Source of the DNA: an uncultured Pelagibacteraceae bacterium
GTDB taxonomy: Bacteria; Pseudomonadota; Alphaproteobacteria; Pelagibacterales; Pelagibacteraceae
Length of the DNA stretch: 46,269 nt
Direction of reading: 5' to 3'
Assembly: GCA_902551215.1 (NCBI GenBank)
Contig: CACDCI010000002.1
Location: 1-46,269 of the forward strand
In this document: in pieces, positions 1-46,269 of the stretch
How the letters are laid out: each line of letters starts with the position of its first letter
Numbering within the stretch: position 1 is the first letter of the stretch
Program-made: the position numbers and the translations under genes
The notes under the pieces: model-generated
The model's database searches: none
What the model was told of the DNA's origin: nothing
What the model saw: the letters and a program-made list of their open reading frames with translations, nothing else

Positions 1-447
1 ATAATTGATAAAAACAGTCCTTTTTTAAGATCTTTAATAATCAACAAAGGAAGCAAAAATAATATAAAACTTGGAATGGCAGTTCTGGACAAAAATTATT
101 TAATTGGAAAAGTAGTTGAAGTTAATTATTTAACTTCAAGAATTTTGTTATTATCTGATTTAAATAGTAAAATTCCGGTCATTATTGAGCCTGGTGGTTT
201 CCAATCAATTCTTTCAGGAACTGGCAAAATGGACGGAACTTTACAGTATCTTAAAGAAAATTATTTGATCGAAGGAAATAATACAGTTTACACATCGGGT
301 GCTGGAGGATTGTTCAAAGCTGGAATACCAATAGGCAAAATTGAAAAAAATGAATTAGATGAAAAAAATAAAGTTAATTTTTTTTCAGATTTTTCACAAC
401 TAAGATTTGTTAAAATAAAATCATTTGAGAAAGAAGAGAGCAATTAA
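1..447 (+). CDS. mreC: MreC, rod-shape scaffold protein (5' partial)
   Basis: The frame is open from base 1, so only the last 148 residues are present and the start lies upstream. The visible part is the periplasmic beta-barrel domain of MreC: a PFLRS/INKGS segment leads to a G-M-A-V-L-D...L-I-G-K-V-V-E-V core, followed by R-I-L-L-L-S-D-L-N-S-K-I-P-V-I-I. MreC links cytoplasmic MreB filaments to MreD, PBP2 and RodA and organises side-wall synthesis. The internal ATG at 76 is not a start, because the preceding 25 codons continue the conserved domain. The stop overlaps the mreD start in a TAATG, which indicates translational coupling. mreB would be expected just upstream, outside the window. 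Family assignment is firm, both from the sequence and from the following genes. Confidence 0.9.
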   Translation: MIDKNSPFLRSLIINKGSKNNIKLGMAVLDKNYLIGKVVEVNYLTSRILLLSDLNSKIPVIIEPGGFQSILSGTGKMDGTLQYLKENYLIEGNNTVYTSGAGGLFKAGIPIGKIEKNELDEKNKVNFFSDFSQLRFVKIKSFEKEESN

Positions 448-965
448 TGGTTCAATTTTCAAAAATTAAAATCAGCAATAAATTATTAAGATATGGTCCA
501 CTCTTATTGCTTTTTATATCAGTATTAAATGAGTTTGATTTTAATTATTTAGAACTTAAATATTTTTCTTTTAATTTTCCATTTATTTTAATTTTTTACT
601 GGAGTTTAAAAAAACCTGAAAGTTTAGGCTATGGTTTTATTTTTATTGCAGGATTAATAAATGATGTAGTTGTAGGATTTCCAATGGGAATTAGTAGTTT
701 AGCTTACTTATTCATCTGTGGTTCAGCTGCCTATTTTAGAAATATTACTTTAAATCCAAACCTATTTAAAGATTGGGTGTTTTTTTTCGCAACAATATTA
801 GTAGTAAAAACAATGCTGTATTCAATATTGGTTTTATTTTTTCCATTTACCTTAAATTACAATGATTTAATAGTGAATTTAATATTTACTTTTTTAATTT
901 ATATTATTTGTGCAAATATATTTGAATTATATGAAAAATTAGTTTTTGGAAGTCACGATGTTTGA
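447..965 (+). CDS. mreD: MreD, rod-shape membrane protein
   Basis: A 172-residue, very hydrophobic protein with about five predicted membrane segments, the usual size and shape for MreD. A conserved-looking stretch reads GLINDVVVGFPMGISSLAYL, which matches the typical MreD 'G...D...G.p.G...l' region. It sits in the inner membrane with MreC in the elongasome. The start ATG overlaps the mreC stop by one base, and its 3' end overlaps the start of mrdA by 8 bases. Sequence conservation in MreD is low in general, so the call rests largely on position between mreC and mrdA plus the membrane profile. Confidence 0.88.
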   Translation: MVQFSKIKISNKLLRYGPLLLLFISVLNEFDFNYLELKYFSFNFPFILIFYWSLKKPESLGYGFIFIAGLINDVVVGFPMGISSLAYLFICGSAAYFRNITLNPNLFKDWVFFFATILVVKTMLYSILVLFFPFTLNYNDLIVNLIFTFLIYIICANIFELYEKLVFGSHDV

Positions 966-2928
966 GGGTGGCGATTCAACTTTTAGAAAATTAAATACAA
1001 TTAATAGAAGAATGTTTATTATTTCAGCAGCTAAGGCTGTAGTATTTACTGGAATAGTAGCAAGACTTTTTTCACTACAAATAAATGAAAATAAAAAATA
1101 TTTAACTCTTTCAGATAAAAACCGTTTAAGAGAATGGAGACTGCCACCAGTTAGAGGTCAGTTTTTAGATTATTTTGGAAACGTGATTGCAGGAAATTTA
1201 AAAGTTTATCAATTACATGTAGTTCCAGAACAAGTTGAAAATTTTAAATATTTAATGCTTAGACTCAAAGATATTTTAGAATTAGATGAGAATCAATTTT
1301 CGAAAATAATTAAAAAGAAAAATAGTCAAAAACCATGGGAAACTTTAATTATTTCTGAAAATTTAAGTTGGGATCAATTTTCTAAAATTAATTTTTATTT
1401 GCATGAACTAGTTGGAGCCAAACCTGTTTTATCTGTTGCACGAAGTTATCCTTTTAAGAAGAATTATACTCATGTATTAGGATATGTAGCTCAAGCAAGT
1501 GAAAATGATTTAATTAAAAACGAAACAATTAAAAAAAATCATGTTCCAGGATTAAGAGTAGGTAAAATAGGCTTAGAAAAAACTTTTGAAAATGATTTAT
1601 TGGGAACTAATGGAGTACAAAGATATGAAGTAAATGCTTATGGCAAAAGAATAAATCAATTAGATCACAAAGAAGGAGAAAAAGGTAAAAATATAAGGCT
1701 AACCCTAGACACAGAAGTACAAAAGCTATCAAATGAATTATTAGCTGAAAAATCTGGATCAATCAGTGTAATGGATATTTATACAGGTGAAATAATTGCA
1801 ATGCACTCTTCACCATCATTTGATCCTAATTTATTTTTGTACGGAATAAGTTTAAAAGATTGGAAAGAAATCAGAGAAGATCCTCTAAAACCCTTAATAA
1901 ACAAAACTATATCTGGATTGTACTCTCCAGGATCAACAATAAAACCATTAGTAGCATTATCAGCTTTGGAAAATGATGTGATTTCACCAAATGAGAAAGT
2001 CTATTGTACTGGAAAAATGGAAATGTACGGACACACTTATCACTGCTGGAAAGAAAAAGGTCATGGAACAATGAATCTAAGGAATGCAATAAAACAATCG
2101 TGTGACATATATTTTTATGAGACTGCAAGAAAGTTGGGTGTTGATCGATTAAAGGAAACATCATTAAAATTTGGTTTGGGTAATACAGTTTTAAATGGCA
2201 TTTTATCCAATGAAAAAAAAGGCTTAGTTCCTAGCACAGAGTGGAAAAAAGAAAATCTTGGAGTGGGTTGGGTTTTGGGCGAAACATTAATTACAGGTAT
2301 TGGACAAGGGTATATTCAAACTACTCCTTTGCAATTATGTTTGATGACAGCACAACTAGCAAATGGAGGATTTAAAATTTATCCAAGAATAACAGTGGAT
2401 AAAAATCATGAAAGTTCAGAAAATATTAAATATAAAATGGCCCAAAATGCTTCTAAAGGGAAAGAAAAAAAATACAGTGGACCAATAAGAAAAGTTGAAG
2501 AATTATTAAATATTGGAAGTAAAAAATACCTTCCACTTTATAGAAATCCTGAAAATGTTAAGTTTGTATTAGAGGCTATGTTTGCTTCTACTAATGAAGT
2601 TATGGGCACTTCTTATGGATCAAGAATAGATGATCCAAAATACCGATTTGCAGGCAAAACAGGAACGGCCCAAGTTAAAAAAATTACAGAAAAAGCAAGA
2701 GAGCTTGATTTACATATAAGTCAAATTCCTTACGAAGAGAGAGATCATGCTCTTTATATTGCATATGGTCCTTACAAAAATCCTAGATATGCAGTTAGTA
2801 TCATTGTTGAGCATGGCGGATCTGGAAGCAAAACAGCTGCACCTATTGCAAAGAAATTATTTGAGTTAATTATAGACAGACATGAATTAAGAGAAAAAAT
2901 AACAAAACAAGATTTAATAAATACGTAA
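958..2928 (+). CDS. mrdA: Penicillin-binding protein 2 (elongation transpeptidase)
   Basis: This is the class B PBP that cross-links peptidoglycan during side-wall growth, partnered with RodA. It has an N-terminal membrane anchor (about residues 17-37), a pedestal/dimerisation region with VRGQFLDYFGNVIA, and a C-terminal transpeptidase domain. Catalytic motifs are visible: S-T-I-K with the nucleophile near S326, S-C-D near 381, and K-T-G near K567. I chose the ATG at 958 over an in-frame TTG at 946 because a GGAAG ribosome-binding site lies about 6 bases upstream of it. It overlaps mreD by 8 bases, and rodA follows with no gap. Length (656 residues) is normal for PBP2. Confidence 0.95.
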   Translation: MFEGGDSTFRKLNTINRRMFIISAAKAVVFTGIVARLFSLQINENKKYLTLSDKNRLREWRLPPVRGQFLDYFGNVIAGNLKVYQLHVVPEQVENFKYLMLRLKDILELDENQFSKIIKKKNSQKPWETLIISENLSWDQFSKINFYLHELVGAKPVLSVARSYPFKKNYTHVLGYVAQASENDLIKNETIKKNHVPGLRVGKIGLEKTFENDLLGTNGVQRYEVNAYGKRINQLDHKEGEKGKNIRLTLDTEVQKLSNELLAEKSGSISVMDIYTGEIIAMHSSPSFDPNLFLYGISLKDWKEIREDPLKPLINKTISGLYSPGSTIKPLVALSALENDVISPNEKVYCTGKMEMYGHTYHCWKEKGHGTMNLRNAIKQSCDIYFYETARKLGVDRLKETSLKFGLGNTVLNGILSNEKKGLVPSTEWKKENLGVGWVLGETLITGIGQGYIQTTPLQLCLMTAQLANGGFKIYPRITVDKNHESSENIKYKMAQNASKGKEKKYSGPIRKVEELLNIGSKKYLPLYRNPENVKFVLEAMFASTNEVMGTSYGSRIDDPKYRFAGKTGTAQVKKITEKARELDLHISQIPYEERDHALYIAYGPYKNPRYAVSIIVEHGGSGSKTAAPIAKKLFELIIDRHELREKITKQDLINT

Positions 2929-4053
2929 ATGTTTCAACAAACTTCATATACAGATCAACTAACTTTTTTTCAAAAAATAAGATCTTTTGATTACGTTTTA
3001 TTGATTTGTATAATTTTAGTAGGAATTATAAGTGCATTTTCAATGTATTCGACCGATGGGGGCGAGTTATTATATCATAGCAAAAGTCATATTCTAAGAT
3101 TGATAGTTTTTTTTACTATGATGATTTTTTTATCTTTCCTTAATATTAAATTTTGGCATGCCACAGGATATTTATTTTATGCAATTATTTTAGGTCTTTT
3201 GATATGGGCGTCTTTTTATGGCATTACCGCATCAGGTTCTCAAAGATGGATAAATTTATATTTTATAAATCTTCAACCATCGGAATTAATGAAAATTGCA
3301 ATAATAATTTTTTATGCAAAATTTTATCATCGAATGCAAGCAAGCAACGTGAACAATTTTACAAATTTATTAATTCCATTTGCAGTACTGGTATTGCCAA
3401 TAGTTCTAGTGGCCAGTCAGCCTGATTTGGGAACTTCTATTTTAATAGCTTTAAGTGGACTGGTTGTTTTATGGCTTGCAGGACTTCATATAAGATATTT
3501 CATTTATTCTTCACTAGCTTTTTTTGTTTCAATGCCTTTTATAATTTCTTTTTTAGAGCCCTATCAAAAATTAAGAGTTTTAACTTTTTTTAATCCTGAA
3601 AGAGATCCTTTAGGAGCAGGATACCAAATTATACAATCAAAAATTGGTGTAGGCTCAGGTGGTTTAACTGGTAAAGGTTTTTTAAAAGGAACACAAAGTT
3701 ACTTAGAATTTTTACCTGAAAAACATACCGATTTTATATTTACATTATTTGCAGAAGAACATGGATTTACGGGTTCAGTTATTCTTTTATTGATTTATGC
3801 TGTTATGGTTTTTAGAATTATAAGAATTGGATCAATAGCTAGAAGTTTTTTTGCGAAACTTTTTTGTTACAGTTTTGCTGCTGCAATTTTCATTTATATA
3901 ACAGTCAATATGAGCATGGTTTTAGGACTGCTACCTATCGTTGGATCTCCCTTACCTATTATGTCTTATGGTGGTTCTTCAATGCTTGCAACAATGATTG
4001 GTTTTAGTGTAGTAATGAGTGCAAAAATATACCATAGACAACTAATCTCTTAG
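2929..4053 (+). CDS. rodA: RodA, SEDS peptidoglycan glycosyltransferase
   Basis: A 374-residue polytopic membrane protein of the SEDS family, which polymerises lipid II together with PBP2. Diagnostic stretches are ASGSQRWINLYFINLQPSE, QPDLGTSILI and the C-terminal PIMSYGGSSMLATM, all typical of RodA/FtsW. Its start codon directly follows the mrdA stop, so the two are co-translated. Position next to PBP2 in the mre cluster favours RodA over FtsW. It closes the elongation operon; the next gene starts 105 bases downstream. Confidence 0.95.
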   Translation: MFQQTSYTDQLTFFQKIRSFDYVLLICIILVGIISAFSMYSTDGGELLYHSKSHILRLIVFFTMMIFLSFLNIKFWHATGYLFYAIILGLLIWASFYGITASGSQRWINLYFINLQPSELMKIAIIIFYAKFYHRMQASNVNNFTNLLIPFAVLVLPIVLVASQPDLGTSILIALSGLVVLWLAGLHIRYFIYSSLAFFVSMPFIISFLEPYQKLRVLTFFNPERDPLGAGYQIIQSKIGVGSGGLTGKGFLKGTQSYLEFLPEKHTDFIFTLFAEEHGFTGSVILLLIYAVMVFRIIRIGSIARSFFAKLFCYSFAAAIFIYITVNMSMVLGLLPIVGSPLPIMSYGGSSMLATMIGFSVVMSAKIYHRQLIS

Positions 4054-4158
4054 ATTTTACTCAATATGCAAAGAAAAGTTGATCTTTTGTTAACTATTTT
4101 GGGCTAATTCTTTAGTTTATTCATTGTTATTTAGGGACTATTATATAATAAAAATCAA

Positions 4159-5172
4159 ATGTTTGAAAAATTAGAAGAACTAGCAAAAAATAATAAAAAA
4201 ATTTCAGATTTTCATATTAGATCTGGATCGCCACTTGGTTATAGACAAACTGGCGAAATATTTAAAGTAAAAGAAGTTATTGTTAAGGCACAAGACATTC
4301 AAGACCTTATATCTACTAACTGTAATGAAGTAGAATCAAAAAGATTTCAAGAAACTCACGAACTAGACTCATCAGTAACTTTAAGCGGACTAAGATTTAG
4401 AGCAAATTTTTATAAGACTATTAATGGTCCGGCGGCAGTTCTTAGAAGAGTAGAGACAGTAATGCCAGAAATGGCACAATTTGATTTACCACAAGTGCTT
4501 TATGACATTATCGATATGCACAAAGGTTTAGTTTTAGTAACAGGACCAACGGGCTCTGGAAAATCAACAACACTTGCGGCAATTGTTAATGAAATAAATA
4601 AAACAAGAACTTCAAACATCATTACAGTTGAAGACCCAGTTGAATTTATACATAAAGATATAAAGAGCATTGTGTCTCACAGGGAAGTTGGAAAACAAAC
4701 AATAAGTTTTGCAAGTGCTTTAAAAGCCGCATTAAGGGAAGATCCAGATGTTATACTTGTTGGAGAGATGCGAGATTTAGAAACAGTTGGACTTGCATTA
4801 ACAGCAGCAGAAACGGGTCACTTGGTTTTTGGAACACTTCATACAAGTGGTGCCCCAAGCACAATTAACAGAATTATAGACGTATTTCCTCCAGAACAAC
4901 AAGCACAGATACGTGCACAAATTTCAACATCTCTAAAAATGGTAGTTACACAAAGATTGCTTAAAACTAAAGATGGTCAAGGTCGTTGTGGTGCTTTTGA
5001 AGTTATGAAGTGTACAGCCCCAATTCAAAACTTAATAAGAGAATCAAAAATACATCAAATTCCTAGCATCATGCAAACTGCAGTTAAAGATGGAATGATT
5101 ACCATGACAAAATCTTTAGAAGAACTTGTGAAAGCAGGAAAGATAGATGCGAGCGCAGGAAAAGAGCACTAA
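4159..5172 (+). CDS. pilT: PilT-type pilus retraction ATPase
   Basis: A hexameric cytoplasmic ATPase that depolymerises the type IV pilus and powers retraction. The 337-residue length is normal. Motifs are Walker A GPTGSGKST at about 129-137, an Asp box (TVEDPVEFIH), Walker B ILVGEMRD, a His box (TGHLVFGTLHTSGAPST), and a C-terminal IQNLIRESKIHQI, close to the AIRNLIRE signature of PilT. No Zn-binding tetracysteine is present, unlike the PilB-type ATPase at 38273. A 105-base gap separates it from rodA, so it probably starts a new transcript. It overlaps the following minor pilin gene by 26 bases, so retraction ATPase and tip components are produced together. PilU remains a less likely alternative. 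Confidence 0.92.
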   Translation: MFEKLEELAKNNKKISDFHIRSGSPLGYRQTGEIFKVKEVIVKAQDIQDLISTNCNEVESKRFQETHELDSSVTLSGLRFRANFYKTINGPAAVLRRVETVMPEMAQFDLPQVLYDIIDMHKGLVLVTGPTGSGKSTTLAAIVNEINKTRTSNIITVEDPVEFIHKDIKSIVSHREVGKQTISFASALKAALREDPDVILVGEMRDLETVGLALTAAETGHLVFGTLHTSGAPSTINRIIDVFPPEQQAQIRAQISTSLKMVVTQRLLKTKDGQGRCGAFEVMKCTAPIQNLIRESKIHQIPSIMQTAVKDGMITMTKSLEELVKAGKIDASAGKEH

Positions 5173-5827
5173 AGGTTTTACTACTCTAGAACTTATAGTT
5201 GTTATCGTAATTATAGGTGTAATATCAGCAGCAGCTTATCCAAACTTTTCATCTTGGAGAAAAGAAAGAGAAGTAAGAGGCGCAGCAGTAAAAATTAAAA
5301 ATTTATTTACCAATATTAGCTCACAAGTTCAAAGAGGAATGTATTCCTTTGTTCAAGTAGATGTAGTACAAGATGAAACTAATCAAACTTTAACAATTAC
5401 CTCTAAAGGAATGCACATGAATACAATGTTGGCAAGAGCAAGAGATGTAGACGGTTGGACGACAAATATGGAAATAAGATGTAGCCCAACTCAACCTTGG
5501 GATGACGAAGGATCTCCTACAAATACTAAATTAGAAGTAGCTCAATTAGTTTATGACAAGATAACAACTAATTTTACTGAAACAAATCTTCAAGGAACAG
5601 TTTGTTTTTCTAAAGATGGCACATATTATAGTTACAGTGACGCACTTGAAGTTGATTCTTTTTTTTACATTTGTAGGCGCACAGCTACAAATACGTCATG
5701 CAACGTGAGTGACTCTGGCGTTCCAGATGTGGCACTTGATAATGTGTTTGCAATAAATTGGTCTAGATTTGGAAATATTACTTTGGAAAGATGGAGCAAA
5801 ACCAAAGATGATTGGGTTTTACAATAA
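5147..5827 (+). CDS. fimT: FimT/GspH-like minor pilin
   Basis: This has a type III (prepilin) signal: a basic leader ending in K-G, then F-T-T-L-E-L-I-V-V-I-V-I-I-G with Glu at +5. PilD cleavage is predicted after residue 10. The 226-residue size and the hydrophobic helix followed by PNFSSWRKEREVRGAAVKIKNLF are typical of FimT/GspH pseudopilins. It is probably part of the initiating tip complex. The start ATG lies inside the pilT coding end, with GGAAAG a few bases upstream. It is first of four consecutive prepilin-like genes in the order fimT-pilV-pilW-pilX, which supports the subtype. The C-terminal half contains several cysteines that could form disulfides. Confidence 0.82.
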   Translation: MRAQEKSTKGFTTLELIVVIVIIGVISAAAYPNFSSWRKEREVRGAAVKIKNLFTNISSQVQRGMYSFVQVDVVQDETNQTLTITSKGMHMNTMLARARDVDGWTTNMEIRCSPTQPWDDEGSPTNTKLEVAQLVYDKITTNFTETNLQGTVCFSKDGTYYSYSDALEVDSFFYICRRTATNTSCNVSDSGVPDVALDNVFAINWSRFGNITLERWSKTKDDWVLQ

Positions 5828-5832
5828 ACAAA

Positions 5833-6513
5833 ATGATTAAATTTTTAAAAAAATACAAAACACAATTGGGATTAACACTTCTAGAAGCATTGATCTCAAC
5901 GGCAATTGTAGGGATTGGATTTGTTGCTGTTTTTAATATGGTAAATTTTTCTGTTCAATCAATTGATACGTCTGGAGAAAGAACAAAGGCAAATTATCTA
6001 GTAAGCATGATAGCAGAGGATATTATTGGCCACAAAGATACGATACATGGAGAAAGTAACGACGACGAAAACATTGTATTTAATGAAGAAGGTAAACCAG
6101 TAAAAGTAGATGGAGATGGAGCAGTAATAGAAGAATATAAAAAATTTGCTGAACATTTGAAAGATACTGAATGGAACGTGGGAGCTGGAGAGAATGTATG
6201 TGCAAATAAATCTGATTATAAAAGGGCAGATGATATTAATTCTATCTACAAAGAAGAGAATGTAGACGCGCCAAGAAATAAAGAAAATAAATGGAAGGAA
6301 ATTTTTGGAAGCGACAGATATCTTAAATGCAAAAGTAGTAAAGATATTAAAAATGTAAAAGTTTTTCAGATATGCAAATGGGATCACTGCGATTACAGGA
6401 ATGAAAATGTATATGATGATGGACTATTTATAGGAAGAGTACAAATTAATATGAATGATGGTAAAAAAAGAAGATTTTTATATTTTACTGCCGATTATCA
6501 ACTTAAAAAATAA
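5833..6513 (+). CDS. pilV: PilV-like minor pilin
   Basis: The prepilin signal is Q-L-G, then L-T-L-L-E-A-L-I-S with Glu at +5, followed by a hydrophobic helix through IVGIGFVAVFNM. The next segment NMVNFSVQSIDTSGERTKANYLVSMIAEDI is typical of PilV (PF-type 'A..La..i.e'). I chose the ATG at 5833, which gives a short basic leader (MIKFLKKYKTQLG). The in-frame TTG at 5812 would overlap fimT and lengthen the leader. The stop overlaps the next start in TAATG. The middle of the protein (about residues 60-160) is rich in charged residues with few recognisable features. The PilV subtype is inferred from gene order as well as sequence. Confidence 0.78.
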   Translation: MIKFLKKYKTQLGLTLLEALISTAIVGIGFVAVFNMVNFSVQSIDTSGERTKANYLVSMIAEDIIGHKDTIHGESNDDENIVFNEEGKPVKVDGDGAVIEEYKKFAEHLKDTEWNVGAGENVCANKSDYKRADDINSIYKEENVDAPRNKENKWKEIFGSDRYLKCKSSKDIKNVKVFQICKWDHCDYRNENVYDDGLFIGRVQINMNDGKKRRFLYFTADYQLKK

Positions 6514-7436
6514 TGAAAAAAAATAAACTTAATAATATCGCAGGATTAACTTTAATAGAAATTCTAATAGGAGTGGTAATTTCAACTATGATGATGGCTG
6601 CAATGTATACCACTTACAGTGTTGTAAATAATAGTTATTCCCAAGTTACGGATCGTGCAAAAATTAGTCGATCAGGAAGAGACATTATTGGAATGTTAAT
6701 GAGAGATATTAGGTTGGCAGGATTTAAATATTACTATGGAACAAATGCTGTCGGCATTCCAAAAAATGATTATCTCCAATACGTTGGGGGTGATAGCTCA
6801 GTAAAAGATAGTCATGATCCAATAATAATTGTTAAAAATGATTTAGGTTACCAAACTGACACTGACGATACAGCTGATATTCGTGAAGACATAATTAATG
6901 ATGATGATATGTGCTGTGATAAAATTCATATTGTCTATGGAGATTTTGACCAAAAGGATACTGAGCAACCTTATAAAAGATATAAAATAACTTACTTTGC
7001 TATGAAAAGTCCAAACGTCGGTGAAACACATTATGGTATTTATAAAACCAAAGAAAGCTGGATACAACCATATGGCCAGGACACCGGAACATGGACAGCC
7101 GATAATACTATTTGTGCAGAATGTTATTCAGCCGAATTAATTAGAGATCACCTAACAGATATGGAGTTTAATGCTTTTGGAAAGCAGGGAAAAATTTTTG
7201 ATCCCCCTCCAGATCCTAGCAATCCAGATACTAGAAATGATCTTTATAATATTAAAATTGTAGATGTAAGATTAACTTTTAGATCGAAAAAACATTTTTT
7301 TAGATCTGAAGCACCAGATGACAAACCAAGAATAGTAAAAGGACTTGGCGACAGGACTCGTGAATTTTTTGATAAATATTTAAGAGACTCAGTTGTGGTA
7401 ACTGTTCATACAAGAAATATTGGAGCTGGTAGTTAA
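6513..7436 (+). CDS. pilW: PilW-like minor pilin
   Basis: The prepilin signal is N-I-A-G, then L-T-L-I-E-I-L-I-G with Glu at +5. After the helix come MMMAAMYTTYSVVNNSYSQV and RSGRDIIGMLMRDIRLAGF. The latter closely resembles the 'r..R.am..l..diR.AGf' region of PilW proteins. At 307 residues it has normal PilW length. It is translationally coupled to pilV by a one-base overlap and is followed after 9 bases by pilX. PilW is a minor pilin of the tip-associated priming complex together with PilV, PilX and PilY1. Confidence 0.82.
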   Translation: MKKNKLNNIAGLTLIEILIGVVISTMMMAAMYTTYSVVNNSYSQVTDRAKISRSGRDIIGMLMRDIRLAGFKYYYGTNAVGIPKNDYLQYVGGDSSVKDSHDPIIIVKNDLGYQTDTDDTADIREDIINDDDMCCDKIHIVYGDFDQKDTEQPYKRYKITYFAMKSPNVGETHYGIYKTKESWIQPYGQDTGTWTADNTICAECYSAELIRDHLTDMEFNAFGKQGKIFDPPPDPSNPDTRNDLYNIKIVDVRLTFRSKKHFFRSEAPDDKPRIVKGLGDRTREFFDKYLRDSVVVTVHTRNIGAGS

Positions 7437-7445
7437 GGATAAAAA

Positions 7446-8297
7446 ATGATTAATAAAAATGAAAAAGGATTTGCTTTAGTTCTCTCTTTAGTGCTTTTAA
7501 TGGTGATGTCTCTTATGGGAGGAGCTTTAATAGTTATTTCTTCTGGGGATCATCAGAGCAACAATACTAGCGATCAATACCAACAAGCATTTTATGTAGC
7601 AGAAACAGGATTGCTAGAAGCAGAAAAAGCAATAATTAATAAATATATGGGACCTTATGTAGATGTAGCTGATTTAACTGTTGATGATCCTGGAGCAGAC
7701 GCAACAGCAGAACAACAAGAAGAGTACAACAATTGGTTAGCCTATAAAGAAAAGCTTAAGGAAGTTGAGAATACAACAGAAAGCACAGAAACAAATGATG
7801 AAGGTGAGACGATCACAAAAACTAACTCTACTACTCATGCAAGAGATTTTGCAAATAGAGGAATGCCAAGAAATGAAACAGATATAACCGAAACAGAGTG
7901 TGCTTTAAGTTTTAAAAATTTAGAAAGACCAAGTGCACCAGAAACTTTAAAAGTCACAGGTCATGCAAGAAATCAAAGTTTTTACAATTTAATTTCTCCT
8001 ATTTTTCCATCTGGAGAAGCTGCAGCAGCTGCCAATGTAGATGGAACTGCTACTGGAAAGCAAATTCAAAAAGAAAAAGATTTTTTAAAAAGATTTAGAT
8101 ATGAATTTTTCTCAATTAATGTTGGAACTGCAACATATTATGGAAGTGGTGCAAGCATTAAAAAACAATCTTCAGATGCACAGTCGCAAGGAACAGCTTA
8201 TAAGATATATGCGTGCGGTATTATGACAGCAGGCAGTACTAGCGATAGAGTAGAAATTCTTATCCCTTTAGAATCCTTAATAGTTATGCCAAATTAA
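7446..8297 (+). CDS. pilX: PilX-like minor pilin
   Basis: N-terminus E-K-G, then F-A-L-V-L-S-L-V-L-L-M-V-M-S-L-M-G-G-A, followed by a Q-A-F-Y-V-A-E-T-G-L segment. This is the PilX_N pattern (GxALV...L...AxxAAExxL). There is no Glu at position +5 after the cleavage site, as in tip pseudopilins such as GspK, so this subunit would be expected at the distal end. The protein is 283 residues. It contains a glutamate- and threonine-rich insertion (about 95-135), where TEST/NETI-type repeats are seen. It lies directly upstream of an unknown secreted protein and the PilY1-like adhesin. Confidence 0.8.
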   Translation: MINKNEKGFALVLSLVLLMVMSLMGGALIVISSGDHQSNNTSDQYQQAFYVAETGLLEAEKAIINKYMGPYVDVADLTVDDPGADATAEQQEEYNNWLAYKEKLKEVENTTESTETNDEGETITKTNSTTHARDFANRGMPRNETDITETECALSFKNLERPSAPETLKVTGHARNQSFYNLISPIFPSGEAAAAANVDGTATGKQIQKEKDFLKRFRYEFFSINVGTATYYGSGASIKKQSSDAQSQGTAYKIYACGIMTAGSTSDRVEILIPLESLIVMPN

Positions 8298-8346
8298 CAA
8301 ACCCAAAATAGTTATTTCTTATGTTTTTTAAAATATCATTAACAAG

Positions 8347-8352
8347 TATAAT
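8347..8352 (+). promoter_or_regulatory. Possible -10 box ahead of the 8367 gene
   Basis: A perfect TATAAT lies 14 bases upstream of the ATG at 8367, in a 69-base gap that breaks the otherwise overlapping minor-pilin operon. No good -35 is visible; only T-rich sequence lies 17-19 bases upstream. In such AT-rich DNA a chance match is quite possible. Confidence 0.25.
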
Positions 8353-8366
8353 TTAGATCAAAACTT

Positions 8367-8957
8367 ATGAGAACAATTAAAACATTTATCTTTTCTTTTA
8401 TATTTATTTTGTTTTTAAACAATTTATCTAATGCATGTGATTTTCTTGGGATTAACATTGGCGGCAATAAATCTGAAATTGAAAAGTATTTTGGAGCAAT
8501 CAATGATTTAGATGGAATGACAGCAGATCCAGAAAATACTGATGAAGAAACTTATGAAGATGATGAACAAAAAACAAGAGAAGGCTTAACTCTTTCAGCG
8601 CCAATTGATGATTTTTGTCCTGACTCAAATTTAGGGAATGCTATTATTCATGCGCATATTTTAGAAGATAAAATTGCTGCAATTGTAGTAGAGGTATTAA
8701 ATGGTGCAAATAATGATGAAAGTAAAAAACGGTTACTTTATAATTACGTAACAAGTAACTATGGAAGCATTGAAGGAGGGGATAATCCAAATTGGGAAGG
8801 TTCTAAAAAATGGAGTATTGGTGGTAAAGAAATTCTTTATGACAAAATATATTTGACAGAAAATTATTTGGTGGAAGAATTACAAATAACTAATTTAAAA
8901 TACATGCCTTTCTTAATTGATGATGAGCCATTTGGTGTAGAGGGAGATGATGAATAA
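8367..8957 (+). CDS. Secreted protein of unknown function in the pilY1 operon
   Basis: I do not recognise this family. The 196-residue product starts with a clear Sec signal peptide (MRTIKTFIFSFIFILFLNNLSNA), probably cleaved before a Cys. It is followed by DFLGINIGGNKSEIEKYFG, an acidic stretch (DPENTDEETYEDDEQ, about 53-67) and a compact alpha/beta-looking remainder. The S-N-A-C sequence at the cleavage site is a poor lipobox, so a soluble periplasmic or secreted fate is more likely than a lipoprotein. It overlaps the start of the PilY1-like gene by 11 bases. It could therefore be a chaperone, partner or inhibitor for the tip adhesin; that role is inferred only from coupling. Confidence 0.7.
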   Translation: MRTIKTFIFSFIFILFLNNLSNACDFLGINIGGNKSEIEKYFGAINDLDGMTADPENTDEETYEDDEQKTREGLTLSAPIDDFCPDSNLGNAIIHAHILEDKIAAIVVEVLNGANNDESKKRLLYNYVTSNYGSIEGGDNPNWEGSKKWSIGGKEILYDKIYLTENYLVEELQITNLKYMPFLIDDEPFGVEGDDE

Positions 8958-11900
8958 AAAAAATTATAAATATTTTTTTAAAATTTTAATTAGCAATTTT
9001 TTATTTTTACTTATTATATTTAATCAAAATGCTATTTCTAAACCTATACCTCCGGGATCAGGAGAAGGAGATGTTCCAGCTAATATATTAATACTTTTAG
9101 ATAGTTCTGCTAGCATGAAGAGAAAAATTATAACTGGTGATGGAATTGAAAATCCAGGCGACATTATAGAGCTCTCAGATGGAAACATAGTTATAGGGGA
9201 AGGAAACCATGGTTTTGCAAAAATTAAGTCAGACGACAAAACTGTTGATAATAGTTTTTCAAGCAATAAGAGAAATTTTAGAGGCTTGTGGAATGATACT
9301 TGCACAGTAAATGGGACAGGAACAACAACAGATTCTAGAGTTAAATATATAAATGATTTGGGTCTAGCAACTAATGTTCAAAATATATCAGGAGATGTAA
9401 TTTATGGAGCTGATAAATATTCAAATGGTGGAAAAATTGTAGGAATCAATCCATCTGGAGAATGTGTTGAAGTTATAGATTTTGCCACTCTTCAGCTTCG
9501 ACCTTCTGCGATGGAAATAAGAACTATTGCAAATGAAGATCATTTATTTGTTTCTGGAACAGGTAAAATTGGTGGATCGTGGAAAAAACGTTTTTATACA
9601 AAAAATTTAACGACAGGTGCTTCTTCGACCTGCGCTGGTGATTATGGTGGCAGTATTGGAGCAGTTATTAGTAAAGGTAACGATCTTACAGTCGATAATA
9701 GCGGAAACTATATATATTATATCTGGAGAGGAAGCATTTATGGATATGGATTAACCAGAAATGGTGACAATTTTTGTCCTACAGACCAAGATTATGATAG
9801 ACGTTTGTTGAAGGGTAATGGCAATAGTAGAATTCGTTCCGCTGCTGGTATGGAAATTTCTCGGGATGGCACCGCTAATGACAATATAATGTATGTTGTA
9901 AGTACTTCAAAAAATAAAATTCAAAAAATACAAATTAATGATGGTGGTAACTCAGATTGTTGGAAAAATTGCACAGTAACTTCATTAGCAGAATCTGGCA
10001 GAAAAAAAAGATCAAATAATACAGCGTCTGCAGGAGCACTTGCAGCAAACAGCGTAAATTTTTGGAAAGCAACCGCTCTAGCTATTTCTTCCAACAAAAT
10101 ATTGGTAAGTGATCTTAAAGGATCGGTTCAAGAGTTTAACGAAAATAATTTTGAAAGTAGCAAAGATACTTCTTGGCAAAAAGAATATGGCGGAGCTAAA
10201 GTAACTCGATATGAAGGAGCGAAACAAGCTATTTTAGCTGTTGTATCTGACACTTCATTAACCTCAGGAGCAAATTTTGGTTATGGTCATTGGAATTCCG
10301 GAGAAAGTGGTGGAGCAAAAAAAAGTCATAAAGGTGGATGGGAATGCCATAAATGGAGGCAATGTACATATTATAATGGCTGGAACGGATCACACCCAGA
10401 AGGAAGATCTACGCTTTGCAATTCAGATTCATGCCTGTTAGTTGGGGTTAGCCCAGATGGCTATACAAGAATACCTGCAGCTTTAGAAACATACGGTTTG
10501 GCCTGGGGAACAGATGGTAACTCTTTTTCACAAATGGCCTTAAAATACTACACAGATGAAGATGTTGGAATTATTGATAAAAATTTAGACTGCCAATTAA
10601 GTTATGTAATTGTTATTGGTGATGGTGCATGGATGCATAGAGCTCAAACAGAAGCCAGAATTCAAACACTAAGAAAAACACATAAAGTTAAAACTTTAGT
10701 GGTTGCTTATGGAGGTGGAATTAAAGGGGGTAGCATGAATAATTTCCATCGTATGGCCCGAATAGGCTCATGCAATGATCCCACAGGAAAAGCGAAAGCA
10801 TGCGAAGAAACTATAATTGCAAACACTCCTGGACAATTAAAGACAAAACTACAAAGCAAAATACAACAAATTATTGCAGATAGATTATCTTTTACTGCTC
10901 CATCTATTACTGCGACTATTCAAGAAGGAGGAGATTTATATCAAGCACAATTTAATTACGAACAGCACGGAGAATGGCAAGGAACAATTCTTAGAAAAGC
11001 TATCAAATCTGATGGAACTGTGGAACATGATGAAGATTATGTAGACGAGGAAGGAAAAACTTGTGATGATGGAACTGGAACAGCTATAACCAATAGTGAT
11101 GGAACAACTACAACCGTAAGTTCTCAATATTCTAAATGTAACTGGGATGCAGCAAAATTATTAAAGGCTAAAGGTTCTTCTGCTAGAAAGATTTGGACCG
11201 TCCTAGGCGCACCATCAGATCCAGACATGGCTGACGCCGCCTCTAGTAGTTCTCAATATGTAGGAAACTGGAATAACTGGACAACAACAAATGCATCAGA
11301 AATAGAGGACCTTTTTGAGCTAACAGACAATACAATTACAGATTATCATTATTCAACATCTTATTTAGGTACAAAAAATGTTGCTGGCATAGCAGACGGT
11401 ACTGATGATGATCTCAAAGGATTAATTAACTTTGTTCGAGGTGTAGATTATTTTGATTATAATGGAAACGAGGATATAACTGAAGATAGACCTCATATGT
11501 TGGGTGATATTTATCATTCGCAACTAGTTGAAGTTGGGGCGCCAAGCGCAAATACAGATTTTATAAGTATGAATCAAGAGGCATATTGGAGGTCCGCAAA
11601 CAATTATCAATCTTTTGCAAATGAATTCGCAAACAGAGAGAGTATTATTTATGCTGGAGCAAATGATGGAATGCTACATGCATTTAATGCTAGGACAGGA
11701 CAAGAGGAATGGGCTTTTGTACCTCCATTTATTGCAGCAAAACTTCCAGTTATAATTAATAGAGAGTATGATGGAAAAGTTGGTGGAAATAATGCAGGTG
11801 GAACTAATCCAATTTTTGCTGTTGATGGCTCTCCCGTTATTCATGATATGTATATCAAAGGATTAAAACAAGATGGAACAAGTGTAAGTTGGTCTGATTA

Positions 11901-13941
11901 TAAAGATTGGCATACTATATTAATGATTCCTTATGGAAGAGGAGGGGCTGGTTTTTCTGTTTTAGACATTACAAATCCTTTATTGTTAGATGGAAAAGGT
12001 CCTTTACATATGTTTTCAGTTTTTAATGATGCTATTAACAATAAAGTTTTAGTAGCTGATTACAAAGGTGAGATAAAATCATACCCTTATGACAGAGGAG
12101 CTATACATATAAGGAAATCAGAAGAAGCTGTAAGAGCAACAAAAAATCAGACTGATGCTGACACCACAGATCAAGACGGATTAGGCTGTGTAGATGCAGA
12201 TGATAACGCAATTGATTGTGATGCAGCTGGTGCAGTCGAAGTTGATTGTGAAGATACTGCCGCTGGATGTACTGCACAAGATGCTATCTATAAATGTCAA
12301 ACAAACACTGATGCTGCATCAGGATCATTTAGGATTGATGGTACAGCTGCTTGTTTTAAAGGAACCACATTTACATTTGATTTAGATGTTCCTCATGCTG
12401 CTGATGGCACTGTTAGTCAGAACGCTCTTGTAATAACTGAAGAAGCCGACGGAACTTTAAAAAAGAGAAAATTTCAATCTGCTACAGTAAATCAAGCTAC
12501 TGGATTATTAGAAGTAACATTTAAAACTGAAAAAGTTTTTAATGCGAGTACAAGCGATAAAAGTGATGCAGAAAGTAATTCAATTAGTATACAAGCTTCG
12601 TGCGAAGGAAGAGGTACCAATGATGCCAGATATGATTACAGTCAATTAGGCGAAACTTGGTCAACCCCAAGAATATTTAGAATACCTACAGCACCGGGTG
12701 ATACAAATATTAAAAATGATAATTATGTTGCGGTAATGGGCGGAGGTATGGGAAATACCTTTATATGTTCAGGGTCAAATATGTTTATCGTTGATTTAGA
12801 ATCATCAGGAGGTGTAGAAGATGGTAATCCAGGTGCCCTTTATGGTTATGAAGAAAATGATGGACCAATTAATATTATTGATACTATTAGAACTCAAGAG
12901 GCTTACACAATAGAACACACAACTACAACTAATGTTGATGGCTCAAACGTAACTACAACTACATATGAAGAAGTCCCAGCAGCAACGGTTGAAGGAGTGG
13001 AAACTCCAAATGGCAGTAATATAGCAAATGCAATTCCTGCGCCACCTGTTGTTATTACACCAGATTTAGCAAAAAATATTCCTTGGAGGGGAGCTATGGT
13101 TTATATAAATGACCTTGAAGGAAAAATTACAAAAATTAATTTAACAAACCAAAAAGATGTTGATCTTTACGCCCAAACAACACTTTTTAACTTGAGAGCA
13201 AATAAAGCAAACGCTAGACACAGTTACCATTCAATGGATGCCGCAATAGGAAAAGATACAAATAATTTTTGGCTTTTTGGTGGAACCGGAAACTATAGTA
13301 GAATAGGCCAGGCTAAACCTTGGATGGATAATATTATGTATGGCGTAAAAGATGTAAACTATCCTCTTTTTAAACATTTATATGATTTAAAAGTACCTAA
13401 AGAAAGCGACACAACGTTCTTAAAAGTAGCTCACCAAGTCGCTGAAGCAGCCACTAGTGTTAATGATTCATCAGTGTGCGTGGACACTACTAGAGATAGA
13501 GAAGGAAGTCTTTGTCCTACCAATAAGCACCACGCATGGGTTATTCATTTAGACAAAAGAGATGGTAAACCCGCAGGTGAATCTGTAAATAGATATAGAA
13601 AAGTTTCTGCAACTCCTACAGTTTATAAAGGGAATGTTTATTATCCAATTTATCAACCTCCTGAAGGAGTTAATAGATGTAATTTAGGTAAAGCATATGT
13701 TTGTTCTGCAGACGATGAATGTGGAACTAACAATTCATCAGAATTAGTTACTGGCAAAATACCTGCAGGCGATGATTGTTATTTTGTTAGAAGGGGAATA
13801 TTATCTGAGCTAGTTATATTTGGAGATACACTTTATGCTAACGTTGCAGGTCCTTCCGCTACAGAAGACACGTTAGTTTCTATTTTAGCGGGCGCAGGAG
13901 ATATCACTACATACAGAAGATCTTGGAGAGAAAATTATTAA
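8947..13941 (+). CDS. pilY1: PilY1-like pilus tip adhesin with a split vWA domain
   Basis: A 1664-residue secreted protein with a signal peptide (residues about 1-32). A von Willebrand A strand carries the MIDAS motif D-S-S-A-S (D52, S54, S56). The vWA fold resumes only near residue 422 (YEGAKQAILAVVSD) and continues through VIVIGDGAW and KVKTLVVAYGGG to about 640. The 360 residues between look like a propeller-type insertion. The C-terminal half (from about 900) is the PilY1 beta-propeller, with AGANDGMLHAFNARTGQEEW and FVPPF. A D-x-D-rich segment near 1075-1105 may bind calcium. ATGs at 8947 and 8950 are both possible starts, with AGGGAG just upstream. It likely primes pilus assembly and mediates adhesion. 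Confidence 0.9.
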   Translation: MMNKKNYKYFFKILISNFLFLLIIFNQNAISKPIPPGSGEGDVPANILILLDSSASMKRKIITGDGIENPGDIIELSDGNIVIGEGNHGFAKIKSDDKTVDNSFSSNKRNFRGLWNDTCTVNGTGTTTDSRVKYINDLGLATNVQNISGDVIYGADKYSNGGKIVGINPSGECVEVIDFATLQLRPSAMEIRTIANEDHLFVSGTGKIGGSWKKRFYTKNLTTGASSTCAGDYGGSIGAVISKGNDLTVDNSGNYIYYIWRGSIYGYGLTRNGDNFCPTDQDYDRRLLKGNGNSRIRSAAGMEISRDGTANDNIMYVVSTSKNKIQKIQINDGGNSDCWKNCTVTSLAESGRKKRSNNTASAGALAANSVNFWKATALAISSNKILVSDLKGSVQEFNENNFESSKDTSWQKEYGGAKVTRYEGAKQAILAVVSDTSLTSGANFGYGHWNSGESGGAKKSHKGGWECHKWRQCTYYNGWNGSHPEGRSTLCNSDSCLLVGVSPDGYTRIPAALETYGLAWGTDGNSFSQMALKYYTDEDVGIIDKNLDCQLSYVIVIGDGAWMHRAQTEARIQTLRKTHKVKTLVVAYGGGIKGGSMNNFHRMARIGSCNDPTGKAKACEETIIANTPGQLKTKLQSKIQQIIADRLSFTAPSITATIQEGGDLYQAQFNYEQHGEWQGTILRKAIKSDGTVEHDEDYVDEEGKTCDDGTGTAITNSDGTTTTVSSQYSKCNWDAAKLLKAKGSSARKIWTVLGAPSDPDMADAASSSSQYVGNWNNWTTTNASEIEDLFELTDNTITDYHYSTSYLGTKNVAGIADGTDDDLKGLINFVRGVDYFDYNGNEDITEDRPHMLGDIYHSQLVEVGAPSANTDFISMNQEAYWRSANNYQSFANEFANRESIIYAGANDGMLHAFNARTGQEEWAFVPPFIAAKLPVIINREYDGKVGGNNAGGTNPIFAVDGSPVIHDMYIKGLKQDGTSVSWSDYKDWHTILMIPYGRGGAGFSVLDITNPLLLDGKGPLHMFSVFNDAINNKVLVADYKGEIKSYPYDRGAIHIRKSEEAVRATKNQTDADTTDQDGLGCVDADDNAIDCDAAGAVEVDCEDTAAGCTAQDAIYKCQTNTDAASGSFRIDGTAACFKGTTFTFDLDVPHAADGTVSQNALVITEEADGTLKKRKFQSATVNQATGLLEVTFKTEKVFNASTSDKSDAESNSISIQASCEGRGTNDARYDYSQLGETWSTPRIFRIPTAPGDTNIKNDNYVAVMGGGMGNTFICSGSNMFIVDLESSGGVEDGNPGALYGYEENDGPINIIDTIRTQEAYTIEHTTTTNVDGSNVTTTTYEEVPAATVEGVETPNGSNIANAIPAPPVVITPDLAKNIPWRGAMVYINDLEGKITKINLTNQKDVDLYAQTTLFNLRANKANARHSYHSMDAAIGKDTNNFWLFGGTGNYSRIGQAKPWMDNIMYGVKDVNYPLFKHLYDLKVPKESDTTFLKVAHQVAEAATSVNDSSVCVDTTRDREGSLCPTNKHHAWVIHLDKRDGKPAGESVNRYRKVSATPTVYKGNVYYPIYQPPEGVNRCNLGKAYVCSADDECGTNNSSELVTGKIPAGDDCYFVRRGILSELVIFGDTLYANVAGPSATEDTLVSILAGAGDITTYRRSWRENY

Positions 13942-13971
13942 AAATATTTTCTCATATGGTAGATTAATTGT

Positions 13972-15633
13972 ATGCCTAGATTTTTTGAAAATACAAAAAA
14001 AAAAGTATTAATAGTCTTATTTTTTTTTATATTTTCTAACAATTTATTTGCAGAAACTCTTTCTTCGTCTCAAACAAATACTAGTACTGATACCATTCAA
14101 GACTATACCATTAATACTGGTGTCACTCTTACTATTATAGATACTTCGCCGGGCTTAAAGATTACAGGAAGCGATAGAACTTTTAAGAACTACGGTACTA
14201 TAAACAGTACTCAAGATGCAGAGGATGGGAATACAAACATAACAATAAAGGCAGTTGGTCCTACAGATGGAGCTTATGATGTAAAAATATATAACTACGG
14301 TACAATTTACCAAGAAAATACATCAGCAATTTTTGTTCCAAACAATGATGATCAAAATGGCGATGGTGTTGGTGCTTATATTTACAACGAAGGGACTATT
14401 CAGTCTTCAGATAAATGGACCATTAGGTTTCATTCGTCTGATTATACTAAGTTTGATAACTATGGAACCATAAAACAAGACAGTGGTGCTTATACATTTA
14501 TGGGTTATGGTGATAATTATACTACAATAAATAACTACTCAGGTGCCACAATATATGCAGCTGGTTCAAGAGCAATTGCATCTAAGGCGTCTGATTTAAG
14601 TTCTAATACCACAATAAATAACTGGGGAAACATAGAAGCAGCCAACTGGACAATTGAATTGGGGACTAATTCTACTTTGAATAATTATGGAAAAATTCTT
14701 ATTCATGACTGGTCAACAAGTACTGATGATGCAATCATAATGTTGGGTGATAACAATACAGTGAATTTGTATGATGGCACAATAATTATGGGGGATCTTA
14801 ATGCAAATTCTACTTCAGGAAGTACTTTAAATTTAGATCTATGTTCTTCTTACTATTTCAAAGTTGAAAGTTCATGGAACATCAACAATATATCTGGATG
14901 TGGAGAGTTAGTTTATAGCGGAGGCTTTGCTCAATCAGTATCAACATTATTTCAATCAGTTGCAGATGAAATAGGAGTTTTAAGAACAGATTTAATTAAT
15001 GACGTCTATGATTTTGCAAAAGATAAGATGGAAAATAATGAAAGTTTTGGTTTACCGTTAAAATCTTATACAAAGAGAGAAAGAGGAAAATCCATCAACA
15101 ATTTTGCAAGCAATGCTAGTGGTTTTGCTTTTGGTTTCCCAAGCGAAAGCGATAAAATTAAAGGTCATTTAGTTTTTAATATTTTAAATAATAACATTGA
15201 TTTGCTTAACCAGAATATCAAAGATGAAACTTATCAAGTGGGTTTTTTTTTAGAAAATTTAAATGCCAAAGTAGTTTTTGGGTATCATGATTATAATGGC
15301 GATCGTACTCGACTGAATAATACTGTTACCGGAGGCATAGAATCTAATAAACAAGACCACAAATCATTTTCATCAATCATTGGAACTAATTTTTCTAAGA
15401 AACTTAATAACAATTCATACATAGAGTACAAACTAGACTCAAATATTGAAGGTTTTTTTAATCATGAAGAATCTGGCCATGTAAAATGGCAAAGTCGTAT
15501 TTTAGGCCAACTTATGGGAGATGTGACCTATGGTTGGTCAACTTTACCAAAAAATAAATTTAAATTTAATCCTGAAGTAACCTTAGGTTATAGAACTATT
15601 ATTAATGGAAAGAACCAAAAAATACACCTTTAA
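13972..15633 (+). CDS. Autotransporter-like surface protein, C-terminus out of frame
   Basis: It has a signal peptide (to about residue 27, ...SNNLFA) and a passenger of about 300 residues. The passenger repeats short N-[YWE]-G-x-I units (NYGTI, NEGTI, NYGTI, NWGNI, NYGKI), the pattern of a right-handed beta-helix. A linker with a charged helix precedes alternating amphipathic strands from about residue 395 onward, typical of an outer-membrane barrel. Reading ends at 553 residues with NGKNQKIHL and lacks a terminal aromatic. The missing last strands, ending in Phe, are found in the +1 frame at 15623-15811. Either a real disruption or one extra A in the A6 run at 15617-15622 explains this. Upstream, only 30 bases separate it from pilY1. 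Confidence 0.72.
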   Translation: MPRFFENTKKKVLIVLFFFIFSNNLFAETLSSSQTNTSTDTIQDYTINTGVTLTIIDTSPGLKITGSDRTFKNYGTINSTQDAEDGNTNITIKAVGPTDGAYDVKIYNYGTIYQENTSAIFVPNNDDQNGDGVGAYIYNEGTIQSSDKWTIRFHSSDYTKFDNYGTIKQDSGAYTFMGYGDNYTTINNYSGATIYAAGSRAIASKASDLSSNTTINNWGNIEAANWTIELGTNSTLNNYGKILIHDWSTSTDDAIIMLGDNNTVNLYDGTIIMGDLNANSTSGSTLNLDLCSSYYFKVESSWNINNISGCGELVYSGGFAQSVSTLFQSVADEIGVLRTDLINDVYDFAKDKMENNESFGLPLKSYTKRERGKSINNFASNASGFAFGFPSESDKIKGHLVFNILNNNIDLLNQNIKDETYQVGFFLENLNAKVVFGYHDYNGDRTRLNNTVTGGIESNKQDHKSFSSIIGTNFSKKLNNNSYIEYKLDSNIEGFFNHEESGHVKWQSRILGQLMGDVTYGWSTLPKNKFKFNPEVTLGYRTIINGKNQKIHL

Positions 15634-15811
15634 CGGAAATAAAAAGAATTTTGATGGAGGAGTAAAAGAAGATTTTAATACCAAACTTTCTTTAAAAACA
15701 AACTATTCTTTTAATAAAAACACAAATTTATTCTTGAATACTTCTGCAAAAAAAACAAACTCTAAGCAAGAAACCTATTCTTTAAATATTGGCTTTAAAA
15801 GTATATTTTAA
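15623..15811 (+). pseudogene. Displaced C-terminal strands of the autotransporter-like protein
   Basis: Frame 2 from TAC at 15623 encodes YTFNGNKKNFDGGVKED... and ends in SLNIGFKSIF. Alternating hydrophobic strands with a C-terminal Phe are the outer-membrane barrel insertion signal that the upstream frame lacks. Removing one A from the six-A run at 15617-15622 would join the two frames into one protein of about 615 residues. An ATG at 15605 exists in this frame, but independent translation of two or three barrel strands makes no functional sense. The stop is only 3 bases from the end of the convergent minus-strand gene. Confidence 0.75.
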
Positions 15812-15814
15812 TTT

Positions 15815-17920
15815 TTAAATACTGCTTTCTCTAATTAGCAGAGAAAATATATTTTTGATAAATTTAAAAAAGGGACTATAGCGATATCCGTCCACATGAA
15901 CATATCCTGGAAGTTGCCATTCAATTGACGAAACTTTATTAACCAACTGAAAAGTTGCCTGGTAGTGTGCTGTTTCAGGTCTATTTTCGTATTCGCCAGA
16001 CACAAACGCTCTTGTTGCAATTGGTCCACCATAATTTGAAGATAAAGCAAGATAGGGTAGAACCGATACAGCTGAAAGATCTAGATTTTGTGAAATTAAT
16101 TTAACTTTAGAATGCTGACCATCAAAAGGAATAAATACAGCATGTTCTTTTATTTTAAATCTATCTATTTCACTTTCTTTTACAAATCCAACAACACTTC
16201 CGGTTCCATATTTAACAATTCCCATTAATTCATCCAAATTACTAACCCATTGATTAATTGATAAGTCGGCAAAATTTTTAATTCTTCCATCAACAGGAGA
16301 CTTGATTAAAAATTTAGAATGGATTTTATTTAGACCATCAAGCTCTGCTTGTAAGGCTAGTAAACTTTGTTGTAGTGTCATATATTGATCTAGATTGCCT
16401 GCTGATCTACTTAAACCTTTTATTTTTGTTTTAGTTAACTGAATTTTTCTTCTTATACTTCTGATATTTAAATCTAATTCGGGTGAGTATAATTTTATTA
16501 ATTCTTGACCTTTTGTGACAATTTCATCTTTATTTACAAAAATTTCTTTAATTTGTGCAGGATAAGGTGAATATATTTTTGAATATTGTTCTGAAATATA
16601 AACTGCTGGGAGTTTTAATGATGATTTCCATGGTAACAACAAACCCAAAATTAAAATTGTTAAAATAACATAAAGTCTTTTTGTTTCTTTGTTTAATTTA
16701 ATTTCAGATCTTAAGTTAGACCAATGTTTTATTTCATTAATTATGGGTTTTAAAATAAACCAATATATTTCAATGACAAATAATAAAATTCCTAAAACTT
16801 TAAAAGCTAGATGGTAAACTAGAAATGCAATTCCTAAAAATATGAAAAATCTATAAATCCATGTAAACCAGGCATATATGATAAATGTCCAACGTCTAGA
16901 AGGATTTAGTTCTTCTGGAGGTGAATGATTTAATCCAAATAATATTTCTCTTAATTGCCATCTTGCGAGTGCAAAAGATCTTGGTTGCAAGTTTTCTGCT
17001 TTTAACCAATCAGCAAAAACATAATAACCATCAAATCTCATAAATGGACTTACGTTAATTGCTAAGGAAGAAATCCAACTTGTTGTAGCAATAAAAAAAG
17101 CTACACTTTTAAAACCACCGTCAGGTAATATTGCCCAAAGAAAAGTTGCAATTAATGCTAAATGGAGTTCAGTTAAAATACCTGCAAAATTTATAATTAA
17201 TCTTTCTCTATGATTTCTAAGACGCCATGCATCGGTTGTGTCTGTATATAAAAATGGGAAAAATACCAAAAATGCAATTCCAATTGCAGAAACTCTACAG
17301 CCAAAATATTTTGCAATATAACCGTGTCCTAGTTCATGTAATGATTTTACAAAAATTAAAGTAACAAGATAAAGCATCAAACCCTTAAACGAGAAAAAAT
17401 ACATAAAAGTATTTAAGAAGGTTTCAAATTGCTGAATAACAAGGCAAATTCCAATAAAACCTAAAATATAAATGATGTTTCTATATCTTTTTGACCCAAG
17501 AGCCCTTACATACTTGAGTGTTCTTCCTAACCATTCATCAGGTTTAATTAATGGAATTTTAAAAAATAAGTAGCTGTGAATTAAAAAATATACCCAATTT
17601 TTTTTTTGAGCATTTTTCTGTTGTAAAAGTAAATTTGTACTTTGGCCTCTTGGTTGAACAATTAAATTGTTTAGCTGAAGAAAATTAACAAAACTTTTGA
17701 TTTCTTCGCTATTTGTTTCAATTCCTTCTTGATTAATTTTTTTCTCAAATGATTTGATATCTTCGCCTGCTCTCCAATTTTTAATCAGCCGGAAAGCAGT
17801 AAGACCTAAAGTAAAATATTTATTTCTTAATGCATCATACAAAAGCCATGCTGGAGACCCATCTTCTCTACTGTTTCCTCTAAATATTTCTAAATCTTCT
17901 CTTAAATATGGAATAATCAT
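15815..17920 (-). CDS. PqqD-like / M50 metalloprotease / HlyD fusion, putative exporter component
   Basis: A 701-residue protein. Residues 1-90 resemble a PqqD-type winged helix (RiPP recognition element fold). Membrane segments 145-430 contain the site-2-protease signature H-E-L-G-H (195-199) and the second motif N-V-S-P-F-M-R-F-D-G-Y-Y with D297. After a last membrane helix (about 416-432), a lipoyl-like half (445-480), a helical hairpin (483-535) and a second lipoyl half form an HlyD periplasmic adaptor. All expected M50 zinc ligands are present, so activity is plausible. It is last of four minus-strand genes and overlaps the GAF-HlyD gene by 4 bases. Families are firm; substrate recognition and export roles are inferred. 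It ends 3 bases from the convergent autotransporter gene. Confidence 0.85.
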   Translation of the reverse strand: MIIPYLREDLEIFRGNSREDGSPAWLLYDALRNKYFTLGLTAFRLIKNWRAGEDIKSFEKKINQEGIETNSEEIKSFVNFLQLNNLIVQPRGQSTNLLLQQKNAQKKNWVYFLIHSYLFFKIPLIKPDEWLGRTLKYVRALGSKRYRNIIYILGFIGICLVIQQFETFLNTFMYFFSFKGLMLYLVTLIFVKSLHELGHGYIAKYFGCRVSAIGIAFLVFFPFLYTDTTDAWRLRNHRERLIINFAGILTELHLALIATFLWAILPDGGFKSVAFFIATTSWISSLAINVSPFMRFDGYYVFADWLKAENLQPRSFALARWQLREILFGLNHSPPEELNPSRRWTFIIYAWFTWIYRFFIFLGIAFLVYHLAFKVLGILLFVIEIYWFILKPIINEIKHWSNLRSEIKLNKETKRLYVILTILILGLLLPWKSSLKLPAVYISEQYSKIYSPYPAQIKEIFVNKDEIVTKGQELIKLYSPELDLNIRSIRRKIQLTKTKIKGLSRSAGNLDQYMTLQQSLLALQAELDGLNKIHSKFLIKSPVDGRIKNFADLSINQWVSNLDELMGIVKYGTGSVVGFVKESEIDRFKIKEHAVFIPFDGQHSKVKLISQNLDLSAVSVLPYLALSSNYGGPIATRAFVSGEYENRPETAHYQATFQLVNKVSSIEWQLPGYVHVDGYRYSPFFKFIKNIFSLLIRESSI

Positions 17921-19254
17921 ACGCCAATTAGTTGTCGGACAAATGTGATGGGTTTTCTAAATAAATAATAAAATAGCATAACTCTAGAACCATATACTTT
18001 CGCAGTTCCCCTAAGACCAATTCTTGGTATTTTTTTATTTCCTTCAAAACTTGAAACTAATTTATAAGACAAAACTTCTTCTGGAGATAATTCAGGCTCA
18101 TATGTTGATCTTAAAAGTTTTCCTTTATATGGACTAATAGGATTAACATCCAAAAATACTCTTACCTTTGAATTTTCTTTTATAACTATAGAATCTTTAA
18201 CAGGTAACCAAATTAAAAATTCAATTTCTTTTGGATCTGCAATAGTTAGTATTTTTTCTCCAACAGCAACAGGTTTTCCTTGCCAATCTAATTTTCTATC
18301 AACGATTGCTACTCCTTTTTGTTCTGAATAAATTTTAGAATTTTTTAGCTTTTGTTGTGCAGATTGAACTTCTGCTTTTTTTAAATCTACTCTAGCAACA
18401 AGTTCAGCTAATCTTGATTTTTCTTCATTATCTGTAAAAGAAGACTGTCTACTTCTAAGTAGTTCTGTTTCTGCAAGACGCAATGATTGTTTTGCTAGAT
18501 TAAAATCATTTAACAAATCAGTGTCTTCTAAAATAACTAATAAATCTCCTGATTTTACTTTATCATTATTGTTTGCAATAATTTTTTTAACAACGCCATC
18601 AAAAGGAGAAGTTATTAGGTAAGGATTTTTTGCAACAACTTCAACAGGCGCTGTACTTGTCATTCGAATTGGAAAAACAAGTATTAAAAAAACTATACCA
18701 ATTATGATCCAACGTTTTCTTCCTGAAAAATTTTTATTTAAAAAATCTTTAATTGAATAGTTAGATAAAAAAGTATTATAAGCATGACCATAAGTTCTTG
18801 ATAAATGTCCTAGTAATTCACTTTCATTTTCTTTAAATGGATCGTTTCTAGATAAAATTAAATATCCTTGTAGACCTTTTTGTGGAGAAAAAATCGGAAC
18901 ACATAACAAGTATTGAGGAATGTTATTTGGTTTTTTTCTTTTCATTGGTTTTGTAAATTGTTCCAAATCAATTAATTCAATTTCCTTTAAATCTTTAAGA
19001 GACTTATCATTCATGACATCTTCAACAAATGTTACAAGCGGCGCTGTTCTATCAACTGTTGCAATATCAGAAATTGCATTTACATGATATTTGTCAGTAG
19101 GAGATTTAAGTAATAAGAAAGAGTTTGTGTAATTAATAATTTCTCTTGTTTCATTAACTACTAAAAAATTTAACTCATCTCTGTCTCTAGCTTCTCTGGC
19201 TTTCTTTTCAAGTCCAATTAATCTTGCTATTTTTATGTTTTTATCTTCGCTCAA
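17917..19254 (-). CDS. Inner-membrane adaptor with cytosolic GAF-like domain and HlyD region
   Basis: A 445-residue protein. Residues 1-175 are cytosolic and look like a GAF domain (RDRDELNFLVVNETREIINY..., LLCVPIFSPQKGLQGYLILSR, final helix SELLGHLSRTYGHAYNTFL). One membrane helix (about 181-200) follows. The HlyD part has a lipoyl half SPFDGVVKKIIANNNDKVKSGDLL, a coiled coil through about 330, and a beta-barrel region. The start is a TTG inside TTGA, overlapping the stop of the upstream adaptor gene; no in-frame ATG is available nearby. A four-base overlap couples it to the M50-HlyD gene. The likely role is an adaptor of a TolC-dependent export complex, with the GAF domain as a possible sensor or docking module. 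No ATPase motif is present. Confidence 0.82.
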   Translation of the reverse strand: MSEDKNIKIARLIGLEKKAREARDRDELNFLVVNETREIINYTNSFLLLKSPTDKYHVNAISDIATVDRTAPLVTFVEDVMNDKSLKDLKEIELIDLEQFTKPMKRKKPNNIPQYLLCVPIFSPQKGLQGYLILSRNDPFKENESELLGHLSRTYGHAYNTFLSNYSIKDFLNKNFSGRKRWIIIGIVFLILVFPIRMTSTAPVEVVAKNPYLITSPFDGVVKKIIANNNDKVKSGDLLVILEDTDLLNDFNLAKQSLRLAETELLRSRQSSFTDNEEKSRLAELVARVDLKKAEVQSAQQKLKNSKIYSEQKGVAIVDRKLDWQGKPVAVGEKILTIADPKEIEFLIWLPVKDSIVIKENSKVRVFLDVNPISPYKGKLLRSTYEPELSPEEVLSYKLVSSFEGNKKIPRIGLRGTAKVYGSRVMLFYYLFRKPITFVRQLIGV

Positions 19255-19973
19255 AATTTAACAATCCCACTCATTCCAGGAATTAAACTCTCATATTTTT
19301 CATTAAACTGAGCCTTTAATTCAATTGTTTGACTTACAGCATCCACTGCAGCGCCTAAACTAATTACTTTTGCATCAAGAACTTCACCTGTTTCATCGAT
19401 GATAATTTTCACAGGATAACCTTTTTTTAACCACTTCAGCCACTTACTTGGAACAACAACGGCTGCTTCTAATAATCCATCACCAACGATATCCATCAAT
19501 GGTTGTCTTTGTTCAATACTTGTAAATACGTTTGTATAAACATCCATAACCTTTCCATTGTATGGAGCAAGAATATTGCATCTTTCAACATTAAGTTTTG
19601 CAATTGATAATTCTGCTTCTGCTTTTTTAAGCGCAGACTCTGATAATTGATATTGAAGTTCACCTATAGACCTCATGTCTAAAAGTTCTTTATCATTTTT
19701 TAATTGTATCTTAGCACTTTTGTGATCAGCTTTAATTACATCTAATTGGGCTTTGTATAACTTACAGTCGAAACTGATTAATACATCTCCCTTTTTAAAT
19801 GCATCTCCCATTAAAAAATTTATTTTTTCAACACGTGCAGCAATTTCACTTGAAATAGAAACTTTTTCTGTTGCCGTAACCAAAGTTCTTGCTTCTTTTA
19901 CTTCTACTTCTGTAGTCTCAGAAAAAGCAGAGGTTGAAAAAATTAATAAAATTGTAATAAGTAAAATTCTCAC
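19251..19973 (-). CDS. Periplasmic adaptor protein (membrane-fusion family)
   Basis: A 240-residue protein with a short signal peptide (MRILLITILLIFSTSAFS). The standard membrane-fusion order follows: barrel strand, lipoyl half (ARVEKINFLMGDAFKKGDVLISFD), a helical hairpin of about 70 residues, second lipoyl half (ILAPYNGKVMDVYTN), then a barrel domain ending in GMSGIVKF. It is short for the family and lacks an inner-membrane helix, so it is probably periplasmic. The start is GTG at 19973, which keeps the signal peptide and lies 19 bases after the cargo gene stop. Overlap with the next gene indicates co-translation. It likely bridges the inner-membrane HlyD proteins to the divergently encoded TolC. 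Confidence 0.82.
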   Translation of the reverse strand: MRILLITILLIFSTSAFSETTEVEVKEARTLVTATEKVSISSEIAARVEKINFLMGDAFKKGDVLISFDCKLYKAQLDVIKADHKSAKIQLKNDKELLDMRSIGELQYQLSESALKKAEAELSIAKLNVERCNILAPYNGKVMDVYTNVFTSIEQRQPLMDIVGDGLLEAAVVVPSKWLKWLKKGYPVKIIIDETGEVLDAKVISLGAAVDAVSQTIELKAQFNEKYESLIPGMSGIVKF

Positions 19974-19992
19974 GTTTTTAATAAGTTGTATT

Positions 19993-22900
19993 TTATAAAT
20001 TGTTTATTATTTGGGAACCGTAATTATCTAAAATGTTTTGTTCTTTTAACAATTGATCACTTAAAGGTATAAACATTGTATCGTTATTTAATAATTTTTC
20101 TGTTGTTTTTGGACTTGCATCAGAAAAATTAATTTCAATATCTTTAACTGTTAATTCTCCATTTTCATTTTCTATAATAACTTTAAGCTCTATCTTCTCC
20201 ATGTTTTCTGGTGGATTGGCAATAATTTCACCGCTAATCGGGTTTAATTTAATCCAGTTTGGTATTTCTTTGCCATCTTTTAAAACTACTTTAAGGCTTT
20301 TAAAGTTTGTCTTAATTTCATCTGAAAGCTCAACTACAAAATCATTATTTCTTAAATTTGGTTTTAGTTTTAAAAATTCGTTAGGCTTAATTTTTTTTAC
20401 AACATCCTCAAAATCTTTATTTTCATTAATTGCATCTGTAGTTGTTTTATTTACAGATCCATCTTTATTAACAGATTTTAATTTTATTGATCCATCTTTG
20501 TTAACTGTGATTTTTCCTTTTGCTATTTTTCTTGATTCTTTTAATATTTCTTTATCTTTTGCAATTTTCTCAGGATCAATAACAACGGTTACCTGTTTTT
20601 TATTATTGTCTACATCTACTGCGATAATTTTAAATTCAACTAGCTTTTCGCCTTTTGGAATATTTATTTTAGTTTTTCCTGTTTTGGGATCAACTTCAAT
20701 CCATTCTGGCAATGAGGATCCATCTATCATTTCTCCGTAATATTTTTGAACCTCTTTACCTTCGTCGTTAAAAACTTTAAATTTAACTTTTAAACTCTTG
20801 TCAGTAAAATTAGTTTTAAGTTTATTTATATCTTCTGTGCCTTCTTTAATATCTATAGAACCAGATTCAGCAACTAAATCTACAAGTTTTAAACCTTGAT
20901 TAAATTCAGCACTTCTGTTTATTGATGATTTAGCTAGTTTAAATTCTTTTAGCAAAAGTCTTTTTGCTTTTTTAAGTTTTTTTCTTTCTTTTTTTAATTC
21001 TTTTTTTTGCTTTTTAGCTTCTTTTCTTTCTTTCTTAGTTTCTTTAATCGCTGTAGTAGTTGTGTCTTCTGTTCCTGAAATAGTAATGGTTAAAGTTGCT
21101 GTATCTGTTGTTGCTCCATCCCAAACTGTATATGTAAAAACGTCTGTTTCACTAGATCCAGAACCTATATCATCCGCTGCATCTTGGTCTGCTACATAAG
21201 TGTAGGATCCATCTGCACCAATGGTTAAAGTACCATATGTTCCAGTTACTGAAGTTCCGCTACTATTATACGAGCTATGTAATGCAACGCTTGAAGCAGA
21301 ACCTCCGCTTGGTTGGATAACAGTCACAGTTAAAGTATCATGATCATCTACATCTGTATCATCAGCAACTAAAAGACTAGAACCTGAACTTCGCGTAACT
21401 GTTTCATCTACATTAACGCTATCTGTGTCATTAACTCCAGCTGGTGTATCGTTAATACCTATTACTGTTATTTCTATAACTCCAGTATCTGTTCCACCGT
21501 TTCCATCAGATACTGTATAATTAAAAGAGTCTGTTACTACATCGCCTGCATCTAAATCATCAGCAGCTGATTGGTTTGCAACATATGTATATGATCCATT
21601 AGCATTTAATGTTAATTGACCATAAGTTCCTGTTAAGGCAGAACCCACCGAACCAGCCGCAGTACCACTACCCTCAGAAGAACCAGTTCTATAAGAAGCA
21701 ACTGTTAAAGTATCACTATTGGCATCAGTATCATCTCCTAAAATATCACCGTCGTGTTCTCCTGTAACATTTTCAACCAAATTAAATGGACTAACCAATG
21801 TATGTTGCTCAACTTCTCCTTGGGAATAATCATTATGAAACATTTTTGTTCCGTCATGACTAAAGGCCATAGCTGTTATATTGTAAGAGCCAGGATAAGT
21901 TACTGCGTAATTACCAACATAAGTTTCTGAAGAAATATCCCAAGCTGTACTTAATTTAAATTCGTGAATATCATCATCATCACTTGATACTAAAAACATC
22001 CTAGTTCCATCGGCATTAAACCCCATTCCTTGTAACCAATCACCAGCATCAGAAACTGATTGTTCGGTAGCTGAACCTTTGCTAGCTGGATCATAAGCTG
22101 TACTCAAAGAATATTCTGCAACTGTATCACCGTCGGTGTCCAAAACAAACATTTTAGATCCGTCATTGTTAAATTTAATATCTCTTGGGTTAAAATTTGA
22201 TCCAAGATCAGTTGTTGCTATGTGGTCATCAGTAGCATCAACACCAGCGAGACTATAAGGTGTACTTAATTCCCAACTATCTATATTATCATTTATAGCT
22301 CCAACAACATAAATTTTAGTACCATCAGAATTAAATGTTACTCCTTGAGGCGCAGTATCCTTTGCACTTATACTTAATGCTCTATCATGTGAAGCCGAAG
22401 AAACATCCCAAGCTGTGCTTAATGTATATTCGTTAATTTCATCTCCATTAATACCAACAATAAACATTTTGGTACCATCAGGATTGAATTTTAAACCTGT
22501 AGCGACGGTTTCTTCATCGCTTATATCTAGTGGAGTCCCAGTAGAAAGTGCTGCTGTTGTAATATTGTTTGCGCTAGCGCCATCGCTAACTGATAGAGTT
22601 GCATCCTCATTAATAGTTCCTGTGTTATTAGCTGCAACAGGATCATTAGAATTATAAATTGTAATAGTTAAAGTTGCGGTATCTGTAGCTGTTCCATCTG
22701 AAACAGTATAGTTAAATACATCTGTAACTGTTCCTGATACTGAATTAGCAGTAGATACATAAGTATAAGACCCATTAGCATTCATTGTTAAAGTTCCATA
22801 AGTACCAGATAAAGCTTCGCCCAGAGTTCCTGCTGTACCAGATCCTTCTGTTCCACCTGTTCTAAATGAAGCGACTGATAAAGAAGCGCTGTCATCAGCA

Positions 22901-25065
22901 TCACTGTCTGAGTGAGAGCCGGAGCTTGTATTAATAACATCTCCTGAATGTTCACCGGTTGCATCATAAGATCCTGAAACGTTAGCATTGTCTCCATCAC
23001 TTACTGTTAAAGTTTTACCTTCTTGAATATATCCGACATCGTTTTGAGCTACAGGAGCATCATTTACTCCTAAAACTGTAATTGTAAGTGTGGCTGTATC
23101 TGTTGCTGTTCCATCTGAAAGGGTATAGGTAAAAACATCAGTTACGCTGTCTCCAGAGTCTAAATCATCCGCAGCTGATTGATCTGCAACATATTCATAA
23201 CTTCCATCCGAACCAATAGTTAAAGTTCCATAAGTACCTGTGACCGAAGTTGCAGAGCCATGAGAATATGTATAATCACCTACTGCAGTTGCAGAACCTG
23301 CTGAACTATGTTGAATATGAGTAACTTCAATTGCATCACTATCAGCATCACTATCAGAGTGAGAACCTGAACTGGTATCCATTATATCTCCAGAGTGTTC
23401 ACCATTTGCATCAAAAGAACCTGAAACGTTTGAATTTGAACTATTTGCAACTGTTAAAGTTGCATCTTCATTTACTACCCCTACATCGTTTTGTGCAACA
23501 GGAGCGTTATTTGCTACTTCGCCTTTAACTAAGATCCTAGCATAATCTCCCCCTCCAGTATTTTTTGCAGCAACGTGAAGAGTTCTGTTGTCGGTGCCAC
23601 CTACCGCAAACCAATCACCATTCTTTGAACTTGCAGCGTTACCGTAACCCCAGTATGAACCTCCACTATTTTGGAAAGAACGCCATTTAATAGTTTCAAA
23701 ACTCCTATTTGAATTATTCAGGGGATCTGGATAAGTGCTATTATTTGAATTATGAAGATCTACATTCCCTGTGTTAGAAGATGCTGTAACAGTTTGATCA
23801 CCGTCAATTAGTATTCCAATAATTTCACGATCAAATACTACTTCAGCTATTTTATTATGTCTGTCGCTGTTGTTACCGAAATGTGAGTCTAACGCTACCA
23901 TATAAACATCCATTGGGCCCTCGTCAGCATCATCACTAGAACGCGTTGCTTGTAGTTTATAATCAGCAGAGTCTGTTGTATTAATATCAACGTCATAAGT
24001 ACTACCTTTCCACGTGGCTTCACCTATATTTCCTGAGCTGGGAGAGTCAGGTCTTCTTGCTGTTAAGCTACCACTAGTAATTCCTGTTTTTTCCAAAACT
24101 ACTGTAAATCTATCTACTTCATTAGCATCACTAGTATCACCTGAACCAAATGTTCCTGAATTGTAAGTAATATAATGGTCCTGCCATAAATCACTGTCAC
24201 TAGGGTTATGATCTCTTGAAGATTTAAAATCATAGGCATTTCTGTCTGCAGTACCTGTAAAAGCAGCCATTGCTCCTCTGATAGATGTTATTCCATCTAC
24301 ACCAACAGTGACTGAAGCTGCATTTGAGGATTTGGTCGCAGTTCTATACATAGCAAGATTATGTTGATAATCAGTCTGGTTAATATTTTTTGTATCAATA
24401 TGTCCAACTTTGATTTCAAGTTCCCAGTCACCGCTCTTACCTGTAACATCATCTGATGCAGCAATATCTGCTTTAGTAATTTCTGAAATTTTACTGATTA
24501 AAGTCTTTCCACCTTCTGTACTTGCAACATTACATCCATAGAATAAAATATCTCCATCGTCAGTTAAACATTGACCAATGGATCTCAACGTTTGGTTGTA
24601 TGATTGAATAGTATCATTTGATAGTGTTGCATTACCAAATAAAATTTTACCAGCACTACCATGTCCTATAATATGTAATGAGGAAACATCACAATTTTTA
24701 TTTAAAACTTTATCAATTTTCTTAAACCCATCTTCGCTAGATTGAATTAAATAAACTTCTGTATCTTCATTAAAAGCATCTATTAATGTTTGATAATCTT
24801 GTACTTGTGAGTCTATAAATACTACCTGTTTTCTTTCATTTCTTTTTTGATCTCTTGTAACTTGATCAAACGGAATTATTTTTGATTTATCATCAACTTT
24901 ATTTTCAGAAAATTTTGTAAGTTTTTTTGAATTTTTTTGTAAAAATTTATCCTGATTTCTATCATCAATTAAATCTAAAAAAGTTGAAGCTCCAGCTCCA
25001 TCGAGCATTATTCTTTGCTCCAAAGCTTCTATAAAAATCTTCTTTTTTCTGTCATGATTTTTCAT
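19993..25065 (-). CDS. Giant surface/exported protein: LEPR-like leader, DUF4347, VCBS repeats, nested propeller
   Basis: A 1690-residue protein, the probable cargo of the neighbouring exporter. The basic N-terminus carries L-E-Q-R-I-M-L-D-G-A-G (15-25), a variant of the LEPR-type leader seen on DUF4347 proteins; there is no Sec signal. DUF4347 spans about 80-235, with H135 (GHG) and C178 (YGCNVA) resembling a caspase-like His/Cys pair. An unassigned domain (240-510) is followed by four VCBS/cadherin-type repeats (about 515-1315). A 'NPDGTKMF' type beta-propeller is nested at about 815-1100. A Lys-rich helix (about 1335-1375) and two P-x-W-I-type Ig/cadherin-like domains end the protein. I chose ATG 25065 over TTG 25092, since it places the leader at the extreme N-terminus. 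Confidence 0.85.
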   Translation of the reverse strand: MKNHDRKKKIFIEALEQRIMLDGAGASTFLDLIDDRNQDKFLQKNSKKLTKFSENKVDDKSKIIPFDQVTRDQKRNERKQVVFIDSQVQDYQTLIDAFNEDTEVYLIQSSEDGFKKIDKVLNKNCDVSSLHIIGHGSAGKILFGNATLSNDTIQSYNQTLRSIGQCLTDDGDILFYGCNVASTEGGKTLISKISEITKADIAASDDVTGKSGDWELEIKVGHIDTKNINQTDYQHNLAMYRTATKSSNAASVTVGVDGITSIRGAMAAFTGTADRNAYDFKSSRDHNPSDSDLWQDHYITYNSGTFGSGDTSDANEVDRFTVVLEKTGITSGSLTARRPDSPSSGNIGEATWKGSTYDVDINTTDSADYKLQATRSSDDADEGPMDVYMVALDSHFGNNSDRHNKIAEVVFDREIIGILIDGDQTVTASSNTGNVDLHNSNNSTYPDPLNNSNRSFETIKWRSFQNSGGSYWGYGNAASSKNGDWFAVGGTDNRTLHVAAKNTGGGDYARILVKGEVANNAPVAQNDVGVVNEDATLTVANSSNSNVSGSFDANGEHSGDIMDTSSGSHSDSDADSDAIEVTHIQHSSAGSATAVGDYTYSHGSATSVTGTYGTLTIGSDGSYEYVADQSAADDLDSGDSVTDVFTYTLSDGTATDTATLTITVLGVNDAPVAQNDVGYIQEGKTLTVSDGDNANVSGSYDATGEHSGDVINTSSGSHSDSDADDSASLSVASFRTGGTEGSGTAGTLGEALSGTYGTLTMNANGSYTYVSTANSVSGTVTDVFNYTVSDGTATDTATLTITIYNSNDPVAANNTGTINEDATLSVSDGASANNITTAALSTGTPLDISDEETVATGLKFNPDGTKMFIVGINGDEINEYTLSTAWDVSSASHDRALSISAKDTAPQGVTFNSDGTKIYVVGAINDNIDSWELSTPYSLAGVDATDDHIATTDLGSNFNPRDIKFNNDGSKMFVLDTDGDTVAEYSLSTAYDPASKGSATEQSVSDAGDWLQGMGFNADGTRMFLVSSDDDDIHEFKLSTAWDISSETYVGNYAVTYPGSYNITAMAFSHDGTKMFHNDYSQGEVEQHTLVSPFNLVENVTGEHDGDILGDDTDANSDTLTVASYRTGSSEGSGTAAGSVGSALTGTYGQLTLNANGSYTYVANQSAADDLDAGDVVTDSFNYTVSDGNGGTDTGVIEITVIGINDTPAGVNDTDSVNVDETVTRSSGSSLLVADDTDVDDHDTLTVTVIQPSGGSASSVALHSSYNSSGTSVTGTYGTLTIGADGSYTYVADQDAADDIGSGSSETDVFTYTVWDGATTDTATLTITISGTEDTTTTAIKETKKERKEAKKQKKELKKERKKLKKAKRLLLKEFKLAKSSINRSAEFNQGLKLVDLVAESGSIDIKEGTEDINKLKTNFTDKSLKVKFKVFNDEGKEVQKYYGEMIDGSSLPEWIEVDPKTGKTKINIPKGEKLVEFKIIAVDVDNNKKQVTVVIDPEKIAKDKEILKESRKIAKGKITVNKDGSIKLKSVNKDGSVNKTTTDAINENKDFEDVVKKIKPNEFLKLKPNLRNNDFVVELSDEIKTNFKSLKVVLKDGKEIPNWIKLNPISGEIIANPPENMEKIELKVIIENENGELTVKDIEINFSDASPKTTEKLLNNDTMFIPLSDQLLKEQNILDNYGSQIINNL

Positions 25066-25217
25066 CGGAGATATCTTAATCGAATAAAACAAAACATAAA
25101 TTAGAAATTATCATTCTAAATGCTCAATAAACCAACATATAATGGACAATTTTTCAGATTTGCCTAAAATGGACATAATTATATTTATTAAACTAAAAAT
25201 TGAATTAAGTTCTGCGC
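25066..25217. promoter_or_regulatory. Divergent promoter region of the export locus
   Basis: This 152-base AT-rich region separates the cargo operon (minus) from the tolC-like gene (plus) and must hold both promoters. A TATAAT is seen on the plus strand at 25138-25143 and a TTGCCT at 25160-25165, but no pair with ideal spacing. The octamer AATGGACA occurs twice in direct orientation (25141-25148 and 25168-25175, 27 bases apart) and could be a regulator site serving both directions. Confidence 0.4.
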
Positions 25218-27836
25218 ATGAATTATTTTGGTAAAATTATAGGATTACTTTTGTTTGGTTTTTTGGTTGCTTGCACAAGAAGCCCTGAACCAGTTAGTTT
25301 GCTCAAGTCTGAAGAAAGAGCTAAGGCAGATATTTCAAAAATTGAGCAAATTAAAAAAGACAATCAGTCATGGGAAGAAAATCTTGAGATCGATTTATAC
25401 ACAGCAATAGCACTTGCAATTAAAAATAACAAAGAATTAAAAATAAGATTATTAGAATCGGCACTTGCAAATAGACAACTGGAGAAAATAAAATTTGAAA
25501 TGTTGCCATCACTTGCAAGCAATGCTGGCTATTCAGCAAGTGAAAATTACACTGCTACTTCTAGTGCTACTGTTACAGGTGATGAAGCTGGAAGCATGGG
25601 GAGTTCTTATTCGATTTCAAGACAAAGAGACATCAATACTCAAGATATAGGATTTACTTGGAACGCTTTAGATTTTGGTTTGTCTTACATTAGAGCTGGA
25701 CAAAATTCTAATCGTTATTTGATAGCTGAAGAAATGGAAAGAAAAGCAGAACATAATATTGTTAGAGAAGTTATTAAATCATACTGGAATACTTTATCAG
25801 CTGATAAATTAATTAGAAAATATGATCCATTATTAAAAGAGGTTGATAAAGCTTTAAATGACTCTCAGAAAATTGAAGAACTATTATTAACAAAACCAAT
25901 GGATGCTTTATTGTATCAAAAAGAATTATTAGACATTCAAAGAGCTCTTCAATCACAAAAACAAATGTTTATAGATTCTAGAATTCAGCTTGGAGTTTTA
26001 ATGGGTTTACTGCCTAATCAAAAATTTAAAGTTGTTCCAACTAATGATCCATTAACTGTTTTGGACATGAATCTAAAAGGAATGGAAGAGTATGCTTTGG
26101 TTCACAGACCAGAGCTGATAGAAAGTCATTATGAAGAAATAATATCAGTGCAAGAAACAAAAGCTGGCATGGTTTCTTTACTGCCAGGATTAAATTTTAA
26201 TGCTGCTTGGACTCATTCATCTAATGATTATCTATTGAACAAAACAAATTTTGAATATGGCTCAACGATGGGAGCTAATTTATTAAATATTTTCGTTTAT
26301 CCAAAATTAAAAAAAATTAATGAAACAAACACTGAAGTTATTAAAGAAAAAAGATTAGCTTTATCTATGGCTGTTCTGTCTCAGGTTCATCTAGCAAATA
26401 TTGATTATGCAATGGCATTAGAAGAATATGATACGGCAGAAAGATATTATCAAGTTTCGAGAAAGATAACTGAACAAGTTAAAAATGCCCAAAAAATTGC
26501 AAGATTTGGAAACTTAGAATTAATAAGAGAGAGGGCAAGTCTTTTAGTTGCCGAACTAAGATATGACATTGCTTATTCAAAATTACAGCATTCTATAGGT
26601 AAAATTTATACTTCTATTGGTCTTGATGTAACTAAAGAAAACGTAAAAAAATTAGGTTTTAGAGATTACGCTTCAATTATTAAAAATAACTTTAAGTCTA
26701 GCGGTAAAAAATACTATGCAAAAGTTAACAATCCAATTAAAAAACAAAATCCAGTCGCTAAAAAACATAGTGATGACAACGTAAGTCAATTTTCCTTTGC
26801 TAAAAATACTTTTAACTTAGGTGGAGATGGTCGAGTAATTTATGATGCCGTTCAAAGCAACGGCAAACCTTTGCCTTTATGGATAAGCTTTTTACCCTCT
26901 CAAAGAATGTTTTTAATAAATAAGTCTGAAAAAGATAATACAGAAGAATTAAAAATAACTGTTAGCGCTAAAAATATTAATGTTAGGGTTGAGGACAGCT
27001 TTAACCTATTAGTTGACCCAGAATTAAGAGCCATGAGAATAAAGCAAGAAAAAAATTTAGAAAAACAAAGAAAATTAGCGAAAAAACAAAAGCAAGAGGA
27101 AATCAAAAGAAAAAAAGCTGCAAAACTATTAAAAGAAAAGAAAGAAAAAGAAGAAGCTGAAAGGTTGGCAAAAGAAGAAGCTGAAAGATTATTGCAAGAA
27201 AAGAAAGAAAAAGAAGAAGCAAGAAGGTTAGCAAAAAAACAAGCGGAAGAATTATTTGAGAAACAAAAAGAAGAAGCAATATTGTTAGCAAAAAATCAAA
27301 AAGAAGAATTAATTAAACAAAAAAAACAAACTGAACTCAAACTTATTGAAGAAAAAAAACAAAAGGAAGAAAAATTAACAGTTCTTAAAACAGGAAAAAA
27401 AATTAAAACAGATCAAGAAATAAAATTAGCCAAACTTGCTGACTCTTTAATGGATGAGATAAAAGAAATAGATTTGTTTGAAATAAAAAAAGAAAGCACC
27501 CCTCTAAAAGTAGAAACAGTAGATTTTAATAATCTATTTACCCAAATAGATTTTGAAAAAAATCTTAAAGATTCAGAAAAAATTGAAGAAATAATAAATA
27601 ATGTTTTTGAACCATTAGATTTAGAAACTAAAATCGCATTAACAAAAATAATATTAGAAGGGGCAATGGAAACCGCAATTACAAAAAAAAATGAGATCAG
27701 TAAGAATATAGTCAGTCTAAACAAAAATGAGGAGATTAATAATAAATATAATAATCAGATATTATTCTTAGAAAGATTATTAGATCATGCGGGAATTGAT
27801 TATAAAAAGAGACAAGACATTAATGAAACAAATTAA
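25218..27836 (+). CDS. TolC-family outer-membrane lipoprotein with C-terminal cargo-like extension
   Basis: An 872-residue protein. The lipoprotein signal ends L-V-A-C (Cys19). TolC-type repeats occupy about 50-480, including DLYTAIALAIKNNKELKIR, an NALDFGLSYIRAGQNSNRY strand region and a second repeat ending in YTSIGLDV. TolC proteins form the outer-membrane channel and periplasmic tunnel. The extra 390 residues are unusual. Residues 525-600 form a cadherin/Ig-like domain with P-L-P-L-W-I-S-F-L-P, like the cargo's C-terminal domains. Then come a Lys/Glu-rich coiled coil (about 605-740, with repeated KEKEEAERLAKEEAER units) and a helical tail. It is divergent from the cargo-adaptor operon, so it is probably the channel for that exporter. 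Confidence 0.85.
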   Translation: MNYFGKIIGLLLFGFLVACTRSPEPVSLLKSEERAKADISKIEQIKKDNQSWEENLEIDLYTAIALAIKNNKELKIRLLESALANRQLEKIKFEMLPSLASNAGYSASENYTATSSATVTGDEAGSMGSSYSISRQRDINTQDIGFTWNALDFGLSYIRAGQNSNRYLIAEEMERKAEHNIVREVIKSYWNTLSADKLIRKYDPLLKEVDKALNDSQKIEELLLTKPMDALLYQKELLDIQRALQSQKQMFIDSRIQLGVLMGLLPNQKFKVVPTNDPLTVLDMNLKGMEEYALVHRPELIESHYEEIISVQETKAGMVSLLPGLNFNAAWTHSSNDYLLNKTNFEYGSTMGANLLNIFVYPKLKKINETNTEVIKEKRLALSMAVLSQVHLANIDYAMALEEYDTAERYYQVSRKITEQVKNAQKIARFGNLELIRERASLLVAELRYDIAYSKLQHSIGKIYTSIGLDVTKENVKKLGFRDYASIIKNNFKSSGKKYYAKVNNPIKKQNPVAKKHSDDNVSQFSFAKNTFNLGGDGRVIYDAVQSNGKPLPLWISFLPSQRMFLINKSEKDNTEELKITVSAKNINVRVEDSFNLLVDPELRAMRIKQEKNLEKQRKLAKKQKQEEIKRKKAAKLLKEKKEKEEAERLAKEEAERLLQEKKEKEEARRLAKKQAEELFEKQKEEAILLAKNQKEELIKQKKQTELKLIEEKKQKEEKLTVLKTGKKIKTDQEIKLAKLADSLMDEIKEIDLFEIKKESTPLKVETVDFNNLFTQIDFEKNLKDSEKIEEIINNVFEPLDLETKIALTKIILEGAMETAITKKNEISKNIVSLNKNEEINNKYNNQILFLERLLDHAGIDYKKRQDINETN

Positions 27837-27954
27837 AATTAAAATAAATTCAAATGTTAAAGAAGTTAAAGGAAATTTATTTAAAAAAAAAAATATTCTT
27901 AAAGTTAAAGTTGGAAACGTTATAAAAGGCAAAGTCAATTTGAAAAAAAAATAA
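27823..27954 (+). CDS. Possible 43-residue Lys-rich small protein
   Basis: ATG at 27823 lies 14 bases before the tolC-like stop and opens a 43-codon frame (MKQIKIKINSNVKEVKGNLF..., ending VNLKKK). The product is strongly basic, with alternating beta-type hydrophobics (KVKVGNVIKGKVN). No family is recognised. The overlap with the preceding gene fits translational coupling, but Lys codons are cheap in AT-rich DNA and no strong ribosome-binding site is seen, so this may be a chance frame. Confidence 0.3.
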   Translation: MKQIKIKINSNVKEVKGNLFKKKNILKVKVGNVIKGKVNLKKK

Positions 27955-28022
27955 AACAAATATAGGTTTTTAATTTAACGCTAGACCCTTAGAGGTAAAT
28001 TAATTTTAAAAAGTAGACAACT

Positions 28023-28232
28023 TCAAAGAGACCAAAATATATTAAAGTAAAAATATACAATCCAAGAAAACATTGTAAGCATAGTAGAAAAGATTAATGC
28101 AAGGCCGACTAAAGTATCTTGATTTATTTTTTTGCGCCATTTTTTTGGAAAAAAGTTTAATGAATATGCATAAACAATTATAAAAACATTTAGCGACGAT
28201 ACAATTACATTAAAGAATAAAAACTTTTCCAT
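28023..28232 (-). CDS. Small two-helix membrane protein next to pilD
   Basis: A 69-residue protein with two hydrophobic helices (about 4-27 and 40-66) separated by a basic loop (FFPKKWRKKINQD). Its start overlaps the pilD stop by one base (TAATG on the minus strand), which strongly suggests it is a genuine, co-translated gene despite its size. No family is recognised. It could be a membrane partner of the prepilin peptidase, but that is inferred from position only. Confidence 0.6.
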   Translation of the reverse strand: MEKFLFFNVIVSSLNVFIIVYAYSLNFFPKKWRKKINQDTLVGLALIFSTMLTMFSWIVYFYFNIFWSL

Positions 28233-28996
28233 TAAAATAAGAAATATTTAATTTGATTTGCAAAAATAATATAAACAATACATCCAATAATAATATAAGG
28301 TCCAAAAGGAATTTCTGACGACATTTTTTTAGATTGATTAATTAGTGAAGGAACAACAATTATTAAAGCAACAACAGAAGATATAAATATTGTAAAAGGA
28401 ATGCTAACCCAGCCAAACCAGAAACCTATCACAGCCATTAATTTAGCATCTCCCAAACCCATTCCATCTTTTTTTCTAATATTTTTATAAAAAAAAATAA
28501 TCAACCAAATTATTGAATAACCAAATAGACCACCAATTAAAGAATTAATATAATTTGGAAAAATTGTTTGATTTAAATTTGGATCAAAAGATTTTAAAAA
28601 TCCTATAGCCATTAGCGGAAAAGTTAATACGTTTGGAATTATAAAATGTTTTAAATCAATAAAGAAAATAATAATAAAAAAAATACTTAAGATTAATAAT
28701 AATAAAGTTGTAATTGATATTCCATAAAGATGAAAGATTACAACAAAGCTAATAGCACTTAATAATTCAACAACTAAATACTGAAAACTTATAGGCTTAG
28801 TGCATTGTCTGCATTTACCTTTTAAGAATAAATATGAAAAAAAAGGAATATTATCAAACCATTTAATTTTATTTTTACAATTAGGGCAAAATGACCGTCC
28901 TTTAGCTACGTTACCATCGTTTGGAAGACGGTATATACAAACATTGGAAAAACTTCCCCATAGGCTTCCTAGAATAAAGAATGCGATATATAGCAC
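28232..28996 (-). CDS. pilD: Prepilin peptidase / N-methyltransferase
   Basis: This inner-membrane aspartyl protease cleaves prepilin leaders after Gly and methylates the new N-terminus. It has an N-terminal methylase-type domain with G-S-F-x-N-V-x-I-Y-R-L-P and four Zn-type cysteines C37-P-N-C40 and C62-R-Q-C65. The catalytic aspartates lie in F-I-D114-L-K-H-F-I-I-P and G-M-G-L-G-D183-A-K. About eight membrane helices and 254 residues are normal for PilD. The start is GTG at 28996, keeping the conserved LGSLWGSFSNVCIYRLP near the N-terminus. It serves the pilins at 5147-8297 and 42286-43219 and is transcribed divergently from the phosphatase gene. Confidence 0.93.
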   Translation of the reverse strand: MLYIAFFILGSLWGSFSNVCIYRLPNDGNVAKGRSFCPNCKNKIKWFDNIPFFSYLFLKGKCRQCTKPISFQYLVVELLSAISFVVIFHLYGISITTLLLLILSIFFIIIFFIDLKHFIIPNVLTFPLMAIGFLKSFDPNLNQTIFPNYINSLIGGLFGYSIIWLIIFFYKNIRKKDGMGLGDAKLMAVIGFWFGWVSIPFTIFISSVVALIIVVPSLINQSKKMSSEIPFGPYIIIGCIVYIIFANQIKYFLF

Positions 28997-29041
28997 GAAT
29001 TATATTTTTATTTGTGAAGCTAATTGCAAAATTCCATCCAA

Positions 29042-29051
29042 ACAGTACTGT
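29042..29051. promoter_or_regulatory. 10-bp palindrome between pilD and the phosphatase gene
   Basis: ACAGTACTGT is a perfect 10-bp palindrome. It sits in the middle of the 163-base divergent intergenic region between pilD (minus) and the GAF-PP2C gene (plus). It could be an operator for both, but it is short and single-copy, so it remains a weak candidate. Confidence 0.25.
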
Positions 29052-29159
29052 ACAAACATTACAGCATCTTGAATGTGTAAATAGAAGTTTGGTGAATTGA
29101 TAATAATCTCCATGCTTGTTAAAAATATCAAAAAAAGGATAAAATGCAAAAGATAAAAT

Positions 29160-30443
29160 ATGTTCTTTAAACCAAAAAAATCAGAGCCAACAAAACAAGA
29201 GTCCACATCGAGTAAAGATCTAGCAATCATTACTCAAATGAACCAAGAATTTGCAACATCACTTGATTTAACTGAAACATTACAAACAGCTTTAGAGGTA
29301 ATAATAAAAAGAATAAATGCACAGGCTGCAAATATTTTTTTAATTGAAGAAAAGAAACAAGTATTTCAATGCATAGCATCTAAACACCAAGCTTATCTTG
29401 ATGAATATGAAATCCCTTTAACACAAGGGGTAATGGGAAAAGCAGTTTTGCAAAAAAAATGTATTAGAGTTGGAGATGTAAGAAAAGATGTAAGAGAAAT
29501 TGCTGAATTTTATTTTGATTTAGATAATAAAACAAATTTTACAACATATTCTGTGCTCTGTGCACCTTTGATTGCAGCAAATGAATGTATTGGAGTGATT
29601 CATTGTTTAAATAAAAAAACAATTGATAAATTATTTCAAGAAGAGGACAGAAAATTATTAGAAACCCTTTCTGCGCCTGCTGCACTTGCTATTAGAAATG
29701 CTCGGATGGCCAAGGAACTTATAGATAAAAATAGAATGCAAAAAGAAATTGAAATAGTAGGCGAGATACAAAAAACTTTATTATCTAAAAATAAAAAAGA
29801 ACCTTTCCCTATTTCAGGAATAAATATACCAGCAAAAATTGTATCAGGAGACTTTTATAATTTTTCTGAATTAGGAGATGGCAAATATGGATTTGGTGTA
29901 GCTGATGTATCAGGAAAAGGAATTAAATCGTCTCTCTTAATGTCAAAAGCATCAAGTCTGTATCGATGTTTAAGCAAAACAATGTTCTCGGCTGCAGATC
30001 TTCTAGATTTATTAAATAAAGAAATTTGTGAAACGGCAGCAAGAGGAATGTTTGTAACAATGTTGGTTGGAATATACGATAGTAATAAAAAAGAATTACT
30101 TCTTTCGAATGCTGGACACGAACCACCTTTAATTTATACAAAGGATGGAAAATTTTCAAATCACACTGAAGCAGGGCCACCTTTAGGAATTATGTCTAAA
30201 ATAAAATATAAAGAAACAATTTTACCTTTTTCAGAAAGCTCTATGTATATTTTTACCGATGGAATCACCGAGATCAAAGATCCGAATGGCGAAATGTTAG
30301 GCGCTGAAGGTTTTCAAAATTACATAAAAAAATACCAATCCACACCTACTAATGAAAGATTAAAAATTATTATTGAGGATATTGTAAAGTCAGGTAAAAT
30401 TCAGAAAGACGATTTAACAATAGTTGTAATAGACAGCAAATAA
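29160..30443 (+). CDS. GAF-domain PP2C (RsbU/SpoIIE-type) serine phosphatase
   Basis: A 427-residue protein. A GAF domain spans about 25-185 (ends LAIRNARMAKEL), then a short coiled linker, then a PPM/PP2C domain at 195-427. Metal-binding and core motifs are visible: V-S-G-D231-F-Y, A-D249-V-S-G-K-G, N-A-G-H-E-P-P-L, F-T-D-G-I-T-E and the C-terminal K-D-D-L-T. Such proteins dephosphorylate a STAS antagonist in partner-switching systems. The matching kinase and STAS genes lie at 41383-42116 in the same window. It is followed after 4 bases by a small membrane protein. The start at 29160 lacks a good ribosome site; an eight-codon frame with AAGGAT just upstream overlaps it. Confidence 0.9.
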   Translation: MFFKPKKSEPTKQESTSSKDLAIITQMNQEFATSLDLTETLQTALEVIIKRINAQAANIFLIEEKKQVFQCIASKHQAYLDEYEIPLTQGVMGKAVLQKKCIRVGDVRKDVREIAEFYFDLDNKTNFTTYSVLCAPLIAANECIGVIHCLNKKTIDKLFQEEDRKLLETLSAPAALAIRNARMAKELIDKNRMQKEIEIVGEIQKTLLSKNKKEPFPISGINIPAKIVSGDFYNFSELGDGKYGFGVADVSGKGIKSSLLMSKASSLYRCLSKTMFSAADLLDLLNKEICETAARGMFVTMLVGIYDSNKKELLLSNAGHEPPLIYTKDGKFSNHTEAGPPLGIMSKIKYKETILPFSESSMYIFTDGITEIKDPNGEMLGAEGFQNYIKKYQSTPTNERLKIIIEDIVKSGKIQKDDLTIVVIDSK

Positions 30444-30447
30444 AGAG

Positions 30448-30747
30448 ATGAGCATAACAAAAATAATGTTTTTTATTGCAATAGTATTAAGCATAGTGCT
30501 TTACTGGGCAGCTTCAAGTGTTTGCAGATATAATTTTGCACTCGAAAAAAATACAGAAATTTTAAATATTGTTACACAAGAGATAGATCCTACTTTGGGG
30601 AATGCAAAAGTTTATTATTATGAAGAATTAAATTGTAGTGAAGTAGATTTAGATTGGGACATAGATAGAATTGTGAGAAATTTTCATACTTTAAATGTAA
30701 TTATTTATCAAGAGCTCACTACCGATATTAGAGGTAATCCAAATTAA
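30448..30747 (+). CDS. Membrane-anchored small protein downstream of the phosphatase
   Basis: A 99-residue protein with one N-terminal membrane helix (about 5-25) and a soluble acidic domain. The domain contains two Cys (SVCRY at the membrane end and ELNCSEVD near residue 63). No family is recognised. It begins 4 bases after the phosphatase stop, so it is probably co-transcribed. It could be a periplasmic input or localisation partner for the phosphatase, which is inference from operon position only. Confidence 0.6.
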   Translation: MSITKIMFFIAIVLSIVLYWAASSVCRYNFALEKNTEILNIVTQEIDPTLGNAKVYYYEELNCSEVDLDWDIDRIVRNFHTLNVIIYQELTTDIRGNPN

Positions 30748-30858
30748 TAATTTCTCGAAACAGAAATTTGATTTGATAGGATTAGTTAAACGGATCAAAA
30801 AAAAATACTGAAATCACCAATTCTTTAAAAATTTTTAAAAAACATAAGATAAAAGACC

Positions 30859-30864
30859 TATAAT
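30859..30864 (+). promoter_or_regulatory. Candidate -10 box for the winged-helix regulator
   Basis: TATAAT (GACC-TATAAT-GGG context) lies 69 bases before the chosen ATG at 30933. A weak TTTAAA-like -35 is about 19 bases upstream. A palindromic operator candidate follows about 19 bases downstream, which suits repression at the start of transcription. Confidence 0.4.
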
Positions 30865-30882
30865 GGGAAAAAGTATTGATTG

Positions 30883-30909
30883 TACCTAATTTAGGTAATA
30901 AAATACCTA
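30883..30909 (+). promoter_or_regulatory. Palindromic operator candidate upstream of the regulator
   Basis: TACCTAATTTAGGTA (30883-30897) is a perfect inverted repeat of 7-base arms around one T. A third half-site TACCTA starts at 30904, exactly 21 bases from the first, about two helix turns. Located between a TATAAT and the ATG of a DNA-binding protein, it fits an autoregulatory site. Confidence 0.5.
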
Positions 30910-30932
30910 TTACAGGGAGCATAAAAACTATT

Positions 30933-31481
30933 ATGAGTTCACAAAAAACTACAATGGGCATAAATAAAGTTATTTCTTTTGAGGAAGCTACAAAAGAAAA
31001 GGGGCAAACAGAACCTCTTTTTTCTCAAGGGCTTTACCATTGGGTAATGTTTATTATCTCTTTATATACAAGAGTGCGTGAAAATTTAAAAATGGACTTT
31101 GAATCATTTGCTATACTTCAAGTTGTTGTTAGTCATTCGCTTTATCAAATAAATAAAACAGGAGCTAAAACATTTACAGAGCTTGAAGATCAGATGACAA
31201 AGTTTGCACAAAATAAAAAAATGAAAAATAACAAGTTAACTTTTGCAAGTATTTCAGATGTTTTACAGCTTCCAAGAGAAACAGTTAGAAGAAAAGTATT
31301 AGGTCTAAGTAAAAATAATATTTTACTGGGCAATACTGAAAATGGAATTAAACTTGGACCGGCTTACAAAACAATTTACAAAGAATTTGTTACAGAAACT
31401 ACTTTAGACTTAGGTACATTGATGAAAAAGTTTAAAAAGAGTGGAGCACTAGAACATTTATTGGAGATAGATATAAAATAA
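30933..31481 (+). CDS. Winged-helix (Crp-like HTH) regulator
   Basis: A 182-residue protein. Residues about 109-150 contain a helix-turn-helix of Crp type: F-A-S-I-S-D-V-L-Q-L-P-R-E-T-V-R-R-K-V-x-x-L. The RETVRRKV recognition helix resembles those of MarR/Crp families. The N-terminal half (SQGLYHWVMFIISLYTRVRENLKMDFESFAIL) is helical and has no recognisable ligand domain. I chose ATG 30933 rather than TTG 30876, because the longer version would translate through a palindromic operator candidate. It overlaps the MFS gene start by one base. Its targets are unknown. Self-control is suggested by the palindrome, and the repeat array before the pilus operon is another possible target. Confidence 0.7.
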   Translation: MSSQKTTMGINKVISFEEATKEKGQTEPLFSQGLYHWVMFIISLYTRVRENLKMDFESFAILQVVVSHSLYQINKTGAKTFTELEDQMTKFAQNKKMKNNKLTFASISDVLQLPRETVRRKVLGLSKNNILLGNTENGIKLGPAYKTIYKEFVTETTLDLGTLMKKFKKSGALEHLLEIDIK

Positions 31482-32710
31482 TGAGTAAATTTTTTTATGC
31501 ACTGTATGATTTAGCAAATTCAGCTTACACTATGATTGTTATAACATTTGTTACGTCAGCTTACTTTGCAAATCAAATAGTAGGAGATCCACAAGTAGGA
31601 GCAGCTTACTGGCAATGGACTGCAGGCATTTGTGGAATTGTAATTGCACTGACTGGACCTTTCCTTGGAGCCTTAGCAGACAAAAAACCAAAAGGTAAAA
31701 TAAATTTTTTGCAAATGTTTACTCTACTGTGCATCTTTACAACTTGTTTCTTCTGGTTTGCTAAACCAAACTCAAATTATATTTTGTTTACTTTAATTAT
31801 TTTTTTTATTTCAAACTATTGTTACGAAGTTGGATCTATATTTTATAATTCATTATTAAAAAAATGTTCAAATGAAAATAATATTGGTAAAACTTCCGGC
31901 TTTGGTTTTGCTTTAGGTTATATTGGATCTGTTCCAATAATATTATTAACTTTATATTTATTTGTTTTACCTGAGCGAGTTCCTTTTGGTTTAGATAAAA
32001 ATAATTTTGAACATATCAGATTCATTCCTATTCTAGTTGCATTTTGGTTTTTCTTTTTTTCTTATCCAATGATTTACTATTTCAAAAAAAAAATCTCTTA
32101 CGAAGATAATTATGATTCAGTTCCGGCATTTAAAAAAATAATTGAAATAATTTGGCAAAATAAATTTACTTCTACTGGAAAGTTTCTTTTAGCAAGAATG
32201 ATTTACTCTGACGCTTTAATTGTACTTATAGCAGGTGGCGGTGTATATGCCTCAGGTGTTTTTGGTTTTACTCCAGGTGAATTATTAAAACTTGCAATTG
32301 TTGGAAACATAGTTGCATTCATCGGAGTTTTGATTGGTGGATATTTAAATGATAAACTTTCATCTAAAATAATTATTTTAACTTGTATTGCAGTACTAAC
32401 AGCTACAGTTTTCTTCGGCTCTATGATTGCACAAACAAAAAATGAATTTTTTTATAATGTTATGGTCATTTCTTTTTTTATTGGCTCTATTCAAAGTGCA
32501 AGCAGAGTAATGATGACAAATTTATTAAATAAAAATGATTTAGGAAAAGGTTTTGGTTTGTTTAGCTTCTCAGGAAGAATTACTGCATTTGCGGGACCAT
32601 TAACAGTTGGAACTTTAACTTATTTATATTCACAAAGAATTGGCTTCTTATCAGTATCTATTTTTTTTATTTTAGGATTTATGCTGATGATGTCTGTTAA
32701 AAATGTATAA
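31481..32710 (+). CDS. MFS transporter, UMF1/Atg22-like family
   Basis: A 409-residue protein with about 12 membrane helices. The N-terminus F-F-Y-A-L-Y-D-L-A-N-S-A-Y and the loop G-P-F-L-G-A-L-A-D-K-K-P-K-G-K match the UMF1 (Atg22-like) major facilitator group. Other fitting stretches are NYCYEVGSIFYNSLL and GFGFALGYIGSVP. The substrate is unknown; some relatives have been linked to amino-acid efflux in eukaryotes, which says little here. It is translationally coupled (TAATG) to the winged-helix regulator, so the regulator may control it. It is the last gene before the 549-base noncoding region. Confidence 0.85.
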   Translation: MSKFFYALYDLANSAYTMIVITFVTSAYFANQIVGDPQVGAAYWQWTAGICGIVIALTGPFLGALADKKPKGKINFLQMFTLLCIFTTCFFWFAKPNSNYILFTLIIFFISNYCYEVGSIFYNSLLKKCSNENNIGKTSGFGFALGYIGSVPIILLTLYLFVLPERVPFGLDKNNFEHIRFIPILVAFWFFFFSYPMIYYFKKKISYEDNYDSVPAFKKIIEIIWQNKFTSTGKFLLARMIYSDALIVLIAGGGVYASGVFGFTPGELLKLAIVGNIVAFIGVLIGGYLNDKLSSKIIILTCIAVLTATVFFGSMIAQTKNEFFYNVMVISFFIGSIQSASRVMMTNLLNKNDLGKGFGLFSFSGRITAFAGPLTVGTLTYLYSQRIGFLSVSIFFILGFMLMMSVKNV

Positions 32711-32887
32711 TTATTAAAAAAAAGTAATTTTTAATTTAATTTCTACTAAAAATTGAAATTTTATAAAAAATTTTTACTTTTTTTAATTTTTTAAGATACA
32801 ACTTTTAATATTTGTCAAATTTTGACCCTTTGGAGTTAATTATTTTACAATTTTAGCTCTAGTATTTTGCATTTTTAAAAAAATTAC

Positions 32888-33238
32888 TTTACTCTAACAC
32901 AATAATATTTTACTCTAACACAAAAAATCTATTTTAGATTGAAAAGTTAAAAAATGTTGATTTTATTGTGTTTTTTAAAAATTTAAAAATTTTTTCACTC
33001 TAACACAATGTCTTAAAATAAAATTGTGTTAGAGAATTCTATTTTTGTGTTAGAGAATTTAAAAAATATAAAAAAAATTATAAAAATTAATTATTTTAAT
33101 TAAATTAAAAAAAATATTGATTTTATTAGCTTATTAGTCATTTTATATAATTTTCACCCAATATGAGCATACAACTTATAATTATGTGTTAGACATTTTT
33201 CTATTTTGTGTTAGAGATTCGTATGTTTGTGTTAGAGA
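32888..33238. repeat. Array of eight CTCTAACACAA / TTGTGTTAGAG motifs in helical phase
   Basis: Seven exact copies and one variant of an 11-mer are present. Forward CTCTAACACAA begins at 32892, 32913 and 32998. Reverse TTGTGTTAGAG begins at 33024, 33045, 33206 and 33227, with the variant ATGTGTTAGAC at 33184. Within clusters the period is 21, 21, 22 and 21 bases, two helix turns. Copies at 32998 and 33024 face each other and could form a 12-bp stem with a 13-base loop. The last copy ends 22 bases before the ATG at 33260. Binding of a protein along one face of the helix is the simplest reading. Confidence 0.9.
33123..33151 (+). promoter_or_regulatory. Candidate promoter of the pilus assembly operon
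   Basis: TTATTA at 33123-33128 and a perfect TATAAT at 33146-33151 are separated by 17 bases. If used, transcription would start near 33158. The five reverse-oriented motif copies would then be split: two upstream of the promoter and three inside the 5' untranslated region. The -35 match is weak. Confidence 0.35.
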
Positions 33239-33259
33239 ATAAATATATTTTATAAAATT

Positions 33260-35557
33260 ATGAATGAAGACGATCAAGATAAAAAAAATATAGAGGATAT
33301 AGAGAATAAAAAAGAAGAAGAAGTTAAAAGAGAAGAAAATCAATCTCAAGGAGAATCTTCTCAAAATGATGCTCAATCTTCTGAATCTTCCACTCCATCT
33401 ACTGGAAACAATGAAAATCAAGGTGAAGCACAATCAGAAGTAGAAGAAAAGAAAGAACATGAAGTAATTCACAAAAAAGATGGAAGGCTACATATATATG
33501 TAAGGCAAGATAAGTACAAAGGTGAACTAAAATCAAAAAATTGGGTTGGTAGACTTTATATTGATGGAAAACAAAAGATTTCTTCATCAGGAACTCCCAA
33601 TTTGGATGATGCAATACCTATATTAGAGAAGTGGTTCGATGATGTTCATGCCAATAAAGCAAAAGAAGAAAAAACTTCTACTGAAACAGCGGACACAATA
33701 AGCGAACAACCATCAATTACACCAGAGCCAACAACGCCTCCAGTTGTAGAAACACCTAAACCAACAGAACCTGCTTCTACTGAAAGTGTTGTTACTCCAT
33801 TGGAGAACAAAGAAACGACAGAAACTAAAACTTCTTCAAGTATTATTGAAAAGTTTAAAAATATTAAATTTAAAAAACCAAGTTTTGGCAAAAAAGATTC
33901 TGCACCAAAGATTGCTGCATCGGGAAAAAGTAATTTTAAACAAAAGATTGAAAACTTATTAAAAGCAAAACTTGGAAAAAAAACGGCTCAAGGAGAAGAA
34001 ATTGTTGGAGTAGAACTTTCAAATAAAGAAATTAGATTAGCTCAAATTTCAAGTAATAAAGCAAATCAATGGGTTTTGGAAAAATTTTTTATTCATCCAG
34101 TTGATTTGGCAGAAGATGCTTCTGTATTAGACAATGCTGATAAGATGAGTGAAGAATTATCCCTTGCATTACAAAAGTCAAAAATTGCTACATCAAATGC
34201 AGCAATTGCAATTCCTGTAACAAGCGCAATTATCCGTGTAGTTACAGCGCCATTAATGAAAGATGAAGAGCTACAAAAAGCAATCGATACAAATTCTCTT
34301 TGGGAAAATTTAGTTCAGCTTACAGATAATTTAGATGATTATTCAATTTTTCATCAAGTAATAAATAGAAATGATAAAGAAAACACGATGGATATTTTAT
34401 TTGTTGCGTCAAAATTATCTGACATTAATAGTTATACTTCTATAATTAAAAACAGTGGTCTTAACCCTGTAATCATCGATGTTAAATGTTTTGCATTAAA
34501 ATCGGCAGTTGATCAAATTAATGTAATTTCTAAAAGTTCAGAAGATGCAAATTTAACAGCAGTATTGGAATTCGGTTTAGATGAAAATTATTTAATGATT
34601 TTATATGACAATAATCCAATTATTACTGATATTTTTTTAAGAAGTCAGGATAGAAAAATTTTAATGGAGTCACAAAACCAAGAAGAAAAAGAAGCGTTGG
34701 TTAGAAGATTTATTACACAAGTAAAACAAGCAGTTCAGGACTTCGAAACAAAATACGAAAGAAGAATTAGAAACATTAAAGTAGTTTCAAATTTATCTAA
34801 TGTAGAAGACTTTTTATCAAGTTTTAGAAAAAATTTAGTTAACACTGGATTTAATTTATTTGATCCAATTGATGGTTTAAAAGTTCCTCAACAACTTGAG
34901 CAATCAGTTAATTTGCCAAATCGATCTTATCTATCAACAGTCATTGGACTTGCTTTTAGAAAACTTGATGTCTTTGGATATTATAAATTTGTAACTGCAG
35001 TTAAAAATATAAATTTATTACCGAATAGGGCTGGCATGATTAAGCAAAAGAAAATGAAAGCCTTTTCAAACTTTGCATTTACTGGTGTAGTAGGTGCAGT
35101 AGTAGGGATTTATGTAATTCTTTTTGCTTTATCTTTCTGGAATATTCATTCGTATAACAAAAAATTAGCTGATTATGAAAATGTTCTTTCCACGCACGTT
35201 GCTAAAACTAAAGAAAAAGCAAAAGTTGCTAAAGAACTAAATATAATTGCAACTACTTTACAATTAAGCAAAAGTTTAAAATCAAATAAAGAAATTAGTT
35301 ATAGAATTTTAGCACAGATTGCAGGAAGCGTTCCTAAAAGAGTTAAATTTGAATCTGTAGAATATAATGGAAAAGACCAAGTAATTATAAAAGGTGTTGC
35401 TGCTAGCGACCAAGATATTTTAAAATTAATTAGTAATTTAAGTAGTAAAAAATTAATTAACCAAGCATCACTGGGGTCGATGAGTTTACCAAGGTCAAGT
35501 GCAGGAGGAGTGATGAAAAAGGGTTTTAAAGTTTTTGTTAAAGTTAAAAGAGGATAA
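33260..35557 (+). CDS. PilM-PilN fusion protein with disordered N-terminal extension
   Basis: A 765-residue protein. Residues 1-70 are acidic and low-complexity. Residues about 72-130 form a small domain (DGRLHIYVRQDKYKGELKSK, then a W-V-G-R-L-Y-I-D-G segment). A Pro/Thr/Glu linker follows. Residues 245-560 are PilM-like, actin-fold (EEIVGVELSNKEIRLAQIS, NAAIAIPVTSAIIRVV, VLEFGLDENYLMILYD). Then I-N-L-L-P-N-R (584-590), one membrane helix (about 604-626) and a periplasmic ferredoxin-like domain are PilN. Normally PilN's INLLP tail binds separate PilM; here the two are one chain. The protein belongs to the inner-membrane alignment complex. It heads the operon, and pilO follows after 6 bases. 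Confidence 0.88.
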   Translation: MNEDDQDKKNIEDIENKKEEEVKREENQSQGESSQNDAQSSESSTPSTGNNENQGEAQSEVEEKKEHEVIHKKDGRLHIYVRQDKYKGELKSKNWVGRLYIDGKQKISSSGTPNLDDAIPILEKWFDDVHANKAKEEKTSTETADTISEQPSITPEPTTPPVVETPKPTEPASTESVVTPLENKETTETKTSSSIIEKFKNIKFKKPSFGKKDSAPKIAASGKSNFKQKIENLLKAKLGKKTAQGEEIVGVELSNKEIRLAQISSNKANQWVLEKFFIHPVDLAEDASVLDNADKMSEELSLALQKSKIATSNAAIAIPVTSAIIRVVTAPLMKDEELQKAIDTNSLWENLVQLTDNLDDYSIFHQVINRNDKENTMDILFVASKLSDINSYTSIIKNSGLNPVIIDVKCFALKSAVDQINVISKSSEDANLTAVLEFGLDENYLMILYDNNPIITDIFLRSQDRKILMESQNQEEKEALVRRFITQVKQAVQDFETKYERRIRNIKVVSNLSNVEDFLSSFRKNLVNTGFNLFDPIDGLKVPQQLEQSVNLPNRSYLSTVIGLAFRKLDVFGYYKFVTAVKNINLLPNRAGMIKQKKMKAFSNFAFTGVVGAVVGIYVILFALSFWNIHSYNKKLADYENVLSTHVAKTKEKAKVAKELNIIATTLQLSKSLKSNKEISYRILAQIAGSVPKRVKFESVEYNGKDQVIIKGVAASDQDILKLISNLSSKKLINQASLGSMSLPRSSAGGVMKKGFKVFVKVKRG

Positions 35558-35563
35558 AAAATT

Positions 35564-36244
35564 ATGGATTTAAAAGAATTAAATAATTTAAATATGGATG
35601 ATCTAAAAGCAAAAGTTTTAGCTTTTGTTGATAAAAAAACTCTTATTAAAGGTGGAATTGCTTTTGGTGCGATTGTTTTTTTTCTAATTATTTACTATTC
35701 AATTTTAAACCCAATTGTAAATACTAAAAAAGCGCAGCTTGCAGACATGACTCTGAAACAAGAAGAAATAGCTCAGTTTACAAGTGAAATAAAAGCACAA
35801 AAAAATAAAATAAAAAAACTTACTCCTAAATATAAAAATTATTCTACATTATTCCATACTAGAGCTGAAGTTGAAGGACTTTACCAAAGTTTGAGTCATT
35901 TTGCCGGACTTAATGGTTTAGTTATTTCAAAAATACAAAAAAAGAAACCAGCGGCAGTTTCAAAGGCTACTGCTCTAGCCAAGGGCAAAAAGAAAAAGAA
36001 AAAGAAAAAGAAAAAAACAAAAAAAGTGACAGCTAAAAATATAGCCTATTATAAAATTCCTGTGGATTTTGAAATTAAGGGTAATTTTTTAGGATATATA
36101 AAGTTTAAAAGAGCAATATCTCTGTCAAATAAGATGCTTAATTTTGACAAAGAATCAATAAAAGTGGTAAAAGGTAATACAACCGGTGCGATAAAAGTAA
36201 ATGGAACTTTAACCATTGTGGGGCTAGCAGATGAATTTTTTTAA
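35564..36244 (+). CDS. pilO: PilO-like alignment subcomplex protein
   Basis: A 226-residue bitopic protein with a membrane helix at about 33-50 and a coiled coil (55-95, QLADMTLKQEEIAQFTSEIKA). The periplasmic domain contains FHTRAEVEGLYQSLSHFAGLNGLVISKI and the closing strand GTLTIVGLAD, typical of PilO. A run of ten lysines near 143-152 interrupts the periplasmic domain, encoded by AAAAAG repeats. PilO pairs with PilN and PilP to connect the platform to the secretin. The stop overlaps the pilP start region by 14 bases. Lysine-rich insertions of this kind are not usual for PilO. Confidence 0.85.
   Translation: MDLKELNNLNMDDLKAKVLAFVDKKTLIKGGIAFGAIVFFLIIYYSILNPIVNTKKAQLADMTLKQEEIAQFTSEIKAQKNKIKKLTPKYKNYSTLFHTRAEVEGLYQSLSHFAGLNGLVISKIQKKKPAAVSKATALAKGKKKKKKKKKKTKKVTAKNIAYYKIPVDFEIKGNFLGYIKFKRAISLSNKMLNFDKESIKVVKGNTTGAIKVNGTLTIVGLADEFF
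35987..36012 (+). repeat. AAAAAG hexanucleotide microsatellite in pilO
   Basis: Four or so tandem AAAAAG units encode part of a poly-lysine run. Whole-unit gain or loss would add or remove two lysines without shifting the frame, so this would tune charge rather than switch the gene off. Confidence 0.7.
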
Positions 36245-36740
36245 AATTATAATTTTATTTTTGTTTTTTACGATTATTAGTTCAGGCAATTTACTTGCAG
36301 AAAGTCATGATGAAGAACAAAATATTATTGATCAAGCAAAAGAGATTAATAAAGAGGTAAAAAAAAAACAAGCAGAAACCCAAGCAAATATTAATTCTGA
36401 AATTGGTGAAGAAGAACCATTACCTTTAAACGATCCTTTTGCGGGAGATTCTTCTTTAGGAAGCGGAACAACTGTCATTTCAGAAAGTGATACCGAGAAA
36501 CGAGATGAGATGAGTTTATATAGATTTAAACTTGTTGGAATAATTGCGGGCTCTCATGAAAGCTATGCATCTTTAGTTAATGCGTCAGGAGAAGTTATAA
36601 CTTTACAATTACATGAAGAATTGAGCGATGGAGTAAAATTGGTTGATCTGAGACTTAACGAAGCAATCTTTGAAAAGGAAGATGGAAAATACATGATAAT
36701 TAATTTTAAAAATCAAATAAAGGAAACAGATGAATATTAA
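36231..36740 (+). CDS. pilP: PilP-like periplasmic protein
   Basis: A 169-residue protein with a Sec signal peptide (to about residue 24, ...NLLAES). A disordered acidic/Gln-rich segment carries the PilP-type L-P-L-N-D-P-F. The C-terminal beta domain begins S-L-Y-R-F-K-L-V-G-I-I-A-G and ends YMIINFKNQIKE. PilP normally is a lipoprotein linking PilN/PilO to secretin PilQ; here no lipobox Cys is present, so it may be soluble or anchored by the uncleaved signal. Overlaps of 14 and 11 bases with pilO and the secretin gene show tight coupling. The assignment rests on the domain pattern and gene order. Confidence 0.8.
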   Translation: MNFFKIIILFLFFTIISSGNLLAESHDEEQNIIDQAKEINKEVKKKQAETQANINSEIGEEEPLPLNDPFAGDSSLGSGTTVISESDTEKRDEMSLYRFKLVGIIAGSHESYASLVNASGEVITLQLHEELSDGVKLVDLRLNEAIFEKEDGKYMIINFKNQIKETDEY

Positions 36741-38271
36741 ATTAATAATAAAATTTATATTGTTTTCTTTTTTAATTTTAATTTTAAATGGATGTGCAAA
36801 TGGTAAACTGGGTAAATCAAAACCATTTAAACACAACACTCCTTTAATAAAAGAAGATGTAAAAAAAACTGGAAAAATAGAAGTTCAAAAAACAGTTGAT
36901 ATGGGACCAAAACCTACTATTGGCGACACTACAAAATTACAAAAAAGAAAAAAAATATCTTCCCAAACAGCTAGAAACTATTTGCTTATACCTGATGATT
37001 TTAAACTATTAAAACAAAATGTAACTCTTAATTTCAAAAAATTAGATTACTCAGAAGCTATGAGCTTAATGAGCAAAATTGGAGATATAAATATTTTAGT
37101 TGGAGAAGAAGTTGCTGGTGCTATTTCTGCAGAATTAATTGACGTTCCATGGGACAAGGCATTTAATGCTTTGTTAGACATGAAAAACTATGCAGCTGAT
37201 ATTGATGTATCAAGCAATCTTATAAGAGTACACGCACCATCAACTTTAACTGCACAAGAAACTTATAAATCAACAAGAGCTGCGGCAGTTAAGAAAAAAG
37301 TTGAACTTGAAGATTCTGTTGAACCAATAGTTTCAGAAATTTTTAGACTTTATTATATTAGTCCTGCAGAGGCTAAAGCAACCGTAACTGAATTGTTTAC
37401 TGCAATAGGAGAAGGTTCTTCTTATTCACCAATTCAAGTTACAGAAGAAAAAACTACAAGATCTATAATTGTTAGAGGTAAAGAAAAAGATTTGGATGTA
37501 GTTGACAAAGTAATTAGAGAAATTGATGTAAGAACAAGACAAGTTTTAATTGAAGCTTTTATAGTAGAAGCTGACTCTGAATTTGAAAGAGCTCTAGGAA
37601 CTAGATTAGGAGGAGCGTACAATAGAAAAGGTAAAAGAGCAGGAGGTCTTGCGGGCGCAAGCAGTGCCAATGATGCATTGACCTCTTCTACCGCAGCCTT
37701 AGGAAGTTCATCAGATGCTATAGCAGATTTTTCAGCAATTGGAGCTACAAGTGGTATAGGAATTTTAAGACAAACTGGATCAGCAGTATTAAAAGCAGAA
37801 ATTACAGCTTTAGAATCTTTAGGTATGGGAAAAACTATATCTAATCCAAAAGTTTTTACTTTAGATAATCAAGTAGCGACAATTACTCAAGGAGAGGAAA
37901 TCGCTTATCAAGCTACAGGATCTGAAGGAGCCGACACTTCATTTAAAGAAGCAGCATTGAAATTGACAGTTACGCCTAGCATTATTGGTGATGGCAATGT
38001 ACTTTTAGAAGTTCAAGTAAACAACGATACAGTAAACAGAGCATTTGCAGGGGATCCAGGCATAAATAAGATGGAAATTTCAACAAAGCTATTAATTGCA
38101 GATGGAGATATTGTTGTAATTGGTGGAATTAAGAAAAATAAAATTTTTAACACTAAAAATCAAACACCTGGTCTAGGAAATGTTCCAGTTCTCGGAAATC
38201 TATTTAAAGGTAGAACTAATAGTGATAGCATGGATGAGTTATTAATATTTATAGCACCAAGGATATTGTAA
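36730..38271 (+). CDS. pilQ: Type IV pilus secretin (PilQ/MshL-type lipoprotein)
   Basis: A 513-residue lipoprotein with lipobox L-N-G-C (Cys22). An STN-like domain (about 95-155, VTLNFKKLDYSEAMSLMSKIGDINILV) and an N1 domain (about 185-260, IFRLYYISPAEAKATVTELF, then ARSIIVRGKEKDLDVV) precede the secretin core. The core has R-Q-V-L-I-E-A-F-I-V-E-A and ends with VVIGGIKKN...TPGLGNVPVLGNLFKGR and LLIFIAPRIL. It lacks the AMIN domains of large PilQ proteins and resembles MshL in size. It forms the outer-membrane gate for the pilus. The ATPase gene begins one base after its stop. Confidence 0.92.
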   Translation: MNIKLIIKFILFSFLILILNGCANGKLGKSKPFKHNTPLIKEDVKKTGKIEVQKTVDMGPKPTIGDTTKLQKRKKISSQTARNYLLIPDDFKLLKQNVTLNFKKLDYSEAMSLMSKIGDINILVGEEVAGAISAELIDVPWDKAFNALLDMKNYAADIDVSSNLIRVHAPSTLTAQETYKSTRAAAVKKKVELEDSVEPIVSEIFRLYYISPAEAKATVTELFTAIGEGSSYSPIQVTEEKTTRSIIVRGKEKDLDVVDKVIREIDVRTRQVLIEAFIVEADSEFERALGTRLGGAYNRKGKRAGGLAGASSANDALTSSTAALGSSSDAIADFSAIGATSGIGILRQTGSAVLKAEITALESLGMGKTISNPKVFTLDNQVATITQGEEIAYQATGSEGADTSFKEAALKLTVTPSIIGDGNVLLEVQVNNDTVNRAFAGDPGINKMEISTKLLIADGDIVVIGGIKKNKIFNTKNQTPGLGNVPVLGNLFKGRTNSDSMDELLIFIAPRIL

Positions 38272-38272
38272 A

Positions 38273-40027
38273 ATGCTTAAAATAAGTAGAGAGAGTGAAA
38301 TTAATCTAATTAATGTTTTAATTGATCATGACATTATATCTGGCAAAGACTTAGCAAAAATAAAAAAGGCAAGCGCTGATGGCAATAAATCACAAATAGA
38401 TGCAGTTTTTGAACTTAAGTTAACAGATGAAGATAAAATTTTAGATGTATTAGTAAAAGAACAAAACTTAGAAGTAATTGATTTATCAAAAGTTCAGATT
38501 ACGGATGAAATTAAAACTGTACTTCCATCTAATTATATAAATATGAATTTTGTTGCTCCATTTAAGTTGGAAGGAAAGACACTTCATATAGCAATATCGG
38601 ATAGCTCTAAATTGGGTTTAATGAGGAATTTAAAAGCAATAACAAAAAAAAATATAGAATTGCATGCAGCTAAGGTATCTCACATTTCTACATTTATAGA
38701 AAAACTTCTTACTGAAAGTGGAGATGTAACTACACAAAAAATTAGAGAAGAAAATGTTGCTAAAGAAAAAACTAAAACTTTTGATAGTGACTTAGGAGAA
38801 GCTGGTGAGGTTCTTGAAAAACCACCTGAAGAAGATATTGAAGCATTAGAAAACGAGTCTGAAGTTATAAAATTTAGTACTGCCGTTGTGGCTGAGGCAA
38901 TTAAATCTGGAGTCAGCGATATCCATATTGAACCGTATAGATTTACTTCAAGAGTCCGTTTTCGTCAGGACGGTATGCTGCAAGAACAAATGCAGTATAA
39001 AAAATTTCTTCATGATAACTATGGAGCGGTAGTGACTCGTTTTAAAATAATGGGTAAATTAGATATTGCAGAAAGAAGATTGCCACAAGATGGTGCAATC
39101 AATTTTAAAATTGATGGAAAGGTAGTTGACCTTCGACTCTCTATTTTGCCTACAGCTAGCAATGAAAGAATTGTAATGCGGGTTTTAAATAAAGATGCAG
39201 GAGATATAACTCTTGAACAGTTAAATTTTGAAGATGCCGATTTAAAAAATTTAAGAAAAGCAATTCATAGTACTCAAGGATTAGTTCTTGTAACAGGACC
39301 GACTGGTTCAGGAAAATCAACAACTTTGTACAGTATTCTTAAGGAAGTAAGCAAACCACATTTAAATATTTTAACTGCTGAAGATCCTGTTGAGTATGAA
39401 CTAGATGGAGTTGGACAAGTTCAAATTAAAGATGATATAGGATTATCTTTTTCTGCCGCATTAAGATCTTTTCTTCGTCAAGACCCAGAAATAATTCTAG
39501 TTGGAGAGATGAGGGACAAGGAAACAGTTGATATTGGATTAAAAGCTGCACTTACTGGACACTTAGTTTTTAGTACACTTCACACTAATGATGCACCAAG
39601 TACAATTACAAGATTACAAAACATGGGAACACCAGATTACTTAATTAGTGCTGCGACCCAGATGGTACTAGCACAGAGACTTGCAAGAAAAAACTGTAAA
39701 GAGTGTAGAGTGCCAGATGATGATGTTAATCCAAAAGTTTTAACTGATTTAGGTTTTTCTCCTGAACAAGCTTCTAGAGTAAAAGCTCTTAAAGGAAAAG
39801 GTTGCCCAAAATGTAAAGATTCAGGTTATAAGGGAAGACAAGGAATTTATGAAATTTTAGTGGTTACTAAACCAATTAAAGAAGCCATACTTAGACAAGC
39901 TACCACGCCTGAGTTAAAGGAAATTGCATTAAAAGAAGGTTTTCAAACCATGCAAGATATGGGAAGAAGAATGATTGCAAATGGTGAGCTTAGCTTTAGA
40001 GAGTATGAGCGTGTTTTATCTAGCTAA
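38273..40027 (+). CDS. pilB: Pilus assembly ATPase (PilB/MshE/GspE family)
   Basis: A 584-residue cytoplasmic ATPase that powers pilus polymerisation. The N-terminal MshEN-type domains (about 1-150) belong to the fold that binds c-di-GMP in MshE; whether key residues are kept here I cannot tell. The ATPase core has Walker A G-P-T-G-S-G-K-S-T (342-350), an Asp box (AEDPVEYELDGVGQVQI), Walker B I-I-L-V-G-E-M-R-D and a His box (TGHLVFSTLHTNDAPST). A Zn-type cluster C-x2-C...C-x2-C (CKEC, CPKC) lies near 475-520. These distinguish it from PilT. It is followed after 13 bases by the platform protein. Confidence 0.93.
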   Translation: MLKISRESEINLINVLIDHDIISGKDLAKIKKASADGNKSQIDAVFELKLTDEDKILDVLVKEQNLEVIDLSKVQITDEIKTVLPSNYINMNFVAPFKLEGKTLHIAISDSSKLGLMRNLKAITKKNIELHAAKVSHISTFIEKLLTESGDVTTQKIREENVAKEKTKTFDSDLGEAGEVLEKPPEEDIEALENESEVIKFSTAVVAEAIKSGVSDIHIEPYRFTSRVRFRQDGMLQEQMQYKKFLHDNYGAVVTRFKIMGKLDIAERRLPQDGAINFKIDGKVVDLRLSILPTASNERIVMRVLNKDAGDITLEQLNFEDADLKNLRKAIHSTQGLVLVTGPTGSGKSTTLYSILKEVSKPHLNILTAEDPVEYELDGVGQVQIKDDIGLSFSAALRSFLRQDPEIILVGEMRDKETVDIGLKAALTGHLVFSTLHTNDAPSTITRLQNMGTPDYLISAATQMVLAQRLARKNCKECRVPDDDVNPKVLTDLGFSPEQASRVKALKGKGCPKCKDSGYKGRQGIYEILVVTKPIKEAILRQATTPELKEIALKEGFQTMQDMGRRMIANGELSFREYERVLSS

Positions 40028-40040
40028 TAATTGATTAAAA

Positions 40041-41279
40041 ATGGAAGCATTTACATATAAAGGTATTTCAGCTGGAAAATATGTTGAAGGTGAAATTGAA
40101 GCTTTAAACCAAGAAGAAGCCTCTCATAAGCTTAAAGAACAAAAAGTCATCATTACAAATTTAATCAGAACAAAGAAAAAAAAAGGTGAAAAAAAAACCA
40201 AAGGTAAAGGTGGAGGATTTTCACTATTTGGAAAAAAGAAAGTAAAAGTAGAAGAAATTTTAATATTTTCAAAGCAATTTGCAACAATGGTTAAAGCAGG
40301 TCTTCCAATTTTGGAAGTACTTGGCATGTTAAGAGATCAACTCGAAAGTCCAGCAATTAAAGAAATAATTGAAGATATAAGAAAAAGTCTTGAGGGTGGT
40401 GTAACACTATCAAAATGTTTCGAAAAATATCCTCAATACTTTGATAATGTATATGTAAACTTAATAAAAGCTGGAGAAGCCAGCGGTAAATTAGATATAT
40501 TTCTTTTAAAAATTGTAGACTCTTTAGAGAAAAAAGAAAAAATTAAAAAGAAAATTAAGGGAGCATTAATGTATCCTGGAATAATGTTTACAGTTGCAAT
40601 TACAGTAAGCGCTTTCATGTTAGTAAAAGTAGTACCCGTGTTTGCTAAGATGTATGATGGAATGGGAATTGCTCTTCCAACACCAACAGCAGTTATTATG
40701 GCAATGAGTGATTTTTTAAGAGGCACAGGTGGATTCATTATGCTTATGTCTATAATAATTTTTGTTGTACTATTTAAATATTTGACAACCAAAAATGAAA
40801 TGGTGAAATATAGGTGGCACAAACAAGTTTTAAAAATGCCAGTTTTTGGAGATATGATTTTAAAATCTTTACTTGCAAGAATTTCATTAATTATGGGAAA
40901 TCTTAGTGCCGCTGGTGTTAATTTATTAGAAAGTTTAGAAATTGCAAAATCTGTTAGCAATAACGTAGTTGTAACAGAAGCATTAGAAAATGTAAAAAAA
41001 GGAGTCTTTTCTGGTGATACTTTAACAAAGCTTTTTTTGAAGGAACCTTTATTTCCACCAACATTCAGTCAACTAATTTCTGTAGGTGAACAAACTGGAC
41101 AGTTAGATGAAATGTTTGGTTCAGTTGCATCATATTATGAAGCAGAGTTTGATACTTCTGTGGATAACATGTCTAGTTTAATTGAACCGATCATGATTGT
41201 TTTTATGGGAATTATGATTGGCGGACTAATGATTGCGATGTATTCTCCAATATTCAACGTTGGAGCATTAATTGGCTAA
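40041..41279 (+). CDS. pilC: Pilus platform protein (PilC/MshG/GspF family)
   Basis: A 412-residue inner-membrane protein with two GspF domains, each a helical bundle followed by membrane helices. The first spans about 75-200 (FSKQFATMVKAGLPILEVLGML, YPGIMFTVAITV). The second spans about 278-405 (ISLIMGNLSAAGVNLLESLEIA, PPTFSQLISVGEQTGQLDEMF). A lysine-rich insertion lies near 46-70. It anchors the assembly ATPase and pseudopilus base. It is the last gene of the assembly operon; its stop codon lies within a degenerate copy of the 3' end of the convergent kinase gene. Confidence 0.93.
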   Translation: MEAFTYKGISAGKYVEGEIEALNQEEASHKLKEQKVIITNLIRTKKKKGEKKTKGKGGGFSLFGKKKVKVEEILIFSKQFATMVKAGLPILEVLGMLRDQLESPAIKEIIEDIRKSLEGGVTLSKCFEKYPQYFDNVYVNLIKAGEASGKLDIFLLKIVDSLEKKEKIKKKIKGALMYPGIMFTVAITVSAFMLVKVVPVFAKMYDGMGIALPTPTAVIMAMSDFLRGTGGFIMLMSIIIFVVLFKYLTTKNEMVKYRWHKQVLKMPVFGDMILKSLLARISLIMGNLSAAGVNLLESLEIAKSVSNNVVVTEALENVKKGVFSGDTLTKLFLKEPLFPPTFSQLISVGEQTGQLDEMFGSVASYYEAEFDTSVDNMSSLIEPIMIVFMGIMIGGLMIAMYSPIFNVGALIG

Positions 41280-41314
41280 ATTTTTTTTCTTAAGATAAGT
41301 TTATTTACCCAACC
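41276..41314. repeat. Degenerate duplicate of the kinase gene 3' end
   Basis: Positions 41276-41314 match 41383-41421 at 35 of 39 bases, offset by 107. The second copy is the true end of the minus-strand kinase gene (GWVNHLILTKKI-stop). The first reads GWVNKLILRKKI-stop on the minus strand and includes the pilC stop codon on the plus strand. The 68 bases between show no similar duplication. It may be a remnant of a second kinase copy or a recombination scar. Confidence 0.75.
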
Positions 41315-41382
41315 AAGATCAGGATAAGTATGAATATGACTACACCAATCAGGGGTACAAAAAAATGTTGCAAGGGAATTAT

Positions 41383-41796
41383 CTAAATTTTTTTTGTTAA
41401 GATAAGATGGTTTACCCAACCTTTTTCATCTTTTTTAAAAACAGCACCATCCATAATTTGCTTAATAAAAAAAGTACCTAATCCTCCAGGTTTAATATCA
41501 TCTAATTGTCGGTGTTGAATATTTTCAGGCACTACAGGTTTTCCTTTATCAAAAAATCCTATTTCTAACTTCCCGTCTTTTAAAGAAATTTTAATTTCCA
41601 TTCTGTCCGTAGTTGAGTCTACACCTTTATAACCATGTTTAACTATATTTTGTGCAGCTTCCGCTATAGCTAGAACTAATTCATCCTTTTGTTCTTGAGG
41701 TAAATTTATTTTTTCAAAAACATCTCTCGAAAATGTCCTAACGTCTTTTAGGCTAGCACTACTTACTTGAAAATCTTTAGTTTCTGATAAAGTCAT
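41383..41796 (-). CDS. RsbW-like anti-sigma/switch kinase (GHKL ATPase)
   Basis: A 137-residue GHKL-fold ATPase of the RsbW/SpoIIAB type. The N-box is E-A-A-Q-N-I-V-K-H-G-Y and the G-region is D-I-K-P-G-G-L-G-T-F-F-I-K-Q-I-M-D. Such kinases bind a target protein and release it when they phosphorylate or bind a STAS antagonist. The STAS gene is immediately upstream with a one-base overlap. The matching PP2C phosphatase lies at 29160. No sigma factor of the SigB/SigF type is in the window, so the kinase's target is unknown. Its length is normal for the family. Confidence 0.88.
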   Translation of the reverse strand: MTLSETKDFQVSSASLKDVRTFSRDVFEKINLPQEQKDELVLAIAEAAQNIVKHGYKGVDSTTDRMEIKISLKDGKLEIGFFDKGKPVVPENIQHRQLDDIKPGGLGTFFIKQIMDGAVFKKDEKGWVNHLILTKKI

Positions 41797-42095
41797 TACT
41801 CAAGATTTAATATCTGTTCTAATTTTGCCATCATGATTACTTTCAAAACAGACTTGCTAACTTCTTTTACAACTACTTTTGTATTTTTTTCTAGTGCTTT
41901 TTGATGACTTTCAATAAGGACAGATATTCCCGAGGAATCCATGTATGAAACATCTTTTAAATTTAAATGAACTTCTTTACCTGCTTCAACCAAAGGCAAA
42001 ATAACCTCTTTTGCTTTTTCAGTTATATCCATATCTATTTCTCCATTAAGAAAAACAGTACTGATGTTGCCCTCTTCGGTAACTTTGTAAGTCAT
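41796..42095 (-). CDS. STAS-domain antagonist (RsbV/SpoIIAA-like)
   Basis: A single STAS domain of 99 residues: M-T-Y-K-V-T-E-E-G-N-I-S-T-V-F-L-N-G-E-I-D, then the phosphorylation loop Y-M-D-S-S-G-I-S-V-L-I. In relatives the Ser after Asp is phosphorylated by the kinase and dephosphorylated by a PP2C enzyme. I chose ATG 42095, which fits the usual N-terminus; an in-frame ATG at 42116 adds seven residues and cannot be excluded. The stop overlaps the kinase start by one base. It is divergent from the pilin genes, with a 13-bp motif shared with the FecR gene upstream region close to its start. Confidence 0.87.
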   Translation of the reverse strand: MTYKVTEEGNISTVFLNGEIDMDITEKAKEVILPLVEAGKEVHLNLKDVSYMDSSGISVLIESHQKALEKNTKVVVKEVSKSVLKVIMMAKLEQILNLE

Positions 42096-42150
42096 AATTT
42101 TAAAGATTGATAACATTAATTATTTACTATTAAAATCAAGAAATAAAGCC

Positions 42151-42163
42151 CCATATTGGGCGT
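42151..42163 (-). promoter_or_regulatory. 13-bp motif upstream of the STAS-kinase operon
   Basis: On the minus strand this reads ACGCCCAATATGG, identical to 45364-45376 ahead of the FecR gene and in the same orientation relative to the gene. The inner part CCAATATGG is nearly palindromic. Here it also forms a small GCCC/GGGC hairpin flanked by A and T runs, so a terminator role is an alternative. Confidence 0.4.
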
Positions 42164-42285
42164 TTAATCTTATAATTTTTCTTAATTTTTATGATTTTTT
42201 AACCTTTACTTGTTATGCAATATTATATTTACTTAACTTATTAATATTTTTTAAGTATATACGCATAAAATATAAAGGATGGGAT

Positions 42286-42795
42286 ATGGAAAATAAAAAC
42301 AAAGGTTTTACATTAATCGAACTGTTAGTTGTTGTTGCTATTATAGGTATTCTAGCTGCAGTAGGAACAGTTGCTTATACCGGTTATACTTCGGGTGCGA
42401 AAAAGTCATCTTCTAAATCTAACCATGCATCTGTGGTTAAATATATTGCTGCAGAAGATCAAAAATGTAACGTTGGTACAGATAAAGTATTTGGCGTTGA
42501 TGTAGATAATACTACAGGAACAGCAAGTGTTGTTGGAAGTAATTTTAATTGTGACGAAAGAGATGGTTCAGACGTTATAGCAGCTGCTGCTAACGCCTTA
42601 GGGGATTTTAAAAACCCTTACAGTCCAGATAATGATGCAGTAAGAACTACAGGTGTTGCTCATGCAGCAAAAGGTGACATGGGATATGTTAATCTAGAAG
42701 CTAGTGGAGACACAATTACAGTTACGACTTGTTATCAAAACGATTGTGCAGCATCTAGTGACGATGTAGTTAACACTGTTGAGGTTGGAGAGTAA
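42286..42795 (+). CDS. Type IV pilin (major pilin candidate)
   Basis: A 169-residue prepilin with a short leader K-N-K-G, then F-T-L-I-E-L-L-V-V-V-A-I-I-G-I-L-A-A-V with Glu at +5. It is a textbook pilin helix, cleaved after residue 7. The globular part is rich in Asp, Ala and Asn. It ends with a Cys pair (T-C-Y-Q-N-D-C, near residues 149-154), suited to a C-terminal disulfide loop. A strong ribosome site (AAGGATGGGAT) precedes the ATG, consistent with high expression. A divergent region of about 170 bases precedes it. A second, shorter pilin follows after 22 bases. Major-pilin status is inferred from the strong ribosome site and separate locus. Confidence 0.87.
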   Translation: MENKNKGFTLIELLVVVAIIGILAAVGTVAYTGYTSGAKKSSSKSNHASVVKYIAAEDQKCNVGTDKVFGVDVDNTTGTASVVGSNFNCDERDGSDVIAAAANALGDFKNPYSPDNDAVRTTGVAHAAKGDMGYVNLEASGDTITVTTCYQNDCAASSDDVVNTVEVGE

Positions 42796-42817
42796 TAATA
42801 ACAACTCTTAAAAAATT

Positions 42818-43219
42818 ATGAAAACCATGAGCTCTAGAGGTTTTACACTTGTAGAGCTTTTGGTTGTAGTTGCCATAATAGGAATTCTCGCAGCAGTTGG
42901 TACAATTTCTTATACAGGTTATGTTGAAGGAGCAAAAAAAAAGGCTGCAGAAAATGCTATGCAGCAGATAGGATTGGCACAAACAGAAGAATATTCAAAT
43001 AGTGCCGAATATTATACTCAAGGAGATAGTTGCGATCCAAGTGATGACAATTCTAAATTAATTGAAGACAATATACTTAACGGTGCTGATGTAATTACTA
43101 AAGATAGCGGATATACAATGTGCATAGAAACAAGTGGAACAAGTTATATCATTAAAGCAGTCAGTGGAGACGGAGACACCACAATAACATTGACTGGTAA
43201 TGGAGTTTGGGGAAATTAG
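42818..43219 (+). CDS. Second type IV pilin
   Basis: A 133-residue prepilin whose helix (G-F-T-L-V-E-L-L-V-V-V-A-I-I-G-I-L-A-A-V-G-T) is nearly identical to that of the preceding pilin; the next residues (ISYTGY versus VAYTGY) also match. The globular domain is different and shorter, with two Cys (GDSCDPSD and YTMCIETS) that could pair. ATGs at 42818 and 42827 are both possible. It probably arose by duplication of the first pilin with a replaced head domain. It could be an alternative major subunit or an abundant minor pilin. Confidence 0.85.
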   Translation: MKTMSSRGFTLVELLVVVAIIGILAAVGTISYTGYVEGAKKKAAENAMQQIGLAQTEEYSNSAEYYTQGDSCDPSDDNSKLIEDNILNGADVITKDSGYTMCIETSGTSYIIKAVSGDGDTTITLTGNGVWGN

Positions 43220-43233
43220 TTTAAATTGATAAA

Positions 43234-43479
43234 ATGCTTTTACAAAAAATTAGTAATTTATGCTGTGGAAATCTGTCTTTAACAGAGAGAATATTATTAA
43301 CAGTTAGCTTAGTTTGGATACTGGTTGTTGGTTATTTAACTTGGTGGAATGGTTTAAATAGTCCAACAGGCGACAAAAGCTTTCGTTGGGATGAATGGAT
43401 TTGGTTTGGTGTTGTTCCGGCAGTAGCTCCTTATTTTTTTTACTTTATATGGAAAAAAAAAGAAGAAAATAAAGAATAG
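43234..43479 (+). CDS. Small two-helix membrane protein in the pilin cluster
   Basis: An 81-residue protein with two membrane helices (about 20-38 and 56-73) and a Trp-rich loop (WWNGLNSPTGDKSFRWDEWIWF). The ends are basic or charged (KKKEENKE). No family is recognised. It lies 14 bases after the second pilin and 8 bases before the TPR/barrel gene, so it is probably co-transcribed. Related small proteins with an R-W-x-E-W-I-W-F motif may exist, but I cannot name one. Confidence 0.65.
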   Translation: MLLQKISNLCCGNLSLTERILLTVSLVWILVVGYLTWWNGLNSPTGDKSFRWDEWIWFGVVPAVAPYFFYFIWKKKEENKE

Positions 43480-43487
43480 CTTATTTC

Positions 43488-45305
43488 ATGAAAAAAAAGA
43501 GAAAAAAAAAATTTAAAAAAGATTATAAAAATACAAGTATTTTGCCTGTATTGCTTATTATAGCATTGTTATCTTTATTTTCAGAAACAGTACGAACAAT
43601 ACCTGTTGGAGCTTTAAGTGAAAAATTTGCCGGAATATCTTATGAATTACCAGAGTTAAATTCTAATTTAATAGAAGAAAAAACATTAAAAAAAAACGAT
43701 TATCAAAATATAAAAGAAAAAATAATTTTACAAAAAGCAATCAATAAACAAAAAAAAATGCATGTCAAAATTAAAAAAAATAAAAAAATTAGAAATCTTG
43801 AACATGATATTGAAAAAATTGAAACACAAATCTCAAAAATTCAAACAGAAATTATCGAAATTGAATCAAAAAAAATTGATGAAGAAATGATTGTTGCAAA
43901 AATACCCAAAGTAGAATTTGAAGAAATTGTAGAAAAGACTGTAGATCAAGAAATAATGGATCAAAAAATAGTGGATGTTCCAAAAATTAAAGAAACTATT
44001 AAGGTGGCAGCAGATACTAGCACATCTACAATCACGATTGATGGAAAAGAAACTTTAATTCCAGGATCTTCAGAAAAAAACATTACTTATATGCAGATTT
44101 TACAAAATCCAAATGATTTAGATTTAAATTTGAAATATGCACAGCAACAAGGAAAAGCAGGAAACTTCAAACAAACAATAGCAACGCTTGAAAGATTAAA
44201 TATGATTTATCCTGATAATGTTGAAATAAAACTTTATTTACTTTCAGTTTTAGTACAAGCCGACTCTCCAGATAAAGCATTAACTATAATCGAAGAAATT
44301 AAAACTAATGAAGATTTAACACCAGAAGATCTAGAAGCAGTAAGTGAAATTGAAGAACAAATGAAAGAAAGAAAAAAGCCTAGGCTTTGGAATTTTTACG
44401 CCGACATATCGCTTGGAGGCATTCAAAATGAAAATGTTAATAGTGTTTCAAAAAAAAGGTTACAATACAGTTCAGATAGTCTTATTGGATTTAATTCCCC
44501 AATGTACGACAGAACATATAGTGGAAGTTTAGGTTTAACAGCTACCAGATCTATAGGAGAAGCTTCAACATTTATGATAAATGCGAATGTTACAGACTCT
44601 GATCAAGAAGAAGAAAGAAGCGATGACTTTGAAAGTTATGGATTAACTTTTGCTTTAGACACATCTTTAGGAAATCAAAGCTTAAGTCCATATTTGATGT
44701 TAAGCAAAACTGATTATCAAGATGATGCAGATAGCTTTTCTTTAATGTATGGAATTGGAGGTTATTTTCCTGTGGGAGATCGTAATTCATTTAGCTATGG
44801 TTATTCTTATTCAGATTCTAAAGGCAATAATAACACAACTGACACAACGGCAAATGAAACAAACTCAATTGGACATGGTTTTACTTTTGGACACGACTAC
44901 ATGATTAATGAAATATTTTCTACATCAATCGGATTAGGCTACAGCGATTCAGATGCAGTAGTAGATGCTGGAAATGATTATGAAACATATGATGTAAGTT
45001 TCAGATTAAATTTAGCATATCCTTGGGCATATATTTCTGTGGGAGATGCTTTGAGTTTTAACGATTATAAAAGAGAAGACACAAGCATAAACTCAAACTT
45101 ATTAAGATCAGATGCAACAAATACTTTTGATATTATGTTAACTAAAGCTGTAGGAGATTTTTTTCCTATAATTGATCCTAAAAGAAGTTTATTTATGAAT
45201 CTTTCTTATGAAAAAATTATTTCAGAAGCCAATTTAGTTAACTATGATTATATTGCAGATTCTTATTCACTTAGTTTTTCAAAATCATTTCATTTAAATA
45301 AATGA
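43488..45305 (+). CDS. TPR protein with C-terminal outer-membrane beta-barrel
   Basis: A 605-residue protein. A basic N-terminus and one hydrophobic segment (about 18-34) act as signal or anchor, followed by a Lys/Glu coiled coil (65-130). TPR-like helices occupy about 205-300 (NPNDLDLNLKYAQQQGKAGNFKQTIATLERLN). From about 305 onward, amphipathic strands begin WNFYADISLGGIQNENVNSVS and end with SLSFSKSFHLNK, indicating a barrel of some 12-14 strands. TPR-plus-barrel architecture is known from Slam-type translocators and from exopolysaccharide exporters; which applies here is unclear. It sits between the pilins and a FecR-domain gene, and TPR/barrel plus FecR is a recurring pairing. Confidence 0.72.
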   Translation: MKKKRKKKFKKDYKNTSILPVLLIIALLSLFSETVRTIPVGALSEKFAGISYELPELNSNLIEEKTLKKNDYQNIKEKIILQKAINKQKKMHVKIKKNKKIRNLEHDIEKIETQISKIQTEIIEIESKKIDEEMIVAKIPKVEFEEIVEKTVDQEIMDQKIVDVPKIKETIKVAADTSTSTITIDGKETLIPGSSEKNITYMQILQNPNDLDLNLKYAQQQGKAGNFKQTIATLERLNMIYPDNVEIKLYLLSVLVQADSPDKALTIIEEIKTNEDLTPEDLEAVSEIEEQMKERKKPRLWNFYADISLGGIQNENVNSVSKKRLQYSSDSLIGFNSPMYDRTYSGSLGLTATRSIGEASTFMINANVTDSDQEEERSDDFESYGLTFALDTSLGNQSLSPYLMLSKTDYQDDADSFSLMYGIGGYFPVGDRNSFSYGYSYSDSKGNNNTTDTTANETNSIGHGFTFGHDYMINEIFSTSIGLGYSDSDAVVDAGNDYETYDVSFRLNLAYPWAYISVGDALSFNDYKREDTSINSNLLRSDATNTFDIMLTKAVGDFFPIIDPKRSLFMNLSYEKIISEANLVNYDYIADSYSLSFSKSFHLNK

Positions 45306-45363
45306 TCATGAATCTAATTTTATCAAAATATTATTTTTTCTTTAGTAAAAACAACAAAAAAAG

Positions 45364-45376
45364 ACGCCCAATATGG
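45364..45376 (+). promoter_or_regulatory. 13-bp motif upstream of the FecR-domain gene
   Basis: ACGCCCAATATGG ends 46 bases before the ATG at 45423. It is the same 13-mer in the same orientation as the one ahead of the STAS-kinase operon. No complementary half is nearby, so it cannot form the hairpin possible at the other copy. A shared protein-binding site is the simplest explanation. Confidence 0.45.
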
Positions 45377-45422
45377 TTATAAAAAGCTTTAAAGTAATAA
45401 AAATTTGTATATATTTTTTTTA

Positions 45423-46269
45423 ATGAAGAAAATACTATCACTAATTACCGGTCTATTTCTTGTAATCAATATTTCTCATGCAGAAGAAAAGCTTAATATT
45501 GAAAAACAACTAGTTGGGATTGTGGGTGCAATATCAGGAACAGTTAAAACCGAGACAAGAGAACTTAAAGCTGGGGACAAGATTTATTTAAATGAAACAA
45601 TTTATGCTGCAGAAGGTGCAGGAACACAAATATTGTTACTAGACCAATCTACATTTACTATTGGATCAGACTCTGAAGTTGTAATGGATACTTTTATATA
45701 TGATCCTTCAACTAATGACGGAAAAATTGTAGCAAATGTAAAAAAAGGAAGTTTGAAAGTAATTTCAGGCTTAATAAGTAAAAAAAATCCAGACAGTTTA
45801 ACAGTTGAAGTTCCAGAAGGAACTTTAGGATCAAGAGGAACAGAATTTCAAACAATAGTGGGAAAGAAAAAGACAGACACTTTATTAATAGGACCTGGAA
45901 AAAATAATACATTAGGTCTAAGACCTGGTGCTGTTCTTGTAGGAAATAAATTTGGTAACACGATGCTAAATAATCCTTATAGCATGGCGAGCATGACTAA
46001 AGGTAAGGCTCCAGGAAAAGCAAAACAAATTACTAAACAACAACTTAAAAAATTTAATAAGAAAATGAGAGCACTTAAAGTTGCAAAAGCTGAAGGTGCC
46101 ACAAAGGAAGAAAAAAAAGCAATTAGAAAGAAAATAAGAAAAGAACTTAAAGAAGCAGGTTTTGAAAAAGAAGAAATAAAAACAATGATTAAAGAAAATC
46201 TTAAAAAAGATGAAGAAAAAAGAATTGTTTTACTGCAAGAAAGAGGCGAGGATGTTTCAGACATAGAAA
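45423..46269 (+). CDS. FecR-domain exported protein (3' partial)
   Basis: The frame runs off the window, leaving 282 codons. A signal peptide (MKKILSLITGLFLVINISHA) precedes a FecR domain. Fitting stretches are V-G-A-I-S-G-T-V, LKAGDKIYLNETI, a Q-I-L-L-L-D-Q-S-T-F-T-I-G-S-D-S-E-V segment and D-T-F-I-Y-D-P. The domain continues with KKGSLKVISG and P-E-G-T-L-G-S-R-G-T-E-F. After about residue 185, a Lys/Glu-rich helical region (KKMRALKVAKAEGATKEEKK...) begins. It is similar in composition to the charged segments of the cargo and TolC-like proteins. FecR domains in periplasmic proteins without a sigma factor are common beside barrel proteins, as here. Function is unknown; exported anchoring or scaffolding is likely. 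Confidence 0.8.
   Translation, partial: MKKILSLITGLFLVINISHAEEKLNIEKQLVGIVGAISGTVKTETRELKAGDKIYLNETIYAAEGAGTQILLLDQSTFTIGSDSEVVMDTFIYDPSTNDGKIVANVKKGSLKVISGLISKKNPDSLTVEVPEGTLGSRGTEFQTIVGKKKTDTLLIGPGKNNTLGLRPGAVLVGNKFGNTMLNNPYSMASMTKGKAPGKAKQITKQQLKKFNKKMRALKVAKAEGATKEEKKAIRKKIRKELKEAGFEKEEIKTMIKENLKKDEEKRIVLLQERGEDVSDIE

Follow-up and report, generated by a model that had tools for sequence, protein, structure and literature searches.

A candidate giant-adhesin exporter built around an M50 protease-HlyD fusion, without an ABC transporter, in a SAR11-like bacterium

How does a giant surface protein leave the cell when the gene set around it looks like an exporter, but has a membrane protease in the place usually taken by an ATP-driven pump? 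The question is raised by a locus from a SAR11-like host, contained in a 46,269-nucleotide stretch of DNA that was analysed as a whole and is termed the window here. The list of open reading frames and their translations revealed five frames exactly where the original prediction had placed them, with the cargo and TolC genes arranged divergently. On the minus strand, Pfam, NCBIfam and homologues pointed to a PqqD-like/M50 metalloprotease/HlyD fusion of 701 residues (15815..17920), a GAF-type adaptor of 445 residues with one membrane span and a HlyD part (17917..19254; HlyD_3 and HlyD_D23), and a small periplasmic adaptor of HlyD/RND type with 240 residues (19251..19973; HlyD_3, with RND_mfp above its cut-off). 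The cargo, also on the minus strand (19993..25092; 1699 residues when the frame is read from a TTG), carries a LEPR-type leader, a DUF4347 domain and VCBS/cadherin repeats. The fifth gene, on the plus strand (25218..27836), encodes an outer-membrane protein of TolC/OEP type with 872 residues and a long C-terminal tail. Its OEP match (Pfam, E 2.5e-26) and an N-terminus that looks lipoprotein-like by eye agree with the TolC-type lipoprotein that had been proposed. Both this protein and the small adaptor start with ordinary hydrophobic N-terminal signals. In the intergenic region between the divergent genes (25093..25217), promoter-like matches occurred at chance level (3, against 2.0 in shuffled sequences, sd 1.3). 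The TolC tail and the cargo C-terminus were suspected of having a domain in common, an idea that was dropped when blastp gave an E of only 0.035. Within the five-gene unit Pfam and NCBIfam identified no ABC, RND or MFS protein, as had been claimed. Two pilus-type ATPases and one MFS-like protein are encoded in the window outside the unit.

The fusion matched Peptidase_M50 (E 2.3e-10) and HlyD_3 (E 1.6e-7) in Pfam/NCBIfam. Its M50 core (16814..17368, minus strand; Pfam and alignment) carries HELGH at residues 195-199 and, near its end, NxxPxxRxDGYY, present as NVSPFMRFDGYY at residues 289-300. The original prediction had pointed to these two motifs, and in the alignment His195, Glu196, His199, Asn289, Pro292, Arg295, Asp297, Gly298 and Tyr299 were invariant in 54 of 54 fusions. 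Judged by motif, the fusion has what MEROPS lists for active enzymes of the M50 (site-2 protease) family, HExxH and an Asp-bearing second motif. The PqqD-like domain that had been proposed for the N-terminus (residues 1 to about 100; 17621..17920, minus strand) was not matched by Pfam in any of 54 window-type fusions, and may be traced through their relatives. All four sister-type fusions scanned matched PqqD (E 4.5e-5 to 4.3e-3, one over the cut-off), and window-type residues 4-697 align to residues 18-712 of five SecA-type fusions with an hhalign probability of 100 (E 9e-75). For the GAF-HlyD adaptor the HlyD part was confirmed. A GAF domain went undetected by Pfam in the protein encoded in the window, and of 48 homologues in the alignment 8 matched GAF at E values up to 0.1 (the best being 4.4e-4). 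Against the PDB, phmmer with the fusion returned nothing at E up to 1; a fusion profile found HlyD-type adaptors (best 5.8e-13) and, weakly, the M50 protease 3b4r (3.7e-4). The M50 side also resembles RiPP-type M50 proteins, as residues 32-383 match NCBIfam NF041824, daptide_HExxH (mpaP), a peptide biosynthesis family by name (E 1.2e-40; 140 bits against a cut-off of 300). In contrast to that family, the putative substrate here is a large protein, and the match does not extend past residue 383 into the HlyD part.

The cargo matched DUF4347 with an E of 1.3e-50, in addition to cadherin/VCBS repeats (Pfam), and probably starts at an ATG at 25065 rather than at the TTG at 25092. It also matches NCBIfam NF045619 (BapA/Bap/LapF; E 3.3e-47) below the cut-off, at 162 against 180 bits. 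Cargo length runs from 1.7 thousand residues in the window to about 16,200 in Variovorax. The leader motif ALEQRIMLDGA lies at 24994..25026 (minus strand), with a LEPR-XLL score slightly below the cut-off (16.0 against 17 bits). That the cargo bears a leader, as originally claimed, was borne out by every window-type DUF4347 cargo whose 5' end could be read, 44 in all (29 and 15 from two collections); these leaders belong to a class LExRxxxD[GA], also found in Variovorax, E. coli and Burkholderia. By hydropathy the leader is not Sec-like, its best 10-residue value being 1.31 compared with 3.53 and 2.9 for the signals of the adaptor and the TolC protein. Within the DUF4347 domain (24364..24825, minus strand) are His144 (GHG) and Cys187 (YGC), numbered from the TTG, and two histidines and one cysteine are invariant in 24 of 24 aligned domains (the window's and 23 of the 32 found). 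Peptidase_C80 matched 12 of these 24 (E up to 1, best 6e-4), with the window domain below the Pfam cut-off at 20.5 against 23.8 bits, and one deposited DUF4347 chain, 9qpe_G, was matched at E 6.5e-4. The domain is probably a C80/caspase-like cysteine protease that would process the adhesin. We consider it reasonably likely that the locus encodes an exporter dedicated to a single large adhesin of the cell surface.

Is the set a unit beyond this genome? For the neighbourhood counts the 80 best-matching loci were used, out of 587 related ones. A GAF-HlyD gene lay within 1 kb of the fusion in all 80, so the co-occurrence of these two proteins, put forward as a check, was complete in this set. The small HlyD adaptor was present in 67 of the 72 loci whose upstream sequence ran to 2.5 kb or more, and TolC in 37 of the 49 with 8.8 kb or more. 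Neither a SecA nor a same-strand ABC gene within 3 kb was found. Co-occurrence with DUF4347 held in part: the domain was seen within the fetched stretch in 30 of the 80 loci and in 16 of 40 window-type loci, many stretches stopping inside or before the cargo. When 972 frames of 74 window-type loci were clustered, HlyD/M50 proteins were represented in 71 loci, TolC in 44 and the cargo-containing cluster in 42; no sixth gene recurred, except ABC ATPases in 10 loci. Among the 40 window-type loci, a GAF-HlyD homologue was found in 38 (not in L168 and L182), and TolC was absent from the fetched stretch of about 13-20 kb in 14. The same gene order occurs on plasmids of Variovorax, Magnetospirillum, Kosakonia, E. 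coli and Burkholderia; a count of the fusion gene alone gave 24 carriers among 5,426 complete E. coli genomes. By gene neighbourhood the five genes form a conserved unit that includes no ABC transporter, and no ATPase recurs in the window-type set.

The closest published relative is a module in which, as passages of Kamneva, Poudel and Ward 2015 describe, M50, HlyD and GAF-HlyD genes stand beside a secondary SecA (PMC4452313). It shares with the window the M50-HlyD fusion, the GAF-HlyD protein, a further HlyD adaptor and the lack of an ABC transporter, on which those passages remark. The original prediction, which knew of no characterised system of exactly this make-up, has to be qualified by this related SecA-linked module, as presented there. 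We compared 40 window-type with 20 sister-type loci. SecA was found in 0 of 40 and 17 of 20, respectively (Fisher p 2.9e-12; the three sister-type loci without it are L146, L148 and L154), and in none of the 88 loci L041-L128. The window locus belongs to a sister clade of the published module that is without SecA. The module, in the published passages, includes a secondary SecA_DEAD protein; no such protein was found in the loci of the window clade or in 26 of 26 chosen window-type genomes, each of which has one strong SecA. The fusion is present in 19 SAR11-order genomes, of which 17 contain a single SecA and two, both incomplete, contain none; the window's own genome (58.55% complete) has one, with its wing-scaffold domain present. 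No second strong SecA turned up in any genome tested.

The two clades differ further in their remaining parts. TolC matched in 26 of 40 window-type and 0 of 20 sister-type loci, a contrast that is not absolute because OEP proteins are reported for some SecA-type loci in the passages of Kamneva et al. (PMC4452313). The SecA-type loci examined here have LEPR-type giant cargos, as the window type does; the window clade differs in its DUF4347 cargo and in its leader class, the SecA-type leaders reading [LM]ExRxLLSA[DE] in 6 of 6 readable cases. By sequence, leader class and machine class change together, and this pairing fits leader reading by the fusion side; it would predict which part reads the leader. 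The abstract and sections 15-17 of PMC4452313 discuss neither cargo nor leader. Its reanalysis of M. extorquens microarrays, again in passages of the paper, shows the GAF-protein gene of a SecA-type locus expressed in exponential growth and the remaining genes not or hardly expressed, which weighs against the exporter reading.

We hypothesise that the set exports giant adhesins through a leader-gated machine that is powered by something outside the set, perhaps by the housekeeping SecA, a reading that we lean towards with some caution. On the cytoplasmic side the PqqD-like domain of the fusion would bind the cargo leader, perhaps together with the GAF domain of the second adaptor, and in the membrane the M50 core would cleave or gate it. 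The three HlyD parts and the TolC lipoprotein would form a duct spanning the envelope. Energy would come from outside the set, most likely from the housekeeping SecA by analogy with the sister clade, which has a SecA-like ATPase of its own. The scheme originally proposed had named no energy source. More tentatively, the locus may represent a further kind of exporter, present in SAR11 and in about one fifth of the sampled species of the phylum (at least 54 of 298), in which a PqqD-like domain on an intramembrane-protease gate reads the leader and a HlyD-TolC duct without its own ATPase is driven by the housekeeping SecA or the membrane potential, having evolved alongside the clade with its own SecA. 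If leader-gated export is correct, a common class of bacterial surface proteins exits the cell by a route without a described motor. The two sister clades, one with SecA and one without, then offer a natural experiment on the export motor.

Type I secretion is a further comparison, known from systems such as HlyB-HlyD-TolC and LapBCE. With the secretion of RTX/LapA-like adhesins the window shares a large repeat adhesin, and a HlyD-type adaptor and a TolC-type channel are present in the window and its relatives. It differs in its N-terminal leader, in the M50 protein in the inner membrane and in having no ABC exporter: the unit has none, and in 60 of 60 loci of both types the 3 kb around the fusion had no ABC-like frame above 100 bits on its strand. 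Relatives that always sit beside an ABC exporter, which would have refuted the original prediction, were thus not seen. The cargo could still be driven by a type I ABC exporter encoded elsewhere in the genome, with the set giving only adaptors and leader processing. Among the 26 window-type genomes, ABC proteins over the cut-off were indeed found for TIGR03375 in 13 and for TIGR01842 in 14, with at least one in 18; the other eight had neither of these two, the families that the search covered. Two of the eight may hold another type I system (G076 and G119, 572 and 563 bits to TIGR03375, cut-off 693), but one reached 351 bits (G142) and five 311 or less (G227, G289, G083, G124 and G148). A PrtD-like protein of about 550 residues (250-277 bits, cut-off 510) is present in 13 of 20 SAR11-order genomes, namely the 19 with the fusion and the window's own. 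However, none of the 20 reaches the PrtD cut-off, this weaker protein also occurs in two of five same-family genomes without the fusion, and no ABC exporter recurs beside the set. We regard an unlinked ABC motor as unlikely.

We rate as equally improbable a two-step route, in which the cargo crosses the inner membrane by ordinary Sec, the adaptors and TolC move it out, and the M50 protein serves in regulation or as a processing protease. The SecA-like ATPase in 17 of 20 sister-clade loci and the ordinary signals of the small adaptor and the TolC protein would fit such a route, but the leader has conserved charged residues and, in the window cargo, no hydrophobic core, its type follows that of the M50-HlyD machine, and folding in the periplasm would be expected of a repeat protein this large. 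Very improbable is a sensing and regulated-proteolysis unit, in which GAF senses, M50 cleaves a membrane protein, small molecules leave through HlyD and TolC, and the adhesin just happens to lie next to them: M50 and GAF domains are common in signalling and DUF4347 was seen in a minority of fetched stretches, but many of these end inside or before the cargo, the cargo cluster spans 42 of 74 loci and the set has no pump protein.

Returning to the leader-gated exporter, we found no functional experiment on any member of the set in the open-licence literature. The mfpABC genes of V. parahaemolyticus, which we had taken to be a possible experimentally known member, were dropped as a candidate on the basis of published passages that make no mention of M50. 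Those passages describe membrane fusion proteins with homology to V. vulnificus cabABC (PMC5552913, PMC8268162), and another giant adhesin is assigned in passages of a further paper to an ordinary ABC-type system (PMC12153261). The same set occurs in genome-streamlined SAR11 relatives and on an E. coli plasmid, and the question can therefore be addressed by genetics. Within the host's own genus the fusion is present in only 1 of 37 genomes, and misbinning of the contig was considered for this reason. It is unlikely by the RodA marker, as RodA from the same contig is closest to the host's own genus, at 78-79%.

At 15815-27836 in the window we observed five genes, identified as open frames with their translations. 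On the minus strand these read, in order, as the cargo (up to 1699 residues), an HlyD adaptor (240 residues), an adaptor whose N-terminal and HlyD parts are joined by a single membrane span (445 residues) and, fourth and last, the M50-HlyD fusion (701 residues); the TolC-type lipoprotein gene has the orientation opposite to the cargo. The last three minus-strand genes overlap by 4 bases at both junctions and are therefore probably co-translated. Pfam and NCBIfam identify the parts as originally predicted, with the exception of GAF and PqqD, which in the window's own proteins have diverged too far for either database to name. At 26700-27836 the TolC-type protein has a K- and E-rich tail (~370 residues) that includes a short stretch resembling cargo C-terminal domains, at an E value of only 0.035. 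Just before the set ends a protein of 553 residues (13972-15633) that starts with a hydrophobic signal and matched nothing in Pfam or NCBIfam at E up to 0.1. Around the set are genes of pilus and MSHA type, genes for the cell wall and a single MFS-like protein, and the set sits between two type IV pilus/MSHA-like clusters (4159-13941 and 33260-41279) containing T2SSE, PilX and PilY1; PilM/PilN, a secretin, MshE and T2SSF.

Relatives of the fusion in named genomes numbered at least 587, from which the best 80 loci were kept, favouring close relatives. All of these best 80 have GAF-HlyD no more than 1 kb from the fusion. The small adaptor was present in 67 of the 72 loci whose upstream sequence extends for 2.5 kb or more, and TolC in 37 of the 49 where it extends for 8.8 kb or more; DUF4347 was present in 30/80, a count limited by the many stretches that end before its gene. 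Annotated plasmids of Variovorax, Kosakonia, E. coli and Burkholderia share the order cargo, TolC, small HlyD, GAF-HlyD, fusion, as does a Magnetospirillum plasmid, where a 492-residue ELWxxDGT repeat protein holds the cargo position. Deviations occur in Phyllobacterium (a 1412-residue protein, then GAF-HlyD and fusion, with a separate T1SS 3-5 kb off), Azospirillum B510 (a solitary fusion, with a DUF4347 giant at 10 kb) and the Eleftheria annotation (a VCBS protein, one HlyD and the fusion, without TolC). Clustering of 972 kept ORFs from 74 loci of the window type, the clade without SecA and with DUF4347 cargo, gave clusters judged from three examples each: HlyD/M50 (71 loci), TolC (44), a cluster containing cargos (42), antisense ORFs (13) and ABC ATPases (10), every remaining cluster occurring in at most 6. 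The three loci missing from the HlyD/M50 cluster probably reflect the ORF filter or a coverage limit. No pilus- or gsp-type gene was among the printed clusters present in more than 6 of the 74 loci; gsp genes directly follow the set in Variovorax CP063167.

The M50 active-site residues are conserved. H195, E196, H199, N289, P292, R295, D297, G298 and Y299 were invariant in all 54 aligned window-type fusions (the window's own and 53 of the best 80 loci), bearing out the M50 motifs of the original prediction. Without a need for metal binding and catalysis, this invariance would be difficult to account for. Within the cargo itself, the DUF4347 domain has an invariant His and Cys in 24/24 aligned domains, and 12 of the 24 also match Peptidase_C80 at E up to 1 (best 6e-4); together these point to a putative clan CD cysteine protease.

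The cargos share a leader. Among loci L041-L128, all 29 DUF4347 cargos whose 5' end could be read have a LEPR-type motif near the N-terminus; in this sample many are close, non-independent SAR11 relatives, and 3 further cargos are cut by the locus edge. In a second sample the motif was present in 15/15 readable window-type DUF4347 ORFs, with one more cut; 12 fit a strict pattern and three read LERRIAFDA, LELRFIFDG and LEPRCLFDG. The strict pattern matched 40 of 427 ORFs of at least 700 residues, and 39 of the 40 carry DUF4347, the other (L171) lying at the cargo position. In the form seen in the window type, LExR is followed by three residues, mostly hydrophobic ones, and these by D and either G or A (ALEQRIMLDGA in the window, LESRQLFDGA in E. 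coli; Burkholderia has DAS), and the window's leader is without a Sec-type hydrophobic core. In Variovorax paradoxus CP063167.1 (19413-68132) a 48.7-kb cargo gene, ~16,200 residues, carries both leader and DUF4347.

The core architecture was already published in 2015 for a SecA-linked type. Kamneva et al. 2015 (PMC4452313) describe conserved neighbourhoods in which a secondary SecA_DEAD protein is accompanied by proteins bearing M50, HlyD and GAF domains, some also with OEP proteins, remark on the missing ABC transporter and propose SecA as the ATPase and the M50 protein as the pore. The M50 proteins of that module are homologous end to end with the window's fusion. The original remark that no characterised system of exactly this make-up is known thus holds only in part, a related system having been described. 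In the literature covered, mostly outside subscription journals, we found no prior description of the SecA-less, TolC-linked clade with DUF4347 cargo, its leader or the pairing of leader and machine. We recovered the SecA-linked sister type on plasmids of Pseudosulfitobacter, Pontibrevibacter, Rhodobacteraceae M382 and Mesorhizobium, three of which have a cargo with LEPR-XLL or Ig-like annotation, and in fragmentary form in Rhizobium. PqqD matched in 4/4 of its M50 proteins scanned and GAF in 2/2 GAF-HlyD partners; in 5/5 sister proteins all M50 residues correspond, but the R295 position is R or K. Its leaders read LExRxLLSA[DE] in 6/6 readable cases, with M as first residue in one. On SecA-type plasmids, DUF3467 (L131, L133) or SapC-family (L129) genes adjoin cargos of ~10,500-12,900 residues.

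The occurrence of the fusion was counted in 299 genomes of the phylum, the window's own and 298 others at least 95% complete, evenly drawn. By count of the matches listed, a fusion match of at least 500 bits occurred in at least 55/299 (at least 54/298 others), a lower bound as three candidates were scored per genome; a second band of ~240-360 bits, 26 loci with two G282 fragments left out, is the sister type. Sampling 20 of these 26 loci (18 genomes) and 40 window-type loci, one per genome from 40 of the 55, we found a SecA-like ATPase in 17/20 sister versus 0/40 window-type loci (p 2.9e-12), and TolC in the fetched stretch in 0/20 versus 26/40 (p 5.5e-7), with a model built from window-type sequences that a diverged sister TolC may escape. 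DUF4347 occurred in 1/20 and 16/40, GAF-HlyD in 19/20 and 38/40, and small HlyD in 14/20 and 37/40. A midpoint-rooted FastTree tree of 79 fusions (the 60 sampled, 5 plasmid sister-type and 14 of the 54 aligned window-type) falls into two parts, 25 fusions of the sister type (support 1.0) and 54 of the window type (support 0.665); the first part holds 22 SecA loci and the second none. SecA was likewise absent from all 88 loci L041-L128, and the same query does find sister-type SecA proteins by tblastn. One sister-clade locus without SecA (L146, genome G210) has a DUF4347 cargo with leader LEPRLLFSAT and may be a transition between the types.

The reading best supported by these sequences is a duct of M50-HlyD, GAF-HlyD, HlyD and TolC that would export a giant adhesin in a leader-gated way. 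The fusion side would read the cargo leader, because leader class pairs with machine class, and the M50 active site, being conserved, would cleave. No same-strand ABC-like ORF above 100 bits lay within 3 kb in any of 60 loci (40 window-type, 20 sister-type), in keeping with the original prediction of an export locus without an adjacent ABC exporter. Beyond 3 kb, L171 and L193 have ABC ORFs on the same strand (~4.6-4.8 kb), and L187 has one of exporter size (567 residues, 6 kb off); L185 has one of 565 residues on the opposite strand, 1.9 kb off. The best 80 of at least 587 loci contained 26 ABC-type ORFs of at least 60 bits, 25 on the opposite strand at least 852 bases from the fusion and one, in L112, on the same strand at 5.2 kb; 25 have lengths of 194-351 residues, less than a fused exporter would need, and the longest (717 residues) is on the opposite strand, 7.8 kb off. 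Fragments of ~40 bits at the ends of some loci are on the same strand ~9.5 kb away. In six loci of uncultured Alphaproteobacteria (L071, L073-L077) an opposite-strand ABC ATPase gene (194-273 residues) lies 1.6-4.4 kb past the fusion.

An unlinked T1SS ABC protein is a less likely motor, judged by the two T1SS families searched (TIGR03375 and TIGR01842). Although 18/26 window-type genomes encode an ABC protein over at least one of two T1SS cut-offs, 8/26 have none over either; among these eight, two reach 563-572 bits (cut-off 693) and one 351. The PrtD cut-off was reached in 0/20 SAR11-order genomes; a weaker PrtD relative of ~550 residues is present in 13/20, but also in 2/5 same-family genomes without the fusion. 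This PrtD-like protein (for example G037:C2:1390-2967) lies 1-2 kb from the contig start in several genomes. For the leader-gated duct, housekeeping SecA would be the most economical motor candidate, because the sister clade brings its own SecA-like protein. A single strong SecA was present in 26/26 window-type genomes chosen for no listed sister-type match, and in 17 of 19 SAR11-order genomes with the fusion, the other 2, both incomplete, having none. A second strong SecA occurred in 7/10 sister-only genomes; the three without it (G210, G070, G323) are the same ones in which the locus has no SecA.

The nearest relatives of the fusion are from Pelagibacteraceae (71-85% identity), so the host is SAR11-like. 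The fusion was present in 20/61 genomes searched, own included: within its genus solely in the own genome (1/37), and in 19/24 of a second family of the same order. The RodA encoded on this contig has its nearest relatives in the own genus and, judged by this marker, the set is an accessory feature, not a binning error. A fusion gene of the plasmid form occurs at ≥99% in 24/5,426 complete E. coli genomes, 22 of them with at least 80% cover, in 21 plasmid and 4 chromosomal places. The one E. coli plasmid viewed (NZ_CP081687.1), typed IncFIA, IncFIB, carries the complete five-gene set.
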